This document shows positions 1 to 64,000 of a DNA stretch of 64,000 nt, piece after piece. Every line of letters starts with the position of its first letter. Position 1 is the stretch's first letter. The DNA is from Acidobacteriota bacterium (GTDB lineage Bacteria; Acidobacteriota; Terriglobia; Bryobacterales; Bryobacteraceae), in the NCBI GenBank assembly GCA_014584705.1, contig JACTMJ010000013.1, positions 1 to 64,000 of the forward strand. Reading direction: 5' to 3'. The notes below the pieces were generated by a model. The model saw only the letters and a list, made by a program, of their open reading frames with translations, was not told the DNA's origin and ran no database searches. The position numbers and the translations under genes are program-made.

Positions 1-25
1 GTCTGCCTTGCTATGCTCAAGAACA

Positions 26-45
26 CTTCCTCTTAGGAGAGGAAG
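26..45 (-). terminator. Hairpin downstream of the relaxase gene
   Basis: An 8-bp perfect inverted repeat (CTTCCTCT / AGAGGAAG) with a 4-nt loop lies about 50 bp past the relaxase stop codon. It could end the mobilisation operon. No clear T-run follows it on the minus strand, so it may instead be a processing site or a chance hairpin. Confidence 0.25.
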
Positions 46-94
46 AACCAATAACCCTTAGCGGAGAACGAAGACTTACACAAAAATCAGGACA

Positions 95-2893
95 CTACCG
101 CTTCCCGAGGAGAGAGACATACTCCTCAGCCGCCGCCTTGAAGAGGTCGCCCTCCGGAACCTCGTCAATAACACCCATCCGCGACAGCTTCATGAAGCCA
201 AGCGTGGGGTCCTCCCGGAGCGTGCTCAGAGCGCTTCGCAGTGATCCTCTCTGCTGCACGACCTCCGTTACCCGAAACGTCTTCAACTCCGAGTCCTTCT
301 GTAACAACCGAAAAGCATCACCGGCCTCGACCGAACGCATCTGCCGGGTATCGCCCATGAGCACAACGCGGCAATCAAGTCGCTCAGTGAGGTCCAGAAA
401 CTCCGCCATCTGCTTGGAACTGATCAGGCTCGCCTGATCGACGAGGACTACATGCCCCCGGCGCTGCTGTGCCTTCTCCGTCGGCACCTCCATCCACGAG
501 CGCTGATTCAGGAGCGCGAACCGGCCCATGGCGATTGCATCCTTGACCCCGGCCCGCTTCAGGACATCCATGCTCGCCCCAGTCGGAGTTACGGTTGTGA
601 CTTCCTTCCCGGAACTTCGGATCGCATCCTGAATGGCAGCGAGAACCACCGCCGTCCTCGTGCCCGCCGCCCCTTGGATCGACACAACTCGATCCGTGCT
701 GTTCAAGACGCTATCAATCGCCGCCTGCTCTTCGGCCATCATTGGACGTTGGGCAATCCCCGGCCAGGTCAAGGGGGCATGCCTCCCAACTCCCCGGTTG
801 ATGTTGTCGATCATACTCTGCTCGCGGAGGAGCGTTTCCTTTGTAGCGATCAGTCCTTCAAGCCGAACCACATCCCCGCGTTCAATCTGCGCATTCAGGA
901 GCCGCTCGAGCTTTTCGTAGCTCGTCTTCCCTCGCCCGTGATCCATGGCAGCCGCGATCACCTCATCAACCTTCGCCACCGACAGCCGCTCGAAGACATG
1001 CTCTTTCGCGTATTCCAGAGACAGCACCGTGTGACGATCGGCCAACCCCTTCCACAGTTCAACGGCTTTATCCCAGCTAGCCGCCAGCCGTCCACCAACC
1101 GCCGCTTGAACGCGCTCAGGCTCAACTCCCCTCACCTTCCCCTGCTGCACTCGCTCCGGCTCAAGACTCGCCGTCCGCTCCTCGACCTTCTCTACCGCTT
1201 CCCGCGCCGCCATCTTCCTCGCTTCCATCCGCGCCAGAGCTTCATCGCGAACCCGATGAAGAAGAACCCGCTCCTGCTCCGTCATCCGGGCCTGCTGCAG
1301 AGCGTGGACTTCGGCCTTGGAAATCTTCGTCAGCTTCGGCTGCCGAGTTCCCCGGACAACTACCGCGACCTCGCTCCCGGTGAGTTCCCGGCCCTTTTCC
1401 GCCTCCAGCGCCTCTACGCCCTTGTCCCGGTCCTTGCTGCGTTGGCTGAACTTCTCCCGCAGGCTCTCCGGGATGCCCTTAATCTCGAAGCCGAGGCTCT
1501 TCCCGTTCTTGTCGAAGTTCGGCTCAATCTCGTAGCCCAACTGCTTCAGACCTTCAGCAAGAGCGCTCCGGAAGTGTTCCGTCGCCAGAGGCAGCGCCTC
1601 ATACATCCGCTTGGCATGCATCGCCTTGAACTGCCCCTCGACCTCATCCCAGGTCATATTCGGAATCACGAAATGGACATGAAGCTGAGGATCGAGCGCC
1701 CGACTTGTGTCGTGCAGGTAGGCAGCGGCCAGAAGCTCACCCGTCTCCCGAAGCTCATTCGCGCCGTTGACCCGGACGCGGGTATCAACGTAGGACTGTA
1801 AAAACTCGACCACGGTCGCTCTAGCCGCCTCAGCGAAGAGCGGCTCAATCCGGTCGTCTACCCTGGACATGATCGAAACCGACTTGGGCGCAGACACCAC
1901 GAAATCGTTCGCCGCCACACTGTTCTTGGTCCCGGCCCGCTCCCGGAGAACATCACCCGTCCGTGGATGACGACCGGCAATAAGCTTGTCCACATCTCCC
2001 TCTTCTACTACCCCGGCTATCCTAAGGCGTTCAGCAATCCTGCCCAGGAACAAGCCGACAATCGTCTGTTCCTCGTCGAGGTAATCAGGGAAGCTCAGGT
2101 GGCGTGCGGCATACCCCTTTCCACTCCGGACCTGGTAGGTGGTCACCACACCGAACACAGCCGAGATCGAGATGAGCGCCAACTTGTCGGCCAGTGAATT
2201 CACATCCGGGTAAGGCCAGAAGCAGCCCAGTTCAGAATCCCCAGACCGGTAAAGCCACAACAGAGAACTGCATGCGGCAGGCGAAATGCTAGCGGAAGAA
2301 ACCGAAATGCTAGCGGAAACACTATTCCCTCCGCCCTTGGGGGCGAAGGAGAACCGCCAAAACCAAGCGGTCCATACAAGCGCCGAGGCGAGGCCCACGA
2401 CGCGGCAGAAGACCTCCAGCCGCCAGCGGATCGGCACGTCTCTCCGACGCGATTCCCAGAGGCGAAACACGAGATCGAACGCTCCTGTGACGAGCACGGC
2501 GCGGACAAGATTGGTAAGAGCCTCGGCAAACGAAATCATGCCCAGCAGGTATCGAGCGATGGCGTCGAAAGCGAAGAGGCACGCCCACTGCGAGAGCAGG
2601 TTGAGCCAGAGGTAGCCGGCGACCAGCACGATGATGCCCGACGTGATGTAGCCGACGGCGACAATGCTGATCAGCACGCAAAGGAGCCGGAGGAGTTCCT
2701 CCCAGGAGGCGGCAACTGTGATCCTGGAAAGATCACGACTGCCGAGCAGGAGGAGAAGTCCGAGGAAGAGGAACTTCACGGACTGGAAGAACACCCGACT
2801 GGTGTCGATGCTCCGGTTCGTGAGGACCTTGAGTCCCAACTCACGGAGGTCCTGCGGCTCGAAATCCCACCAGGGCTTACGCTCAGTCATCAT
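95..2893 (-). CDS. MobF/TrwC-type relaxase with fused N-terminal membrane domain and degenerate helicase
   Basis: A 932-residue protein predicted to nick and carry the transferred strand of the mobile element. Residues 1-245 hold about five hydrophobic segments and no relaxase motif. The relaxase begins near residue 249, with candidate catalytic tyrosines Y261 and Y271 and the metal-binding histidines H394, H405 and H407 (LDPQLHVHF). A helicase-like part follows, but its Walker A reads GAAGTRT (residues 741-747; the GK pair of GTGKT is lost) and Walker B reads VDQAS (818-822; E to Q). GDTRQ (847-851) is kept. The protein ends about where the later helicase motifs should start, so it is shorter than TrwC. 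The start ATG has a GGAGG site and overlaps the preceding gene. The family call is firm; loss of helicase activity is inference. Confidence 0.8.
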   Translation of the reverse strand: MMTERKPWWDFEPQDLRELGLKVLTNRSIDTSRVFFQSVKFLFLGLLLLLGSRDLSRITVAASWEELLRLLCVLISIVAVGYITSGIIVLVAGYLWLNLLSQWACLFAFDAIARYLLGMISFAEALTNLVRAVLVTGAFDLVFRLWESRRRDVPIRWRLEVFCRVVGLASALVWTAWFWRFSFAPKGGGNSVSASISVSSASISPAACSSLLWLYRSGDSELGCFWPYPDVNSLADKLALISISAVFGVVTTYQVRSGKGYAARHLSFPDYLDEEQTIVGLFLGRIAERLRIAGVVEEGDVDKLIAGRHPRTGDVLRERAGTKNSVAANDFVVSAPKSVSIMSRVDDRIEPLFAEAARATVVEFLQSYVDTRVRVNGANELRETGELLAAAYLHDTSRALDPQLHVHFVIPNMTWDEVEGQFKAMHAKRMYEALPLATEHFRSALAEGLKQLGYEIEPNFDKNGKSLGFEIKGIPESLREKFSQRSKDRDKGVEALEAEKGRELTGSEVAVVVRGTRQPKLTKISKAEVHALQQARMTEQERVLLHRVRDEALARMEARKMAAREAVEKVEERTASLEPERVQQGKVRGVEPERVQAAVGGRLAASWDKAVELWKGLADRHTVLSLEYAKEHVFERLSVAKVDEVIAAAMDHGRGKTSYEKLERLLNAQIERGDVVRLEGLIATKETLLREQSMIDNINRGVGRHAPLTWPGIAQRPMMAEEQAAIDSVLNSTDRVVSIQGAAGTRTAVVLAAIQDAIRSSGKEVTTVTPTGASMDVLKRAGVKDAIAMGRFALLNQRSWMEVPTEKAQQRRGHVVLVDQASLISSKQMAEFLDLTERLDCRVVLMGDTRQMRSVEAGDAFRLLQKDSELKTFRVTEVVQQRGSLRSALSTLREDPTLGFMKLSRMGVIDEVPEGDLFKAAAEEYVSLLGKR

Positions 2894-3428
2894 TTCCTCC
2901 TCCTGGCCCCTTTGGGACGATCCGGACGTGAGGGCTCGTCAGGTATTCCCAGAACTTCCTCAGGAGACCCTTTTTCCTCTTCGGTCCTTCCTGGAGGAAG
3001 GAAACCTTGAGCCACCGGCGACGGCTCGCCTTGAACGTGTCACCAGCGGCAACAAAGACCGCCTCCACGACGCGATCCTTGCCGCCCTGCTTGAGCGTCA
3101 TCAAGGTATCGGTGTTCAGTTCGGTAGAGGCCCACGACTCCGGCCCGAACTTCATGGCGCTGCTAACCCGTTGACCGAGAGAAGCAGCAACCCACTTCTG
3201 CGTCTTCTCGTCGTCGGTCCTGCAGAGGAAGCGGTTGCGGAGTCCCGCGACGAGCATCATTGCGGCATCCCCGCCAAGGGCATTCGTCAGGTTATTGATG
3301 GTCTGCGTGGCGTAAATCACGGAGGTCATCGTGTAGCGGCACGAAGAAACGTGGCTCTCATCGCCAGTGGTGCACACCTCGTGGTAGTCGTCAACGAAGA
3401 GGAAGACCGGACGATATTTGAGGTTCAT
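2883..3428 (-). CDS. Coupling-protein (VirD4/TraD-like) C-terminal half with Walker B
   Basis: A 181-residue protein starting MNLKYRPVFLFVDDYHEV. The hydrophobic strand ending in DD at residues 13-14 is the Walker B of a VirD4/TraG-type DNA-pumping ATPase, and YATQTINNL further on matches the family's glutamine motif. No Walker A is present; it lies in the gene immediately before. The start ATG shares its A with the stop TGA of that gene (TGATG), and a GAGGGG ribosome site sits 6 nt upstream, so the two are probably translationally coupled. The same junction also allows a -1 frameshift (see the heptamer at 3431-3437). The 3' end overlaps the relaxase start. Either two subunits assemble, or a fused product is made as well. 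Confidence 0.7.
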   Translation of the reverse strand: MNLKYRPVFLFVDDYHEVCTTGDESHVSSCRYTMTSVIYATQTINNLTNALGGDAAMMLVAGLRNRFLCRTDDEKTQKWVAASLGQRVSSAMKFGPESWASTELNTDTLMTLKQGGKDRVVEAVFVAAGDTFKASRRRWLKVSFLQEGPKRKKGLLRKFWEYLTSPHVRIVPKGPGGGNDD

Positions 3429-4312
3429 CACTTTCCCCTCTTCGCTAGCGTCGCCCGCTGAAACATCACCTTCCACAGCACCAGCGCGACCAGGCCGGAG
3501 CGGGGAGATGCATGCGTGGGCCAGTCAACGATCACGATTTTCCCGTGGTCAAGAATGTCGTCCGGGCTTACCGTAGTGGTTGTCCCGAATCTGGTAAAGA
3601 GCGGGTCGTGGCAGAGTTCAGCAATAACCATCAGGGCCGAGGCCCGGATGCTCTCACGAGTTTCCACAGCGAGCGAAGGCCAGAAGTCGAGCAGGTAGCT
3701 CATCACCCGGCGCATCTCATCTTCCAGCGGGGATCGTTCAGCGCGCAGCCAGGCTTCCCGAAGCATCTTTAAGCAGTAGTTGGTCTCCGGGTCCAGCTCA
3801 CCTAGGCTTCGCGGCAGGCTGGTGAGCATCCTATAGATCGAACCTAGTTCGAGCTTTCCTTCGACGATGTAAAGAACGGTGAGGATCGCCCGAAACACGC
3901 TCAGCGCCGCCTCTCGAAAGAATCGGTCCTCATGGGCACCCTTACGGGCGAGTGCGTCCATGATAGACGTCAGGCAGAACAACACGTCTTCCATTACCAA
4001 CTGCATGTCGCGCTGGAGCTTCGAAACGTAGTCCAGGAAATTGAAAGTATGTTCAGAATTGGCGGAAAAGACGATCACATCGTCAATCCGCCCCGCTTCC
4101 TCGCACCAACGAAGATAGAGTTCGCGGCACTCAGTTTTGACGCAGAGGAAAAGCCCACCGAAATCGGCGCGAAGTTGGGCAAGCATCAGCGTCCGGGCAG
4201 CCCCGCTTGTCTTTCCCGTGCCGATACCGCCGAGGATTAGCACGCCGAGGAACGCCTGGAGAGTTGTGAAGAAGTCGCGACCGTTAAGGTCAAGAAGTTT
4301 GGGGATCTTCAT
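3428..4312 (-). CDS. Coupling-protein (VirD4/TraD-like) N-terminal half with Walker A
   Basis: A 294-residue protein with a Walker A at residues 28-35 (GGIGTGKT), followed by a helical all-alpha-like region and ending in IVIVDWPTHASPRSGL and WKVMFQRATLAKRGK. Type IV coupling proteins normally have N-terminal membrane helices, then Walker A, then Walker B in one chain. Here the protein starts directly before Walker A and stops just before Walker B, which is encoded by the next gene. A 71-residue membrane peptide is encoded 9 bp upstream and may supply the missing anchor. It presumably connects the relaxase-DNA complex to a secretion channel, but no type IV secretion genes are seen in the window. 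Confidence 0.7.
   Translation of the reverse strand: MKIPKLLDLNGRDFFTTLQAFLGVLILGGIGTGKTSGAARTLMLAQLRADFGGLFLCVKTECRELYLRWCEEAGRIDDVIVFSANSEHTFNFLDYVSKLQRDMQLVMEDVLFCLTSIMDALARKGAHEDRFFREAALSVFRAILTVLYIVEGKLELGSIYRMLTSLPRSLGELDPETNYCLKMLREAWLRAERSPLEDEMRRVMSYLLDFWPSLAVETRESIRASALMVIAELCHDPLFTRFGTTTTVSPDDILDHGKIVIVDWPTHASPRSGLVALVLWKVMFQRATLAKRGK
3431..3437 (-). other. Candidate -1 frameshift heptamer G_GGA_AAG
   Basis: On the minus strand the last codons of the Walker A gene read AAG AGG GGA AAG TGA. The heptamer G GGA AAG has the X_XXY_YYZ form of -1 slippery sites and sits directly before the stop. Slipping back one base gives GTG ATG AAC, the reading frame of the Walker B gene, producing an uninterrupted coupling protein. 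A GAGGGG element at the same place could act as a stimulator or as the ribosome site for re-initiation. Which is used cannot be told from sequence. Confidence 0.4.
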
Positions 4313-4321
4313 CGGAGATTC

Positions 4322-4537
4322 CTACGAAGGCCGATCGTCGCCAGGACGAACGGTATCAATGAGCGCTCGGACAACGGCCCAGATGGAGTCGCCGTCCAAC
4401 AGTTCACGGGTGAGGAGCACCGACAGTCCCAAGGCGGTGAGCTTGAAGAACACCGCCATGATCACCGTCGCGGGGCTCTTCGTAAAGGTATCCATGAACC
4501 GGAGGAAGCTGAGACGGCGCATCTCTTGGAACGTCAT
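4322..4537 (-). CDS. Small membrane protein of the mobilisation operon
   Basis: A 71-residue peptide starting MTFQEMRRLSFL. It has one or two hydrophobic stretches (about residues 17-40) and a short polar tail ending DDRPS. The start is chosen because its ATG overlaps the stop of the upstream gene (ATGA), and its stop lies 9 bp before the coupling-protein Walker A gene. I do not recognise the family. Position suggests it may act as a detached membrane anchor for the split coupling protein; this is inference. Confidence 0.6.
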   Translation of the reverse strand: MTFQEMRRLSFLRFMDTFTKSPATVIMAVFFKLTALGLSVLLTRELLDGDSIWAVVRALIDTVRPGDDRPS

Positions 4538-6351
4538 TTCCCACCTCCCGTCGTGGAGATGGCGAACGCGGCATACGTCTCCGTGGCTGGGCCGAGCACA
4601 TTCTGGCACCAATCTTCGAGGCCATGGAGACCGAACTGACGGCTGACAACCTCATCAGCCCCAGCGTCCATCATGCTGGCCTTCCAGCCGTCGAGGAGGC
4701 TCTTCTGCTTCTGGGGCGAGACCTTGGCCAACTCTATGCTTTCCAGGAACCCGAGATAGACCTTGACTCCGCTCAGTCGCAGGTCACCCAGGCTCGGGAC
4801 AACCGGCGTCGTGGGCTTATCACCAACGTCTTGAACAAGGTCACCCAGCACAACCAGACCACCCGGCGAAGCTCCATCAAGCAGTTCCCCCGCAAGCGTC
4901 ATAGCCGAGATGTAGTCCGACCTGCGGTCGTGCTTCCGCCACTTTGCAAGTTCATCTGGCAGTCGCGCTCGGAACTCCCGATACTCGGCTTCGAAGTTGT
5001 CGCCGAAGGCTTCCACTTCGCACGGAAGCCTCATCGAAAGGCCCTGGCCACGATTGCCGTTCACCGGCAGCACCGACATCTCCCAGCAAGAGGGGAGGTG
5101 CGCGAGCACCACACTGGCGGCAACGACGAAATCGGCATCGGTCGTCAGAACGCTCCGAGTAACATCCAGAATGACGATTACCCGCCCGGACTCTTGCGTA
5201 GGACTCATGCACCCGTGCTGCAACGGCAGCAAGAGCAGCAGGAAGAGCCCCGCTGCCGGGAACGGCAACTTCAGTTGAGTTGGCTTTGCATCGCGTCGGA
5301 GCGTGGGCAGCAGATTCAGCATTACGACCGCGAGGGCGACAATACCCACCAAGAGGGATATCACCAGCCCGAGGGTACCGGCGCGAGCCCAAAGCGCCAC
5401 AGTCAACCCGATCGCCAAGAGCGCCGCGCACCCGCCCACCGCCACGATCGTCAACATCCCGCGAACGGGATCAAACCCATCCCAGCGGGACGCCCGCATC
5501 TGCCCCACTTCGACGCCAAGGCTGTATTCGGCACTTGCGGCTCCGATGAGCTTCTGCAACTGCTCCCTGCGCTTCTCGAAGATGACTTCCTCGCGGGCCT
5601 TCTTCCTGAGGAGGCCGAACAACTTCGCCTTCAGAAGCACTCGGAACAACTTTCGACCATGGACGGTGATGCTCTCGCTCACCCGCCGCCAGATCATGGC
5701 CGAGACAATCGCGAAGATCGCGGTGAACACTCCGAGCATGACGACCAGCGACATGCCGTAGCCATCGAGAAGTTGTTGGGCCTTCCCGTCCGGGTAACGG
5801 GCAATCTCCACCAACTTGAGGTAGCCAAGGCGGAAGTGGATGAGCGCGGCGATTCCCACCGGAACCAAGGGGGCAAGGAGCACAGTGAGAAGATTGTTCC
5901 CTTGTTCCCAAAGGGAGGCGAGGCACTTGGTGAAAGCACTCGCGCCGAGGATCACCGGCAGGGCCATCAAGAGCAGCCATGGTCCCTTCGCGCCGAAGAT
6001 GGCGAAGCCCATCATCGTCGTTCCTGTCTCGCCCGCAACGGCGAGCACGATCACCGCCAGCAGAAGGATCGCCTTCCAGAGTGGGAGCGGTGGCGCACCG
6101 CCCGCGTTGATGGCCGCTTCGACTTCCGCGATCCGGGACTCCATCGCCGTGATGCTCACCTCCATGGTTCGGATCTTCGGCTCGTGGATCTCGGCGAGTC
6201 TTGCCTCGGCGGCTCCACCGAGTTCGGCAGCGTAGCGCTGCCGGTGTAGAACTCCCACGCCTCGGCGGCCATCTGTTGCGCCTTCACGGTGCCCAGGAAG
6301 CCTCTTCACCACCCAGTCGGTCGAATGAACAACACCGTTAATCCGAAGCAT
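4534..6351 (-). CDS. Polytopic membrane protein with C-terminal VWA-like domain, mobilisation operon
   Basis: A 605-residue protein of no family I can name. After an N-terminal coiled-coil-prone stretch (about 45-85) come several membrane segments (about 92-107, 122-140, 152-170, 198-220, 298-345). A second hydrophobic run (366-380) ends in LQHGC with C381, like a lipobox. The C-terminal third starts RVIVILDVTRSV; D-x-T-x-S resembles the MIDAS metal site of von Willebrand A domains. An internal Met at residue 344 could in principle start a separate lipoprotein made of the last 260 residues. The main start has an AGGAGGTG site and overlaps the upstream gene, and the stop overlaps the next gene, so it belongs to the operon. 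A role in mating contact or regulation is speculation. Confidence 0.6.
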   Translation of the reverse strand: MLRINGVVHSTDWVVKRLPGHREGATDGRRGVGVLHRQRYAAELGGAAEARLAEIHEPKIRTMEVSITAMESRIAEVEAAINAGGAPPLPLWKAILLLAVIVLAVAGETGTTMMGFAIFGAKGPWLLLMALPVILGASAFTKCLASLWEQGNNLLTVLLAPLVPVGIAALIHFRLGYLKLVEIARYPDGKAQQLLDGYGMSLVVMLGVFTAIFAIVSAMIWRRVSESITVHGRKLFRVLLKAKLFGLLRKKAREEVIFEKRREQLQKLIGAASAEYSLGVEVGQMRASRWDGFDPVRGMLTIVAVGGCAALLAIGLTVALWARAGTLGLVISLLVGIVALAVVMLNLLPTLRRDAKPTQLKLPFPAAGLFLLLLLPLQHGCMSPTQESGRVIVILDVTRSVLTTDADFVVAASVVLAHLPSCWEMSVLPVNGNRGQGLSMRLPCEVEAFGDNFEAEYREFRARLPDELAKWRKHDRRSDYISAMTLAGELLDGASPGGLVVLGDLVQDVGDKPTTPVVPSLGDLRLSGVKVYLGFLESIELAKVSPQKQKSLLDGWKASMMDAGADEVVSRQFGLHGLEDWCQNVLGPATETYAAFAISTTGGGK

Positions 6352-6730
6352 CGTTCACCTCCTCGTCAAAGGTCGGGTCCTCCGCCGCCATGGTGCCTAC
6401 GAAGGCGACATGACTATTCCGTGGCAAGTAGCGGCTGATCAACCGGCCCAGCGCGTCGTATTGACGCTTGCTCAAGCGCCAGATTTCAAAAATCTCGGTG
6501 TCGCAGGGGGTCAATCCGTAGAACTCTCCCCGCTTAACACTACGGCTACTCCAGTTCGCGAATCTCTTCTCCAGCGCCTTCCGAAAGCGATTCAGCGGGA
6601 TCTTGTCGGCGGGCATCCAAGGCAATTCAGCCGCCACGACCAAGGTGACGCCGAAATACCGCAACGACATCTCGTTTTGTTGAGGTTCATGACCTGGCTT
6701 CTTGCGAAGCCTCACAGTATCTGCCGCCAT
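6338..6730 (-). CDS. Hypothetical protein, first gene of the mobilisation operon
   Basis: A 130-residue soluble protein starting MAADTVRLRKKPG, with an AAGGAG site 8 nt upstream of the chosen ATG. It has a basic N-terminus and an acidic tail (EEVNDASD). No domain is recognised. Being promoter-proximal in a relaxase operon and next to a repeat-rich intergenic region, it might be an accessory DNA-binding protein, but no HTH is evident and this is only a guess. Confidence 0.5.
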   Translation of the reverse strand: MAADTVRLRKKPGHEPQQNEMSLRYFGVTLVVAAELPWMPADKIPLNRFRKALEKRFANWSSRSVKRGEFYGLTPCDTEIFEIWRLSKRQYDALGRLISRYLPRNSHVAFVGTMAAEDPTFDEEVNDASD

Positions 6731-6802
6731 GTTCAGCACTCCTTTCGGCGCAGTTGCGCCCTAGCCCAATGTTCACAGGCGGGTGAAGTGGAAGCCATAT
6801 TT

Positions 6803-6834
6803 CGTCTCTACGCGGGGTTGAATAGCGAGAGACG
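6803..6834. repeat. Inverted repeat in the divergent intergenic region (candidate oriT or operator)
   Basis: CGTCTCT (6803-6809) and AGAGACG (6828-6834) form a perfect 7-bp inverted repeat with an 18-nt spacer. It lies upstream of the mobilisation operon and is followed by a second inverted repeat. Origins of transfer usually lie beside relaxase operons and contain such repeats near the nick site. No nick site can be assigned by eye. Confidence 0.35.
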
Positions 6835-6852
6835 GTTGATGCCGGGACTGGC

Positions 6853-6874
6853 CGATCAGGCAATGGGCTGATCG
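6853..6874. repeat. Second inverted repeat in the same intergenic region
   Basis: CGATCAG (6853-6859) and CTGATCG (6868-6874) form a perfect 7-bp inverted repeat with an 8-nt loop, 18 bp past the first one. Together they occupy the roughly 400-bp gap (6731-7140) between the divergent mobilisation operon and the recombination genes. They may be oriT structure, operator sites or both. I see no gene in this gap. Confidence 0.35.
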
Positions 6875-7140
6875 ATGCTCAACTGCGCCAGAGATACATC
6901 GCCGCTTACGGTTGTACATTCGTTCGGTCTTTGATACTGATGGAGGTCTGGAGCGAGCTCATCAATCCAGAAGAAAGAAAAGATGTCCTGCATGAAGACG
7001 ATGTCAATTTATTCCATTGGAACCGCCACCTCAGGTAGGGCATCTCCTGGCGGCGCTATGTTCGATTTTGGCTTCAGTTGCCTGGCCCATGCGGCCAGGC
7101 CGGACAGAGCGCCTCCAATCTCACTTCTGGAGAGCCCAGC

Positions 7141-7491
7141 ATGTCCGATCGACAGATTCCATCGAATCATTACTTCCGCACCTGCCCGTTTTGCAAACTA
7201 GGATTCACTACGCCCTCGTCGGCAAGAATCTGTTGCGGCAGTGCGGAATGCGATAAGAACTCCCGCGCCGAGCGCAACGCGCGTTACCGCAAGGGCTACC
7301 GCGACGGCGTTCCGAACGCGAAACTCGCAAGAGTCCGCAAAATCAAAGCATCAAAGCACTCCCGCGACTACCGCGAGCGGAAGAAGCGCGAAGATCGTAG
7401 GCTCCCCATCGAACTGCCCAACGATAAGGCGCTCCGCAAACCGCCCGTGCGCGAGCAAGGCGAGAACAATCAGGACGCCAACGCCGCGTAG
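7141..7491 (+). CDS. Small basic zinc-ribbon protein
   Basis: A 116-residue protein starting MSDRQIPSNHYF. Near the N-terminus it has CPFC and, 14 residues on, a CCGSAEC group, which can form a treble-clef or zinc-ribbon site; the rest is very basic and helical (RYRKGYRDG, RDYRERKKRED). It is followed 11 bp later by the excisionase-like gene and then the recombinase, so it probably acts on element DNA. The function is not known. The start codon is the first ATG of this composition; an upstream in-frame extension is open but shows no family features. Confidence 0.55.
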   Translation: MSDRQIPSNHYFRTCPFCKLGFTTPSSARICCGSAECDKNSRAERNARYRKGYRDGVPNAKLARVRKIKASKHSRDYRERKKREDRRLPIELPNDKALRKPPVREQGENNQDANAA

Positions 7492-7502
7492 CGGAGGACA
7501 CT

Positions 7503-7715
7503 ATGGTTTCCCGCAACGGCGAAACGCAAAGCGAGGTCCTCACCCTCGCCGATGTGGCGTTGATTCTCCGCTGCTCGAAGGCTCACGTTTGCAACGTTAT
7601 CAACGGCAAGGTTCCCGATACGCCTCGCCTTCCCCACCTTGCCGTCGGACGGCGCAAACTCGTCCGCCGCGAGTGGCTGGAGGAATGGATGGAGGCGGCT
7701 AAGAGCGAATGCTAG
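7503..7715 (+). CDS. Excisionase-like helix-turn-helix protein
   Basis: A 70-residue protein with the layout of the MerR-like/excisionase HTH family: LTLADVALILRCSKAHVCNVI is the helix-turn-helix, and VGRRKLVRREWLEEWM is the typical wing and C-terminal helix. A GGAGG site precedes the ATG. It stands directly upstream of the tyrosine recombinase, the usual place for a recombination directionality factor. It would bind near the att site at 8997-9042 and favour excision. Confidence 0.7.
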   Translation: MVSRNGETQSEVLTLADVALILRCSKAHVCNVINGKVPDTPRLPHLAVGRRKLVRREWLEEWMEAAKSEC

Positions 7716-7765
7716 GATCGAAGGTATGTCAGGATTCGACGCCGGAAACGCGGGAAGGAAACTTC

Positions 7766-8863
7766 ATGCGTCGAAAGCGGTTCCAGCGCGGGAGCGTCAA
7801 ACCACGCAAGCGCAACGGAAAGAACTACTGGTATGCCCAATGGCGGGAGGACGGGAAGCCGAAATCGAAGGAGCTTGGACTCTGTTCCAAGATCACCCGG
7901 ATTGAGGCGGAAGGTCTCCTCGCCGACATACTGAAACCCATCAACACGGCGGCCCAGCCGGGCCCGCCAGAACACACCTTCCAGAGCTTCGTGGAAGAAA
8001 TCTATCTGCCAATTGCTCATCGGAGGTGGAAGAAGTCGACCGGGATGACCGAAGTGAACCGGCTTCAGGTTCACCTGGTCGCTCCACTTGGAAGAAAGCC
8101 CATCAAGGAGGTCACGCGAGAAGAGATGCAGAGCCTTCTCGACATGAAGGCACGAACTCTCTCACAAAGTTGTGTGGATCATCTTCGCTTCAGGCTGCGT
8201 TCGGTTTTCGAACTGGCCCTTAGCGAAGGGGTCGTAGACCGGAACCCGGCGAGAACTCTGTTCACCCCGAGGAACTGCAAGTCCGGTCAAACAAGGAACG
8301 TGCTGACTGCCGAGCAGGCCCGGAAGATGACGGAGACTCTCGATCTTCGGGAGAAGATCATCGTCCGGCTTGCCACCTGGGAAGGGATGAGGCCGGGCGA
8401 AATCCTTGCCCTTCAGTTTGGAGACATCGAGGAAGATTCTCTCTGGGTGAAGCGCAGGCTCTACCGGGGAAACATCGATTCGCCAAAGACCCGCCGCTCC
8501 TATCGGCAGGTGGCGCTCACCGAGGCGACCGTGAAACTTCTCGGGCTCTGGATGGAAGCGACCGGCACCGGAAGGCCGGAGGCGTGGCTGTTCCCGTCCG
8601 AGAACAGGGAGAATCCGGTCAGCCGGGACAACATCTGGAGACGAAGCATTTACCCGAGGCTCAAAACGATCGGCCTCGGTTGGGCAAGTTTTCAGGTAAT
8701 GCGGAGAACATTCGCCACCCTCTCCCGCCAGGCCGGTGTGGATGCCCACACTCGCTCGGCACAGATGGGAAATACGGTGGATGTGAACGAGAATGAATAC
8801 GCCGTGAGCGTCTTCAACGACCGTCTCGCGGCGGTGCGAAAACTTGAAACAGCGGTGCAGTAA
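7766..8863 (+). CDS. Tyrosine recombinase (integrase) of the mobile element
   Basis: A 365-residue phage-type integrase. The N-terminal part (about 1-140) holds the arm-binding and core-binding SAM-like domains. The catalytic part has the first arginine in GMRPGEILAL, a beta-strand lysine region (SPKTRRSYRQV), the second arginine in FQVMRRTF and the nucleophilic tyrosine in NENEYAV. The usual box II histidine before RRTF is replaced (FQVM), and the GH motif is replaced by QMGN. The start is set at the ATG with AAGGAA 7 nt upstream; an earlier ATG at 7709 overlaps the HTH gene. It ends 133 bp before the tRNA-derived att copy, as expected for an integrase next to its own attP. Confidence 0.85.
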   Translation: MRRKRFQRGSVKPRKRNGKNYWYAQWREDGKPKSKELGLCSKITRIEAEGLLADILKPINTAAQPGPPEHTFQSFVEEIYLPIAHRRWKKSTGMTEVNRLQVHLVAPLGRKPIKEVTREEMQSLLDMKARTLSQSCVDHLRFRLRSVFELALSEGVVDRNPARTLFTPRNCKSGQTRNVLTAEQARKMTETLDLREKIIVRLATWEGMRPGEILALQFGDIEEDSLWVKRRLYRGNIDSPKTRRSYRQVALTEATVKLLGLWMEATGTGRPEAWLFPSENRENPVSRDNIWRRSIYPRLKTIGLGWASFQVMRRTFATLSRQAGVDAHTRSAQMGNTVDVNENEYAVSVFNDRLAAVRKLETAVQ

Positions 8864-8938
8864 GACCGGGAAGTCTTTTCTTCTCAATGAGTAACCGGCG
8901 GAAGCGCGAGGATTGGATAAATCAAATCGCGCGAAAGC

Positions 8939-8961
8939 CTTAACGCAGTAAAGTGCAGTAA
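8939..8961. repeat. Putative integrase arm site, left of att copy 1
   Basis: CTTAACGCAGTAAA (8939-8952) followed by a second GCAGTAA (8955-8961) form a short direct repeat ending 35 bp before the att core. The first 14 bases match the right-hand site at 9140-9153 at 13 of 14 positions. The pairing suggests arm-type sites for the nearby recombinase. Confidence 0.5.
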
Positions 8962-8996
8962 GGTTTTAGCTGAAGACCGCTCGTAAGTTATTGAAA

Positions 8997-9042
8997 ATGG
9001 AGCGGGAGATGGGACTCGAACCCACGACGTCCAGCTTGGGAA
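8997..9042. repeat. att copy 1: 3' part of tRNA-Gly(CCC)
   Basis: A 46-bp segment identical to 12792-12837. Read on the minus strand it gives the anticodon loop TTCCCAA, the T-arm (GTGGGTTCGAGTCCCAT), the acceptor strand CTCCCGC, discriminator T and an encoded CCA. The 5' half of the tRNA is absent, so this is not a functional gene but an attachment site of an element that integrates at a tRNA 3' end. It separates the recombinase (left) from a rep gene (right). Confidence 0.8.
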
Positions 9043-9056
9043 CTTGTTCTTCGTTC

Positions 9057-9105
9057 GTGCATATAGAGCGAATACGTGCATTGCGTCCATCCTGTGCATA
9101 CAGAG
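9057..9105. repeat. Three GTGCAT direct repeats between att copy 1 and rep
   Basis: GTGCAT occurs at 9057, 9076 and 9094, spaced 19 and 18 bp; the first and third are extended (GTGCATATAGAG, GTGCATACAGAG). Regular spacing of nearly two helical turns just upstream of a RepA-like gene is typical of iterons. They could be a replication origin or an excisionase site. No equivalent of the same sequence was seen before the second rep gene, though CGTCTCTG repeats 19 bp apart occur there. Confidence 0.35.
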
Positions 9106-9139
9106 TCATCGGGTTAACATCTCTTACGCCGATTCCCGG

Positions 9140-9160
9140 CTTAACGGAGTAAACGGAGTA
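9140..9160. repeat. Putative integrase arm site, right of att copy 1
   Basis: CTTAACGGAGTAAACGGAGTA contains two tandem AACGGAGTA units (9143-9151 and 9152-9160) beginning about 100 bp after the att core. It mirrors the left-hand site at 8939-8961. Confidence 0.5.
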
Positions 9161-9306
9161 ACAAAATCCGTCCTCCGAAAGCGCTCGATTCAGTCGATCT
9201 GAAGGCCGTCTCTCAACCGCCCAAAACTGGGTTTGGAGACGAAGAATTGGCCGCAGATTCAAGACAGCCACACCATGGCGACCGCAGAGGCGTTTCTTGC
9301 CTTCAG

Positions 9307-10239
9307 GTGGTCGGTGATCTCATCGCGGAACGAGAGCTGGAACTGGCGATTTCTCGCTACCGCTATCGGCAGTTAGAACGCATCGACCGAATCCGAGCCG
9401 ATCCGGAGCGTCGCGGCACCCGGCTTGGTTTCACTTCTCGGCCGTTCGTACTTTGCGGTCTGCCGATGCGGCGCCCACCGAGCAACCAGCTTCTCTTCGA
9501 ACGGCGTAACGGCAAGTTTACCCTTCAACTACTCGGTCACCCCGACTTCGGTCTGCCATTCGGCCAGGACCGGCTGATTCTGATCTTCCTGGCCACACTC
9601 GCCGTGCGCCAGCAAAGTCCGACGCTCCGATTCCGCTCCGGCGCGGAGATGCTGGAGATGTTCGGCATGCAGGAAGGAGGCAAGGAGTATCGGCGTCTGG
9701 TCGCCGGTATTGAGCGGATCTTTGGCGCCACGATCTTCTTTGGCAGCGAATGTGCAACAGGCGGCACCAAGCTCTTCTCAAAAGCCCGGTTTCATTTCGT
9801 GAGAGCGACCCACATCTGGTACGACCGCGGTACTTTGACGACTTGCTCACCAAGCTGTGGAGAGAACGTCATCGAGTTGAGCGAGGAGTTCTTCCAGGAG
9901 ATCATTGCGCATCCGATTCCTACTGATTTGGAGGTGGTCCGGCTACTCGCTGCCTCGCCAGGAGCACTCGATCTCTATCTGTGGGTTAGCTACCGAAGCT
10001 TTGCGGCAAAAGCTCCTCAATCGATTCCATTGTTCGGTCCCCAAGGACTGCAGGCTCAGCTTGGCTGTACCGAGTACTCGAGACCACGACGATTTCGGGC
10101 AATGTTGGTTCAGTGGTTGAGGATAATTGCGCCAGTATGTCCACAGGTCTCGAACAGGGTTCGCGTCACATCCCAACATTTAGAACTGGGAGATTTAAGT
10201 GAGACCTGTTGCGATTGGCATGCAGGAATACTCGCGTGA
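9307..10239 (+). CDS. RepA-like plasmid replication initiator, copy 1
   Basis: A protein of about 310 residues with the signature of plasmid RepA proteins (RepA_C family): LPFGQDRLI, LATLAVRQQSP, FRSGAEMLEMFGM, EYRRLVAGIERIFGATIFFGSE and a winged-helix-like C-terminal half (DLEVVRLLAASPGALDLYLWVSYR). It is closely similar along its length to the protein at 13126-14052. The start is uncertain: GTG at 9307 is chosen because both copies share VGDL at this point, but a TTG at 9247 is in frame. Rep genes next to att sites mark integrative elements that can also replicate as plasmids. Confidence 0.75.
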   Translation: MVGDLIAERELELAISRYRYRQLERIDRIRADPERRGTRLGFTSRPFVLCGLPMRRPPSNQLLFERRNGKFTLQLLGHPDFGLPFGQDRLILIFLATLAVRQQSPTLRFRSGAEMLEMFGMQEGGKEYRRLVAGIERIFGATIFFGSECATGGTKLFSKARFHFVRATHIWYDRGTLTTCSPSCGENVIELSEEFFQEIIAHPIPTDLEVVRLLAASPGALDLYLWVSYRSFAAKAPQSIPLFGPQGLQAQLGCTEYSRPRRFRAMLVQWLRIIAPVCPQVSNRVRVTSQHLELGDLSETCCDWHAGILA

Positions 10240-10406
10240 TGACGCATTGCAACTAGCACCCCACGGACGAATCACGGACTTGGTTCACCGGTATGGAGCC
10301 CTCCGTCTACGCGAGTTTGAGCAGCATGGGATTTCCCAAATGTACTCAGCCAAAGCTATTGTTTTTTCCCTTCTGAGCGTTTCCCGCAGCAGTAACTTTC
10401 GTTTCG

Positions 10407-11279
10407 CTACTCTTGACGCAGTGCCTCTGCCATCTTGGCGTGCGGCATCAAGAACTCAGCAAGTTCACCCAGAACCTGATCAAGATTTCCTGGGTCAATC
10501 GCTACATCCTCGACAAAGGCTCGCCACTGCCGTTGTTTTTGTGGGTCTGCTGCAAATGTTGGCTGGAGCGCATCGGGCGGCTCGGTTGGAATCGCCGTCC
10601 CACGCCGCGCGAAGGTCGCCGCGATCGCCCGCGCAAGCCTGCTATCGCCAAAGCTGAACGAGCGGCTCAGGATCCAGACGTCGTAGAAGTCCTTCATCCG
10701 GCTATTCGCGCGTCCCAATACCACCATCGCCTGGAACTTCTCGGCAATGACCGTCTCCCGGGCATAGGCGTGCAGCCGTGGGCTAGGGAAGTCTAGCAGA
10801 ACCGGATAGTCAACGACTTCCGTCCCGGGCTCCAACGCATCGCCAAACCCAATGTCGATTGTCAGATTGATCCGGGCGCCGCCGACCGAAGCGATGCTTC
10901 GTAGTCTTAGCCCGCCGTACTCAGTCTCTTCGCGGATGCGATCGACTCGCAGCGTATCCGGATCGAATACGACGCCGTCTTCGACATCCTGTCCGAGGAT
11001 GTCGCGGAAGGTCGCAAGCATCGCGTCTTCGTTCGGGTCGCCAAGCCCCAATAGATCGAGGTCGCGCGTTCCGCGGTGCGGATCATTGAACCAACTCATC
11101 ATCAGCATGGCGCCTTTCAGTACGAAGCGGTCGGCATGGGCTGACTGGCTGAGCCGGAATAGAAGGCGCTCCAGGGCGAAGCGCGTGAGCACGAGATCGA
11201 AGCTTTGGCCGTTCGCTTTGGAGAGTCTAAGAAGCCGGGCACGTACGGAGGCGCCGATATTCTTGATTTCCTTAGCCAT
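10407..11279 (-). CDS. abiEii: AbiEii-type nucleotidyltransferase toxin
   Basis: A 290-residue protein of the nucleotidyl transferase AbiEii/AbiGii family, the toxin of a type IV toxin-antitoxin system. The family motif KGAMLMM...GTRDLDLLG (residues about 55-80) carries the two catalytic aspartates, and KFQAMVVLGRANSRMKDFYD matches the conserved lysine/aspartate motif. Known members block growth and protect against phage or stabilise mobile DNA. Its start overlaps the stop of the antitoxin gene by 8 bp, typical of the pair. Confidence 0.85.
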   Translation of the reverse strand: MAKEIKNIGASVRARLLRLSKANGQSFDLVLTRFALERLLFRLSQSAHADRFVLKGAMLMMSWFNDPHRGTRDLDLLGLGDPNEDAMLATFRDILGQDVEDGVVFDPDTLRVDRIREETEYGGLRLRSIASVGGARINLTIDIGFGDALEPGTEVVDYPVLLDFPSPRLHAYARETVIAEKFQAMVVLGRANSRMKDFYDVWILSRSFSFGDSRLARAIAATFARRGTAIPTEPPDALQPTFAADPQKQRQWRAFVEDVAIDPGNLDQVLGELAEFLMPHAKMAEALRQE

Positions 11280-11919
11280 TGGCGGTCAGCGCCTCCAGAT
11301 ATGGGCGGATCACGGTGCCAACCCCACCGGCATCCGCCGCCGTGGCAATCTCCGCCGGCGTCGCCTTGCGTTGACGCAGGGCTCGCTGGAGTCCTTCGAG
11401 AGCGATGGTCAGACCGATCTTGCCACGGTGCCGGAAACAGTCGGCAATGGTCTTCGCCACGCCAAACACTCTTACCCTTACGCCCTCGATCACATGAGTT
11501 TCGACGCTGTCTGAAAGCAGATCGTCTGAGAAACGCAGCACACGGATCCGCATATCGCTTGGCTTCGGCGTCCAGTCTCTTCGGCCGATCGCTATCCACA
11601 CCTTCTTCGGAAGCTGATCCGTAAGACCATGAAAGCCGAGTGCTGAAACAAGGCAGATCACGCCCTTAGGAAAACGCTTGGCCGCTTCCGCGAGGCTGTG
11701 GTTTGCATCAAGCTCCGCGTCAGGAAGCTGGTAGAGCCCTCGCGCGAGGCGGAGCACCTCGCCATCCCTCTCCATACGGCTGACCGTTGCGGCGGTCACG
11801 CCCGCATCGATGAGTTCCGCAAGGCGCAGGATCCCCTGCGTCTCAAGTAGAGCGCGGGCAATCTGGCGTTGGGATCGAGCTTTGGCCATCGATATATATT
11901 CTTTCACCTTATCGCCCAT
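11272..11919 (-). CDS. abiEi: AbiEi-type antitoxin
   Basis: A 215-residue protein with an N-terminal winged HTH (QGILRLAELIDAGVTAATVSRMERDGEVLRLARGLYQ) and the C-terminal AbiEi antitoxin domain (CLVSALGFHGLTDQLPKKVWIAIGRRDWTPK; VRVFGVAKTIADCFRHRGKIGLTIALEGL). Members repress their own operon and neutralise the AbiEii toxin, which overlaps downstream. A second in-frame ATG (11889, MAKARSQRQI) is an equally good start. The pair lies between rep copy 1 and a wrecked recombinase and probably stabilises the element. Confidence 0.85.
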   Translation of the reverse strand: MGDKVKEYISMAKARSQRQIARALLETQGILRLAELIDAGVTAATVSRMERDGEVLRLARGLYQLPDAELDANHSLAEAAKRFPKGVICLVSALGFHGLTDQLPKKVWIAIGRRDWTPKPSDMRIRVLRFSDDLLSDSVETHVIEGVRVRVFGVAKTIADCFRHRGKIGLTIALEGLQRALRQRKATPAEIATAADAGGVGTVIRPYLEALTANG

Positions 11920-12063
11920 CGTGTGAGGTTGTGTATCATTGTGTCATTCGGAAACCCCGATGTTATTGAGATGATGGAGGTTGCAGTACCTTCAACGCCT
12001 CATCCGTTTCCTGCTCGGTTGGTTTCTGATGCGTCCGGGGCAATCGGTGGGGCGTTTGAGTCG

Positions 12064-12282
12064 GGGGCTTCGTTGCAACTGGAGAACATCGGACTTCGTC
12101 ATCAGATCGCCATTCTCCAGCGTTCTGCGAGGAAACGCCCGAGGCTGAATCCGGCGGATCGGGCGCTCTGGGTTTGGTTGTCCGGCGTATGGCACGACTG
12201 GCGATCCGCTCTCGTCATGGTGAAGCCAGAGACGGTGATCGCCTGGCACCACACGGGATTCCGGTTGTTCTGGACCTGGAAG
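12064..12282 (+). mobile_element. Insertion-sequence transposase fragment
   Basis: About 73 residues (LQLENIGLRHQIAILQRS, PADRALWVWLSGVWHDWR, ETVIAWHHTGFRLFWTWK) match the N-terminal part of the DDE 'integrase core' transposases common in Acidobacteriota. The catalytic core is missing. The reading frame runs straight into a tyrosine-recombinase remnant at 12283, showing that an IS inserted and most of it was then lost. Confidence 0.65.
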
Positions 12283-12746
12283 GTGAATCGGGTCGCCGGA
12301 ATGCGGGAATCGGAAGCCTTTGCACTTCGGTGCGGCGACGTGGGTAACGACGGCATCCGTATCGAGCGTTCCTTCTACAAGGGCAAGTTCGAAGCGCCGA
12401 AGACCCCGAAGAGCGAGCGCATGGTGGGCGTTCCTGACGAAATTCTGGTGCGCCTTCGCACTTGGATTTCCAAGTTAACTGCCCAAGCCTCCGAGGATTG
12501 CGTTTTCCCTCCGCGAATCTTGCTACTCCGATTTGGCCGGAGAGCATGTTGCGTTTATATGTCCGCCCGCTGCTTCGGCCCGCGGGTCTGGGCTGGATTA
12601 ACTTCGCCGTTCTGCGGCGTTCGCATTCCACTTTGCACAAGCAAAGGAACTCGGACCTGAAGATTATTGCCGATCAACAGGCCCACGGAATGCGGACGCA
12701 CCTGGATGCTTACGTCCGGAGCGGAGTGCTGAGCAAACGAGGTTAA
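12283..12746 (+). pseudogene. Decayed tyrosine recombinase, C-terminal part
   Basis: The first frame reads AGMRESEAFALRCGDV (arginine box I) and then APKTPKSERMV. Near 12500-12545 a frameshift moves the rest into another frame: LGWINFAVLRRSHSTLH (arginine box II) and HGMRTHLDAYVRSG (catalytic tyrosine). The N-terminal domains are replaced by an IS fragment. The stop codon lies 46 bp before att copy 2, the same arrangement as the intact recombinase next to att copy 1. The protein is clearly different in sequence from the intact recombinase, so it came from a related but distinct element. Confidence 0.75.
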
Positions 12747-12754
12747 TCGAGGTA
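12735..12754. repeat. Putative integrase arm site, left of att copy 2
   Basis: AAACGAGGTT followed directly by AATCGAGGTA: two CGAGGT units 10 bp apart, ending 37 bp before att copy 2 and overlapping the recombinase pseudogene stop. They match the right-hand repeat at 12938-12958 and differ from the arms of att copy 1. Confidence 0.5.
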
Positions 12755-12791
12755 CGTTGATTTCGGCGAGGATTGTAAGTTGTTGATTTGA

Positions 12792-12837
12792 TGGAGCGGG
12801 AGATGGGACTCGAACCCACGACGTCCAGCTTGGGAAA
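12792..12837. repeat. att copy 2: 3' part of tRNA-Gly(CCC)
   Basis: Perfect 46-bp copy of 8997-9042, again without the 5' half of the tRNA. It lies between the decayed recombinase and the second rep gene. Confidence 0.8.
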
Positions 12838-12937
12838 AAGTCCGATCTCTGAATCTAATAGACTTTCGCGTCTCTGTCGCGTCTTCCCGTCTCTGCCAAG
12901 TCTTGCTGTATCCGTATCTCGACCTCTCGACCCTGCT

Positions 12938-12958
12938 AAACGAGGTAGAAACGAGGTA
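12938..12958. repeat. Putative integrase arm site, right of att copy 2
   Basis: AAACGAGGTA occurs at 12938-12947 and 12949-12958, starting 100 bp after the att core, the same distance as at att copy 1. CGTCTCTG direct repeats at 12869 and 12888 lie between the core and this site and may be iterons for the following rep gene. Confidence 0.5.
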
Positions 12959-13125
12959 CATTTTCCTCGCTTTCGATCACGGTTGGCACAGCACTCTCGG
13001 TGACCAGAAACCCGTGTTCCCGCGGCGCCTCGGGGTGCCGCGGGAATCCTCACAGGAGAGGTGTACTCGGAGTGCGCAAAAGCAGTATACAGCCAGTGAG
13101 CGAATGCGCGAACGGATTTCGGAAA

Positions 13126-14052
13126 GTGGGCGACCTCGTCCGCTGCGAGACGCCGGAACTGTTGATCTCCAAGTACCGGCAGCGGCAGTTGGAGCGCATT
13201 GATCTGATCCGGGCCGATCCCGAGCGACGCGGTGCGCGGCTGGGATTCACGTTGCGGCCATTCGTGCTCTGTGGGCTGCCGCTTCGCCGACCGCCTCGCG
13301 ATCAGCTCGTTTACGAGCGGAGAAACGGGAAGTTCACACTGCAATTGACGGGACATCCCGAGTTCGGCCTTCCGTTTGGCCAGGACCGGCTGATTCCCAT
13401 CTTTCTCGCAACGCTCGCCATGCGTCAGCAGAGTCCGATCCTCAAATTCCGGTCGGGTGCCGAGATGCTCGAAATGTTCGGCATGCAAAAAGGTGGAAAA
13501 GAATACCGGCGGCTGGTTGCGGGAATCGAACGCATCTTCGGCAGCACCGTCTTCTTCGGCAGCGAAGGCGTCCAAAACGGAGCGAAGCTGTTCTCCCGAG
13601 CACGTTTTCACTTTGTGAGCCAGACCCACATTTGGTTCGACCGGGGTTCGACCGGCAAACACTCATCCCGCAACCAAGAGAACGTAGTCGTGCTTAGCGA
13701 AGAATTCTTCCAGGAAGTCATGGCGCACCCGATCCCAACGGATTTGGAGGTGGTACGGCTGCTCGCCGCGTCGCCAGGAGCACTCGACCTCTATCTTTGG
13801 GTGACGTACCGAAGCTTCACGGCAAAGGTTCCACAGTCGATTCCTCTGTTTGGTCCCCAAGGACTACAGTTTCAAGTCGGCTGTACAGAGTACTCTAGAC
13901 CGCGACGGTTTCGAGCGATGCTGGTTCAGTGGTTGAAGACAATCGGAGCAGCAAGCCCACATTTCTCGAAGATAATCCGCATGTCATCGCAACACCTTGA
14001 GCTGGGCAGCCGATCACACCTGTTTCTGGAGGAAGCATGTCGCTGCTCGTAG
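13126..14052 (+). CDS. RepA-like plasmid replication initiator, copy 2
   Basis: About 308 residues, colinear and highly similar to the protein at 9307-10239 (LPFGQDRLIPIFLATLAMRQQSP, GAEMLEMFGMQKGGKEYRRLV, HPIPTDLEVVRLLAASPGALDLYLWV). The two differ mainly at the extreme C-terminus. The GTG start is chosen by comparison with copy 1; earlier in-frame starts exist. It follows att copy 2 just as copy 1 follows att copy 1, so it opens the next element. Confidence 0.75.
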   Translation: MGDLVRCETPELLISKYRQRQLERIDLIRADPERRGARLGFTLRPFVLCGLPLRRPPRDQLVYERRNGKFTLQLTGHPEFGLPFGQDRLIPIFLATLAMRQQSPILKFRSGAEMLEMFGMQKGGKEYRRLVAGIERIFGSTVFFGSEGVQNGAKLFSRARFHFVSQTHIWFDRGSTGKHSSRNQENVVVLSEEFFQEVMAHPIPTDLEVVRLLAASPGALDLYLWVTYRSFTAKVPQSIPLFGPQGLQFQVGCTEYSRPRRFRAMLVQWLKTIGAASPHFSKIIRMSSQHLELGSRSHLFLEEACRCS

Positions 14053-14119
14053 ACCAAATTCACGTATTGATACCGTCGCTGCCCTTGTCAATAACATTCC
14101 ATAATGGAAAGATATTGAC

Positions 14120-14290
14120 ATGAATTCAGAGGAGCGTGCGATGGCCCGATCCAGGCTTGACAAACTCATCAAACTCGCGGAGGAACAGGACGGATTGCTC
14201 ACGGCGGCCAGCGCGCGCGCCGCGGGAATCTCAGATTCCGTGCTGGTCCGGCTAATGCAGCGGGGCCGTCTTGAACGAGTCGCTCGCGGT
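14120..14290 (+). pseudogene. AbiEi-like antitoxin, truncated to its N-terminal HTH
   Basis: LIKLAEEQDGLLTAASARAAGISDSVLVRLMQRGRLERVARG is the N-terminal winged-HTH domain of AbiEi-family antitoxins. After RVARG the sequence changes to unrelated residues and stops at 14350. Thus the rep copy 2 unit also began with an AbiE-type system, now broken. The breakpoint is near 14287. Confidence 0.6.
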
Positions 14291-14379
14291 ACTAACTTGT
14301 CGTTCCGGCGCTCTGAAATATCGAGTCCGTTCTCGATTCCGTCATTCTGACAGCGCAGAAGCAACGGGTGGGCCTCTTG

Positions 14380-14680
14380 CACATGGCGATGTCATCCACG
14401 GAAGGGCCACTATTGCGGATAGCGCGGATCCAATGCTGATGATGCCCGGCGGTCAGGATCTGGTGAAAGCCTTTCGGCAACCCAGTCAGGAATTTGTCGA
14501 AAGCGCTGCTGCTGAGGATGCGTTTATCACTTGGGCTGATCGGCGAGGTCAGCAATGAGGCCGGGTGGGCGAACACTTCACGGTAGTTGGCGATCACCCA
14601 ACCTTCCGAGCCGATCAACACGGCACCATTTTGCACAACGGAATCCTTAGACCCATCCGGTCTTTGGCCCCACATGTGGG
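14380..14680 (-). pseudogene. Possible Gfo/Idh/MocA oxidoreductase fragment
   Basis: On the minus strand NGAVLIGSEGWVIANYREVFAHPASLL followed by a degraded SSSAFDKFLTGL...SVDDIAM resembles the C-terminal part of Gfo/Idh/MocA-type oxidoreductases common in this phylum. No catalytic N-terminal Rossmann domain is present. The surrounding 14350-14900 stretch otherwise holds nothing I can identify; it marks a rearranged border between the rep unit and the copper genes. Confidence 0.35.
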
Positions 14681-14903
14681 CGGATGCGGAGCTTCGGCGA
14701 GAACGAGGGAACAACCAGAACGATCGATTGTGTTTTTTTGAGAATCCGCTCTCACCGATGAGCACCGTTTGCACTCCGGAACGAAGCTCTTGGATTGAAC
14801 GGATGGTTCTCCAATATTTGGATTTTCAGCGACTTTGTCAGAAAATCCGCCTTGTGGTCCATGCGGGTCGGTAAGCATCCGCAGTTACAGGCGCGCCCCG
14901 CCT

Positions 14904-15698
14904 CTAATACCAAAAGCGGATCCCGGCCACTACCGACAGACTATTGGGATTCTCTCCCTGCCGCCGCCATAGGTCGGCAGTCTGGCCCGTTGCTCCGGTC
15001 CAGGAAACGCCGACGTAGGGAGCAAACTCGCGCCGGACCTCGTAGCGCAGTCGTACACCGGCCTCTGCGGTGCTCAAGCCCGAACCGATCCCCAGGCGCT
15101 CTACTTTCTGGAACGCGAAGTTTAACTCCGCCCGTGGCTGCAGGATCAGCCGCTGGGTAACAAACAGGTCATATTCACTCTCAAAGCGTGCCGAGACATC
15201 GCCATTGTTACTGACGAAGAGTGCAGTGTCGATCTCAAACCAGTAGGGCGCCAGGCCTTGAAAGCCGAGCACGCCAAACGTACGCCTCGCGCCAGGTGCA
15301 ACATCCTGGCGGACGCCCGCCTGAAAATCGAAGAACGGGCTGATTGCCCGGCTGTAAAGACCTTGGATCTCGGCTTCCTCCAGCTTGCCGCCCTCCGCGT
15401 ACTGGCCTTCGGTTTTCACCCAAAAGCGCTGGTAGTCGCTGCCCACCCAGCCTTGCGCGTCAAGAAGCATCTGGCCCGCGCCCTCGTTGGTCTGCGCTTC
15501 AAACCGGTCAGCCAGCACAAAGTAGTTTACCTGGCCGCCGGTTTCCTTCCGTAGGGCGTCTCGCGCCTTCTGCATGGCTCTAGGGTCGTAAACCTTGTCC
15601 GCCGCGTCGAAGGTCTTTTCCGTTTGTTGAGCGAAAGCCGGGATGCCAATCGCCAATCCTGCGATCAGCAGCGCGAGAAAACAGCGTGGCGCTTTCAT
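14904..15698 (-). CDS. copB: Copper resistance protein B (outer membrane)
   Basis: A 264-residue protein with a signal peptide (about 1-23, cut after FAQ). The rest is a beta-rich outer-membrane domain of the CopB/PcoB family: NYFVLADRFEAQ, FWVKTEGQYAEG, LYSRAISPFFDFQAGVRQD, EYDLFVTQRLILQPRAELN and a C-terminal aromatic ending in RFWY. It works with the periplasmic oxidase CopA to hold or expel copper. The ATG overlaps the copA stop (ATGA), so the pair is translationally coupled. The Met-rich N-terminal extension of some CopB proteins is absent. Confidence 0.88.
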   Translation of the reverse strand: MKAPRCFLALLIAGLAIGIPAFAQQTEKTFDAADKVYDPRAMQKARDALRKETGGQVNYFVLADRFEAQTNEGAGQMLLDAQGWVGSDYQRFWVKTEGQYAEGGKLEEAEIQGLYSRAISPFFDFQAGVRQDVAPGARRTFGVLGFQGLAPYWFEIDTALFVSNNGDVSARFESEYDLFVTQRLILQPRAELNFAFQKVERLGIGSGLSTAEAGVRLRYEVRREFAPYVGVSWTGATGQTADLWRRQGENPNSLSVVAGIRFWY

Positions 15699-17503
15699 TG
15701 GCTGTCCCCGTGCTCGTGCTCTCTGACGGAAACCACCTGAAACATACCCGCGTGCATGTGATAGAGCAGATGACAGTGAAAGGCCCAATCTCCCACCGCG
15801 TCGGCGGTGATGTCGACAGACACCTTCTCCGCGGGCCGGACGATGATGGTGTGCTTTCTCACTTTGTGGCTGGCCGACTCATTCACTAAGTCGAAGAACA
15901 TGCCATGCAAGTGGATCGGGTGCGGCATCATGGTGTCGTTCACCATCGTGAGACGGACGCGTTCGTCCTTGTAGAACACGATCGGCGCTACGATATCGGA
16001 GAATTTCTGGCCATCGAAGCTCCACATGTAGCGCTCCATGTTAGAGGTCAAATGCAGTTCCAGTTCCCGTCCGGGAGGCCGAGGGTCCGGGTTCGGTTCG
16101 AGAGCTTCCAATTGCGCATAAGTAAGCGTGCGGTGGAGGACATTCTCCAGGCCAACGCCCGGCTCGTCGATGCGTTTGGTGGGATTCATCGCCAGGTTCT
16201 GAACGCCCGGGCCTTTCCGATGCGGGTGCATCTGCATGCCCGTCATCCCGGCTCCGTCGCCGCTCTGCGGCATGGAGTGGCCGGCATGAGCATCTTTGGG
16301 CTGCGAGGAGGCTCCATCCATGCCCGATTCGTGGGACATTTCCATTCCGCCGTCCTTCTGGCCCTTGCCGCCCTCCATGGCTCCGTGAGCCATGCCCATA
16401 TCTTTCATCGTCAGCAGCGGACGTTCGCGAAGAGGCGGGACAGCCCCAGCCATACCGGCACGGGGCGCCAGCGTTGCCCGCGCATACCCGCTCCGGTCAA
16501 TCGCCTCACACATCAGCGTGAATGCTTCTGGACGTTCCGGTTGCACAATCACGTCATAGGTCTCGGCCACTCCGATCTGGAACTCGTCGGTTTCGAGAGG
16601 CCGGACGTTCAGTCCGTCGGATTGCACGACGGTCATTGGAAGGCCTGGAATCCGGACGTCGAAAAGTGTCATCGCAGATGCGTTGATAATCCTCAGACGG
16701 ACCCGTTGACCGGGTTCGAAAAGTGCGGTCCAGTTCTCGGCGGGCGCGTGGCCGTTCACGAGGTAGGTGTATTCGGCGCCGGTAACATCCAGGAAATCCG
16801 TGGGGCTCATCCGCATTCCGCCCCAAAGCAGCCGGTTCTCAATCGTCTTGCCCAGGCCGTCTTCGGCGACGTCCCGGAAAAACTCGCCCGTCGTGCGCTT
16901 CTGAAAGTTGAAGTTATCGCTCATCTTCTTGAGCTTCGAGAAGATCCGATGCGGACTGTCAAAGGTCCAGTCAGAGAGCACAACGATGTGCTCCCGGTCG
17001 TATTGCACAGGATCGGCGCCTTTAGGCGCAATGACGATCGGGCCATAGTGGCCAAGCTGCTCTTGCAAACCGGAATGGCTGTGGTACCAATAGGTGCCGT
17101 TCTGAGGGACGCGAAACCGGTAACTAAAGGTCTCACCGGGCGGGATGCCAGGAAAGCTGACCCCCGGTACGCCATCCATCGGAAAAGGGACCAGGATGCC
17201 ATGCCAATGGATAGATGAATCCTCCTGCAACCGGTTGGTCACCCTCAAGACGATGTCGTCGCCTTCCTTCCAGCGGAGTAAGGGGGCGGGAAACTGGCCG
17301 TTGATGGTGACGGCTTTCCCCCGCTTTCCGTCGATGATGGCGTCCGTATGGGCGATCTCCAGATCAAACTCCAGCCCCGACAGTGCGGCGATCCCCCTAT
17401 GAGCCGCTGGCGTCGCGGTTCTTGCCCATGGCGGAAGCAAGGCGTGGAGCCCAGCCACTCCGGCCATCGTCAGACCGGTTTTCAGTAGTTTTCTTCTGTT
17501 CAT
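15695..17503 (-). CDS. copA: Copper resistance multicopper oxidase CopA
   Basis: A 602-residue periplasmic multicopper oxidase. It starts with a twin-arginine signal (MNRRKLLKTG), which sets the start. Copper ligands are visible as HWHG (99-102), YWYHSH (138-143), HPIHLHG and HCHLLYHMHAGM near the C-terminus (type 1/3 copper). Between domains 2 and 3 is a Met/His-rich loop (MGMAHGAMEGG, MEMSHESGM, HAGHSM, MTGMQMHPH) like those that bind Cu(I) in PcoA/CopA. It probably oxidises Cu(I) in the periplasm. It precedes copB; no copRS or csoR regulator is adjacent. Confidence 0.92.
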   Translation of the reverse strand: MNRRKLLKTGLTMAGVAGLHALLPPWARTATPAAHRGIAALSGLEFDLEIAHTDAIIDGKRGKAVTINGQFPAPLLRWKEGDDIVLRVTNRLQEDSSIHWHGILVPFPMDGVPGVSFPGIPPGETFSYRFRVPQNGTYWYHSHSGLQEQLGHYGPIVIAPKGADPVQYDREHIVVLSDWTFDSPHRIFSKLKKMSDNFNFQKRTTGEFFRDVAEDGLGKTIENRLLWGGMRMSPTDFLDVTGAEYTYLVNGHAPAENWTALFEPGQRVRLRIINASAMTLFDVRIPGLPMTVVQSDGLNVRPLETDEFQIGVAETYDVIVQPERPEAFTLMCEAIDRSGYARATLAPRAGMAGAVPPLRERPLLTMKDMGMAHGAMEGGKGQKDGGMEMSHESGMDGASSQPKDAHAGHSMPQSGDGAGMTGMQMHPHRKGPGVQNLAMNPTKRIDEPGVGLENVLHRTLTYAQLEALEPNPDPRPPGRELELHLTSNMERYMWSFDGQKFSDIVAPIVFYKDERVRLTMVNDTMMPHPIHLHGMFFDLVNESASHKVRKHTIIVRPAEKVSVDITADAVGDWAFHCHLLYHMHAGMFQVVSVREHEHGDSQ

Positions 17504-17895
17504 AGATTTGTGTCGAGCCAATTGTTCGCGAGCCGCGGACACGCGCATTTTAGGGATAACGCGGATTCTCATAGTGTTTCGCCCAGCCGCGTCGGAAGTG
17601 TGACAGCCAATCTGCTCGCCTCCAGAAGCATGTGTGCAATTTGCAGGCCTTTGCCGAAATATCAATCCTCAGGGTGCCTACCGGATGACCAGATGCAGGG
17701 GTAACCCGTGGCAAATGTGGCGGAAGCGCTGGATTCCGCGGGGGATACATGGAACTGCGGGATGGTTCGGGAGTGCATCACTTTGATTTTCCATGTCTCC
17801 CAAAAGCGATGTGCATCTAATTGAACTCTAGCAGCGGGTCTTCGCTGGGGAGCTCTTGGAAAAAGAGAAAGAATTCGAGGTAGGAAGCGAAGTCG
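17504..17895 (-). other. Intergenic region upstream of copAB
   Basis: A 392-bp gap between the SPW/VKOR-like gene and copA on the same strand. No coding sequence with family features is seen. It is long enough to carry a separate copAB promoter, but I cannot assign promoter boxes or a metal-regulator dyad with confidence. Confidence 0.4.
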
Positions 17896-19458
17896 TCATC
17901 GGACGAAACGCTGCCAGAGGCCGTAGCGTTCGTGTATTTGGCCTCGGGGCAGTGAGAGCACGACCGCGGCGATTCCCAGCAGGGTGGAGGTGATCGCTCC
18001 GTTGAGGGTTTCGCCAGCGAAGAGCCAGGGGGCGGCGGCCACAGCCAGGCCTAACAGGACGTTGAGGAAGCGGACTGGGCGGAGGATTTCGCCCATCGCC
18101 AGGGCAGACATGGTGACGATGAGGGCGCCGGCAATATGGCTTACGTCAGCGACCGTGCCACCGATTTCGAAGAGCGCGGGCGTGAATACGATGGCGACCC
18201 CCGCGAAGAGGGCGAGCACAAGGGTCCAGGGAAAACTCATTCCCCAGATGGAAGCCAGAAAGACCTCTTTTGGCTGTTCCGGCAGGGTAAAGAGATCGGG
18301 GGTGCGCCGGTCCTCGCCTTCCCCCTCAACGTCGCCGCCGAGCCAGAAGGCCTTCCAGAGATTGAGGCGCTTGCGTTTCGCCTGCACCATGAACTGGCCC
18401 ATGGCGATCACTTCATCGGCTTCGAGGGGGATCATCGGCAGCATGATAGCTGCGGCCACGATGCAGAAGAAACACCAGTGTCCCACGAGCACCGGTTGGG
18501 AGATGACGAGAAAAATATGGACGAGACCCAAGGGGATGACGAGGATGCCGAATACGGTGACCATCCAGGGCATGGTGCGCCAGCGTTGCGGGCCGCCCAT
18601 GAAGCCCATCAGGAATTCCAGAGTGTAGGCGGCGCTGCCGAGCGCGGCATCGGAGAAGGGCATGGAATGCGACATATCCGAATTCAGCACCAGGCGCGTG
18701 CTCTCGCCGAAGACAGGGTCCCAGGCGAAATCGATGTAGCCCAGTTGGAAGGCGGCTAGATAGCGGGAGACGAAATAGCCAAGCAGCCCGGCGACAATCA
18801 TGATCCAGCGCTGCGGCCAGCTTGAGGGGTTGTAGCTCCAGCCCTTGGGGACCGTGGTGCCGTGCGACATGAAGAGGATCATGTTGGGCATTCCGGGGAT
18901 CAGGATGGAGAGCGCAATCACGAGCATGCCCACCAGCGAGCCGTTGAGAAATCCGGCGGCAGTGGGGGACCAGAAAACGACCGGAGCCAGCGTCAGCCAG
19001 ATTCCGACGAAGCAGCAGATCCACAGGCTTATGGGCCTGTTGGGCCGCAGGGCGCGCCAGCCGAAGACGATTAGCAGCAGACCGCTGACGATATCGCTCC
19101 AGGCCATGGCGGTGGCGCGCTGCGGGAGGGTAAGCCAGACGGAGCGACCTCCACTGGGATCCACCGTGCCGGTGGCGTAGCTGAAGGTGAGCGGATTGAA
19201 GAGAAGCCAGAAGCCCAGCATGATCAGGAACCAATAGACCCACGAGGTTTGCTTGTGGTGCATGGCCAGCATCTGGTGGCCAGCTTCGGGATCTTGGCCC
19301 GCGTGTGCGTGACCGGATTCGCCGCCTTCGCCGGAGCCGGAATGCTGGCTGGCGTGTTGGCGAAGTTCGGCCATTTCCATGGGGCGGGTGACGCCGCGTT
19401 TCCGCATGGCGGGTACGTGGTCTTGATGCGTTCCGGTGGCGTCGTCCGGCTTGCTCAC
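17896..19458 (-). CDS. SPW-repeat / VKOR-like polytopic membrane protein
   Basis: A 520-residue membrane protein with a His-rich cytosolic N-terminus (HQDH, HASQHS, GHAHAGQ) and about ten membrane helices. FNPLTFSY, SDIVSGLLLIVFGW and WLTLAPVVFW match the SPW repeat, which recurs near the C-terminus (HIAGALIVTMSALAMGEI, FLNVLLGLAVAAAPWLF). In the middle, GHWCFFCIVAAAIML (C329, C332) resembles the CxxC redox site of vitamin K epoxide reductase-like proteins. The GTG start overlaps the stop of the epimerase gene (GTGA) and has a GGGGAGGA site. Metal or redox work in the membrane is likely but unproven. Confidence 0.7.
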   Translation of the reverse strand: MSKPDDATGTHQDHVPAMRKRGVTRPMEMAELRQHASQHSGSGEGGESGHAHAGQDPEAGHQMLAMHHKQTSWVYWFLIMLGFWLLFNPLTFSYATGTVDPSGGRSVWLTLPQRATAMAWSDIVSGLLLIVFGWRALRPNRPISLWICCFVGIWLTLAPVVFWSPTAAGFLNGSLVGMLVIALSILIPGMPNMILFMSHGTTVPKGWSYNPSSWPQRWIMIVAGLLGYFVSRYLAAFQLGYIDFAWDPVFGESTRLVLNSDMSHSMPFSDAALGSAAYTLEFLMGFMGGPQRWRTMPWMVTVFGILVIPLGLVHIFLVISQPVLVGHWCFFCIVAAAIMLPMIPLEADEVIAMGQFMVQAKRKRLNLWKAFWLGGDVEGEGEDRRTPDLFTLPEQPKEVFLASIWGMSFPWTLVLALFAGVAIVFTPALFEIGGTVADVSHIAGALIVTMSALAMGEILRPVRFLNVLLGLAVAAAPWLFAGETLNGAITSTLLGIAAVVLSLPRGQIHERYGLWQRFVR

Positions 19459-20522
19459 GCGGGTTCCTCCCCTTTGGGCTTCAGGTCGTTCTCTCGATAC
19501 CAGGACTCGGGATTGTCGAGGAGCGCCTGCACCATTTTGGGGAGCGTTTCGCGCAGGGTGCGTTTCGGTTCCCAGTGAAGCAGATTGCGGGCCCGCCCGA
19601 TGTCGAGCGCATAGTGGTCGTTGGCGCGGTCTACCATCCACGGCTTGATGAATGGGTCTTCGCCGGGGATGTTGTCTTGCAGCCATGCGCCGGCCTTGGC
19701 AATGGGCGCGGGAACGGTATAGGTTTCCCAGGATTCGCCATGGATGAGACGTCCGAGGGTGTGCTGCAACTCGTCGTAACTGATAGTCTCCGGCTCTCCG
19801 ATCAAGATGGCGATCTCGGGAGGCAATCCGGCACGGCGGTCCACGGTGCTTTCGATGGCATCCACTACATCGTCGAGATGTACAAAGGATTGCCCATGCG
19901 CCGTATCGCCGGAATAGAAGTGGCTGGTGAGCTGGCGCTCATAGATACGCTGGATCTGATGAGAGAGCGGGATGGAGTGGCAGTGGTCGTCGTAGACGCC
20001 GGCGATGCGCAGGAAGACGGCGGGGATTGCGCCGCGTTCTTCGTGGATTACCTGTTCAGTTTCGACCTTCGATTTGGGGTAGGCCCAAGACGGGTCCACG
20101 GGCCAATCTTCGTCGATGAACTGTCCAGGTTCGGCGGGCCTGTGGAGCAGCATCGTGCTGGAGAAGATGAACTGCTCCACGGAGAGCTCGCCGCGGTTAA
20201 GGCCTCGCAGCAGGCGTCGGGTTCCCTCCACGGTGACGTCGCGGTAAAGAGGGCTGTCTTCGCCGGAGAAATCGTAGTAGGCGGCTAGGTGGATGACCGA
20301 GCCGATTTGCGGGCCGTGATGGTCTCGAATGACCCGAATGCTTTCCATGACGCTCTCGTCGGATCGCAGATCGACCGGAATAAAGGTGCAGTTGGGCGGG
20401 GGCGGGCTGGGGGCGCTGCGGTCAAAGCCAACGGTATCCTCCGGCCGGTTGCCGAAGCGGCGCATGACAGCGTCGCCGATGTTACCAGTTGAGCCCGAGA
20501 CGACGATGACTTTTCGTTCCAA
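19455..20522 (-). CDS. NAD-dependent epimerase/dehydratase (extended SDR)
   Basis: A 355-residue extended short-chain dehydrogenase. The NAD-binding motif GSTGNIG is at residues 10-16, an acidic end of beta-2 follows (FDRS), HLAAYYDF is the motif for the NAD-side strand, and S...YPKSK (about residues 126-152) is the catalytic Ser-Tyr-Lys set. Members act on nucleotide sugars or related substrates; the substrate is not predictable. It is followed with a 4-bp overlap by the SPW/VKOR-like gene, so the two are co-translated and may act together. Confidence 0.8.
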   Translation of the reverse strand: MERKVIVVSGSTGNIGDAVMRRFGNRPEDTVGFDRSAPSPPPPNCTFIPVDLRSDESVMESIRVIRDHHGPQIGSVIHLAAYYDFSGEDSPLYRDVTVEGTRRLLRGLNRGELSVEQFIFSSTMLLHRPAEPGQFIDEDWPVDPSWAYPKSKVETEQVIHEERGAIPAVFLRIAGVYDDHCHSIPLSHQIQRIYERQLTSHFYSGDTAHGQSFVHLDDVVDAIESTVDRRAGLPPEIAILIGEPETISYDELQHTLGRLIHGESWETYTVPAPIAKAGAWLQDNIPGEDPFIKPWMVDRANDHYALDIGRARNLLHWEPKRTLRETLPKMVQALLDNPESWYRENDLKPKGEEPA

Positions 20523-20568
20523 AATTCTCTACCTTGGGTGCTGGAATTCCTATCCGGTCCGGGCGTGA

Positions 20569-20997
20569 TTAGTGACCCGAATGGTCTGCGGCGGGCTTGC
20601 TCATCATGGGGCAATTCTTCATCGCATCCTGGTTGCCCATGTGTCCCATCATGTGTTTCATGCCGTCGTCGGACATGGACATCATTTGTTCGCGCATTTC
20701 GGCTCGTTGGTTCACCATTTGCGTGAGAATGGCGGCCATCGCGTCCACCTTGGCCTGGCCCTGCGCCTTGTTCATCGTGGCCAGTTTCTGCTGGAGTTGC
20801 GTATCGGCTTCCTGCATTTTTGCCATGCGTTCGTTTTTCTTCGCCATCATTGCCTGGCATTGCTGCGGCATGTCCTTCATTTGCTTCGAAGCGTTGTCAC
20901 CCGCTACTTGCGCAAGCGCGGACTGGCCAACGAACAAAAAGGCCCCGGCGGCGATTGACAGCGCGAAGTTCCGAAATCCGTAGTATTTCGTTCTCAT
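20569..20997 (-). CDS. Periplasmic Met/His-rich metal-binding protein
   Basis: A 142-residue secreted protein. After a signal peptide (AAGAFLFVGQSALAQ) it forms a helical body with many methionines (MKDMPQQCQAMMAKKNERM, MREQMMSMSDDGMKHMMGHMG) and ends MMSKPAADHSGH. Such CnrX/CopK-like or Spy-like helical proteins buffer copper or sense metals in the periplasm. GAGG 8 nt before ATG sets the start. It lies 46 bp upstream of the epimerase and is probably the first gene of that operon, divergent from the SHOCT gene. Confidence 0.65.
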   Translation of the reverse strand: MRTKYYGFRNFALSIAAGAFLFVGQSALAQVAGDNASKQMKDMPQQCQAMMAKKNERMAKMQEADTQLQQKLATMNKAQGQAKVDAMAAILTQMVNQRAEMREQMMSMSDDGMKHMMGHMGNQDAMKNCPMMSKPAADHSGH

Positions 20998-21143
20998 TTC
21001 CATTTCCTCAATAATCAAGAACTGTTTCCTGCTGCTCAGACTCGCGTCGTCCATCTTGTGTTTCGCGGCGGGTGGCGTTGATTGTCATCCGCATCGAAAC
21101 GTGGTGAGCCGTTCAAATGTCAGATTGATTAGGAGGCCGAGAA

Positions 21144-21383
21144 GTGTTTGAAGGACATCACGCAATGTGGGGTATGCACTGGGGATGGTGGTTGTTTTCG
21201 CTTTTATGCCTTGGGGTGTTCCTCTATCTCGCCGCACTGCTATTGAGGCGAAAGGGTGCCGCACCAGATCAACAGCCGCGCGAAGGGAGTAAAGATATTT
21301 TGGACAGACGCTATGCGGCGGGTGAAATTTCAACGGAGGAGTACCAGGAACGGAAGACCGCGTTGGATGGCAGACACGGGTAG
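21144..21383 (+). CDS. Small membrane protein with C-terminal SHOCT domain
   Basis: A 79-residue protein. A His/Trp-rich N-terminus (FEGHHAMWGMHWGWW) leads into one membrane helix. The C-terminus ILDRRYAAGEISTEEYQERKTAL is the SHOCT (short C-terminal) motif. The GTG start has a perfect AGGAGG site. Similar proteins are frequent beside copper genes. It overlaps the next gene by 17 bp. Confidence 0.7.
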   Translation: MFEGHHAMWGMHWGWWLFSLLCLGVFLYLAALLLRRKGAAPDQQPREGSKDILDRRYAAGEISTEEYQERKTALDGRHG

Positions 21384-21834
21384 CCTGAATTCTTACTCGC
21401 GACTTCCGCTTTGGCGAATTGCCGTCCTCGGGTTTTCCCTTAACGCGGTTTGGGAATTGGTTCAATGCGGGCTCCTCTACGACATGTGGGGTTGGCTCGC
21501 CTGGGACGCTGCTGTCGTGATGATCGGAGCGATTCTTGCGGATGTTGTGATCGTATTAGTCGTGGTCTTCGGCGCTGCAGCAATCGCTGGAGCGGAGCGA
21601 CTAAACCCGCCGAACTTCCCAGGGCTCCTTGCCCTTCTCGCCGTTGGACTTCCGATCAGCGTAATCCTTGAATGGATTCCCCGTAGCTTCGGCTGGTGGG
21701 GATACGGCTCTCGCATGCCAACGATTGAGGTGGCGGGCCAGACTTTGGGCTTATTGCCGATATTGCAAGTTACCCTTCTTCCGGCACTGAGTCTCTTCGT
21801 TGCCACTATTCAAGACCGTCGTACTCGAAACTAA
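21367..21834 (+). CDS. Integral membrane protein, unknown
   Basis: A 155-residue protein starting MADTGSLNSYSRL with about four membrane helices (IAVLGFSLNAVWELVQCGLL, AAVVMIGAILADVVIVLVVV, GLLALLAVGLPISVILEW, ILQVTLLPALSLFV). The start overlaps the SHOCT gene, indicating coupling. No family name can be given. The WELVQC motif inside the first helix could bind metal, but this is only a guess. Confidence 0.55.
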   Translation: MADTGSLNSYSRLPLWRIAVLGFSLNAVWELVQCGLLYDMWGWLAWDAAVVMIGAILADVVIVLVVVFGAAAIAGAERLNPPNFPGLLALLAVGLPISVILEWIPRSFGWWGYGSRMPTIEVAGQTLGLLPILQVTLLPALSLFVATIQDRRTRN

Positions 21835-21931
21835 AACAGGTGTGTCCTCCTTACCTTGATCAGTATTGGAACACGGGGTCAAAAGTCTGGTTTGGGAGTC
21901 TGTACGGGTTTACCAATAAGCGCTCGAAGTA

Positions 21932-21985
21932 CGCTGACGTTGGGTTCATTCGATGCCGGTCCGGCATCGTTAGTGTGCGTCAGCG
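21932..21985. repeat. Nested inverted repeats at the 3' end of the P-type ATPase gene
   Basis: An inner palindrome GATGCCGGTCCGGCATC (21952-21968) is enclosed by an outer 8-bp inverted repeat CGCTGACG (21932-21939) and CGTCAGCG (21978-21985), which overlaps the ATPase stop codon. It can fold as a long stem with an internal loop. It may end transcription of the czc operon or block read-through from the convergent gene, though no T-run is present. Confidence 0.45.
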
Positions 21986-24178
21986 GCCACGAAACGTCGT
22001 GCCCCGTCGCAGCAATCGCATTGCGTTGAAAATCACGACGAGCGAAACTCCCATATCAGCGGCGATCGCCGCCCAAAGAGAGGCTGCGCCCGCCAGAGTA
22101 AGGGCGACAAAGACCGCCTTCACCCCGATCGAAATCGCAACGTTCGCCCGGATGATTCCCAGCATCCGGCGGGAATGCTGGATAAGCCATGGGACTTTGG
22201 AAAGATCGTCCGACATGAGGGCGATGTCCGCGGCTTCGATCGCCGTGTCACTGCCAGCGGCGCCCATTGCGATGCCAATCGTCGCCCGCCCCATTGCGGG
22301 TGCATCGTTGATGCCGTCCCCAATCATCGCTACGGATCCGTACTGGTCCACCAAGCTTGCCACGATCGCTACTTTTTCCTCGGGCAACAGTTCGGACCTG
22401 ATCTCGTTGATTCCAGCTTGGATCGCGATCGAGTCGGCCGTCCCTTTGTTGTCGCCGGTGAGCATCACGATATGCTCCACGCCGAGCCGGTCCATTGCAA
22501 GTACAGCGTCACGGCTTTGCTTGCGAATTCGATCCGCGAGCGCAATGTAGCCGCAGACATGATCGTTGTTCCCGACCACTACCAAAGATTGCCCCATCTT
22601 CGCGCGGGCTTCGAGTAACAAATGGAGTTCCTCCGTTTCCTGTCCGCGCTCCTCCAGCAGCCTGTGCGAACCGATCCAGAACTTTCTGCCAGCAATGAAT
22701 CCCTCGGCCCCCTTTCCTGGAATCATCTGGAGTTCGGCGGCCGGGGCGAAGCGCACACCCAACTCACTTGCATAGAGAAGGATGGCCTCGGCGAAGGGAT
22801 GGTGACTGTTGAATTCCATCGCTGCGGCGCGTTCCAGAACTTCCGCTTCGGTATGACCGTTGAGTCCGGTGACTTGCGTCACCACCAGACGGCCTTCTGT
22901 AAGAGTACCCGTCTTATCCATCGCAACGGCTCTGAGGCGAGCCGGGACTTCCATATAGGCACCCGCTTTCACCAGCACTCCGTTTCCGGCTGCGGAAGCC
23001 AGGGCCGCAACCACGCTAACGGGCGTAGAGATCACCAAGGCGCATGGGCACGCTATAACCAGAAGTACCAGTGCCTGATAGATCCACGGTTGGTATGGCT
23101 GGGAGAACACCAAAGGCGGTATGAGGAGTACCGCAAGCGCGAAGGCCATGATGGACGGTGTATAGATCCGCGCGAATCGGTCAACCCACCGTTCTGCCGG
23201 CGCTCTCTGGCTTTGTGCTTCGCCCAGTAGACGAATGATGTGCGCAAGCGTGGTGTCTCCACTCGCCTTGGTAGATCTCACCACCAACGCTCCGGCACCA
23301 TTAACGGTACCGGCGTAGACTACCGAGCCAGGATTCTTTGGGATGCCAAGGCTTTCTCCAGTAATGGGAGCCTGGTTGACATCGCTTCTGCCTTCGATCA
23401 CTTCGCCATCCAAGGGAATCCGTTCGCCAGGCCGGACGATGAATTCGGTTCCGACAAGGACGTTCTCCGGCGATACCTCGACAACTTCGTCTCCTTGCTT
23501 GGTTCGCACCACACGCGGAGCGAGATCCAGCAGATTCTCAACCGCGCGCCTGGCGCGGCCCACACTCCAGGACTCCAGTGTCAATGAGACCGAAAACAGG
23601 AAAGCGACGATGGCCGCTTCCAGCCATTCACCAATCGCCACTGCACCAATCACCGCGATGGTCATTAGCAGGTTCATGTCAGGACGCGCGCGGCGCAGCG
23701 CAAAGGACGCTTTCGGCAAGACGTGGAATATGCCTGACGCAATCGAGAGAGAGTAAAGGAATCGGGAGAGCATTGGAATACTGGCGCCGCCGCCTTGCCC
23801 CTCCGACCCTAGCGCGTCGGTCCAAACGTTTGCCTGTAAGAGGTGGGCAATGAACCCGAGTGCCACAAAAAACGCACTCGCCGTGGTCATTGCCGTGCGT
23901 CCACGTCGCGTCCACCAGCCCGAATCCGCAGGCGCGTCTCCCGCGTTCGAGGAATCTCCAGCGAAGGTTGCCGACATTCCGGTGCGCTTTACGGCATCGA
24001 CGATCTCGGCCGTTGAGGATTCGCGACTGCCCGTAAGCACGGTCATCGTACCCTTCAATACGTCGAAGGTGAGTAGGTCCTGTCCGCCAACGACCGGCCC
24101 GACTTCATTCCGCAAGACGGATACTTCCTCGGCACAATCCATTCCGAAGATCTTGAATCGCTTCTGCGTTTTTGGCAT
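21980..24178 (-). CDS. Zn/Cd/Pb-type P1B ATPase (CadA/ZntA-like)
   Basis: A 732-residue metal-exporting ATPase. The N-terminal ferredoxin-like metal domain has GMDCAEEV (residues 12-19), the one-cysteine CxxE form seen in some Zn/Pb pumps rather than CxxC. The transmembrane metal site is CPCALVIS (P1B-2 type), the phosphorylation site is DKTGTLTEG, and MLTGDNKGTA and GDGINDAPA are the hinge motifs. A conserved lysine follows in helix 8. It is the last gene of the czc operon, 27 bp after the CDF exporter, and would move divalent metal from cytosol to periplasm for CzcCBA to expel. Confidence 0.88.
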   Translation of the reverse strand: MPKTQKRFKIFGMDCAEEVSVLRNEVGPVVGGQDLLTFDVLKGTMTVLTGSRESSTAEIVDAVKRTGMSATFAGDSSNAGDAPADSGWWTRRGRTAMTTASAFFVALGFIAHLLQANVWTDALGSEGQGGGASIPMLSRFLYSLSIASGIFHVLPKASFALRRARPDMNLLMTIAVIGAVAIGEWLEAAIVAFLFSVSLTLESWSVGRARRAVENLLDLAPRVVRTKQGDEVVEVSPENVLVGTEFIVRPGERIPLDGEVIEGRSDVNQAPITGESLGIPKNPGSVVYAGTVNGAGALVVRSTKASGDTTLAHIIRLLGEAQSQRAPAERWVDRFARIYTPSIMAFALAVLLIPPLVFSQPYQPWIYQALVLLVIACPCALVISTPVSVVAALASAAGNGVLVKAGAYMEVPARLRAVAMDKTGTLTEGRLVVTQVTGLNGHTEAEVLERAAAMEFNSHHPFAEAILLYASELGVRFAPAAELQMIPGKGAEGFIAGRKFWIGSHRLLEERGQETEELHLLLEARAKMGQSLVVVGNNDHVCGYIALADRIRKQSRDAVLAMDRLGVEHIVMLTGDNKGTADSIAIQAGINEIRSELLPEEKVAIVASLVDQYGSVAMIGDGINDAPAMGRATIGIAMGAAGSDTAIEAADIALMSDDLSKVPWLIQHSRRMLGIIRANVAISIGVKAVFVALTLAGAASLWAAIAADMGVSLVVIFNAMRLLRRGTTFRGR

Positions 24179-24205
24179 GAAGTATGGCTCCGTTTTGGGG
24201 AATCG

Positions 24206-25105
24206 TTAGAGTTCGCGCATCTCGTTCTCTGCGAATCTTGCAGGTTCCAGCTGAATTGTCGTGTGTCCGATATTGAAACCGTCTTCCAGAACACGCTTGA
24301 GCTCTCGGAGGACGGCATCGGCTTGTGTGTCGGCGCGAACAACCACGTGGGCGCTGAGTGAGTCGACGCCCGACGTGATCGTCCATACATGCAAATCGTG
24401 AACTCCGGTAACGCCGGATACGGAGTTCATCTTTTGCTCGACGGCGGATAGATCGATTCCGTAGGGGGTCCCTTCCATGAGAATGTGGACGGATTCAGAA
24501 AGCAGCTTCCAGGTGCGCGGCACGATGAATAAACCGATCGCCGCCCCAATGATGGGATCCACCAGATACCAGCCGGTTTTCATCATGATCAAGCTTGCGA
24601 CAATGACTCCGAGAGAACCCAACGTGTCGCTCAACACCTCCAGGTATGCGCCTTTTACGTTGAGGCTGTCTTTTGCTGCATCGGCCAGCATCCTCGTGCC
24701 GACTACATTGATGACAAGCCCGATGGAAGCTACGATGAGCATCGGCCAACTCATCACTTCCGGAGGATTGCTAAATCGCCGCCAGGCTTCGAACAAGATG
24801 TATACCGTGACGAGTAGCAGCGCTGTGGCGTTGGCAAGCGCAGCCAGGATCTCCGCTCGCAAGAATCCATAGGTTTTCTGAGCCGTGGCGGGCCGCTCCG
24901 CGAAGCGAATTGCGAGCAGCGAAAGACCAAGCGCTCCCGCGTCGGTCAACATGTGCCCCGCATCGGCTAGGAGTGCGAGGCTGCCCGTCACAACTCCGCC
25001 AACCGCCTCCGCCAGCATGTAGAACGCGGTGAGAATAAAGACGAACATCAGACGCTTCTTGCTTTTGTGAGTCTTCGTGTTTCCAACTGAATGCGCCATA
25101 GCCAT
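24206..25105 (-). CDS. czcD: Cation diffusion facilitator (CzcD-like)
   Basis: A 299-residue CDF exporter with six membrane helices. The metal site is visible as LLADAGHMLTDAGAL in helix 2 (His/Asp pairs) and the matching helix 5 region (DPIIGAAIGLFI; D kept). A cytosolic domain follows with GVHDLHVWTI and HVVVRADTQAD. It exchanges protons for Zn, Co or Cd. It lies between the PII-like gene and the P-type ATPase in the czc operon. Confidence 0.88.
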   Translation of the reverse strand: MAMAHSVGNTKTHKSKKRLMFVFILTAFYMLAEAVGGVVTGSLALLADAGHMLTDAGALGLSLLAIRFAERPATAQKTYGFLRAEILAALANATALLLVTVYILFEAWRRFSNPPEVMSWPMLIVASIGLVINVVGTRMLADAAKDSLNVKGAYLEVLSDTLGSLGVIVASLIMMKTGWYLVDPIIGAAIGLFIVPRTWKLLSESVHILMEGTPYGIDLSAVEQKMNSVSGVTGVHDLHVWTITSGVDSLSAHVVVRADTQADAVLRELKRVLEDGFNIGHTTIQLEPARFAENEMREL

Positions 25106-25161
25106 CCCCAGCTTTAGTAGCTCAAAGTTCGTCCGCGAAAGCAGCGTGGCAAGGCCGCGCT

Positions 25162-25503
25162 TTATATGGCCTTCTCGCCCCGCTCCCCTGTCCGGATCCG
25201 CACGACCTCGTCAACGGTGTATACGAAGACCTTTCCGTCACCGGGTTGTCCGGTCCGCCCTTGTTTCTGAATGACGGCCAGAACTAATTCAGTCAACGAA
25301 TCCGGGACGACAAGTTCAAGCTTCGACTTCGGTGCAAAGTCAATGGAGTTTCGTGGCGCCGTGACTTCTCCCATTGCAGCGGGGCTTCGGCCAAATCCGC
25401 GCACCTCCGACACGGTAACTCCCGGCAAGCCTGGTATCTCACGCAGTGCTTCGACGATGTGAATGAGCATGAATGGCTGGACGATTGCCTTTATTTCCTT
25501 CAC
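25162..25503 (-). CDS. PII-like protein of the metal-efflux (PII-NG) type
   Basis: A 113-residue protein with the PII fold (MKEIKAIVQPFMLIHIVEAL; VTVSEVRGFGRS; KLELVVPDSLTELVLAVIQKQGRTGQPGDGKVFVYTVDEVVRIRTGERG). The GDGK and RTGERG phosphate/nucleotide-binding segments are kept. The T-loop (AAMGEVTAPRNSIDFAPKS) has no tyrosine, so uridylylation as in GlnB is not possible. PII paralogues tied to CzcA/CusA genes form a described subgroup. GTG start with AAGGAG upstream; 16 bp after czcA. It probably senses ATP/ADP or metal for the pump. Confidence 0.8.
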   Translation of the reverse strand: MKEIKAIVQPFMLIHIVEALREIPGLPGVTVSEVRGFGRSPAAMGEVTAPRNSIDFAPKSKLELVVPDSLTELVLAVIQKQGRTGQPGDGKVFVYTVDEVVRIRTGERGEKAI

Positions 25504-25519
25504 GGTTGATTCTCCTTAG

Positions 25520-28500
25520 CTAGATTTCTACTTGCTCGTGGCGCCCCTCGAACCAGCGATAGATCGCAGGAAGCACCAGGAGCGTGAGCAAGGTTGACGT
25601 CATCAACCCTCCAATGACTACGGTAGCCAGAGGTTGTTGAACTTCTGCCCCTGCGCTGGTAGAAAGCGCCATTGGCACGAAGCCAAGACTTGCTACCAAT
25701 GCGGTCATCAGGACGGGACGTAACCGAATCTCCGCACCGTGCAGTGCCGCATTCCGCGCTGACTGCCCTTCTTGCCGCATCTGGTTGATATAACTCATTA
25801 GCACGACTCCGTTAAGCACTGCGACGCCAAAAAGTGCAATGAAACCGACACCGGCCGAGATGCTAAATGGCATGCCCCTGACGAAGAGAGCGACTATGCC
25901 GCCCGTCGCCGCAAGGGGAACGTTGAGGAAAATCATCGCCGCCATTTTCACCGACCGGAACGTTGTGTAGAGAAGGGTGAAAATAAGAAACAAAGCGAGG
26001 GGAACTACGATTGCGAGCCGGTCGGTAGCTTGCTGAAGATTCTCAAACTGGCCTCCGTACTCGATATAGTAACCCGTTGGAAGATTGACACTACGGTCGA
26101 TTGCGGTTCGGACATCCGAGACAAAAGTGGCTAGGTCACGACCGCGAACATTGGCCTCCACCGTGATCCTGCGGTGGATGTTTTCGCGGCTAATCTGTGC
26201 CGGTCCATCTTCAATCCAGACTTCAGCAAGTTGACTGATCGGAATCTGCCTTCCACGAGGGTCGGTGATCTTAATCTGCCTAATTCGATCGATATCGGTC
26301 CGGTCCGAAGCCCGAAAACGTGCCTGAAGCGGAAAGCGCCGTTGCCCTTCGAGGACTTGCCCAAGTGTCTTTCCTCCCATGGTCTCAACCGCCTCCAGGA
26401 CCTGTGATGCGTTTATGCCGTAGCGCGCCACCTCGTCCCGGCGGATGCGGACGCGAAGAAAGGGAAGTCCGGCTGTTTGCTCCACCTTCACTTCGGCCGC
26501 GCCAGCCACCCCTCGTGTTGCCCGTGCGATCTCTTCAGCCGTTACCTTGAGCGCTTCCAGATCCTCTCCATATAGCGTAATCGCCAGCTCTGAGCGAACG
26601 CCCGCGATCAATTCCTGTACCCGCAGCTCAATTGGCTGGGAGTAGCTGAATATGTTGCCGGGCACCTTTGCATTTAGGGCTTTGTCGAACTCTTCGACAA
26701 GCTCCGCCTGGCTCTCCCCCGTTCGCCAATCCTGGTGTGGCTTCAACAGGACGTAGATGTCACTGGTTTCGACGCCCATTGGGTCAGTGGGAATTTCTGC
26801 CTGGCCGGTTCTCGAAACAACGGACTTCACTTCAGGAAATTCCAGAAGCACGCGTTCGATCGCCGTGGTGCTCTTGATCGATTCCGTAAGGCTCACGCTG
26901 GGGAGTCGCCACGCTTGGACGGCAATCGTTCCTTCATCGAGACGAGGGATGAACTCTGCTCCAAGAAAAGGGATTAGGGTTAGAGATGCAGCGAAAATCA
27001 CGAACGCGGCGAAAGCGACGATCGCCGGTCGTCCTACTGCGCGGCGCAGCACGGGGAGGTACGCCGCTTTTGCCCAACGAATCAGAAAGGTCTCCTTCTC
27101 TTTTAGTCCGCTCCGGAATACCATCGAAGCCAATACTGGCATTAGGGTCAGCGACAGGATTAGCGAGCCGACAAGGGCAAAGATCACGGTGAGCGCCATT
27201 GGCCGGAACATTTTTCCTTCGACACCCTGCAAAGTCAGGATTGGCAGATACACGATGATGATGATGAAGACGGCGAAGAAGATGGGCTTGGCAACTTCCC
27301 GGCCCGCTTCGAGTATCGTCCCGTCTCGCGAGGCGCCTGCGTTCTTCCGCTCAGAGAGTTTTCGGACAATGTTTTCCATCATCACCACCGAACCATCGAC
27401 AATGAGGCCAAAATCGATTGCACCAAGGCTCATGAGATTGCCGGAGAGCCCCGCAGTGACCATGCCAGTGAACGCGAACAACATTGACAATGGAATGGCG
27501 CAGGCGACAATCAGTCCGCCGCGAACATTCCCCAGCAGCAGAAGCAGCACCGCGACTACCAGCAGTCCTCCCTCCGCCAGGTTCTTCTCAACGGTTCCTA
27601 TCGTTTTCTGGATGAGTTCCGTCCGGTCGTAGTATGTATCGATCTCCACCCCGGGCGGCAGTGATTTCTTGATCTCCTCCAGGCGCTCTTTCAGCCGATC
27701 GACAACCACACGGGCGTTCTCCCCGATTAGCATCATGACGACACCGGTAACCACTTCTCCCCTGCCATCGCGGGTTACCGCTCCCTGACGGACAAGCGGC
27801 TCGAAGGAGACTTCGCCAAGATTTCGGACAAAGACTGGAGTTCCGTCTTCAGCCGCTCCAACGACAATATTCTCAATATCTTGCAGGGTCTGGACCAGGC
27901 CTTCTCCCCGGACGACATACTGTTCCTGGTTGTGTTCGATGTACGCGCCGCCAACGTTAGCGTTGTTTTTCTGGATGGCGTTGAACACGTTGTCAAGAGA
28001 GATGCCAAGGCTGGTGAGCTTGTCGGAATCGAGCCGGACGGTGTAGGTTTTGACCTCGCCTCCGTACGAGTTCACTTCAACGACGCCGGGAACCGAGCGA
28101 AGCTTGAAGGCCACATCCCAATCCAATATGCTTCGCAGTTCCATCAGGGAATATCCGTTGCCGCGCACTTCGAACTGGAAGATCTCCCCAAGCCCCGTAC
28201 TGATCGGTCCCATCTCCGGGGTTCCGAATCCGGTCGGAACGCTCTCGCGGGCTTGCGCCATTCGCTCTAGCACAAGTCTGCGCGCAAAATAGATATCCAT
28301 ACTCTCGTCGAAGTAAATATAGACTGCGGAAAGGCCGAAACGCGATACGGAACGGATACTCTCAATTCCCGGCAGTCCGCTCATCGCCGTCTCAACCGGG
28401 AAGGTGATGAACTGCTCCACCTCCAGCGGACTCAAGCCGGGAGCCTGCGTTAGCACCTGAACTTGATTGGGCGTCACGTCGGGAACAGCATCGATTGGAA

Positions 28501-28597
28501 GTTTAAGCATCGAGTTGATGCCTACTGCAACCATGAGCCCGGTCAGCACGAGCACGAGGAATTTGAATTTCAAGGAAAATTCGATAATCGTATGCAT
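25520..28597 (-). CDS. czcA: CzcA-type RND heavy-metal efflux pump
   Basis: A 1025-residue RND permease with twelve predicted membrane helices and two large periplasmic loops. The helix 4 motif DFGLIVDGSVVMMEN matches the HME1 (Zn/Co/Cd) subgroup and differs from the Cu/Ag signature found in the second RND gene of this window. The start is the ATG with AAGGGTG upstream, 13 bp after the czcB stop. It forms the inner-membrane part of the CzcCBA tripartite pump. Confidence 0.92.
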   Translation of the reverse strand: MHTIIEFSLKFKFLVLVLTGLMVAVGINSMLKLPIDAVPDVTPNQVQVLTQAPGLSPLEVEQFITFPVETAMSGLPGIESIRSVSRFGLSAVYIYFDESMDIYFARRLVLERMAQARESVPTGFGTPEMGPISTGLGEIFQFEVRGNGYSLMELRSILDWDVAFKLRSVPGVVEVNSYGGEVKTYTVRLDSDKLTSLGISLDNVFNAIQKNNANVGGAYIEHNQEQYVVRGEGLVQTLQDIENIVVGAAEDGTPVFVRNLGEVSFEPLVRQGAVTRDGRGEVVTGVVMMLIGENARVVVDRLKERLEEIKKSLPPGVEIDTYYDRTELIQKTIGTVEKNLAEGGLLVVAVLLLLLGNVRGGLIVACAIPLSMLFAFTGMVTAGLSGNLMSLGAIDFGLIVDGSVVMMENIVRKLSERKNAGASRDGTILEAGREVAKPIFFAVFIIIIVYLPILTLQGVEGKMFRPMALTVIFALVGSLILSLTLMPVLASMVFRSGLKEKETFLIRWAKAAYLPVLRRAVGRPAIVAFAAFVIFAASLTLIPFLGAEFIPRLDEGTIAVQAWRLPSVSLTESIKSTTAIERVLLEFPEVKSVVSRTGQAEIPTDPMGVETSDIYVLLKPHQDWRTGESQAELVEEFDKALNAKVPGNIFSYSQPIELRVQELIAGVRSELAITLYGEDLEALKVTAEEIARATRGVAGAAEVKVEQTAGLPFLRVRIRRDEVARYGINASQVLEAVETMGGKTLGQVLEGQRRFPLQARFRASDRTDIDRIRQIKITDPRGRQIPISQLAEVWIEDGPAQISRENIHRRITVEANVRGRDLATFVSDVRTAIDRSVNLPTGYYIEYGGQFENLQQATDRLAIVVPLALFLIFTLLYTTFRSVKMAAMIFLNVPLAATGGIVALFVRGMPFSISAGVGFIALFGVAVLNGVVLMSYINQMRQEGQSARNAALHGAEIRLRPVLMTALVASLGFVPMALSTSAGAEVQQPLATVVIGGLMTSTLLTLLVLPAIYRWFEGRHEQVEI

Positions 28598-28610
28598 GGG
28601 AATCACCCTT

Positions 28611-29915
28611 CTAGTGCTCGTCTCCGATAAGGTCACGTAAAGCGGCGGTCTTCGCGTAAAAACTGCCGCTCGCGATCACCATTTCGGTGTCGGTGAGTCC
28701 CTTGCGAACCTCTGTCCAGCCGCCCGTGTCTCGTCCGGACACGATTTCGCGAAGCTCGAATTCGGTCTCTGAGCGCTTGACGAAGACGACATCTCGGCCA
28801 TCGATCTTCTGAATGGCATCGCTTCGCACTGCCAAAACCTGGACAGATTGATCCGTAGGGATCTCGACGGTCGCGAACATGTCCAACTTGAGGCGCTTGC
28901 CCGGATTCTTCACCACACAGCGGACCCGGACTGTCCTGGTATTAGGTTCGATCAGATCGCCGACGTAGGTGATCCGTCCCTCGAATAAGTCATTGGGGTA
29001 AGAGGCAACTCGAATGGAGGCGTCTTTGCCCACCCGAATCATTGCGAGGTCCTTCTCGTAAACATCGGCGAGAACCCAGACGGTGGAGATGTCGGTCACG
29101 GTGAGCAGATCGGTCGAAGGGTCAACAGTTTCGCCGGCGCTCACGTTGTACGCGGTAACTACCCCCGAAAGCGGCGCGCGGAGAATACTATGCGAGCTGG
29201 TGCGATGGAAGCCATCGGGTGTATTCTCATTCAGTTTCGAGATATCGCTGTCGGAGAGTCCGAATCGATGCAACTGCTCCTCGTACTTCGCAGCGCTGGA
29301 TTGCGTACTGCTCACCTGAGCTTGGGCACTTTGATACTCCGCATCACGGATATCGTGTGTTGTCAGGGCAACCGCTCCCACGCGAAGCATCTCCGTACTG
29401 CGGTCCAGGATGGTCTTTTTTACAGCCAAATCGGTTCGAGCGCTTCTGAGATTGGCAATGGATACCAAGTACTCTCCAATCACCATGCCGAGTTCAATGT
29501 TGTCGTAGCTCAGGAGTGGCTGCCCTTGCTTCACGGAGTCTCCGAATTGAACGAATACCTCGTCCACAACGCCACGAGCGATCGGGCGGATGTGAGCTAT
29601 TCGTGTCTGATCAGGCGTTACCGTCCCCGTTGCCTGCAACGAAGAACGAATCGTTCTCACCCCCACGGGTTCCACCCGAAGCCCACTGTTCTTCTGGGCC
29701 TCCACGGGAATTCGAATCAATCCGCTGCGCTCATCTCCGCCGTTGACTTCCCGATGTGTTTCGGGGGTCTCCGTATTCCTGGCCGCCGCAGGCCCGGCGT
29801 TGCTTCTCGCGAATAACAACGCGTACAGAATCGCACCAGCCGCCATGGCTCCTACGATCAAGACAAGCGTACCTAGCCAAGAGCGGCTAAAATGCCCCAT
29901 GCGAGTCTTACTCAT
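28611..29915 (-). CDS. czcB: CzcB-type periplasmic adaptor
   Basis: A 434-residue membrane-fusion protein. One N-terminal helix (GTLVLIVGAMAAGAILYALLF) anchors it; the barrel-sandwich segment is seen in VTPDQTRIAHIRPIARGVVDEVFVQFGDSVKQGQPLLSYDNIEL and, after a helical hairpin (about 165-235), in ILRAPLSGVVTAYNVSAGETVDPSTDLLTVTDIS. A beta-barrel and membrane-proximal domain follow. Its start overlaps the czcC stop by 4 bp. Confidence 0.9.
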   Translation of the reverse strand: MSKTRMGHFSRSWLGTLVLIVGAMAAGAILYALLFARSNAGPAAARNTETPETHREVNGGDERSGLIRIPVEAQKNSGLRVEPVGVRTIRSSLQATGTVTPDQTRIAHIRPIARGVVDEVFVQFGDSVKQGQPLLSYDNIELGMVIGEYLVSIANLRSARTDLAVKKTILDRSTEMLRVGAVALTTHDIRDAEYQSAQAQVSSTQSSAAKYEEQLHRFGLSDSDISKLNENTPDGFHRTSSHSILRAPLSGVVTAYNVSAGETVDPSTDLLTVTDISTVWVLADVYEKDLAMIRVGKDASIRVASYPNDLFEGRITYVGDLIEPNTRTVRVRCVVKNPGKRLKLDMFATVEIPTDQSVQVLAVRSDAIQKIDGRDVVFVKRSETEFELREIVSGRDTGGWTEVRKGLTDTEMVIASGSFYAKTAALRDLIGDEH

Positions 29916-31192
29916 TCCGTCTCTCCTTCTCCGATTGCGGCTGCGAGCGCAAACTCGCTCCTGCGCTGGTCGTAGAGTGCCTGATTGAACACGCGTACGG
30001 TGTCGCGATAGCTACGTTGTGCGTCGAGGTAGTCCATCAATGGCATCCCTCCGAGCCGGTAAGCAGCCAGCGTCATCGCGCTCGCCGATTCTGCCCGGTG
30101 AAGCTGCTGCGATCGAATGTATTCCACCCGTTCGCGATTGATCTCGAACGCGTTGTAAGCTTGCCGAATTTCCAGTTCGATACGGTTTTGTGTAGCTGCC
30201 GCAAGATTCTCTGCTTGGCGCGCTTCTGCTTCAGCTCGAATCACGCCACCCTGATTTCGATTGAAGATCGGTATTGGAACTGTAATGCCGAAGACAAGAC
30301 TGTTATCCGGCCCGTTTCTCTTGTATCCACCACCCACGGTGATGTTTGGCGACGCGATAGCGCGTTGTAATCGGTTTTGGGCAGTAGTGCGTTCGATCTC
30401 GGACCGGGCGGCTCGAAAGTCGGGCCTTTGATGGGAAGCAACCACGTAAAGCTCCGAAATCGAAGCGCCGAGGTAGGGGCCAATCTTAGGAGTCTGAGCG
30501 AGATCGCCAGCCACTTCGATCTCCGCACCCAGGTCGGGGGCAAAGAGTAGGGCCAGCAGGGTGGCTCTTGAGTTTCTTAATTCTAGCCGTGAAGTAAAAA
30601 CGTCGTCCGCGAATCGGAGGCGTTCCACTTGAATGCGAGTCAAGTCCAAGTCGGAGATTTCGCCCTGCTCGAACCGGATGCGATTCAAAGCGATCACCTC
30701 GTCGGTTTGCTTTAGGATCGACAGGGCCAGTTCAAGATTGGACTTCGCTAGTAGGACGCGATAGAAAGCCGACTGCACCTCGAGACGAATCAGCCGAATA
30801 TCGTTCTGGTACGCGGCCTCGTTGCGATCCACTGCGAGCTGTGCGGCTGACGTCCGCAACTTGATGCGATTCTTGGTTTGAATTTCGTAATCGAAGCGTG
30901 CGGTGATCTCCTGGCCCTGAAAGAATGGACCGGGATTTGATCGAAAGTAGGGATAGTCCTCCGTTTGAAGTGTGATGGCCGGGTTTGGCCGAAGTCCGGC
31001 TCCCACGGCGTCACCCTGCGCCATCTCAACATTGTTTCGGGATGCGCTTATTTGCGGGTTTCTTTCCACTGCAAGTTCGACTGCCGTACTAAGCGTCAGA
31101 GTTTTTGGAACTGGAGTTCGTGTGGGCGATTGCTGCGCGCCGATTAGCGGGCAGCACAAGATCGTGAACAGGACGATATTTCGTCGCGGCAT
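29912..31192 (-). CDS. czcC: CzcC-type outer-membrane channel (TolC family)
   Basis: A 426-residue TolC-family protein starting MPRRNIVLFTILCC with a signal peptide ending near GAQQ. It has the repeated helical layout: LTLSTAVELAVERNPQISASRNNVEMA in the first half and LYVVASHQRPDFRAARSEIERTTAQNRLQRA in the second. GAGGAG lies 11 nt before the chosen ATG. It forms the outer-membrane exit of the Czc pump. Confidence 0.88.
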   Translation of the reverse strand: MPRRNIVLFTILCCPLIGAQQSPTRTPVPKTLTLSTAVELAVERNPQISASRNNVEMAQGDAVGAGLRPNPAITLQTEDYPYFRSNPGPFFQGQEITARFDYEIQTKNRIKLRTSAAQLAVDRNEAAYQNDIRLIRLEVQSAFYRVLLAKSNLELALSILKQTDEVIALNRIRFEQGEISDLDLTRIQVERLRFADDVFTSRLELRNSRATLLALLFAPDLGAEIEVAGDLAQTPKIGPYLGASISELYVVASHQRPDFRAARSEIERTTAQNRLQRAIASPNITVGGGYKRNGPDNSLVFGITVPIPIFNRNQGGVIRAEAEARQAENLAAATQNRIELEIRQAYNAFEINRERVEYIRSQQLHRAESASAMTLAAYRLGGMPLMDYLDAQRSYRDTVRVFNQALYDQRRSEFALAAAIGEGETE

Positions 31193-31302
31193 AGCATATG
31201 GTTCTCCTCTGGGGGCGGGTCTTTTCGAGCGCAAGACGGCACGCAACGACATCCGTGCCTACGCACGTTCAGCGTTCGGCCTAGGCATTCTTGGATGGGA
31301 CT

Positions 31303-31635
31303 TTACCGCCGAGGAGGATGGAACGGCGGAAGAACTCCAACGAAAGGCTCAAGGGAATCGGAAAGCAGAGACAACTCGTCCACTCTCACTAGTTCGACCA
31401 GGGTGGTCATGTCGGAAGGTGGCTGGACATGCGCACAGCAGCAGAAGCAATCGTCACCGCATCCTTGCATTGGTGTGGGCGATTCAGACGACGCATTTTC
31501 GAGCGAGTTCGCGTGACCTAGCGACCAGTTCTGGATCGTCGATTCGGCTCGGCAAAGAGAAGGCATGCAGAGGTCCACAGCTGCAAATAGCAGAAGGAGG
31601 CATGTCACCGCTCGAATCACCCCGGAACTGATCAC
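31303..31635 (-). CDS. Small secreted Cys-cluster protein at the head of the czc operon
   Basis: A 110-residue protein with a signal-like N-terminus (VIRAVTCLLLLFAAVDLC) and a dense cysteine group DGGDDCFCCCAHV-like (GCGDDCFCCCAHV) in the middle. Proteins of this kind precede czcC in other Acidobacteriota as far as I recall, but have no assigned role. The GTG start is weak; a GTG nine codons later is an alternative. The cluster could bind Zn, Cd or Hg in the periplasm. It lies 110 bp upstream of czcC and is divergent from merR. Confidence 0.6.
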   Translation of the reverse strand: MISSGVIRAVTCLLLLFAAVDLCMPSLCRAESTIQNWSLGHANSLENASSESPTPMQGCGDDCFCCCAHVQPPSDMTTLVELVRVDELSLLSDSLEPFVGVLPPFHPPRR

Positions 31636-31796
31636 TATCGGAAGGATACCATACCGCTAGCAGTCGACATTGGCTCGTTTCGGCACCCGTCGAGCCCTTG
31701 TGGCGATTCAATCGTGTGTGTTTCTTGTTGCCTCCTCCGAGAGCCTCAGAATCTATCCGTAAGCCGATGCCGCCTGGTCGACCGTTTCAAGAGCAC

Positions 31797-31828
31797 TTGA
31801 CTCTGGACTGTGGTACGGACTTTAAACT
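31797..31828 (+). promoter_or_regulatory. MerR-type promoter with long spacer
   Basis: -35 TTGACT (31797-31802) and -10-like TAAACT (31823-31828) are 20 bp apart, the overlong spacing that MerR regulators correct by untwisting DNA. Between them TCTGGAC and GTACGGA form an imperfect dyad (5 of 7) resembling the mer operator halves TCCGTAC/GTACGGA. It drives merR itself and the two genes after it. Confidence 0.6.
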
Positions 31829-31850
31829 AGCAATGGATGGAGCGAGAACG

Positions 31851-32252
31851 ATGACCATCGGAGACTTGGCGCGGGCAGCCGAAGTGGGCGTTGAAACGGT
31901 TCGTTTCTATGAGCGTCAAGGGTTGATCGAGAAACCGCCTAGGCTGGAGTCCGGATATCGAATCTATTCGGCCGAGGCGGTCGACCGCGTTCGGTTCATT
32001 AGACGCGCGAAGAAATTGGGATTCGTTCTGAAAGAGATCAAAGAGCTCTTGGCATTGCGACTTGCGCCCGGAACCACGTGCGACCGGATAAAGAAACGAG
32101 CCGAGTCGAAAATCGAAGACATCGACTTCAGAATACGTGGGCTTCAAGACATGAAGGTCGCCCTGGAGGCGCTGACCGACGCTTGCGTCGGCAGAGGCTC
32201 AGTGGGGGACTGCCCTATTCTTGACGCCCTCGAAAAGAGAGAGTCCCCATGA
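31851..32252 (+). CDS. merR: MerR-family regulator with Hg(II)-type cysteine spacing
   Basis: A 133-residue MerR protein: HTH (TIGDLARAAEVGVETVRFYERQGL), wing (RLESGYRIYS) and dimer helix. Metal ligands are C77, C112 and C121. The gaps of 35 and 9 residues equal those of Tn501-type MerR (C82, C117, C126), unlike CadR or ZntR. The C-terminal ACVGRGSVGDCPILDAL also resembles the MerR metal loop. The start at 31851 is preferred because the first in-frame ATG (31833) falls at the predicted transcription start. It may also control the divergent czc operon. Confidence 0.85.
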   Translation: MTIGDLARAAEVGVETVRFYERQGLIEKPPRLESGYRIYSAEAVDRVRFIRRAKKLGFVLKEIKELLALRLAPGTTCDRIKKRAESKIEDIDFRIRGLQDMKVALEALTDACVGRGSVGDCPILDALEKRESP

Positions 32253-33025
32253 CTGTGGAACTGATTTATGACTGCGATTGCCCGAATGTAATAAGCACGC
32301 GTGCCAATCTCATAGAGGCCCTTGCAATTTCTGGCCGGAATATCAGCTGGACGGAGTGGGAAATCACTGCGCCAGATAGCCCTGATCAGGTGAAGGGCTA
32401 TGGATCTCCCACGATTCTGGTGGACGGCCAGGATGTGGCTGGGCATGCAGCATTCGAAGGTGGGCACGCTCTTCACCCCAATGAACATCGAGCTTGCCGG
32501 TTGTACCAGACGGACCATGGCTGCTTCTCGGGCGTTCCCAGTGTTCGGCAAATCGCCAATGCCCTTACTGTCGGCGAGAAGCGGCCCGACACCGCCATTC
32601 GCGCGAGAACTTTGAACAGTTCGCTTACCTCGGGGACGGCTGTGTTGTTGGCCCTCCTGCCCAAAGTTGCGTGCCCGGCGTGCTGGCCAATTTATGCGGG
32701 GATTCTGTCTGGACTTGGGCTCGGCTTCTTGCTCGATCATGGCTGGCTTCTTCCGATCACCGCAGCTTTCCTGGGATTGGCGGTCGCCGCTCTTGCAATT
32801 AGCGCACGAAATCGAAATGGGTACGGACCATTCTTGCTGGGAATGATCTCCGGAGCAGGCTTGCTCATCGCGAAGTTTGTGTTTGAAATTGATGCAGCCA
32901 CCTATGTCGGTATCGCAGGACTGGTGGCGGCGTCGGTATGGAATCTGTGGCCGAATCGTGAGGTGCCCTGCGGGTATGTAGCTTGCGATTCTGTTGCGGA
33001 AAACACCCCTAAGGAGACATCATGA
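32249..33025 (+). CDS. Thioredoxin-like domain fused to MerC-like membrane transporter
   Basis: A 258-residue protein. Residues about 1-110 form a thioredoxin-like domain with DCDCPN in place of CxxC and GSPTILVDGQDV as the cis-proline strand; ACRLYQTDHGCFSGVPS follows. Residues about 125-235 are four membrane helices, the first with KVACPACWPIYAGILSGLGLGFL, like the Cys pair of MerC/MerT mercury importers. The ATG overlaps the merR stop (ATGA). It probably takes up or handles Hg(II) or another thiophilic metal; no mercuric reductase is seen in the window. Confidence 0.65.
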   Translation: MTVELIYDCDCPNVISTRANLIEALAISGRNISWTEWEITAPDSPDQVKGYGSPTILVDGQDVAGHAAFEGGHALHPNEHRACRLYQTDHGCFSGVPSVRQIANALTVGEKRPDTAIRARTLNSSLTSGTAVLLALLPKVACPACWPIYAGILSGLGLGFLLDHGWLLPITAAFLGLAVAALAISARNRNGYGPFLLGMISGAGLLIAKFVFEIDAATYVGIAGLVAASVWNLWPNREVPCGYVACDSVAENTPKETS

Positions 33026-33291
33026 AAACGAAAAGGTCCATTGAGATTTTCAGCGCGGGCTGCCCCGCTTGCACCGAAACCGTAGAACTTGTTCATCGCC
33101 TGGCGTGCCCGTCCTGCGAGGTGACCGTTGCAGACATGCACCAGAGTGATGTTGCTTCCCGTGCCAAGGCATTAGGCATCCGTTCGCTGCCCGCGATCGT
33201 CATCGACGGGCAGGTGGCGGATTGCTGCGCGGGCACCGGCATCGACGCAGGTTCGTTGCGATCTAGTGGAGTTGGGCAGCCATTGCCATAG
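33022..33291 (+). CDS. Small thioredoxin/glutaredoxin-like protein
   Basis: An 89-residue protein with a thioredoxin-fold start (SIEIFSAGCPACTETVELV; CxxC at residues 14-17), a second pair ACPSC, the SLPAIVIDGQV cis-proline strand and a CC pair just after. Its ATG overlaps the previous stop (ATGA) with AAGGAG upstream. In place of MerP it may pass metal to, or reduce, the fused transporter. The C-terminal tail after CCAGTG looks unrelated to the fold and might come from a frameshift. Confidence 0.65.
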   Translation: MKTKRSIEIFSAGCPACTETVELVHRLACPSCEVTVADMHQSDVASRAKALGIRSLPAIVIDGQVADCCAGTGIDAGSLRSSGVGQPLP

Positions 33292-33410
33292 TCGAAGAAT
33301 CCTGCCCTGTTCGCTGAGCGATGCAATGGTGCGGACCGGGAATCGCGATCCTGGCGCCGTCGGCGACTCCTCTGGGCTCATCACCGCTAATGTCGTCTGG
33401 GCATCTCCCC

Positions 33411-33444
33411 AAAAGAAAGCGAACCCGCACGATCTCATGCGGGT
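33411..33444 (-). terminator. Rho-independent terminator of the YVTN protein gene
   Basis: ACCCGCA (33423-33429) and TGCGGGT (33438-33444) form a 7-bp stem with an 8-nt loop. On the minus strand the stem is followed by TTCGCTTTCTTTT, a T-rich run. It begins 19 bp past the stop of the minus-strand gene that ends at 33463. Confidence 0.7.
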
Positions 33445-33462
33445 CCGCCTTGGGTATACCCC

Positions 33463-35553
33463 TCACGGGCTGACCGTGAACAGGGCATTGAACATCGGGC
33501 CGCCCATCACTCCCCTGTTTCCGGTTTCTAGACTCACCACGCGCGTCCCCGGGTCCGCTTCCGGGAAAACTGTGACGTTGACGGTGAGCTGTGTGCCGTC
33601 GGCGTTCACTTGAAGGTTAGAGGTGCTGATGTTCGCATCGTGGCTGCCCATATCGCCGCCGCTCATTCCCCCTCCTCCCATGCCTCCACTGCCCATGCCA
33701 CCTGAGCCCATGCCACCTGAGCCCATGCCTGTTGCAGGACCCATGGCGTGGAATTCCACCGCGTCCACTTCCTTGAGATTCGCTTCAGTGATCGTCATGG
33801 CGAAGGTGGTGCCACGCTTGGCCGAGTTCGGCGTCACCGCGCTCACCAGTGGCAGCGTCCAGCGCCCGTCCCGGTCTCCGCTCGTCGCGTTCGCCCGGCC
33901 AATGACGGCGAAGTTGCTCAGATTGATCGCGCTCATCACTCCCGTCCCGTGGGAAAGCACCAGCAGCCGGTTGCGGGTTCGATCCACGGCAAGGGCGCGA
34001 GGCCCGGGGTCAACGGGAAATGTGCTCACCACGGCATCCGTGGTGAGGTCAACCACGGTGACGCTGGCGGTCATCTGGTTCGCGATGTAGGCGCGCGAAT
34101 TATGGATGGCAACCGCCCCCGGCCCCATGCCGTTCCACATGCCGGTCTCCACGCGGCGGAACTGGTTCGTGGTTAGGTTCAGAACCAGAAAGCCGTTCGA
34201 CATGGGCGTGGTAATCACCGCCTTATCCAGCCCGCTGTCGATGGCGACCCCGTGGGGGCGTGTGCCCACCGGGAGGTCCACGCGATTCACCGAGTAATTC
34301 CCCAGGTTGATCACCGAAAGCGAGCCCGCCTGCATGTTCGAGACGACGGCGCGCGCCGAATCCGCCGCAATGCCAGTCGGGGCGAAGCCCACCGTCACGG
34401 TGCGAATGACGATCCGGCTCTCCGTGTCAATCACGGTCACCGTTCCGCTACCGGTGTTCGTCACCAGTAGGTTCTTCCCGGCAAAGGCAAGGCGGCTCGG
34501 GTAAGCGACGGTTCCCACGATCGTGATGTCGGTTGGTTGGCTGAGGTTGATGAGCGCGACGGATGCGTTGCGGCTAAGCACCGCCGCCGCCATGGTGCCC
34601 TCCGCGTTGACGGCCACCGCGTGGGCCTCCGATCCGTCTGGCAACGTGATGGTGTGGAGGGTTTCAAACGAGTCCAACGAGATCACGCGAAGAGCGTCGT
34701 CTTCTTCGTCGGTCACCAGCGCGGTGTTATTCGACGGGTTATAAGCGAGATCGCTCATCTCGTGGCCGCGGCTTGCATTCTCACCCACCATCATCCCCGA
34801 ATTCCAGCCGGGCATTCCCTGCATCATTCCGGTGCTGGGGAGAACGTTCATGTAGGTGACGTTGCTGGTCTCGCCAGCAGACGTTACGGTCATCGGCGCC
34901 ATTCCGATTCCGGCCATTGTGGACGGCAGTTTGATGTTGACTTGCTGGAGACCGGCGAACCCGGGAGCCCTCCCGTGCCAGGTGACTTCAACCGGAATAC
35001 CGCCCACCTTCACAACCGGCGGCACACTCAGATCAAGACCCGTCATGTAGATGGAGAGATGGGTCGGCTGGCCGTCGGTGGTGACGCTGAATGGGCCGCT
35101 CCGCCAAAGGCTGCTATGCAGAACGGCTCCCTGGCCAGTGCCCATCCCGCTCAACGCAAAAACACCCGGGCCGCCGCTGCGGACCGTCATCGTTCCCTGA
35201 ATACCATTGATGCCGTTGTGCATGGAAACCTGAGCCGTGCCCGTTCCCACCCCTTCCGGGACAATGAAGTTGACCTGACCCGGCGACACGTAGTGCATCA
35301 TCGCGGGCAACCCGTTCACCATCACCGAGCATCCAGCGACATTCGTCGGGAGTTGCCCGGGGGCCACCCAATCGGCCGCCGCCGTCTGTGAGCATAGGTT
35401 CCTACCGAACATGCTCGCGAAAGAACCAGGGGCCAGCGGCCCATTGGGTTCGAAAGACGCACCGTTGACGATGGCCATGGTTTGCGCGGAAGCGGCAATG
35501 GCGGTGAATATCAGCGCTAAGCCCAGATAACCGGTGAAGCGTGCAAGTTTCAT
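33463..35553 (-). CDS. Secreted TIGR03437-domain protein with YVTN beta-propeller
   Basis: A 696-residue exported protein (signal 1-23, ASAQ). It opens with the Solibacter-type TIGR03437 domain (IVNGASFEPNGPLAPGSFASMFG; YVSPGQVNFIVP; VTWHGRAPGFAGLQQVNIKLP). From about residue 255 a seven-bladed YVTN/YncE-like propeller follows (NTALVTDEEDDALRVISLDSF; TNTGSGTVTVIDTESRIVIRTVTVGFAPTGIA-type blades). Near the C-terminus lies a Gly/Met run (GMGSGGMGSGGMGSGG) before a last beta domain. Function unknown; surface or periplasmic binding is likely. It sits between the mercury-type genes and a small secreted protein. Confidence 0.75.
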   Translation of the reverse strand: MKLARFTGYLGLALIFTAIAASAQTMAIVNGASFEPNGPLAPGSFASMFGRNLCSQTAAADWVAPGQLPTNVAGCSVMVNGLPAMMHYVSPGQVNFIVPEGVGTGTAQVSMHNGINGIQGTMTVRSGGPGVFALSGMGTGQGAVLHSSLWRSGPFSVTTDGQPTHLSIYMTGLDLSVPPVVKVGGIPVEVTWHGRAPGFAGLQQVNIKLPSTMAGIGMAPMTVTSAGETSNVTYMNVLPSTGMMQGMPGWNSGMMVGENASRGHEMSDLAYNPSNNTALVTDEEDDALRVISLDSFETLHTITLPDGSEAHAVAVNAEGTMAAAVLSRNASVALINLSQPTDITIVGTVAYPSRLAFAGKNLLVTNTGSGTVTVIDTESRIVIRTVTVGFAPTGIAADSARAVVSNMQAGSLSVINLGNYSVNRVDLPVGTRPHGVAIDSGLDKAVITTPMSNGFLVLNLTTNQFRRVETGMWNGMGPGAVAIHNSRAYIANQMTASVTVVDLTTDAVVSTFPVDPGPRALAVDRTRNRLLVLSHGTGVMSAINLSNFAVIGRANATSGDRDGRWTLPLVSAVTPNSAKRGTTFAMTITEANLKEVDAVEFHAMGPATGMGSGGMGSGGMGSGGMGGGGMSGGDMGSHDANISTSNLQVNADGTQLTVNVTVFPEADPGTRVVSLETGNRGVMGGPMFNALFTVSP

Positions 35554-35720
35554 TCCGAAATTCCCTCTAACCTTGAGAGCCAATCCATCCGCCATGAGTG
35601 ACATTCTCGAAATCGGACAGGCGCCATGGGCTGGATGCGTCTGCCTTTCCATCGCGGTTGCGTTTCGCACCGAGTCTCCCCCGGACTGCGGTTCGAACTC
35701 GAGCTTTCCTCCCCGCGCTG

Positions 35721-36047
35721 CTACCGAACGGCTTCGATTTTCTCGACACTTAAGATCTTCGTCTTCTCGTTAAGCGATCCGATCACTTTTACTTTCTTCG
35801 CGGCGAATTTCTCTGGCGTCGCCTGATCGCTAAGTTCATAGACGTCGGAGCCTACCACCAATGCGTATTTCCATTTCTTAGGGTCCATCTTTACGCACTC
35901 GCGGACGCATTTTTCGTCTGGAGAGATTCCCATAGTGTGTTTCGCGCCGCACATCGTATCGGTGATAATGCCGGTAAATGTCTGCGCCTTTTCAGCGGCG
36001 CCGAGCCAGGCTGTTGCCAAAAGTAAGCCAAGAATTGTCTTCGTCAT
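35721..36047 (-). CDS. Small secreted protein with MCGAKH motif
   Basis: A 108-residue exported protein (signal about 1-18). The conserved core TFTGIITDTMCGAKHTM...CVRECVKM followed by a short beta domain (YALVVGSDVYELSDQ; KKVKVIGSL) is a common, uncharacterised acidobacterial family. Three cysteines and His suggest a metal or redox site. It is divergent from the sensor kinase gene at 36428. Confidence 0.65.
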   Translation of the reverse strand: MTKTILGLLLATAWLGAAEKAQTFTGIITDTMCGAKHTMGISPDEKCVRECVKMDPKKWKYALVVGSDVYELSDQATPEKFAAKKVKVIGSLNEKTKILSVEKIEAVR

Positions 36048-36353
36048 GATGGTGATCTAGTCCTCTCGTTTTTCAGATCTCAGTGTCCAGCCATAGGGTG
36101 TTCCCTGTTCTCTTGACTGGCTGCGCCACGGTGGAAACGCGGCAGCACGATGTTCTGGGAATTCTGAATTGCAATTCCGATTCCAATTGGGCCGTGGAAC
36201 CGCGCACGACTGCAAACGGCATGCAAACTACCAGTCGTTGAGAAGAACCGCAATCGCTAGATTGGACCATATCGGGCAACCAGTGTCCAGGAATGCGCAG
36301 TTTCTACTCCTCGCCGGTGTGAGTCAAGCGGCATTCACTGATGCATGTAGCGT

Positions 36354-36370
36354 TTGGGGAACATGTTGCT
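36354..36370 (+). promoter_or_regulatory. Weak sigma-54-like promoter before the first sensor kinase
   Basis: TTGG-N10-GCT: GG at 36356-36357 and GC at 36368-36369, with TTGCT at the -12 side. The CA after GG is missing, so the match is partial. A transcript from here would start near 36381 and reach the ATG at 36428. The 380-bp gap (36048-36427) also holds AATTGCAATT, a perfect palindrome near 36170, and nothing coding. Confidence 0.3.
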
Positions 36371-36427
36371 GACGAGGCAGATCTAGCCCGCTATGCTAGC
36401 GTTGGGTTTATCGGCAGGGCACACGTG

Positions 36428-37525
36428 ATGTTCGATCCGGACAGAATTACCCGCAACTGGCGGGCGCTAACTCTTGTGGCGGTGGGCGTAGTCTTGACGA
36501 GCGCCGGACACTACCTCACCCCTCCGGAGTTTCGTTTGTGGCACGGGATCTTCCAGCGCCTTTATTACTTGCCCGTTGTCTACGCGGGCATTGCGTTCGG
36601 CTGGGTTGGCGGCCTTGTCGCCGCCATCGTGGCCGGACTGCTTTACGTGCCGCATATCCTGATGTCGTGGTCCCATGAGCGACCCTACGCGCTGGAGCAG
36701 TTTGCGGAGATTTTCATGTTTTTGGCCGTGGGAGTTGTTACAGGTGTCCTCTCAGACAGGGAGCGCCGACGGAGCATGGAGCTTCAACGAACCGCAAGAA
36801 AACTGAATCAGGTGTACCGGGAACTCCAGGACACATTCGAACAGGTGAAACGGGCGGATCGCCTATCAGCGATCGGTCAACTCGCTGCCGGGCTCGCCCA
36901 TGAGATTCGTAATCCGCTCTCCAGTATTGATGGTGCAGCGGAAGTTATGGAGAACGCCGAACGTCCAGAAGAGTTGCGAATGGAAACGATGGGAATCATC
37001 CGTAAGGAGTGCGTCCGCCTCAATCGGCTTCTGACAAACCTCCTCGATTTTGCGAGGCCACGAAACCCGGAATGGATCGAGATTGACGTCGAACGACTGC
37101 TCGAGTCCGTCATTGAACTGGTGAAGCATGCCGCGGGAAAAGATATCCGATTTACCACCCGAACCACTCAAGGCATGCCGCCGCTACTTGGCGACAAGGA
37201 GCAGATCGCGCAAGTCATTCTGAATCTCATAATCAATGCAGCCCAGGCAATGCCGGAAGGTGGGGAGATCCTCCTTAGTGCATCTGAAAAGAATGGTGGC
37301 GTCCTGATTCAAGTGATTGACGAGGGCATGGGAATCCCAACCGAAGATATGGATAAAGTATTCGACCCATTTTTTACAACGAAGGAGTCTGGCACGGGGC
37401 TTGGGCTTCCGGTGGTCCATCAAATTGTCAGCCAGCTTGGCGGGGCGGTTAGCTTTTCCCAAAACGCAGTTCGTGGGATGACGTTTTCGCTTCTGTTCCC
37501 GCAGTCCCCGGGAGACCGGGCATGA
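36428..37525 (+). CDS. Membrane sensor histidine kinase, NtrB-type (system 1)
   Basis: A 365-residue kinase. The N-terminal membrane domain (about 1-110) has four helices with the motif FQRLYYLPVVYAGIAFGWVGGL and YVPHI. Then come a coiled linker, the H-box LAHEIRNPLSS, the N-box LNLIINAAQAM, G1 DEGMGIP and G2 GTGLGLPVVHQI. No PAS or periplasmic sensor domain is visible. The stop overlaps the regulator start (ATGA). The start is chosen after a possible promoter; an in-frame start at 36341 exists. It is closely similar to the kinase at 52172-53344. Confidence 0.85.
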   Translation: MFDPDRITRNWRALTLVAVGVVLTSAGHYLTPPEFRLWHGIFQRLYYLPVVYAGIAFGWVGGLVAAIVAGLLYVPHILMSWSHERPYALEQFAEIFMFLAVGVVTGVLSDRERRRSMELQRTARKLNQVYRELQDTFEQVKRADRLSAIGQLAAGLAHEIRNPLSSIDGAAEVMENAERPEELRMETMGIIRKECVRLNRLLTNLLDFARPRNPEWIEIDVERLLESVIELVKHAAGKDIRFTTRTTQGMPPLLGDKEQIAQVILNLIINAAQAMPEGGEILLSASEKNGGVLIQVIDEGMGIPTEDMDKVFDPFFTTKESGTGLGLPVVHQIVSQLGGAVSFSQNAVRGMTFSLLFPQSPGDRA

Positions 37526-38892
37526 CCGGAAATCGTGTTCTCGTCGTGGACGACGAGGAGAATCTCCGCCGCGTTACGCAACTGAAACTCCAGCAGGCTG
37601 GATTTGACGCGATTACCGCCCCAGACGGCGCGCAGGCCCTAGCCCTGCTCGCGAGGGAGCCACGCGATCTGGTGATCACCGACCTGAAGATGCCCGGAAT
37701 GTCGGGGTTGGAACTCTTGAAGAGGATCAAGGACGACTTCCCGGAGATTATTGTTATCGTCGTGACTGCTTTTGGCACGATTGAATCCGCCGTGGAAGCA
37801 ATGAGGTCGGGAGCTTTTGACTACCTGATCAAGCCCGTGAATACGGAGGCGCTCAGGTTGATTGTGTCCCGCGCGCTTGAATATCATCGGCTGCGGGAAG
37901 AAGTGCAGCATCTCCGGAGTGCGCTGGATCGAAAGTTCGGATTTGAGAGCATATTCGGAAAATCCAAGGCACTGCTGGCTACACTCGACAATGCGTCGAG
38001 AGCCGCCCAAAGCAACACAACGGTGCTAATTCGAGGAGAAACCGGGACTGGCAAGGAACTTCTGGCTAAGGCGATCCACTTCAACAGTCCCCGAAGGGAG
38101 AAGCCACTTATCGTTATTAACTGCGGGGCGATTCCTAGGGAACTGCTGGAATCCGAGCTTTTCGGACATACTAAGGGCTCGTTTACCGGTGCATTGGCAA
38201 ACAAGCAGGGCAAGATTGAGATGGCCGACCAAGGCACGCTGTTCCTGGATGAGATCGGTGAGATGCCGCTGGAACTCCAAGTGAAAATGCTACGCCTGAT
38301 TCAAGAACGTGAAGTTGAAAAGATCGGCGCGGCTAACGCCACAAAAGTAGATGTTCGCATCATAGCGGCCACGCACCGGGATCTTCAATCCATGGTGGAG
38401 GATAGCACTTTCAGGGAGGATCTTTTCTACCGGTTAAACGTAATTCCGCTTACGCTGCCCCCGCTCAGAGAGCGTACCGATGACATCGCCGGTTTGGTGG
38501 CCATTCTTTTTCGCAAATGCAGAGAGCGACACAACCGGCCAGATCTCCGGCTGCCCGATTCGATCTTCCCTTACTTTACGACTCACCGCTGGCCGGGAAA
38601 TGTGCGCGAGCTGGAAAACGTCATCGAACGTCTGGTGGTACTGGCGCGTGGGAATGAAATCACCGTGGAGGATCTTCCAGACTCCTTGCGGCGAGAACGT
38701 CAGCCCTTGGAGGAAATCCGCCTAGAGCTTCCGCCGGAAGGTATCAGTCTGGAAGCTGTGGAACGCGAGCTTGTGGTTCGCGCACTGGAGAGATCCAACT
38801 GGAACCAAACCAAGGCCGCGGAGTACCTCGACGTCAGCCGGAAAGTGTTGATCTACCGGATGGAAAAGTTCGGGCTTCGGAAAGACGATTAG
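37522..38892 (+). CDS. Sigma-54-dependent response regulator, NtrC/ZraR-type (system 1)
   Basis: A 456-residue regulator: receiver domain with phosphorylation site in VITDLKMPGMSG, AAA+ domain with GETGTGKE (Walker A), KGSFTGA (the sigma-54 contact loop, GSFTGA variant), GTLFLDEIGEMP (Walker B), and a Fis-type HTH at the end (WNQTKAAEYLDVSRKVLIYRM). It would open sigma-54 promoters from upstream sites. A sigma-54-like promoter and palindromes lie between it and the thioredoxin genes downstream, the probable targets. Confidence 0.9.
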   Translation: MTGNRVLVVDDEENLRRVTQLKLQQAGFDAITAPDGAQALALLAREPRDLVITDLKMPGMSGLELLKRIKDDFPEIIVIVVTAFGTIESAVEAMRSGAFDYLIKPVNTEALRLIVSRALEYHRLREEVQHLRSALDRKFGFESIFGKSKALLATLDNASRAAQSNTTVLIRGETGTGKELLAKAIHFNSPRREKPLIVINCGAIPRELLESELFGHTKGSFTGALANKQGKIEMADQGTLFLDEIGEMPLELQVKMLRLIQEREVEKIGAANATKVDVRIIAATHRDLQSMVEDSTFREDLFYRLNVIPLTLPPLRERTDDIAGLVAILFRKCRERHNRPDLRLPDSIFPYFTTHRWPGNVRELENVIERLVVLARGNEITVEDLPDSLRRERQPLEEIRLELPPEGISLEAVERELVVRALERSNWNQTKAAEYLDVSRKVLIYRMEKFGLRKDD

Positions 38893-38947
38893 AAAGATTG
38901 CGAATACCAATCACACCGGGAAGAAGCCCAGATTAGGCCTTCCGGAG

Positions 38948-38998
38948 ACAATTGTCCGAAAGTCTCCAGTCCCTTGCCAATTTAAGGCAGTAACATGC
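38948..38998 (+). promoter_or_regulatory. Candidate enhancer sites for regulator 1
   Basis: A perfect palindrome GACAATTGTC (38948-38957) and the 13-mer ATTTAAGGCAGTA (38981-38993), the latter part of the dyad AGGCA-N6-TGCCT. They lie 90-140 bp upstream of the sigma-54-like site at 39085, the normal enhancer distance. The 13-mer recurs exactly at 50668-50680 next to the paralogous system. Confidence 0.5.
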
Positions 38999-39084
38999 CT
39001 GTCCAGACGGTTCGCGTCGCGTTTTGACCGCCGTCGAAACCTCTGAATACGGTCGCGCACCGGAGAAGCGACCTCTCCAGTCGT

Positions 39085-39102
39085 TTGGCGTCTAACGTGC
39101 AA
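39085..39102 (+). promoter_or_regulatory. Sigma-54-like promoter before the thioredoxin genes
   Basis: TTGGCGTCTAACGTGCAA: GG at 39087-39088, ten bases, GC at 39099-39100, against the consensus TTGGCAC-N5-TTGCA. It lies in the 419-bp gap between regulator 1 and the TlpA-like gene, about 210 bp before the gene. The rest of the gap holds no recognisable gene. Confidence 0.5.
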
Positions 39103-39314
39103 ACAAGTTGATGTGCCAGACGCCCGAGACGTACGTATCGCATTCGTGGATTCGGAATTCTCTCCGTTCAACCTACTATCCGCGAGCTGTTCATCCGCGT
39201 ATTGTTCGAAAGGTCTGGGCGACAATCCCGACGACGCACTTGGTTCTGCATCATGGATTCGCATCGGCTTGAGGACTTCCGAGAAGACCTTGCGCTCGTC
39301 CGACAGGTGAATTG

Positions 39315-39926
39315 ATGATGACCCGAAAACAGTTCATTGCGGCGTTTCCAATGCTAGCGGCAGCACTTCCCGTATTGGCGCAGCAGCGAGTTGTGCCTAA
39401 ACTCAGCCTGATTGACCTATCCGGTAACGTCCACCGCATCGGCGATTTGCGCGGGAAGGTAGTCTTACTCGAGTTTATGCTCACATCGTGCCCGCACTGC
39501 CAGAACACAGCAAGGCTGATCAGTGTTTTGCAGCGGGAGCTCGGCCCCAAAGGACTTCAGGCATTCAGCGTCGCATTCAATGAAGACGCCGCGATCGAGG
39601 CACCGAAGTTCGCAAGAGCCCACAACATCACCCATCCCGTGGCAGTCCTTCCCCGCGACGCAGTTTATGCGTTTGCGCAACTGTCGATGGTGGTGCGTCA
39701 CACGGTTCCAATTATCGTCGTTGTCGACGGGCAGGGTAATGTTCGCGACCAGTTTGAAGGCAATTCGCCTTTCTTCCAGAGCGAAGAACAGAACTTGCGA
39801 GCACTTCTAGCCGAACGATTGAAGGAGAACGCTAAGCCGAAAGGCGTTTCTCCTCAGCGGCGAAAGCAAAGCGCATCCTCGGCGAGCCAAAATGGCGTGG
39901 TATCCCCCAAAGGCTTCAGGCAATGA
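39315..39926 (+). CDS. TlpA/redoxin-type periplasmic thioredoxin
   Basis: A 203-residue exported protein (signal ending VLAQ) with a TlpA/AhpC-like thioredoxin fold: LSLIDLSGNVHRIGDLRGKVVLLEFMLTSCPHCQNTARL holds the active site CPHC, and HTVPIIVVVDGQGNV holds the cis-proline. The last 35 residues are basic and low in structure. AGGTGA precedes the ATG. The stop overlaps the DsbA-like gene start. It probably reduces or repairs periplasmic thiols under control of system 1. Confidence 0.8.
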   Translation: MMTRKQFIAAFPMLAAALPVLAQQRVVPKLSLIDLSGNVHRIGDLRGKVVLLEFMLTSCPHCQNTARLISVLQRELGPKGLQAFSVAFNEDAAIEAPKFARAHNITHPVAVLPRDAVYAFAQLSMVVRHTVPIIVVVDGQGNVRDQFEGNSPFFQSEEQNLRALLAERLKENAKPKGVSPQRRKQSASSASQNGVVSPKGFRQ

Positions 39927-40642
39927 CGAGATTCTCACGAAAGCACTTTCTTACCGCGATCTTGGTCCATGGAGGGCTACTTGCGGTTGCCGCAGGGCAA
40001 GAACAACCGAAGGATTCCGGGAAGCAAGACTGTTGCACCGTGGAAGTCTCGATGCCCGGACTTAGCAGAACCAGCGTACCTGCAGCGCCCAGCGGTGTGC
40101 CCCGTCACGTCGAAGGAAACTCGAAGAGCAAGGTCCGCGTGATCATTTACGAAGATCTTCAGTGCCCGGACTGCGCCGCATTTGGAAGCTCTCTCGATCA
40201 GATCATTCTCCCGCGTTTTGGCGATTCCGTCGCTTTTGAGATCCGAGATTTTCCACTTCCCAAGCACTCATGGGCAAGGACAGCCGCGATTGCCGCCCGA
40301 TATTTCGAAAGTGTCGATCCGAGGGTTGCCTTGGATTTCCGTCGTCGGCTGAGGATGTCGATCGCATCCGTTACTGCGAACGGATTTCAGAGAACACTGG
40401 ATGAGTACTGCAGAGAGAAACGGATCGAAGTTGAAGACGTGAGATCGGCCCTGTCCGACGCGAAGTATGCGAACGCCGTTGATGCGGACTTTCGTGAAGG
40501 GTTTGAAGCCGGTGTCCGAAAGACCCCGACCGTGATCGTTGGGAATTTAAGATTTGTCGAAAGTATCGATCTTGACAAGTTGCAGGAGGCGATTGCCAGA
40601 TCGGTCACCGAATCGGGGCATCCCAACGCCTCGAAGAAGTGA
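39923..40642 (+). CDS. DsbA-family thioredoxin-like protein
   Basis: A 239-residue exported protein. After the signal (AVAAG) comes a CC pair (KQDCCTVEV) and then the DsbA/DsbG-type domain VRVIIYEDLQCPDCAAFGSSL (CxxC at about residues 81-84), FPLPKHSWARTAAIAARYF and RKTPTVIVGNLRF (cis-proline). It couples with the TlpA-like protein by a 4-bp overlap. A disulfide oxidase or isomerase role in the envelope is likely. Confidence 0.8.
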   Translation: MTRFSRKHFLTAILVHGGLLAVAAGQEQPKDSGKQDCCTVEVSMPGLSRTSVPAAPSGVPRHVEGNSKSKVRVIIYEDLQCPDCAAFGSSLDQIILPRFGDSVAFEIRDFPLPKHSWARTAAIAARYFESVDPRVALDFRRRLRMSIASVTANGFQRTLDEYCREKRIEVEDVRSALSDAKYANAVDADFREGFEAGVRKTPTVIVGNLRFVESIDLDKLQEAIARSVTESGHPNASKK

Positions 40643-40704
40643 CTTTGCCGTTGTCAATTCACTTCAGAATGTCGATGATAGCTCGAAACAAAGGAGACCT
40701 AGAG

Positions 40705-41028
40705 ATGCCGGAAACAGGCAAGTCGAGAGCACTGGATGCGATGGAGAGCGTTGGATTGGCCGGCAAAGCGTCCCGGCTTCCTAGCTAGCTGTCGGGCCGT
40801 GAGCAGGGGCGGCTCGCGATCGCACGCGCCATTGTGAACGATCCGCCACTCATTCTGGCGGACGAACCAACAGGTACCCTCGATACAGCAACCGGTAACG
40901 AGATCATGCGCGTCTTCTCAGATCTGAATGATCGAGGGCAAACGATCTTCATGGTTACCCACAACCCTGACAATGCCTCGAAGGCTCATCGGGTTCTTCG
41001 GATTCAAGATGGCGCGCTCGTAAACTGA
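40705..41028 (+). pseudogene. Broken ABC-transporter ATPase (MacB/LolD type)
   Basis: A start with AAGGAG is followed by SRALDAMESVGLAGKASRLPS, then an in-frame TAG, then LSGREQGRLAIARAIVNDPPLILADEPTGTLDT and the switch histidine region FMVTHNPDNAS. In relatives the site reads LPSQLSGGEQ, so CAG has become TAG; the signature LSGGEQ is also changed to LSGREQ. Walker A and the first 100 residues are gone. It is a remnant of a LolD/MacB-like ATPase. Confidence 0.75.
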
Positions 41029-41100
41029 AGATCGAAGTGTCACGGGGAATAACTTCGAATCAATGAGTGTCGCTAGAACGTGCAGGTTGCCCGTCTTCGT

Positions 41101-42150
41101 CTAATGCAGGCGATCCACATAAATAGTTCCGTCGCGTTCGCCCGCTACAACGACTTCGCCGTCTGGAAGCTCCACCAGACTTGGATAGGCGAGGTCTCCG
41201 TCCAGCCTTTGCACGCTCTTCTCATCGTCCCGTATCCACTTCAGTGTTTTTCCGTCGGTCCACGCGACAAGAACGCCGAGACTTGTTGAGAGCACAACTG
41301 GCTGCTTGCCCGGGCCGAGCGCTACTTCCGTTCCCCCAATCGTGCTGCGGAAGACCGTGTTCTCGCGGCGCCAAGCGGAGGTTAGGATGCCGCTTCGAAC
41401 GGCTAGCGACCCTCCATCCATCGGGCAGGCATCGAGTTTCCATGAACCGGAGCCGAGTTTGCGGGCTGCTGAAAACGTCTTGCCGTGATCTTCGGAGTGG
41501 ACCACGTACATGTCGCGATTTCCATCGAGCGAATTGCGGAACATCACGTAGATCCAATCCCGCTCATCGATGTAAACGGATGGATGACAGCACTCACAAA
41601 TCGACCCCGATGGCGAAGTATAAATCCGCTGATTTGTAGACCACGACTTCCCTCCGTCCAGTGAAATACTGCCGTAGAGCTGAGCACCATTTCCCCGAAG
41701 ATCCAGCCAAGCGGCAAAGAGGGTATTTCCGCGGCCCGCAGCCATCGCGTGAAGTCCTTCCCTAGCCGATGCGGAGACCTCGTTCAATTGCCGTGAGGGG
41801 GACCACGTCTTGCCGTTATCCCCACTTCTCCAGATCAACAGATTCTCATCCCGCCCACGGCCTTCGTTCCCGACGATCGCGCTAATCACGATGGCAGTTC
41901 CAGCGAACGCAATTCTGGGCCCGCGACGCATTCCCAGCGCCAGCTTGCCTTGGGAAGAAACGACAAGCGGCGTTGTCCACGTCGCTCCTTTGTCTTGTGA
42001 GAGCGCAAAATAGATTGCGTTTCCGGCACCGTAGGTCAGCGCCATTTCCTGGCCACGAACCGCCAATTGCGGCTGACGATTGGGTGTCGAGGCGAGTTGA
42101 GGAGCAAATGTGGCGGCGAACAGTAAGAAGAGCGGAATCACGTTGGCCAA
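41101..42150 (-). CDS. Secreted BNR-repeat (sialidase-like) propeller protein
   Basis: A 349-residue exported protein. Asp-box repeats typical of BNR/sialidase propellers are seen: SQDKGATWTTP, SGDNGKTWSPS, SLDGGKSWSTN and SEDHGKTFSAA. A Cys cluster SICECCHPSVYIDERD and DACPMDGGS are unusual for a glycosidase and occur in a subgroup of uncharacterised BNR proteins. The catalytic arginines of true sialidases cannot be placed, so an enzyme role is doubtful. It stands alone on the minus strand. Confidence 0.65.
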   Translation of the reverse strand: MANVIPLFLLFAATFAPQLASTPNRQPQLAVRGQEMALTYGAGNAIYFALSQDKGATWTTPLVVSSQGKLALGMRRGPRIAFAGTAIVISAIVGNEGRGRDENLLIWRSGDNGKTWSPSRQLNEVSASAREGLHAMAAGRGNTLFAAWLDLRGNGAQLYGSISLDGGKSWSTNQRIYTSPSGSICECCHPSVYIDERDWIYVMFRNSLDGNRDMYVVHSEDHGKTFSAARKLGSGSWKLDACPMDGGSLAVRSGILTSAWRRENTVFRSTIGGTEVALGPGKQPVVLSTSLGVLVAWTDGKTLKWIRDDEKSVQRLDGDLAYPSLVELPDGEVVVAGERDGTIYVDRLH

Positions 42151-42522
42151 ACCTCGCGGAAGGAATATCTAATTGTATGCTCCTCGACCATGCCGGGAAA
42201 CGCGTCGCCCGACGACACGCTATTATGCTGGCCAACGCTCCCTCTTGCGCGCCAGGTCGTCGCACGGATGAGATCTCGACGTGTCCTGCTCCGTTCTCCA
42301 CGACGCATTCATGTCAGAACCCGGCACGCTGGTCTTCCTGTCCGCATGAACTGGAAGACGAGCCTCTCCAAGCACGGAAGTGCCTCATCTTTGAGGACCG
42401 TCGAGGTGGCTGGGAAGGGCTCGATTGCCCTCAATGGTCCAACCCATGTGCCTAAACGGCCTATTCTCAAGGTCGCAATCCTACTCCGCGACCTTAACCG
42501 GCTGTTTCGGTCCAAACAGCGT

Positions 42523-42540
42523 TTGGTGAGCTGCGTGCAC
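42523..42540 (+). promoter_or_regulatory. Sigma-54-like promoter before the CBM48/phosphorylase genes
   Basis: TTTGGTGAGCTGCGTGCA: GG at 42525-42526 and GC at 42537-42538. Transcription would begin near 42550, just before the AAGGAG site of the CBM48 gene. The 412-bp gap upstream (42151-42522) holds no gene I can support and no copy of the 13-mer seen near the two-component systems. Confidence 0.4.
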
Positions 42541-42563
42541 TAAATGTCTATAAGGAGAATGTA

Positions 42564-42869
42564 ATGAGTAGAACTAATCGAAAGCAGCTTCCGAGCACGA
42601 TCCTCAACTTCCACGCGCCGGACGCAACAGCGGTCTTCATCGCCGGGACGTTCAATGACTGGCAGCCGGATGCCCAACCGATGACACGGTCCGAGCATGG
42701 ATGGTGGACAGTTACTCTCCAACTCAGCCCAGGAGCCTATGAATACAAATTCGTGGTTGACGGTATCTGGTGTTGCACCCGCGAGGATGAAAGTCCGTCG
42801 GAGCCGGATCAGGATTGCGTTCCGAATACGTTCGGGACACTCAATCGCACGCTCACGATAGAAGGCTGA
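42564..42869 (+). CDS. Stand-alone CBM48 / AMPK-type glycogen-binding protein
   Basis: A 101-residue protein that is nearly all one carbohydrate-binding module: VFIAGTFNDWQPDAQPM, WWTVTLQLSPGAYEYKFVVDGIWC and VPNTFGTLNRTL follow the CBM48/E-set pattern of AMPK-beta and glycogen-branching enzymes. No catalytic domain is attached. Good ribosome site (AAGGAG). The phosphorylase gene starts 51 bp later, so it may tether that enzyme to glycogen. Confidence 0.8.
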   Translation: MSRTNRKQLPSTILNFHAPDATAVFIAGTFNDWQPDAQPMTRSEHGWWTVTLQLSPGAYEYKFVVDGIWCCTREDESPSEPDQDCVPNTFGTLNRTLTIEG

Positions 42870-42920
42870 TGGCGGTTTTCAATCGCCATGGTTTTGATGC
42901 GCAAGCGAGGGGGACACAGG

Positions 42921-44633
42921 ATGAACGTGAACAATGACGACTTATTCCGCCCCGAAGTGGCCTACTTCTCGATGGAAATGGCACTTCAGGATGCTATCCC
43001 AACCTACAGCGGTGGATTGGGAGTTCTGGCGGGCGATACGATGAAGGCCGCCGCGGACCTCAATCTGCGAAGCGTGGGGGTAACGCTCGTCCACAGGAAA
43101 GGATACTTTCGGCAGACTTTGGATCACAACGGAAATCAACAGGAACATGCCGTTGAATGGCAGCCGTCCGATCTCCTGGAACCCACATCTGCTCGTGCTG
43201 TGGTGAGTATCGAAGGCCGCAACGTGCATGTTGGCGCTTGGCGCTGGTGGATCACAGGAGTCGGAGGCTTCCGCGTTCCCGTGTTGCTCTTGGATACAGA
43301 CCTGCCGGAAAACTCAGAATGGGATCGCCATCTGACCGACCAACTCTATGGTGGCGACGACCACTATCGTCTTTGCCAGGAAGCCGTTCTTGGCTTAGGC
43401 GGTATTGGCATTCTGGAAAGCTCGGGATACCAATCCATCAAGAGTTTTCACATGAATGAGGGTCATTCCGCCCTTCTGAGCCTAGCCTTACTTCAGCGGG
43501 AACTTGGTCGGTCTGACCTCGGATCCGCCACGGGATCGGACATTGAGGCCGTACGACGCCAATGCGTCTTTACCACTCATACACCAGTGCCGGCGGGCCA
43601 TGACCAATTCTCCCGAGACCTAATGCGGCAGGTATTGGGACCTGAGCGTGCGGCCGTTCTGGAAGTTACACACTGCTGTCCAGATCACGCACTAAACATG
43701 ACATTCCTTGCGTTGCGGTTTTCCCGCTACGTAAATGGAGTGGCAATGCACCACGGCGACATTTCGCAGGGCATGTTTCCGCGGTATCCGATTCATGCGA
43801 TTACGAATGGAGTCCACGGGAGCACCTGGACATCAAAGCCTTTTCGCTCACTCTATGACAGGCACCTGCCAGACTGGCGCCGCGACAATCTGTACTTGCG
43901 CTACGCAATTAAGATTCCACTTGACGAGATCCGACGCTGCCATTTGGAAAGCAAGCGATTGTTGCTGGACGAAGTCGTCAGGCGCACCGGGGAAACGCTC
44001 AACGAAGAGGTGTTTACGATAGGCTTCGCCCGCCGAGCGGCTGCATACAAACGACCCCTGCTGCTGCTTTCGAATCCCGACCGTCTTCGTTGGATCGCTG
44101 AGCACGTCGGCCCTCTGCAAGTCATCTATGGCGGCAAGGCGCACCCGCGAGACCAAGCGGGGAAGCAGCTAATTCGCGAGATACTTGAGACCACCGACAA
44201 GCTCCATGGGGCCGTCTCAATCGTCTTTCTTGAAGACTACGATCTCCAATTGGGCGCGCTCATGACTTCAGGCGTGGATCTCTGGCTCAACACTCCGCAA
44301 CGCCCGAATGAAGCTTCCGGCACCAGTGGCATGAAAGCCGCACTGAACGGTGTGCCGAGTCTCAGCGTCCTCGACGGCTGGTGGGTGGAAGGCTGTTTGG
44401 AGGGCACCACCGGTTGGGCAATTGGGCATGGCGATGGAATCGAGGAGAGCGAGGCCGAAGAGGCAACTTCTCTGCACGACAAACTTGAGCAGACGATCAT
44501 TCCGCTGTACTACCAGCGGCCACGAGCGTACGCCGAAGTGATGCGCACCGCAATCTCAATCAACGGCGGATTCTTTAATACCCATCGCATGCTCTCGCAG
44601 TACGTCACGCAAGCGTACACGCTGAGCAGCTAA
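42921..44633 (+). CDS. glgP: Alpha-glucan phosphorylase
   Basis: A 570-residue enzyme of the short glycogen-phosphorylase type (TIGR02094-like): YFSMEMALQDAIPTYSGGLGVLAGDT at the N-terminus, FHMNEGHSALLSL, FTTHTPVPAGHDQF, ITNGVHGSTW and, near residue 475, SGTSGMKAALNG with the lysine that binds pyridoxal phosphate. It releases glucose-1-phosphate from alpha-1,4-glucans. AGGGGGA lies before the ATG. The stop is followed by a 96-bp gap. Confidence 0.9.
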   Translation: MNVNNDDLFRPEVAYFSMEMALQDAIPTYSGGLGVLAGDTMKAAADLNLRSVGVTLVHRKGYFRQTLDHNGNQQEHAVEWQPSDLLEPTSARAVVSIEGRNVHVGAWRWWITGVGGFRVPVLLLDTDLPENSEWDRHLTDQLYGGDDHYRLCQEAVLGLGGIGILESSGYQSIKSFHMNEGHSALLSLALLQRELGRSDLGSATGSDIEAVRRQCVFTTHTPVPAGHDQFSRDLMRQVLGPERAAVLEVTHCCPDHALNMTFLALRFSRYVNGVAMHHGDISQGMFPRYPIHAITNGVHGSTWTSKPFRSLYDRHLPDWRRDNLYLRYAIKIPLDEIRRCHLESKRLLLDEVVRRTGETLNEEVFTIGFARRAAAYKRPLLLLSNPDRLRWIAEHVGPLQVIYGGKAHPRDQAGKQLIREILETTDKLHGAVSIVFLEDYDLQLGALMTSGVDLWLNTPQRPNEASGTSGMKAALNGVPSLSVLDGWWVEGCLEGTTGWAIGHGDGIEESEAEEATSLHDKLEQTIIPLYYQRPRAYAEVMRTAISINGGFFNTHRMLSQYVTQAYTLSS

Positions 44634-44729
44634 TGATTACAGATCCAGACGTGCGCTGCCTTGAGTGACTGACGGGAGAGACGTCGAAGAGTGGAAAGCA
44701 AATTGCTAGCAGGAGGCTAAGAGATCGTC

Positions 44730-45185
44730 ATGGGAAGTGAATGGAGTAACGCGTGGATTCTCAGGGGCACTTACTTGCACGCACGGGAGCAGATGCGACG
44801 AGCGTTGAGAGTTTCTGCCCTTGAAGTATTTTTCGAGTCTGATCTTGCCGCCGTCGTCAGGTGTGCGACGGGCATCCGCCTCGAACGCACGTGCGTGTTC
44901 GGAGTCACCTGCCCGTTTCAGATGCTCGAAGCCCTTGTATGCGATCGCGAGATGTCGTTGTTTTTTCCCATGCGCGTGGTCGTGTCCGAGGACCGGGATT
45001 GTTCACATATTCTCACGGTATGCTCTGCGGGCATCCGCAAGTCTGGAGTGACCCCGATGGTCACTATTCCCATTCACAGAACTCTCGTCCTTCTGAATCA
45101 GGCATTGGAAATAGCCGGCGCAACGCGGGCCCTGCCGGCAGTGATAGCGGGTTCCCAGGGGGTTCCGCGACTGCAAATAGGATAG
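44730..45185 (+). CDS. DUF302-like small protein
   Basis: A 151-residue protein with no signal peptide. The middle (CPFQMLEALVCDREMSLFFPMRVVVSEDRDCSHILTVCSAGI) resembles the DUF302 fold, in which a conserved PxxVVVYE-like strand pair occurs. The family is uncharacterised, and the match here is weak. It lies 11 bp before the next gene, so the two may be co-expressed. Confidence 0.45.
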   Translation: MGSEWSNAWILRGTYLHAREQMRRALRVSALEVFFESDLAAVVRCATGIRLERTCVFGVTCPFQMLEALVCDREMSLFFPMRVVVSEDRDCSHILTVCSAGIRKSGVTPMVTIPIHRTLVLLNQALEIAGATRALPAVIAGSQGVPRLQIG

Positions 45186-45196
45186 TGAGGCGGTAG

Positions 45197-45715
45197 ATGA
45201 AAAACCGGAAGCGATCAGCGCTTACCCGACGTGAATACAGGACACTCACGCTTTCACTTTTCTTGATAATCGCATTCGCATCTCTTGTCATTTGGCTTCA
45301 CATCAGCCGGCATCAACTTTCACTAACGACTAGCCTGAATGCTTCTGTGACCGGTTCCGATATCGCCTTCCCGGAAGGCTGGATTCCGAAAGGGGAAGCC
45401 CGGATCGTCGGAGTCTCCGAGTATGACGATGAGGACGTATCGCTTTTCGTGCGACGTCTGCGGGACGGGCAGCTGCTTGTTACACTTGCAACCTGCCGTC
45501 GCTGTATCGACGTGGCGGCGAAGACGCGCGAACGTAACGGCAAACTAATCTGCGGGCACTGCAATGGTGCAATGCCCGTCTTGGAAGCGGGGAGCGAGGT
45601 TCCCCCGGAAGTAGACTGTACCCTGATACCGGTCAAGAACACAGTATCGGCTAGAACAGTGAATATCCAGATTCAAGATCTCGAAGACGCCCTTGCACAA
45701 CTGAAAAGGCCCTGA
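45197..45715 (+). CDS. Membrane-anchored Cys-motif protein (DUF2318-like)
   Basis: A 172-residue protein with one N-terminal membrane helix (LTLSLFLIIAFASLVIWLHI) and a periplasmic domain that contains CRRCID and CGHCNGAM, two CxxC pairs about 20 residues apart. This resembles the DUF2318 domain of iron-uptake membrane proteins, which binds Fe or an Fe-S cluster. The assignment is tentative. Confidence 0.5.
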   Translation: MKNRKRSALTRREYRTLTLSLFLIIAFASLVIWLHISRHQLSLTTSLNASVTGSDIAFPEGWIPKGEARIVGVSEYDDEDVSLFVRRLRDGQLLVTLATCRRCIDVAAKTRERNGKLICGHCNGAMPVLEAGSEVPPEVDCTLIPVKNTVSARTVNIQIQDLEDALAQLKRP

Positions 45716-45824
45716 TGGGCGCACGCCCTGCTTCTCAGCATTCGAACGCGCGAGAATGCCTGGAAGCGTGCACAAGCCTCAAGTGGCAGTGCAATTGCAG
45801 AACAGTCCAACAGGTAGGTATGAA

Positions 45825-46502
45825 ATGAGACTCTCTCCGATCGACCCGCGCTTGTTTCGGGAGATTCCCATGTGGATGGTGATACCGGCATTCTTCGTTT
45901 CAGTTATCGTGACGCCTCTTGAGGCAAGGCCGCCGGTCCCGCCAGCTCACATGTGGCAGGCGAGAAGCTCTGAGGGTGCGGCTGTCGTTTCATTGGCGGA
46001 ACTTCGCAGCCAGAGCCTCCCGAAGGACACACGAGAACTTTTGAAGCGGGCCATCGAACTCGACGAACGCGGGAAGACGGCCAGTGCGCTCGGAGTGCTG
46101 GAGCGTGCACTAAGTGAAGCTCCGGATTTTCTCCAAGTACATGTTGCGCAGGCCATCGCATATGTGAAGTTTCAGGAATTGGGGAAAGCGCGCGAACACG
46201 TTTCCGGCGCTCTGGCACTCGACCCTGAAAACATTCCGGCTCGCGAAGTATTGGCAGCGATTGAGATCGCGGAAGGGAACATGGCTCAGGCCAAAGAACT
46301 TCTCGAAACCATTGTTAAGGTTGCACCAAGAAGACCCATGGTTCACAGCTACCTCAGTATCGTCTTTGAAGCGGAGGGGCTCTTGGATAGAGCCAGGGAA
46401 TGTGCTCGGCGATCCGACCAACTTCGGCGACACCCGCCGCAACCAATTGAAACAGACACTTACGTAGGCTACTTCTTGGATCGCTCCCTCTCATTTCCAT
46501 AG
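45825..46502 (+). CDS. Exported TPR protein
   Basis: A 225-residue protein starting MRLSPIDPRLFREI with a membrane or signal segment (WMVIPAFFVSVIVTPLEA). Tetratricopeptide repeats follow: LLKRAIELDERGKTASALGVLERALSEAPDF, AYVKFQELGKAREHVSGALALDPENIPAREVLA and AEGNMAQAKELLETIVKVAPRRP. AGGTAGGT precedes the ATG. Such proteins act as scaffolds; the partner is unknown. Confidence 0.7.
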   Translation: MRLSPIDPRLFREIPMWMVIPAFFVSVIVTPLEARPPVPPAHMWQARSSEGAAVVSLAELRSQSLPKDTRELLKRAIELDERGKTASALGVLERALSEAPDFLQVHVAQAIAYVKFQELGKAREHVSGALALDPENIPAREVLAAIEIAEGNMAQAKELLETIVKVAPRRPMVHSYLSIVFEAEGLLDRARECARRSDQLRRHPPQPIETDTYVGYFLDRSLSFP

Positions 46503-47063
46503 CTGTAATTCTGGCTGAGCAAATAGGCCGGGTTTGCCGCAATCGAACGCCGACGATCGAGGCGTTCACCTACTCCGAGAGTGCGTGGCCCCCAACGCGT
46601 TCACTCAGGGGTGCCACAACAACGAAGAGACGATTCATGCCTGTCGCCGGAACTTTGTGAAGCCTCGTTTCAGGTAAGCGATACCCGATGCGACACCTTC
46701 AAGTGGATCAATGGTGCTTGTAGATGCCCACGCGCGGAATGTCGTTCCAGGACGTTGTCTGGTGACACAGGTTGCATTGGTCGACTCGTGCTACACGAAC
46801 GTGTGCAACATACATGGAGACCTTGAAGCGTTCAATTCGGTCCGACGATTCCCGCGTAGATGTGCCAAGACAGTAGGGTTTGCATGCTCACCCTGGATTT
46901 TGCTGCCGCGCGAATCCATTGAAGCCTAACCACAGCGGGAGCATCAAGACAACAGGTCCTGTGATGACGATGCGCTCGTGTTCCTTCGCACCGATCCCGA
47001 TCTCGGCACGATACGGGAACCACGCCGAACCCGGCTGGCCCCCGCATCTGCGGTCGCCGAATG
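46503..47063. other. Gene-poor stretch with cytochrome relics
   Basis: No intact gene is seen. On the minus strand two short relics are readable: a heme-motif fragment at 46708-46836 and, just before it, LLSWHIYAGIVGP and LPLWLGFNGFARQQ in other frames, which look like membrane cytochrome pieces. Confidence 0.4.
46708..46836 (-). pseudogene. Heme c-motif fragment
   Basis: The minus strand encodes VARVDQCNLCHQTTSWNDIP ending soon after in YKHH and a stop. CNLCH with the TTSW that follows is typical of multiheme or class I cytochromes c. No start or signal peptide is present in frame, so it is the tail of a lost gene. Confidence 0.4.
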
Positions 47064-47447
47064 CTAGGGTTTGTGCTCCATCATCTTCTCGTGAGCATGG
47101 CCTTTCATTCCGCCCATTTTCATGCCTTTCGAGGATTCCGTTCCCTTCACGATTTCTTCGGCAACGATCACGCCACTGGCTAGTGTTGTGCCGTGTACCG
47201 TCAACTCATTTCCGGCTTTCAGGTGGGAAAGCTCCATTGGGGTTTCGCCGTCGAGGACCTTCGTCTTGTCAGTCACTGTCACGGTCTTGGTTCCGTCCTT
47301 AGTCTTAAGGGCGATCCTGCCCTCGGAGATCGACGCAACCGTACCCATTGTCGGTTTGCCTTTGTGTTTTTCCGGGCCGTGTGCCATCAAGGTCCATGAA
47401 GAGGCCATCGCCAGCGCAAAAACTGCAAGTGTAAGTCTGCGTGTCAT
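47064..47447 (-). CDS. Small periplasmic DUF5666-like protein with Met/His tail
   Basis: A 127-residue exported protein (signal about 1-22, ending LMAHG). The core TMGTVASISEGRIALKTKDGTKTVTVTDKTKVL and LKAGNELTVHGT is a small OB-like beta domain as in DUF5666. The tail KGMKMGGMKGHAHEKMMEHKP is rich in Met and His and could hold copper. It follows the cytochrome c gene by 42 bp on the same strand. Confidence 0.65.
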   Translation of the reverse strand: MTRRLTLAVFALAMASSWTLMAHGPEKHKGKPTMGTVASISEGRIALKTKDGTKTVTVTDKTKVLDGETPMELSHLKAGNELTVHGTTLASGVIVAEEIVKGTESSKGMKMGGMKGHAHEKMMEHKP

Positions 47448-47489
47448 TGTGTGTCTCCTTTTGTGTGGTTGTGGGTTCGCTTGCAGCGA

Positions 47490-48029
47490 TTAGTGTTCGT
47501 GCTGCTCGCTTGCGGATGAGAGACCGTTGGCCTCTTTCATTAGTTTGAGTTCATTGGCTGAGAGATGCGGCAAGTGACGGATGAACAGGACAAGTTTCCA
47601 GTTCTCGTTGTCGTCTCCGCCAAATCCAGGCATACCAGTGAAGCGAATGCCGTTCTTTATGATGTAGAAAATCTCGCCATCGCTCAGTGATTGTGTGTCA
47701 GAGCCTCTCAGATCAGGAGGTGGCGGATAGAGCCCTTCACCAATATTGGTTCTGCCGCTCCCGTCATTTGCATGGCAGAAGGCGCAATGGTCGGCGAAAT
47801 GATCGCGAGCTTGCGCGATGGAGAGTTCTGTCTTATCGAGCGGGTTCTCCAGCGTCCGGACTCCGGCAGGAGTGGCCAGCCACCGGATCCGGCGAGCGAT
47901 CGAAGCTTCGATCGCTGTGGGCTTTTCCCTTGCGCTGAATCCGTGGTTCCTGACAAAGATCAAGCCCCCGATCCCCGCCAGCAGGGTCGTTCCAATCGCA
48001 CACCAAATCAGAACTTTCTTTACGCTCAT
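47490..48029 (-). CDS. Membrane-anchored class I cytochrome c
   Basis: A 179-residue protein with an N-terminal helix (KVLIWCAIGTTLLAGIGGLIFV), a single heme site CAFCH (C82, C85, H86) and the axial methionine in GMPGFG (M133). IFYIIKNGIRF and WKLVLFIRHLP are the usual class I helices. The tail ends SEQHEH. It would carry electrons in the periplasm; it pairs with the DUF5666-like gene downstream. Confidence 0.85.
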   Translation of the reverse strand: MSVKKVLIWCAIGTTLLAGIGGLIFVRNHGFSAREKPTAIEASIARRIRWLATPAGVRTLENPLDKTELSIAQARDHFADHCAFCHANDGSGRTNIGEGLYPPPPDLRGSDTQSLSDGEIFYIIKNGIRFTGMPGFGGDDNENWKLVLFIRHLPHLSANELKLMKEANGLSSASEQHEH

Positions 48030-48595
48030 CTGAATTCACTTGCCGCACGGCTTAAGCGTCTACGCGACACCGGGGTGCGACGAGAACTGAAGGTTTCGCT
48101 GAAACCGTTACCAGCCCATTCCATCGGCTACATCTTCCAAATTGCAACGCCGAGCAATACGGCGGACAGAGCCCCTTGGATCGTACGGCGCCAGTGGTCA
48201 GTTCACACGGGAAGCGATTGCCGGCTGTCGGGGCATAGTCCAGTGCCGCCGCCCGTCAAAGCAGTGCCATTCAACGAGCATCTTAAGGGCCATACTCGTC
48301 GTAGTCCCGCACCTCCATAGCTTTTCAACTCACAGACAGCATTCTCGGGCAGAAAATTCTCTAGGGAGTCGCCCCATCCGGGGCATGGGCCGAAAAAGCT
48401 GCCTGATATCGTCCTCACCATCGACTGGTCAACATCCGAACAGGCCGATAAGCAGGTGAACCCTTCCCAGACCACTCGAGTGGCGCGGAACCAATCGCCC
48501 TGATGCAAAGGGCATTGAGGCTCCCGCCGTTTCGCAAGGAGGCCGAAGTTCCAATCACGACGCCAATTGTGCCACGCAGGCCGACACATCGAGAG
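48030..48595. other. Intergenic stretch, no supported gene
   Basis: About 565 bp between the cytochrome c gene and the HtrA gene, both on the minus strand. All reading frames are short or lack family features. I see no convincing promoter, repeat or RNA here. Confidence 0.4.
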
Positions 48596-49663
48596 CTACC
48601 TCAGGTGCATCGGAGGCAGCAGAAGATACTTCTTCGTCGTCCCCCCCTGCCTCACGATAGTGAGAGTGATCTTGTCTCCCGGTCTTGAGGTCATGATCGC
48701 CGTCGTCAACGTTCCGGCGGACTCAACGGGTTTTCCGTTGACCTCAGTCACTATGTCCCCATCCAGAACGTACACAGTCTCATTCATTGGAACTAGTCTT
48801 GTGCCGCCTCGAAGATCTCCATCGAAAGCCGCGCTTTGTGGAGCAACCTCTTGAACAAGTAAGCCACTTGTTACTGGCAGGCCAAAGAGATTGGCGATGC
48901 CCGGCGTGATCGGAATAGCCGAAAGCCCTAGAGACGGCTGGTATACATGGCCCATCTTGATGAGATCCGGTAGCACCTGTTTAAGTAGATTTATCGGGAT
49001 GGCAAACGAAATATTCTGTCCCTCACGGGCGATCACAGTATTGATTCCGACAACATGTCCATCTGAATCGAGCAACGGCCCGCCGCTATTTCCCGGATTC
49101 ACCGCAGCGTCTGTCTGGATAAAGGAATGCCCCAGGGCAAGAGGCGCGCCCGGAAGGTCACGCGCTAAACCGCTGATTACGCCCACGGTTAAACTCGCCT
49201 GAAGACCAAGCGCATTGCCGATTGCCATCACCTTCTGCCCCACTTTGATCTGCGAGGAATTACCCAATGTAATCGGAACGATTTCTTCGCTGGTACTTGC
49301 TGGCCGGACAAGTTTCAAGATGGCAAGATCCAGTACGGGAGCGGTACCCACGAGCGTTGCGGGCCACTCCTCCCCACCGGATCCGAGGGCCACCACGAGT
49401 TCAGAACTGTCGGCGACAACGTGATAGTTCGTCACAACATGGCCCGCCTCATCCAGCACAAAACCGGTTCCAGTTCCTAGCGCCCCGCTATCCTGGAACC
49501 GCAAAGAAGATGGGGTCTGCCTGGTCTTGATGTGAACTACACTTTGCGACGCGCGTTCATAGACCGAGATAGTATTGGCCTCGTCCTGTGTAGTTTCGGA
49601 GTAGGAGAGTACTGCGAACAAGCCAATAAGTAAGAGCTGCAGTGATAGAGAAAGAAGCTTCAT
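48596..49663 (-). CDS. HtrA/DegP-type periplasmic serine protease
   Basis: A 355-residue trypsin-like protease with one PDZ domain. The signal peptide is about 1-20. The catalytic triad is H81 (TNYHVVA), D112 (LDLAIL) and S193 (GNSGGP). The PDZ part (about 255-350) has LFGLPVTSGLLVQEVAPQSAA and DGDIVTEVNGKPV. It degrades misfolded envelope proteins. AGGAG lies upstream of the chosen ATG. It follows the HAMP gene on the same strand and is the probable end product of the second two-component system. Confidence 0.88.
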   Translation of the reverse strand: MKLLSLSLQLLLIGLFAVLSYSETTQDEANTISVYERASQSVVHIKTRQTPSSLRFQDSGALGTGTGFVLDEAGHVVTNYHVVADSSELVVALGSGGEEWPATLVGTAPVLDLAILKLVRPASTSEEIVPITLGNSSQIKVGQKVMAIGNALGLQASLTVGVISGLARDLPGAPLALGHSFIQTDAAVNPGNSGGPLLDSDGHVVGINTVIAREGQNISFAIPINLLKQVLPDLIKMGHVYQPSLGLSAIPITPGIANLFGLPVTSGLLVQEVAPQSAAFDGDLRGGTRLVPMNETVYVLDGDIVTEVNGKPVESAGTLTTAIMTSRPGDKITLTIVRQGGTTKKYLLLPPMHLR

Positions 49664-49771
49664 GAAGTGTTGTCTCCTGACATTCGAATCGGTGTAGAGC
49701 AAAGCGTGGAAAATGTGGGAAAACTGGGTATCAGACCACGTCAGGTTTCTCGCTCACGCAAACGATGTGTT

Positions 49772-50515
49772 CTACCGTCGAGCCAGACGCGGCAGTTCGC
49801 TGACAGGAATACTATCGACGCTGGGATTGGGGTCACCCAACGCCTGAGTGCGCCTCTCGAGAAGGCGATTCTCAAACTCTCGTTCAAAGTGCTCGGAGAT
49901 CGCTCCCAGCCGATCGACCACTGCGGCCACGGTTGCCACTGTTGAGGGAGGGGTGGGAACTTGCGTTTTTGCAGCGGCGTTCAGCAGTGTGAGTGTGGTG
50001 GCCAGGTGATCGCGAGCGAGTGTAACCTTTCGCACAATAGTCTGCCCGAGCAGAGCGAGTGCAGAGAGTTCCGATGCGTTCATGGCGTCACCGAGGGATT
50101 CCGTGAGGCGATCACCCAGTTGGTTCAAGGCGACAGCCACTTGGCCTATCTCATCCGAACAGCGTGGTTTGATGTGTTTGCAACTAACGCTTCTACTCAG
50201 TCGGTTCATCTGATCGAGGATCGCCTGGATTGGGCGAACGACCATCCAGGTCCAAAACAGGCTCAGCACTACCACAATGGATCCAACGGCGATGAGGGTG
50301 TGTGCCAGATGAATTGCGGTAAGCTCGGTTCCTAGCTGCTGAACCCTTTCCTCGAAAGCCATGGATGTACTTTCAGAAGTCGGAGCACGGCTCATCTCTA
50401 TGGCGTGACTGTCAAGGAATCGCATTGTCGTTCGATGGCTAAGCCATTCCGAAGTCGCCGTGATCACAACGATAGTGGCCACGGTAGAAATTAGCAGTCG
50501 CGTTAGGAGTTTCAT
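49772..50515 (-). CDS. Two-helix membrane protein with HAMP domain
   Basis: A 247-residue protein starting MKLLTRLLISTVA. It has a first membrane helix, a short periplasmic part of about 50 residues, a second helix (LIAVGSIVVVLSLFWTWMVV) and a HAMP domain (RPIQAILDQMNRLSRSV...DEIGQVAVALNQLGDRL), then a coiled C-terminus without kinase or methyl-accepting motifs. The start at 50515 is chosen because upstream codons overlap a sigma-54-like promoter; an ATG at 50539 is also in frame. It may relay a signal to or shield the HtrA protease. Confidence 0.7.
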   Translation of the reverse strand: MKLLTRLLISTVATIVVITATSEWLSHRTTMRFLDSHAIEMSRAPTSESTSMAFEERVQQLGTELTAIHLAHTLIAVGSIVVVLSLFWTWMVVRPIQAILDQMNRLSRSVSCKHIKPRCSDEIGQVAVALNQLGDRLTESLGDAMNASELSALALLGQTIVRKVTLARDHLATTLTLLNAAAKTQVPTPPSTVATVAAVVDRLGAISEHFEREFENRLLERRTQALGDPNPSVDSIPVSELPRLARR

Positions 50516-50533
50516 GGCTGTCACGACGGAGGT

Positions 50534-50553
50534 ATGCATCTGGAGGGCCAATT
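50534..50553 (-). promoter_or_regulatory. Sigma-54-like promoter before the HAMP/HtrA genes
   Basis: On the minus strand AATTGGCCCTCCAGATGCAT: GG at 50549-50548, ten bases, GC at 50537-50536, close to TTGGCAC-N5-TTGCA. Transcription would begin near 50525, about 10 nt before the ATG at 50515, which leaves little room for a ribosome site. The two-component genes lie directly upstream. Confidence 0.5.
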
Positions 50554-50667
50554 GTGGGCTCCTGAGCCGAGAGCTTGCACATTGGCGGGTACTGAGGATC
50601 GCAGTTAGGCTGTTTCTCCAATGCGCGGGTTGGCGCCAGGCTCGGCCGTTGATCTCGGCACGGTTCT

Positions 50668-50684
50668 ATTTAAGGCAGTAGCCT
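50668..50684 (-). promoter_or_regulatory. Candidate enhancer site for regulator 2
   Basis: ATTTAAGGCAGTA (50668-50680) is identical to the 13-mer at 38981-38993, here within the dyad AGGC-AGTA-GCCT (50673-50684). It lies about 120 bp upstream of the sigma-54-like promoter. GTTCGCGAAC, a perfect palindrome, stands at 50741-50750. Confidence 0.5.
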
Positions 50685-50787
50685 CTGGGAGACGCCCGAA
50701 ATGAGGCAAGGAGACGGGACAAACGGACCGGACGGCGTACGTTCGCGAACTACCGCGAACGAGACAGTCGATACATTGGGATTGCAA

Positions 50788-52179
50788 CTATCGAGGCGGA
50801 ATCTTACCTCCCGAATACGTGTCACGGGTAATGCCAAACTTTCCCATTCGATAGAGAAGAGTCTTCCTACTGAGCTTCAGGAATCGGGCGGTCTGGGTCT
50901 GATTCCACTGGTTCTTGACCAACGCCTGAACCAGTACGTTCTTTTCGAGCTCCGTGAGATCGATGCCTTCCGAGGGGAGATCGAAAAGAGCGGCTCCCGA
51001 CGAGTCTCTCCGCAGTGTCTGGGGGAGATCCACATACGCAATCTGGTCTCCTCTCGCCAGCACAACCAATCGCTCCAAAGTGTTCTCCAGTTCACGTACG
51101 TTTCCCGGCCACGAGTAGGCAAGAAAGTAGCGCCGAATTTCGTCTGGAAGTACGAGATGAGGACGACAGTGCTTCTGCTTGCCCTTCTCCAAAAAATAGG
51201 TCACCAATTCGTCGATGTCGTCCCGCCGGTCTCGAAGAGGCGGCAGCGTAAGCGGGATAACGGACAACCGGTAATAGAGGTCCTCGCGAAATCCGCCTGA
51301 CTTTGTCAAATCGAGCAAGGGCTGATGGGTTGCAGCTACGATCCTCACATCGACGGTACTCGGCGCCGTTGCGCCGATCTTCTCGATGGCTCCGCTCTGG
51401 ATCAGCCGCAGGAGCTTTACCTGAAGCTCGGGGGACATATCGCCAACCTCATCGAGAAACAGCGTTCCGCCGTCGGCCATCTCGGTCTTTCCGACTTTAT
51501 GCGCAATGGCGCCGGTGAACGATCCTTTGACGTGTCCAAACATCTCTGATTCAATCAGGTCTTTAGGGATCGCTCCACAGTTGATCGCGACGAACGGTTT
51601 TTCTTTTCGCTGGCTATTAAAGTGGATGGCTTTTGCCAGCAATTCTTTGCCGGTGCCGGTCTCGCCTTGGATGAGAACTGTCGCTGACGAGCCTGCTGCG
51701 CGAATGGCCGTGTCCAGGACATCCATTAACGCGGGGGACTTCCCGATGATCGCCTCGAAGCCGAAACGGCTATCCAAACTCGACCTCAGTCGATGCACTT
51801 CCTGGCGCAGAGATCGATGCTCCAACGCACGGCTCAGGAGGAGCCTCAGTTCATCGACGCCGACTGGCTTTGTAATGTAGTCGTAGGCTCCGGCTTTCAC
51901 GGCTTCCACCGCGCTCTCGATGGTGGCGTATGCCGTCATCAGAATCATGATCGTTTCCGGCTGCTGGGCGTGGATGGATTTGAGCAGATCCAGCCCCGAG
52001 AACTCCGGCATCCGCACATCGCTCAGCACCACGTCAATTGGTTCCGTATTCAACAGTTCGAGGGCCTGTTGGCCCGATGCCGCAACCGACACTGTGTAGC
52101 CTTCCTGCTGAAGGCGCACCTGCATCACGCGACGCAGACTAGCGTCGTCATCCACAACAAGAACACGAATGCTAGCCAT
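50788..52179 (-). CDS. Sigma-54-dependent response regulator, NtrC/ZraR-type (system 2)
   Basis: A 463-residue paralogue of the regulator at 37522-38892. Receiver domain with VLSDVRMPEFSG, AAA+ domain with GETGTGKE, KGSFTGA and GTLFLDEVGDMS, and a C-terminal Fis-type HTH (WNQTQTARFLKLSRKTLLYRM). It overlaps its kinase by 8 bp. Candidate targets are the HAMP and HtrA genes just downstream. Confidence 0.9.
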   Translation of the reverse strand: MASIRVLVVDDDASLRRVMQVRLQQEGYTVSVAASGQQALELLNTEPIDVVLSDVRMPEFSGLDLLKSIHAQQPETIMILMTAYATIESAVEAVKAGAYDYITKPVGVDELRLLLSRALEHRSLRQEVHRLRSSLDSRFGFEAIIGKSPALMDVLDTAIRAAGSSATVLIQGETGTGKELLAKAIHFNSQRKEKPFVAINCGAIPKDLIESEMFGHVKGSFTGAIAHKVGKTEMADGGTLFLDEVGDMSPELQVKLLRLIQSGAIEKIGATAPSTVDVRIVAATHQPLLDLTKSGGFREDLYYRLSVIPLTLPPLRDRRDDIDELVTYFLEKGKQKHCRPHLVLPDEIRRYFLAYSWPGNVRELENTLERLVVLARGDQIAYVDLPQTLRRDSSGAALFDLPSEGIDLTELEKNVLVQALVKNQWNQTQTARFLKLSRKTLLYRMGKFGITRDTYSGGKIPPR

Positions 52180-53344
52180 CTGTATCGTCCTGTCCGACCG
52201 GAATCCGAATCAGAAAGCATGCCCCTCCCTCGGTTGTGTTGAAAGCGCGAATGTCTCCACCATGGTGCGACACGATCTGTTGCACGACGGAAAGGCCAAG
52301 GCCGGTTCCGCTTGCCTTTGTCGTAAAGAAGGGTTCAAAAACTTGCTCGATATCCTCCGGAGCAATTCCGGGTCCACTGTCGGAAATGGACAAGACGAAC
52401 ATCGCATTTTCCAACCCGTAGCGTACGTCGATTGTCCCTCCGTATCCACTTGCCTCCTGCGCGTTCATCAGAAGGTTGAAGAGCACCTGCTTCATCTGCT
52501 CTGCGTCGCATCGAACGGAAACGCCTACGCTGTCTGACGAGACACGAATCAAGTTATTCTTGGCCGTCATCAGTGGGTGAATGAGAACAGCAACTTCTGA
52601 AACGAGTTCTCCAAAAGTTACGGTTGTAAGCACGGGCTGTCTCGCCTTGGCGAAGTTGAGCAGTTCCGTGAGTAGTCCCGAAAGCCGTTGGCACTGTTTC
52701 CGAATAATCTCATGGAACTCCTCGCGGAGTTTCGTATCCTCGTGCTGTTTCTCAAGTACTTCAATGGCACCTTCGATGCTTGCGAGCGGGTTGCGAATCT
52801 CGTGCGCCATCGCCGCGGCAATCTGTCCCACGGCGGAAAGCCGGCTCGCACGTTTGAGGTGATGGAAGCTCTTTTCCAGTTCTACATTCGCCCGCGCGAG
52901 TTCCTTCGAACGCTGCCGCAGCCTGCCGTTGACGGCCAGTTCCCGATCGGAGAGTATTCCCGTCACAAAACCAATTAGCAGGAATGAACCAAGTTCGGCA
53001 TATTGATTCAGCGCATAGTGCGGTTCCTGTGCCACCCAATCGTGGACGTGCGGAACGTAGCACATGCAGACACAGATAGCCGTGAGTAGACCACCAACCC
53101 AGCCGAAGAAAATCGCGCCCAGGACGATCGGAACGTAGTAGAGGTGCTGCAATACACTGTGAGCGAAAATGAACTCTTTGGGAACTCCGTAATGGGCTGC
53201 GGTAATGCCGGCGACCGTCAGAAGGACGTAGACGATTCGCTTTAACACGTACCTCGGAATCCGCAGACCTCCCAAGTGGAGACCGGGACCTGAATCGCCC
53301 CCCAACGGCGCCACTGTTGCTGGGTTGGTCTCCAGTTCAATCAA
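52172..53344 (-). CDS. Membrane sensor histidine kinase, NtrB-type (system 2)
   Basis: A 390-residue kinase colinear with the one at 36428-37525. The membrane domain repeats the motif LQHLYYVPIVLGAIFFGWVGGL and YVPHVHDW. H-box MAHEIRNPLAS, N-box LFNLLMNAQEAS, G1 DSGPGI and G2 GTGLGLSVVQQI are present. No PAS domain is seen. The start codon is a TTG in this reading; the exact start is uncertain. The shared sensor domain suggests both systems perceive a related membrane or metal signal. Confidence 0.85.
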   Translation of the reverse strand: MIELETNPATVAPLGGDSGPGLHLGGLRIPRYVLKRIVYVLLTVAGITAAHYGVPKEFIFAHSVLQHLYYVPIVLGAIFFGWVGGLLTAICVCMCYVPHVHDWVAQEPHYALNQYAELGSFLLIGFVTGILSDRELAVNGRLRQRSKELARANVELEKSFHHLKRASRLSAVGQIAAAMAHEIRNPLASIEGAIEVLEKQHEDTKLREEFHEIIRKQCQRLSGLLTELLNFAKARQPVLTTVTFGELVSEVAVLIHPLMTAKNNLIRVSSDSVGVSVRCDAEQMKQVLFNLLMNAQEASGYGGTIDVRYGLENAMFVLSISDSGPGIAPEDIEQVFEPFFTTKASGTGLGLSVVQQIVSHHGGDIRAFNTTEGGACFLIRIPVGQDDTDG

Positions 53345-53503
53345 TTCGCTGCCTCCCGTTGAACTACGGCTTTGCCCTTCAAGGGAGCTGGTATCCGGTC
53401 ACGAATCCTCCAGCCCGGATGGCGTCCGACGGGTTCGTCGTAGGCGGCGAACCCGTGGACGCCAAAAACAGAAACTAACGCAGAGCCAAAATACACCCGC
53501 GGA

Positions 53504-55531
53504 CTATGCAATTTTCAGTTGCTTGGCATTGAACGCCACCACGATGGTGCTCAGGCTCATCAGCACCGCGCCTACAGCCGGACTCAAGATAATTCCGGCG
53601 CTGACGAGCACGCCGGCAGCCAGCGGAATCGCTACGATGTTGTAGCCAGCGGCGTACCAAAGGTTCTGAACCATCTTCCGGTAGGTTGCTTTCGACAAGG
53701 CGGCGATCGACGCAACGTCGCGCGGATCGCTGTTCACGAGAATGATATCCGCGGAAGCGACGGCGACGTCAGTGCCCGCACCCACCGCAATCCCAAGATC
53801 GGCAGTGGCAAGTGCGGGCGCGTCGTTCACGCCATCGCCGACCATTGCCACCACTCGGCCAGACGCGCGAAGCTCGGCGATCTTGGCGCTCTTCTGATCC
53901 GGAAGCACTTCGGCGATCACTTGATCCAACCCGAGGTCCTCCGCCACCCATTCGGCGACTTCCTGCTTGTCTCCAGTGAGGATGATCACTTCCATGCCCT
54001 GCTCGTGAAGCCGCCGGACAGCTTCCCGCGATTCCGGACGAATCGTATCGGCCAGCGCAAGCACGCCCTCCGCCGTGCCATCGCGGACCACGTAAACAAG
54101 CGACTTTCCCTGCCTGGCGAGTTTATTTCCGTCATGCTCTGGCACCGCGATATTCTCGGCCGTTACTGCGCTTGCACTCAGCAATCGGATGTGTGCGCCC
54201 TCGACGGTAGCCTGAACGCCTTTTCCGGTGATGGCTTCGAAGCCGGTCACTTCGGGGATCGTTAGCTCCCGTTCCCGCGCCGTGAGAATCACCCCAGCGG
54301 CGATCGGATGTTCACTCCCCCGTTCCACCGCGGCGGCCATCCCAAGGAGCGCCGATTCGGAGAGGCTTCCAAAGAGGCGGATGTCGGTAACTCCAAAGCG
54401 GCCCTCGGTGAGCGTGCCTGTCTTGTCGAAGACGACGGTAGTCAGGTTGCGCGCCCGTTCAAACGCGACGCGATTTCGAATGAGAAGGCCCTTCCTGGCC
54501 GCGAGCCCAGTGGAGACCGACACCACCAGCGGAATCGCCAGGCCGAGCGCGTGCGGACACGCAATGATCATCACCGTAACGGCACGCTCAAGAGCGAACG
54601 ATAGATTGCTGCCGACCGCCCAAAGCCAGACGGCGAAGGTCACCGCGGACACGCTGAGCGCGCTCACGGTGAGGAAGAACGCCGCGCGATTGGCGAGATC
54701 CTGGGTCCGGCTCTTCGATCGCTCGGCTTCACGGACCAGCGCGATGATTTGCTGCAGGTAGCTTGCCGATCCGGTATGCCGCACTACCACCACCAGCGAA
54801 CCAAGCCCGTTCACCGAACCGCCCACCACACTGTCGCCGGTAAGTTTCTTTACCGGGTTGCTCTCCCCCGTCAGCATGCTCTCATCCACGCTGGAACTGC
54901 CTTCGAGCACCTCGCCGTCAGCAGGAATTTTCTCGCTCGATTTCACCAGGATCCGGTCGCCCTCCTTCAGTTGGGAAGTGGGCACTTCTTGTGTCTCGCC
55001 GTCATCGCCCAGAAGGTGAGCCTCCGAGGGCATCAATCGCGCCAGCTCTTCGAGAGCCTTGCTGGCGCCCATCACGGAACGCATCTCAATCCAGTGCCCC
55101 AGCAGCATCAGGTCAATCAGCGTAACCGTTTCCCAGAAGAAGAGCTCTCCTTCGAGACCCAGCACCACTGAGGCGCTGTAGACGAATGCCACCGTAATGG
55201 CCGTGCCCACCAGCGTCATCATCCCGGGGTTTCCGGCCCGCAGTTCTTCGACGGATCCCTTGAGGAATGGCAGACCGCCGTAGACATACACGAAGGAGCT
55301 GAGAGCGAGCAGCACCCAGATGCCAATAGACGTAGGCAGGATCTCGCCGATGCCCAGCCACCGCTGGACCATCGGGCTCAGCAGCAGGACCGGAATGGTG
55401 AGTGCCGCGCAGATCCAGAAGCGGTGCCGGAAATCGTCCACCATCATCTGGTGATGATCGTGATGATCGTGATGGCCTTGGTCCGCGGGCGGCTCGGCGT
55501 GCTCGTGATCGTGTTGGCTGTGCGGGCTCAT
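53504..55531 (-). CDS. CopB-type (CPH) copper-exporting P1B ATPase
   Basis: A 675-residue ATPase. The N-terminus is His-rich ([21 protein letters not shown]) in place of a ferredoxin-like metal domain. The membrane metal site is [10 protein letters not shown], the P1B-3 signature linked to Cu(II)/Cu(I) export. DKTGTLTEG is the phosphorylation site, with ILTGDKQE and [17 protein letters not shown] precedes the ATG. It ends the Cus-type operon and would move copper to the periplasm for CusCBA. Confidence 0.9.
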
Positions 55532-55595
55532 GCCTTCCTCATCTCTGGATTGTCCCGGCATCTGCTCATTTTCTAGCAAGAAGGTTACGGAAAGC

Positions 55596-56312
55596 TCAGT
55601 CCATTCGGCGTTCCGCGGCAACGTCTGGATTCACGGCGCTGCGAGCAATTCCATAGAGGCGATACTTCAACGAGCTGAGATAGACCTCATCCAGCTTACG
55701 CTTCAATTGAAACCGGAAGGGCCGACGATCCCCAGGCTGAGCCCGGGTATGTTCGAAGACGGAGATTTCCAGCTCATACGGGCCGTTGCTCCAAACCCCC
55801 GCAATCTCCTCACCGTATCGCCAGCGCCGGCTGTCTTCCGGATCAGATGATTGAAAGACGATGCCATCCCGCGTGAACTGAAGAACGCCTTCGCAGCCGC
55901 CAAAGCGATGGAGATGCTTCACCGGGATCTCATACTCCACCGCGCTAAGGGCTTCGCCGCTGCGATCCACCACGGGCGTGGGCAGACGTTCCAAGAGGGT
56001 TTGCCACAGTTGGTCGCTGAGCGCGTCATGAGCCAGATGCAGCGTGTATTCCTGATCGGCCCAGCCGTATTGCCAGCGGTCTCGATAGGTAAGGATATGG
56101 ATGCTGTCCGCTGCCTGACGGTCAAACTGCTGAACGCCGCTGTAGGGCAGACGGAAGGAGTGTTTCTTCTTGGCGGCTTCGAATTGAATGCCGTCCTCCG
56201 TGAAGCTGAGCGTTCCCTTCACGTCTTTCCAGGAGAACCGCTTCCAAACCGCTTCCATCTCCTGTGCGCCGCACAACATCGCCAACGCCAGAACGCCAAT
56301 GATTAATCTCAT
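55596..56312 (-). CDS. Exported protein with two related beta repeats, Cus operon
   Basis: A 238-residue protein starting [17 protein letters not shown] (signal peptide). Two similar units are seen: [22 protein letters not shown] with YSGVQQF, and [24 protein letters not shown] with YGEEIAGV. They look like pleckstrin-like or GRAM-like beta sheets, but the family is not known to me. The ATG overlaps the cusA stop (ATGA), so it is part of the copper operon. Confidence 0.6.
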
Positions 56313-59300
56313 GCCAACTCCTTGTGATGGTGGAAGCCTCGGAATTTCCCGGACTTGAGCAGACCCCTGGAACGCCAGAGGTAGAAGATCACCGGGTAAA
56401 TGGCGAGTTCCATGATCCCGGAGGTGAGCACGCCGCCCACCATCGGTGCGGCAATGCGCTTCATCGTGTCCGCGCCTGTCCCGTGGCTCCACATGATCGG
56501 CAGCAGCCCGGCAACGATCACCATGATGGTCATCGCTTTGGGCCGCACCCGCTTCACCGCGCCGTGGTAGATGGCATCGGCCAGGTCGTCCGTGTTCTTC
56601 AGCATGCCCTTCCGTTTGAACTCCTCATACGCCTGGTCAAGGTAAAGCAGCATCACCACGCCGGTCTCCGCGTCCAGCCCCGCCAGGGCGATGATTCCCA
56701 CCCAAACCGCGATGCTCATGTTGTAACCGAGCAGGTAAAGGAACCAAATAGCGCCGACCAGCGAGAAGGGAACCGCCAGAAAGACAATGGCCGTCTTGAT
56801 CAGCGAGCCGGTGTTGACGAAAATGATCACAAAGATGATCATGATCGTCAGAGGTACCACAAGCAGCAGCCGCTGCTGCGCGCGCTGCATGTATTCGTAC
56901 TGGCCGCTCCAGTTGATGGTGTATCCGGCCGGGAGGCTAATCTCCTCCGCCACGGCCTGCTTGGCCCGCTCCACATACGAACCGATATCCGTGTTCCGGA
57001 TGTCCACGTAGATCCATGTGTTTGGGCGGGCGTTCTCGCTCTTGATGGAGGGTGGGCCAACGACGTAGCGGATTGAGGTCAACTGCCCTAGCGGAATGTG
57101 CTGTCCGCCGGGAGTGGGAACCAGCACCGCTCGCAGCGAGGGCAGATCGTCCCGCAGTTCGCGGCTGTAGCGGAGGTTCACCGGATACCGCTCCAAACCT
57201 TCGACGGTGGTGGTGATGTTCATGCCGCCGATCGCCGATTGGATGACGTCCTGCACGTCGCCTACGGTAAGGCCATACCGCGCAATCTCGTCCCGGTCCA
57301 CCTCAAAATCGAGGTAGTTCCCGCCCATCACTCGCTCCGCATAAACGCTCAAGGTTCCAGGAACCTTTCTCACTACCGCTTCGATGTCCTTGCCCACCCG
57401 CTCCAGCACCTTCAGATCGGGGCCGCCCACTTTGATGCCGACGGGGGTCTTAATTCCGGTGGAGAGCATATCGATGCGTGTCTTGATGGGCATCGTCCAG
57501 GCGTTGGTTACGCCTGGAATCTGGATCGCGGCGTTCAGTTCGTCGGTGAGCTTTTCGGGAGTCATGCCGGGCCGCCACTCGCTCTCGGGTTTCAGCGTGA
57601 TCGTGGTTTCCACCATCGAGAGCGGCGCCGGATCGGTTGCGGTCTCGGCACGTCCGATCTTGCCGAAGACGTGATGGACTTCCGGAAAAGTCTTGATGAT
57701 CTTGTCGGTTTGCTGCAGTACTTCTCGGGCTTTGGTTATCGATATTCCGGGAAGCGTGGTGGGCATGTAGAGCATGTCCCCTTCCCAAAGCGGAGGCATG
57801 AACTCGGAACCAAGACGCTGGAACGGGATAATGGTGACGGCCATCATCCCCACCGCGATGAGAAGAGCAGGAATACGAAATCGCATCGCCAGTTCGAGAA
57901 CCGGATGATAGACGAAGACGAGAAAACGATTCACTGGATTTTTTTCTTCTTTGGGGATGCGACCGCGAATGAGGTAGCCCATCAGAACCGGTACCAGCGT
58001 CACCGAGAGAATCGCGGCGGCCGCCATCGAATAGGTCTTCGTGAAGGCGAGGGGCTTGAAGAGCCTGCCCTCTTGCGCCTCCAGCGTGAAGACGGGCATG
58101 AACGAGACCGTGATCACCAGTAGCGAATAGAACAACGAAGGGCCCACCTCGGTGGCGGCGTCCGCGATAATCCGCCAATGAGGCTTCTTGCCCGCGTCGC
58201 GCTCCAGATGCTTGTGGGCGTTCTCGATCATGATGATGGCGGCGTCCACCATGGCGCCGATCGCGATCGCGATCCCACCGAGCGACATGATGTTGGCGGT
58301 AATCCCCTGGTAGTGCATCACGATGAACGCCATGAGAATGGCGATGGGCAGGGTAAGGATCGCTACCAGCGAACTCCGGAAATGCAGCAGAAACGCGATG
58401 CAGACCAGCGCCACGACGACGCTTTCTTCGAGAAGCTTTTCTTTGAGGGTGTCCACCGCCCGCTCGATCAGCGTTGAGCGGTCGTAAGCAACCTGGATCT
58501 CGACACCCTCCGGCAATCCCGCCTTCAGACTTTCGAGCTTTGCCTTCACGTCGCGAAGCACCTGGTGTGTATCGGCGCCATACCGAACGATGACGATGCC
58601 GCCAACCACCTCACCCTCGCCGTTCCAATCCGCCAAGCCTCTTCGCAACTCCGGCCCCATCTGCACCATCGCCACATCTCGCAGCAGCACCGGCGTACCG
58701 TCCGCATTCACCGCGAGGGCGATCTTCTCCAGATCCTCCGGCGCCTTGATGTAGCCCAGCCCACGGATCATGAATTCTTTTTCCGCCACTTCCAGCAATC
58801 GTCCTCCGACGTCGTTATTGCTGCGGTTCACCGCGTTGCGAATCTTCCCGATCGAGATGTCGTAGCTACGCAGCTTGTTCGGATCCACGATGATCTGATA
58901 TTGGCGGACGAAGCCGCCGATGCTGGCCACCTCTGAAACTCCGTTAACGCTGGTCAGCTCGTACTTCAGATACCAATCCTGCAATGAGCGCAATTCGCTC
59001 AGGTCGTGTCTGTCGCTCTTTAGTGCGTACATGTACGCCCATCCGACACCGGTTGCGTCGGGCCCTAGCGCCGGATTCACGCCGCGTGGCAAACGCCCGG
59101 AAACGAAGTTCAAGTATTCGAGCACGCGGCTCCGCGCCCAATACATGTCGGTGCCGTCTTCAAAGATGATGTAGACGAAAGAGAATCCAAAGAACGAGTA
59201 GCCGCGAACCACCTTCGCGTAAGGCACCGCCAGCATCTGCGTAGTGAGCGGATAGGTGATCTGGTCCTCAACAATCTGCGGCGCCTGGCCGGGATACTCC

Positions 59301-59452
59301 GTGTAGATAATCACCTGCACGTCGGAGAGATCCGGGATCGCGTCGAGCGGTGTATTGAGCACCGCGTAGACTCCGGCCACGATCAAAAAGGCCGTGGCGA
59401 GCAAAACCAGAAATCGGTTGGCGATGGACCATTCAATGACTTTTGCAAACAT
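56309..59452 (-). CDS. cusA: CusA-type RND copper/silver efflux pump
   Basis: A 1047-residue RND permease. The helix 4 motif AIGAMVDAAIIMIENAHK is that of the HME4 (Cu/Ag) subgroup. MYALKSDRHDLSELRSLQDWYLKYEL and the methionine-rich periplasmic cleft region (MPTTLPGISITKAREVLQ, GNYLDFEVDRDEIARYG) agree. The start is 8 bp after the cusB stop. It forms the Cu(I)/Ag(I) pump with CusB and CusC and is distinct from the Zn/Co/Cd-type pump at 25520. Confidence 0.92.
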   Translation of the reverse strand: MFAKVIEWSIANRFLVLLATAFLIVAGVYAVLNTPLDAIPDLSDVQVIIYTEYPGQAPQIVEDQITYPLTTQMLAVPYAKVVRGYSFFGFSFVYIIFEDGTDMYWARSRVLEYLNFVSGRLPRGVNPALGPDATGVGWAYMYALKSDRHDLSELRSLQDWYLKYELTSVNGVSEVASIGGFVRQYQIIVDPNKLRSYDISIGKIRNAVNRSNNDVGGRLLEVAEKEFMIRGLGYIKAPEDLEKIALAVNADGTPVLLRDVAMVQMGPELRRGLADWNGEGEVVGGIVIVRYGADTHQVLRDVKAKLESLKAGLPEGVEIQVAYDRSTLIERAVDTLKEKLLEESVVVALVCIAFLLHFRSSLVAILTLPIAILMAFIVMHYQGITANIMSLGGIAIAIGAMVDAAIIMIENAHKHLERDAGKKPHWRIIADAATEVGPSLFYSLLVITVSFMPVFTLEAQEGRLFKPLAFTKTYSMAAAAILSVTLVPVLMGYLIRGRIPKEEKNPVNRFLVFVYHPVLELAMRFRIPALLIAVGMMAVTIIPFQRLGSEFMPPLWEGDMLYMPTTLPGISITKAREVLQQTDKIIKTFPEVHHVFGKIGRAETATDPAPLSMVETTITLKPESEWRPGMTPEKLTDELNAAIQIPGVTNAWTMPIKTRIDMLSTGIKTPVGIKVGGPDLKVLERVGKDIEAVVRKVPGTLSVYAERVMGGNYLDFEVDRDEIARYGLTVGDVQDVIQSAIGGMNITTTVEGLERYPVNLRYSRELRDDLPSLRAVLVPTPGGQHIPLGQLTSIRYVVGPPSIKSENARPNTWIYVDIRNTDIGSYVERAKQAVAEEISLPAGYTINWSGQYEYMQRAQQRLLLVVPLTIMIIFVIIFVNTGSLIKTAIVFLAVPFSLVGAIWFLYLLGYNMSIAVWVGIIALAGLDAETGVVMLLYLDQAYEEFKRKGMLKNTDDLADAIYHGAVKRVRPKAMTIMVIVAGLLPIMWSHGTGADTMKRIAAPMVGGVLTSGIMELAIYPVIFYLWRSRGLLKSGKFRGFHHHKELA

Positions 59453-59460
59453 GTTCTGTC

Positions 59461-60927
59461 CTAATGCTGGTGAACGGGTGCCGCTTCCGTTGCGGGTCTC
59501 GGAGTTTCTTTCACTCCAGGGGCGCCGCGGTCCCGGTCGCCCAGAAGCTGGCTGATGGCCGCTTTCAGATTGCTTTCGGAGTCGATCAGGAACTGCGATG
59601 ACGTGACGATGGTTTCTCCGGCGCGAAGCCCGCTCCGCACTTCCTGAAATCCTCCTCCGCTCGCGCCAAGCTCCACGACTCGCGGATCAAACAGTCCTTT
59701 CCCTTTCTCCACGATCACCACGCTCCGTTCTCCGCTATGGATGACGGCCTGCTGAGGAACGCGCACGGCTCCGCGTACCGCGGGTGCCGCGATGTCGACG
59801 TTGGCGTACATCTGGGGCCGAAGGGCGAGGTCGCTGTTGACCACCTCGACGTAGGCTTTCAGGGTTCGCGTCTGCGGATTCACCGACGAGTCGAGAAGCA
59901 CTACCTTCCCTGTCCATATCCTGCCGGGAAAGGCGTCCACGGTGATCTTGGCTGTCTGGCCGAGCTTCACGAACGCGAGGTGATATTCGTAGATCTCCAC
60001 TTCAACCCACAGCCTGGAGTGGTCCGCCAGCTTATATACCGGCATGCCCGGGTTCACCCTCATGCCCTCGATCGAATCCACCATCTTCTCGACGATCAAT
60101 CCGCTGAAGGGGGAGACTATGGTGAGGGTGCGAGTTACTTTACGGGTCCGATCCAATTCTTCGATCTGCGCAGCGGTGATATCCCAGAAACGCAGGCGCT
60201 CGCTCGACGATTCCACGAGGTTGTTGGCCTGCGAGATCGCATCCTTCGTCCCGGATTGCGAGAGCTTCTTCGCATAGCTGAGCGCAGCGAGATACTCTTG
60301 TTGCGTGGTCACCAGTTGTGGGCTGTAGATCTCGAAAATCGGCTGCCCTTTGCGCACGAACTCGCCAACGTTGTTGAAATAGGATTTCTCGATCCATCCG
60401 TCGAACTTTACGTTCACGGTGTAGAGCAATTGCGGATTGTGGGAGAGCACACCCACCGTTCGAATGTCCACCGGGATCGACCCGGTTTCTACTTTCGCCG
60501 TGCGCACCGCGAAATTCTGAAGAAAGTTGGGATCGACGCGCACACCTCCTTCGGCGCTCGCTTCGTCTTCGTAGACCGGAACCAGGTCCATCCCCATCGG
60601 TGACTTGCCCGGCTTGTCGGAGATGAAGTTGGGGTCCATCGGAGCCCGCCAGTACTTGATCTTCCGCTCGCTCGATGCGCCCCCCGCACCGCCCCCGGTG
60701 TCGCTCTCTCCGCTCATCGCCATCGAATCGTCCGCGCTATGGTCGTGCTCGCTGGTTTCCTTGGTGGGCGTGAGCTTCATCTGCCCCCCGTTTCCAGTGC
60801 GGAGCGAGGCTAGGGCGCCATCTGCCCAAGCCCAATGGCCAGGATTCCACACAAGGAAAAGCGGGACAGCCGCGCCGAGCAACAGCGCTGCGGCGACGAC
60901 GAAAACGATGACGCTACGGTTCTTCAT
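59461..60927 (-). CDS. cusB: CusB-type periplasmic adaptor with metal-binding N-domain
   Basis: A 488-residue membrane-fusion protein. After an N-terminal helix and a His/Met-containing linker (EHDHSADDSMAM) comes the heavy-metal-binding YHS-like motif IKYWRAPMDPNFISDKPGKSPMGMDLVPVY. Barrel-sandwich and hairpin segments follow (FDGWIEKSYFNNVGEFVRKGQPIFEIYSPQL; VSPFSGLIVEKMV). It ends in His (VHQH). It overlaps the cusC start region by 4 bp. Confidence 0.9.
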   Translation of the reverse strand: MKNRSVIVFVVAAALLLGAAVPLFLVWNPGHWAWADGALASLRTGNGGQMKLTPTKETSEHDHSADDSMAMSGESDTGGGAGGASSERKIKYWRAPMDPNFISDKPGKSPMGMDLVPVYEDEASAEGGVRVDPNFLQNFAVRTAKVETGSIPVDIRTVGVLSHNPQLLYTVNVKFDGWIEKSYFNNVGEFVRKGQPIFEIYSPQLVTTQQEYLAALSYAKKLSQSGTKDAISQANNLVESSSERLRFWDITAAQIEELDRTRKVTRTLTIVSPFSGLIVEKMVDSIEGMRVNPGMPVYKLADHSRLWVEVEIYEYHLAFVKLGQTAKITVDAFPGRIWTGKVVLLDSSVNPQTRTLKAYVEVVNSDLALRPQMYANVDIAAPAVRGAVRVPQQAVIHSGERSVVIVEKGKGLFDPRVVELGASGGGFQEVRSGLRAGETIVTSSQFLIDSESNLKAAISQLLGDRDRGAPGVKETPRPATEAAPVHQH

Positions 60928-62216
60928 GGGCTGCTCCTTGGGAATTCGGTGCCGAGGTTTCTTTCCAGCTCGGCCAGTGCCTTAAGATAGTCGGCGTTCA
61001 GTTGGGCCAGGCCTAGCCGCACATCCAGCAGAATCCGTTCGCTGTCCAGTAGTTCCAGCACCCCGACCGTGCCCGTTGAGTAAGCGGATTCGCTCGAGCG
61101 TAGCGCCTGTTCCGCCTGGGGGAGCAGAGTGTTCTCGAAAAGTTTGAGTTGGGTCGCAGTCGTCTCGATGCGGAACGAGGTGGCGCGAATGCCCGCCGTC
61201 ACCTGATTTGCTGTATCACGGTAGCGGTGTCTGGCGGCGGCGAATCGCTCCGAGGCTTCGCGGAGTGCGCCGTCGTATTTGGCGCGAAAGATCGGAATGT
61301 TCACGCCAACGGTGAAGCTTAGGACGTTCTTTCCGTTGTCCGGCGGAGGGGATGCGCGGCCTGCCTGGTCTTCCCGGCCACCCACATCGGTGTAGGAGGC
61401 ACCCAGAATGAGATCGGGAAGGTAGTCCCTTCGGGCCAGCTGGATGCGTTGCTCTTCAGCCTCGATCTGATGGAAATCTGCTTCCAGTTCCGGACGGTTC
61501 TCCCGGGCCAGAGAGACGAGAGCCTCGTAGCGAAGATCGGCTTCAGGCTGGACGGCGTGGGAGGCAGTCGCCCTCGGGTCATTCGGGTTGGCGCCAAGCA
61601 GCGCGTTTAATGCCGCCTCTGCGTCCACCCGCTGCCGCTTCAGGATTTCAAGGCGATTCAGATCCCGCGTGACTTCGGCCTGCAGTTTCACCACGGCTTG
61701 CTGTAACCCGACGCCTTGCGCGTAGCGGGCCTGAGCCAGCGTCTCAAAGTGCCGTAGGAGATCGAGGTCTTCTTCGGTAACTTTCATTGCGGCATCGATA
61801 TAGCACAACTCGTAATATGCCAGCTTCACACGACGCACAACCTCGTCGCGCCGCATCTCGTATCCGGCGGCAAGTGCTTCCGCTTCCTTTCCCGCGATCT
61901 GTTCCCGGTCGCTGAGCTTTCCCCACCAGGGAATCCGCTGGGTGATGCTCACCATTCCTTGCTGCGGTCCAACGCGCGTTTCGGGGGATCGCGTGAACTG
62001 CGTTAGGCTCAATACAGGATCTGGCAGCGTACCCACTTGAGGCGCCTTCGCCAAGCCAGCCTGATAGCGACTGAATGCCTCCTTAATCGATGGGTTCTCG
62101 CGCAGCGCTTGTTCGATATATGCGGCGAGTTGCTCGTCGCCGAGGGTGGCATACCCTTCAGCGGCAGTTAGCAGGCTAACGCCGACGGCGAACAAAATCA
62201 AGAAACGAAAGATCAT
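60924..62216 (-). CDS. cusC: CusC-type outer-membrane channel (TolC family)
   Basis: A 430-residue TolC-family protein starting MIFRFLILFAVGVSLLTAAEG with a signal peptide; GGAGG precedes the ATG. It shows the twofold helical layout (QLAAYIEQALRENPSIKEAFSRYQAGLAKAP in the first half, RYEALVSLARENRPELEADFHQIEAEEQ in the second). It would be the exit duct of the copper pump. Confidence 0.88.
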   Translation of the reverse strand: MIFRFLILFAVGVSLLTAAEGYATLGDEQLAAYIEQALRENPSIKEAFSRYQAGLAKAPQVGTLPDPVLSLTQFTRSPETRVGPQQGMVSITQRIPWWGKLSDREQIAGKEAEALAAGYEMRRDEVVRRVKLAYYELCYIDAAMKVTEEDLDLLRHFETLAQARYAQGVGLQQAVVKLQAEVTRDLNRLEILKRQRVDAEAALNALLGANPNDPRATASHAVQPEADLRYEALVSLARENRPELEADFHQIEAEEQRIQLARRDYLPDLILGASYTDVGGREDQAGRASPPPDNGKNVLSFTVGVNIPIFRAKYDGALREASERFAAARHRYRDTANQVTAGIRATSFRIETTATQLKLFENTLLPQAEQALRSSESAYSTGTVGVLELLDSERILLDVRLGLAQLNADYLKALAELERNLGTEFPRSSP

Positions 62217-62498
62217 GGGTCCTCCGGATGTCGCGGCCTCATCATCAAGGCTCGAGGGCACACACAAGACGTCGCGGAGTCTTGCCGAATGAAGCAACGA
62301 CTAGATCGTGCGCATCTCTGCCGGGATGAAGCAAGGGGCTGACAGAGGAACTCCGGCCGGCGGGGCCCCGTCTGTGGCTGCAACGGTGCGCTTTCAAATC
62401 CGAGGTCCCGGGATCTGCAGTGTGTTTCGGCGGGAGCCCGCGGCCGGTGGAAAGGCGGTCCGCCGCGAGCTCCGTACTCAGGCTTACGCAGAGCGGCA

Positions 62499-62909
62499 TC
62501 AGTGCTGGTGTCCCGCATTGGAATTCATCGCCGCCAGCCCTTCATGCATCTTCGCCATCTCGGTAAACTTGTCCCGACTATTTGTGGCGTTCTTGATGAG
62601 TGCCCGGCAATGGTCCGCCATGCTCGGGAACTTGTTGCGATATTGATGGCGGTTGTTTTCGTAGGCTGCCAGCATTTCTTCGTGTTCGGTGCGCCTTTCC
62701 TCGAACCGGGCGGCCTCCTCCCGATAGTGAGCCGCCAGTTTCTGGTGATCGGCTGGAGTCTTTGCCGTGGCGATGAGTTGCTTCAATTCCGCCTTGGTCA
62801 ATACTTGCGAATCCTCGGTAGCCGCCGGCGCTCCCCACCCAAGTGTGGAAACGCCAAGTATCAGTAGGAGCGCAAATACGGAACGTTGGCTTGTTCGCTG
62901 CAGTTTCAT
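62499..62909 (-). CDS. Exported helical protein with C-terminal His, Cus operon head
   Basis: A 136-residue protein with a signal peptide (VFALLLILGVSTLGWGAPAA). The rest is helical (LKQLIATAKTPADHQKLAAHYREEAARFEERRTEH) and ends NSNAGHQH. It resembles small periplasmic metal-binding helix bundles, but the family is unclear. A 280-bp gap follows before cusC. Confidence 0.55.
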   Translation of the reverse strand: MKLQRTSQRSVFALLLILGVSTLGWGAPAATEDSQVLTKAELKQLIATAKTPADHQKLAAHYREEAARFEERRTEHEEMLAAYENNRHQYRNKFPSMADHCRALIKNATNSRDKFTEMAKMHEGLAAMNSNAGHQH

Positions 62910-63340
62910 GTTTCGGGCCAGCCCTTTTTCTGGACAGACAACAGCATTGCAATCGTGCTTCCAATCCCGCAACACTCCTCGGTTCTCGGCTGAGTTGTCA
63001 CGATCCTTCAACAAATATGCCGTGTTTCCGAGCAGGAATACGCTCCGATTCGTTCTCATCCGGCACACCCGGATGACAACCAGAGTACGCAGACTTCCAA
63101 AGTTGTCCCATTTGAGGCTAGGGTTGCCTGAAACCCTCCACGAGGCAGTACCCGCTGCGGAGGCGTGGGCGGTGAATGCCTCCCACCCGGCCTACGTGCG
63201 TCCCGAGACTGCCAGCATCCGGAGACGAGTTGAAGATTCAAATCCTCCATCTTTGTAAGAACGGACTGCGGGAGCAGTTGTAGCGCCTTCGGGAAGTAAC
63301 CAACGACCCTCAGCGTTCGGCAGAAAAGCACCAGGCATCC
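62910..63340. other. Intergenic stretch before the nuclease pseudogene
   Basis: No supported gene, repeat or RNA. It should hold the promoter of the Cus operon, but I cannot assign its boxes or a metal-responsive operator. Confidence 0.35.
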
Positions 63341-63890
63341 TACTTCGCAGAACGGTTGGGATTCTTCTATAGTTTCGGGGAGTCGCGCAAGCACTTCGAC
63401 GCGGCATATGGCAACGCGACCCTCAGCCAGCGGAAATTCGAAATTTCCCGCCACATTAATCTAAGCGTCGGCGAACGCGAGCCTCGCGGAGCGATGGGCA
63501 CGGACATCCGTGTGGGCCAAGAAATTTTGCATCTTTGTCAATGTGCATTTGGGCATCGCGATGCGCGAAAGGCGCATGCAGGCCCGGCTTATCGACGAAC
63601 ATCTGCTGCAAGCCCTGGATGTCCCCGGCCACCGTATCGTCATGGGAGATTTCAATGACTGGAACCATGGACTGGTAACCAAAACGCTGTCGACCGAGTT
63701 CCACCTTACCGATCTGGCCGCGCACTCGTGGTTACCCTACCCTCTTGCCGCTGGTGCATCTGGATCACACCTATCTGTGGATCATGGGGTGCGGATCGAG
63801 CGCGTCCGCTACCACCGCAATCGACTTTCCCTGATGACGTCAGATCATCTGCCGCTGGTAGCCGAAGTCGCATTCCGCACGCCGCTCTAG
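63341..63890 (+). pseudogene. Endonuclease/exonuclease/phosphatase-family remnant
   Basis: Parts of an EEP-fold protein appear in shifting frames: HFDAAYGNATLSQ and INLSVGEREPRGAM in one, then FVNVHLGIAMRERRMQARL, VMGDFNDW (catalytic GDFN) and MTSDHLPLVAEV in another; about 63740-63772 reads LPLVHLDHTY in a third. At least three frame changes are needed and the N-terminal catalytic residues are missing. It is dead. Confidence 0.7.
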
Positions 63891-64000
63891 AGCTTTTCCG
63901 CCCGGCGCAACGTACCCGTGCAAACACGCGGTACGCACAGTTCCCACTGGCCCCAGATGAGTCCAGATGAGTGATGGTGGCAGCCCCTGTACCTTTCTGG

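Follow-up and report, generated by a model that had tools for sequence, protein, structure and literature searches.

Attachment cores and genes at the locus

The window, meaning the whole 64,000-nucleotide stretch that was analyzed, contains near its left end the distal part of an element designated E1 (positions 95 to 8863), in which we located a TrwC relaxase gene (Pfam TrwC, 4.1e-63), a coupling protein gene (T4SS-DNA_transf), and, on the plus strand at 7709 to 8863, the gene for its tyrosine integrase, Int1. Two cores on the minus strand, att1 (8997 to 9042) and att2 (12791 to 12836), are exactly identical over 46 bp; the earlier note had recognized this repeat and positioned its first copy correctly but started the second at 12792, one base off. 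The block corresponds to the 3' half of tRNA-Gly(CCC), from the CCA end to the anticodon loop. A 35-bp core common to att1 and att2 is also present in the intact tRNA gene (C11:147176-147250) and in a single copy on contig C7, giving a genome total of four cores.

Both cores in the window are followed by plus-strand genes for RepA-type initiators, rep1 (9247 to 10239; Pfam RepA_C, 4.9e-10) and rep2 (13000 to 14052; Pfam RepA_C, 8.2e-12). The cargo between att1 and att2 includes, on the minus strand, an AbiEii nucleotidyltransferase toxin gene (10407 to 11279; Pfam AbiEii, 5.3e-50) and an AbiEi antitoxin gene (11272 to 11919; Pfam AbiEi_4, 6.5e-11). The proximal part of a further element, E_A, occupies 13241 to 64000 and continues past the window to C11:147138; it encodes VirB4/TrbE, TrbL, TrbI, CagX, and a coupling protein, and its integrase gene, int_A, lies at C11:145906-147048. 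With an integrase, att ends, type IV secretion, and a coupling protein, E_A is a putative ICE. Plasmid relatives were only distant (integrase <28% among the matches listed, rep ~30%) and provided no free circular form; any present mobility of these elements is presumptive.

Arm repeats in this genome and its relatives

Around all four cores, direct repeats of 9-11 bp occur in pairs at constant spacing, the layout predicted for integrase arm sites, and at both att copies in the window the repeats lay where the earlier note had placed them. On the plus strand, the att1 left arm pair (8939 to 8963) reads CTTAACGCAGTAAAGTGCAGTAAGG, with TTAACGCAGTAAAGTGCAGTAA at 8940-8961, lies on the int1 side of E1, and has a pattern unique to att1 in the genome; the att1 right arm pair (9141 to 9161), TTAACGGAGTAAACGGAGTAA, marks the rep-side end of E_A. 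At att2, the left arm pair (12735 to 12754) reads AAACGAGGTTAATCGAGGTA, with AACGAGGTTAATCGAGGTA at 12736-12754, and the right arm pair (12938 to 12958) reads AAACGAGGTAGAAACGAGGTA, with AACGAGGTAGAAACGAGGTA at 12939-12958, both on the plus strand and both of type B. When the genome was searched for scattered copies, a possible objection raised in the earlier note, its arm patterns were confined to att junctions, with none elsewhere.

A family survey of 94 junctions, with 90 left and 86 right windows scored, revealed tandem arm repeats in 56/90 left and 46/86 right windows versus 7.5% in shuffles. When wide, unbiased windows were used, the left repeat ended 30-48 bp before the core in 25 of 32 cases and the right repeat started 95-107 bp after it in 24 of 31 cases, bearing out the fixed arm-to-core distances that had been proposed. 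On the basis of the shuffle comparison and these clustered distances, we rejected chance repeats as an explanation of the arms. The A-arm pattern was found 24 times, in 18 of 237 Bryobacteraceae genomes and mostly adjoining tRNA-Gly cores, with no occurrence of the reversed control. Arm strings were typed at 26 sites; at one of them (J90), which carries three units in tandem, the string as typed is not found verbatim, and its class is unchanged.

The matching of arms followed the elements rather than the junctions. Across the family, a right arm matched the left arm of another junction in the same genome with a score of 10.54 versus 8.67 ± 0.56 (1/2000 permutations), whereas the two arms of one junction matched no better than chance (294/2000 permutations). 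Not all genomes followed this end matching, low-scoring pairs being seen in G054, G063, and G019, for example; such pairs may arise because junctions are missing from fragmented assemblies. The results indicate that an arm has its partner at the opposite end of the same element and not across the junction.

att1 as a hybrid seam

The same pairing was apparent at this locus. The left arm of the tRNA junction (C11:147120-147138) matched att1-right at 19/19, and the best partner of att1-left was C7-right with a score of 13, compared to 11 between att1-left and att1-right. Because 16.5% of unrelated left/right pairs also attain a score of 11, the match within att1 is nothing exceptional. The two att2 arms scored 9 against each other, and the remaining pairings scored 5-6, except that the related motifs GCAGTAA and GGAGTAA cross-scored 10-11. 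Because att1-left fits C7-right and att1-right fits the tRNA-side arm, we conclude from these alignments that att1 is a hybrid attR/attL seam whose arms belong to E1 and E_A. Int1 and Int_A fall in different arm clades, so that the two att1 arms are not those of one integrase. A complete attP at att1 was thus rejected, and of the two complete attP sites with internally matched arms described in the earlier note only att2 has that form. The remainder of E1 was placed on C7 by its arm; no overlap was found between the ends of C7 and C11, and the link between them consists of the arm match. A tblastn search of C7 with Int1 found no integrase for the element beyond that junction, E0.

att2, the rep genes, and the proposed nested element B

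Both att2 arms are of type B, as expected for the arms of a single integrase. A sequence identical to the left arm follows the cognate integrase in another genus (genome G008, twice), and a related right arm with a rep gene occurs in the same-genus genome G173; the att2 right flank was 72-92% identical to G173, which has a B-type arm, versus 33-55% for the att1 flank. The plus-strand int_B remnant (12292 to 12746) is frameshifted and retains the C-terminal part only, the N-terminal portion predicted to bind arms being missing. It was 62-66% identical to the B-arm integrase of G008 versus 31-39% to Int1 and Int_A; a 71-aa stretch fused to it, conceivably an insertion-sequence fragment, matched nothing in Pfam and occurs just once in the genome. 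We conclude, on sequence grounds, that att2 is an intact attP-like site, a B/B junction nested in a conjugative element of ~138 kb.

The two rep genes appear to be chimeras: rep1 has an A-type 5' end and a body nearer the B type, and rep2 has a B-type 5' end and a body less B-like than that of rep1. Sites favored a rep2-G173 pairing by 56:9, shifting to 59:97 at 9424/13240 (0/2000 permutations), in a comparison with the sole B-type reference rep, that of G173, whose element may itself be recombinant. In the rep body tree, rep1 grouped with G173 (81/81) and rep2 did so in 2% of bootstraps, and the AU test left the rep2-G173 grouping unrejected (p 0.286). Taken by itself, the rep-body signal is weak, and the DNA change-point carries more weight. 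Since a change-point lies inside each of the flanking rep genes, homologous recombination in rep is indicated as the route by which B entered, and the nested element would extend from ~9424 to ~13240.

With a probability of roughly 80%, we interpret the locus as an array in which four or more integrative elements are piled at the 3' end of tRNA-Gly(CCC), where att1 is hybrid and B is nested via rep. The order would be E0 remnant, C7 junction, E1, att1, E_A, and tRNA, with B inside E_A at att2. The same arm order would also result from a longer array of normally inserted A and B elements in which two deletions left A-rep through int_B, att2, and B-rep through int_A, with no homologous recombination between A and B. 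Arrays are common in these genomes and int_B is clearly decayed, in keeping with such a history, but this route calls for four or more elements as well as two deletions that match, and it does not predict an affinity switch inside both rep genes; we regard it as unlikely. Still less probable is that both copies are complete attP sites produced by head-to-tail fused circles or same-type tandems at each place. The matching att2 arms agree with this proposal, and same-type tandem junctions do occur elsewhere (J82 of G015 has the A motif on both sides). It is contradicted by the att1 arms, which match other junctions above each other, and a B-B tandem at att2 would need a separate account of the A ends on both sides and would leave the rep change-point unexplained. 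Of the fused circles or tandem copies invoked in the earlier note, neither is needed at att1, and at att2 fusion of B into an A-type rep is favored over a same-type tandem.

Integrases and predicted arm recognition

Int1 matched Pfam Phage_integrase (2e-11) and Phage_int_M, its AF2 model (pLDDT 85) matched Tn1549 and lambda Int (Foldseek E ~1e-10), and Arg228, Arg332, and Tyr364 were invariant in the integrase alignment, all as expected for a tyrosine-recombinase catalytic domain. Its N-terminus had no Pfam arm-domain match. The predicted beta-beta-beta-alpha fold of this region is that of an N-terminal arm-binding domain, and its best PDB matches were the P4-like arm-binding domains 3rmp and 3jtz (probability 1.00 and 0.99), although sequence identity is 20-25% and the Foldseek E is 0.13-0.16. 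Together with the arm repeats that flank the attP core on either side, these features are consistent with a lambda/P4-type heterobivalent integrase, arm binding being predicted.

Int1 formed a clade with seven other integrases having GCAGTAA arms (support 100/99). Mapped on the integrase tree, the arm motif classes required eight changes, the minimum, and 0/200 shuffles did as well; arms and integrases covaried (Mantel rho 0.62, 0/2000). Shared ancestry of whole int-att cassettes could explain part of this covariation. The family repeats, their fixed layout, and the motif tracking the integrase clade support the proposal that these are putative integrase arm sites around tRNA-derived cores, and the second part of that proposal, that related recombinases use different arms, also held. 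It is highly improbable that the repeats serve some protein other than the integrase (as Rep iterons, or as sites for an excisionase or a repressor) and sit at element ends by chance: right arms do lie upstream of rep, and iterons are likewise short direct repeats, but left arms sit between int and the core without a rep gene, the motif tracks the integrase clade and is identical at both ends of one element, and the spacing between repeats and att core is constant.

Proposed mechanism and relation to known systems

Each element would encode a lambda/P4-type bivalent tyrosine integrase. The paired 9-11-bp arm repeats are the predicted target of its N-terminal domain, and its C-terminal part is predicted to cut the tRNA core at the end that lies in the anticodon loop. 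Relative to the core, the integrase gene is situated ~30-180 bp to the left and rep or par genes to the right, so a circular element would run from int through one arm pair, the core, and a second arm pair to rep, the two arm pairs having the same motif. Insertion would split the arms, and a junction in the array would therefore combine the int-side arm of one element with the rep-side arm of the next. By contrast, att2 would retain both B arms because B joined E_A by rep-rep homologous recombination and not via att, either within the chromosome or by forming a plasmid cointegrate, with its integrase decaying afterwards.

Literature searches turned up no acidobacterial elements in tRNA-Gly. 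The closest known architecture is the attP of mycobacteriophage Omega. In Omega and BAKA (cluster J mycobacteriophages), a tRNA-derived common core of 44 bp lies ~100 bp downstream of int, and the two pairs of imperfect 10-bp direct repeats that flank it, P1-P2 and P3-P4, are putative arm sites (PMC3706429). The arrangement of int, downstream tRNA-derived core, and two flanking repeat pairs is shared, but those are phages at tRNA-Leu rather than elements at tRNA-Gly(CCC), and no systematic arm differences matched their differing N-terminal domains (PMC3706429), whereas here motif and integrase clade covary. The attP of IntS from ICEMlSym(R7A) has arm-type repeats P1-P5 (TGKTGGTATC) around its core, all required for efficient integration (PMC11963761). 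It too belongs to a conjugative element with a tyrosine integrase and several arm-type repeats around the core; it differs in having five experimentally established sites of unrelated sequence, compared to two predicted pairs here.

Stacking at one site also has precedents. The attachment site of SXT/R391 elements is prfC. Different members with a common attachment site stack in tandem and form hybrids by homologous recombination (PMC2786100), as proposed here, but they are >95% identical over 64 kb, whereas the rep genes here are ~75-80% identical and the arm motifs are distinct. The Dehalococcoides ssrA islands similarly accrete in tandem at one tmRNA gene, a copy of the gene's 3' end marking the border of each island (PMC3146451), using a serine recombinase rather than tyrosine integrases. 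Islander listed 125 tandems, only four with at least three members, in 2168 genomes (PMC4383910); those islands are likewise stacked at one tRNA or tmRNA gene and bounded by 3'-end copies, but arm sites were not considered there.

The component parts are familiar, and what is useful is that a single attB offers a naturally occurring range of arm specificities; to our knowledge, arm sites are usually known for single integrases. We suggest tentatively that this integrase family kept tRNA-Gly(CCC) as its attB and diversified its arm code into at least eight motifs, arm choice rather than the core setting element identity and specificity residing in the N-domain beta-sheet. If so, elements could stack while each integrase recognizes just the two ends of its own element. 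With integrase clades tied to arm motifs by dozens of junctions in one tRNA gene, the arm-binding code and the orthogonality of that code are open to direct testing. A practical rule for assigning borders in stacked islands is to pair arms, not cores, and plasmid-type rep genes may let one element become trapped inside another.

Origin and architecture of the att sites

The exact 46-bp repeat described in the earlier note was recovered at 8997-9042 (att1) and 12791-12836 (att2). As that note had also proposed, both copies come from tRNA-Gly(CCC): the segment is not a free-standing repeat but the 3' half of the gene, from the encoded CCA end to the anticodon loop. In the 4.88-Mb genome, a 35-bp core was found four times, at C7:26349 (minus strand) on a second contig and at C11:9008, C11:12802, and C11:147186 on the contig of the window (C11:1-64000), and only the last of these belongs to an intact tRNA-Gly(CCC) gene. 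The core was present in 51 of 101 Bryobacteraceae genomes.

Paired direct repeats (arms) flank every junction, the left ones ending ∼35-48 bp before the core and the right ones starting ∼100 bp after it. These lopsided distances vanish if the crossover is placed at the anticodon-loop end of the 46-bp block, as we infer from a common tRNA sublocation for crossover (PMC4383910). A check for scattered copies in the same genome found the arm repeats at these att junctions only. Most junctions also share a conserved stretch, TTGAAAATAAAGAAC..TATGCGTCCATGGCG, at +15 to +45 between the core and the right arm, and CCAAGTTATTGAAAA lies immediately left of the core; both are possible accessory-protein or core-type sites. 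Left of the core, L048 (G004:C34) and L155 (G171:C146) carry two inverted arm copies (CGATTACTGCGATTACTGC) immediately followed by two direct copies (GCAGTAATCGCAGTAA). In G008, the junctions near 2337600, 2357600, and 4515400 have single inverted arms on their left side. Inverted arm-like sites have been reported at the int start in phages (PMC3706429).

Arms pair between element ends

When arms were scored pairwise, the tRNA-side left arm matched the att1 right arm at 19/19, and the att1 left arm scored 13 with its best partner, the C7 right arm, versus 11 with its own right arm. The two att2 arms scored 9 with each other and at most 6 with any other arm scored. On the basis of this matrix, element E1 would extend from C7 to att1 and element E_A from att1 to the tRNA, with att2 as a complete site of a further element, B, within E_A. 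The earlier claim of two complete attP sites thus survives in form for att2 but not for att1, a hybrid whose arms fit other junctions better. The contigs carrying the two halves of E1, C7 and C11, do not overlap. The C7 left arm (TTTGGAGCA twice) had no match among the genome's other junction arms, which points to a fourth element, E0. Within C7:26385-36934 the end of E0, for which no integrase was found, adjoins long ORFs resembling, by eye, helicase, DNA methylase, and restriction subunit genes.

Across 94 junctions, tandem arms were detected in 56/90 left and 46/86 right windows, compared with 7.5% in shuffles. Right arms matched a left arm from a different junction in the same genome with a mean score of 10.54 versus 8.67 ± 0.56 (1/2000 permutations as high), and the match between the two arms of one junction was not above chance (294/2000 permutations). 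Some junction sets are incomplete because the relatives' assemblies are fragmented; clean end pairing was seen in G066, G032, G027, G023, G020, and G095. This pairing between junctions, and not within one, argues that inner junctions are normally hybrid, att1 included. Two junctions of G095, L017 and L058 (C128 and C133), are reciprocal hybrids (GCAGTAA-left/TGGAATAA-right and the reverse), which may reflect two alternating elements or a circular cointegrate. L151/L165 (G015:C318) is a same-type A/A junction, so matching arms on both sides do arise in same-type tandems.

Arm motifs follow the integrase clade

An intact tyrosine integrase gene, int1 (7709-8863), lies left of att1, and its named relatives are all from Acidobacteria, with Bryobacteraceae and Candidatus Sulfopaludibacter MAGs among them; we accordingly take the family to be Bryobacteraceae. 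The integrase of E_A, int_A (45% identical to int1), adjoins the tRNA at the far end of that element, in a unit that continues beyond the window to C11:147138. The arm pattern of E_A gave 24 matches in 18/237 genomes and none with a reversed control; left A arms lay behind integrases nearer int_A than int1, and right A arms followed a core at a distance of ∼100 bp and in several cases lay upstream of rep. Besides att2, the B left arm was found only in G008, where it occurs twice, behind an integrase each time, and the degraded integrase int_B is 62-66% identical to these G008 integrases versus 31-39% to int1 and int_A. Nine arm classes mapped on a 26-integrase tree with 8 changes, the minimum (0/200 shuffles as low), and integrase and arm distances were correlated (Mantel rho 0.62, 0/2000). 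The int1 structure model resembles the lambda and Tn1549 integrases, and the best PDB matches to its predicted N-terminal beta-beta-beta-alpha domain were arm-binding domains, at weak E-values. The GCAGTAA and GGARTAA integrase clades are distinguished by residues within 35-61, almost all of which lie in one of the three strands or next to one.

Lambda Int is an established case of bivalent binding to arm and core (PMC4880445), and IntS one of an ICE integrase with arm sites (PMC11963761); SXT/R391 elements stack and recombine at one site (PMC2786100), and Dehalococcoides has tandem islands at ssrA (PMC3146451). Phages Omega and BAKA share the layout seen here, with two direct arm-repeat pairs around a tRNA core ∼100 bp after int, but their N-terminal domains differ without a corresponding arm difference (PMC3706429), whereas the Bryobacteraceae arm motif follows the integrase clade. 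New relative to these systems are the family in Bryobacteraceae, the rule of arm pairing between element ends, an arm code that changes from clade to clade at a single attB, and the nesting of att2.

Probable entry of B into E_A

Normal integration of B beside A would leave a hybrid at att2. If a circular B instead recombined with rep_A through one crossover, the product would be a B/B site that is complete and has the A arms outside it. Right of att1 lie the RepA-type gene rep1, an AbiEii/AbiEi pair, and the int_B remnant, followed after att2 by a second RepA-type gene, rep2. As a B-type reference we used G173, of the same genus, whose right arm and rep are both of B type. Identity to G173 was 72-92% for the att2 flank and 33-55% for the att1 flank. 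Informative sites in the rep reading frame ran 56:9 for rep2-G173 before 9424 (rep1)/13240 (rep2) and 59:97 after it (0/2000 permutations as strong), and the preference reversal in the rep body alone had p = 0.003. The rep body protein tree joined rep1 with G173 (81/81), rep2 grouping with G173 in 2% of bootstraps; an AU test on the rep body did not reject the alternative to rep1 plus G173. Because the tree agrees with the site switch yet the AU test spares the alternative, we consider entry of B by a rep crossover with circular B likely.

Cargo genes

Apart from the AbiEii/AbiEi type IV toxin-antitoxin pair (10407-11919), which may anchor the nested segment, no intact cargo was found in the att1-att2 interval. 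Fused to the int_B remnant on its upstream side, in frame, is a 71-aa stretch (12079-12291) with no Pfam match and no further copy in the genome. E_A, ∼138 kb, is predicted to be a conjugative element because it carries VirB4/TrbE, TrbL, TrbI, CagX, coupling-protein, and ArdC genes. At its start are multicopper oxidase (15695-17665), P-type ATPase (21980-24178), and RND pump (25520-28636) genes, likely metal-resistance cargo.
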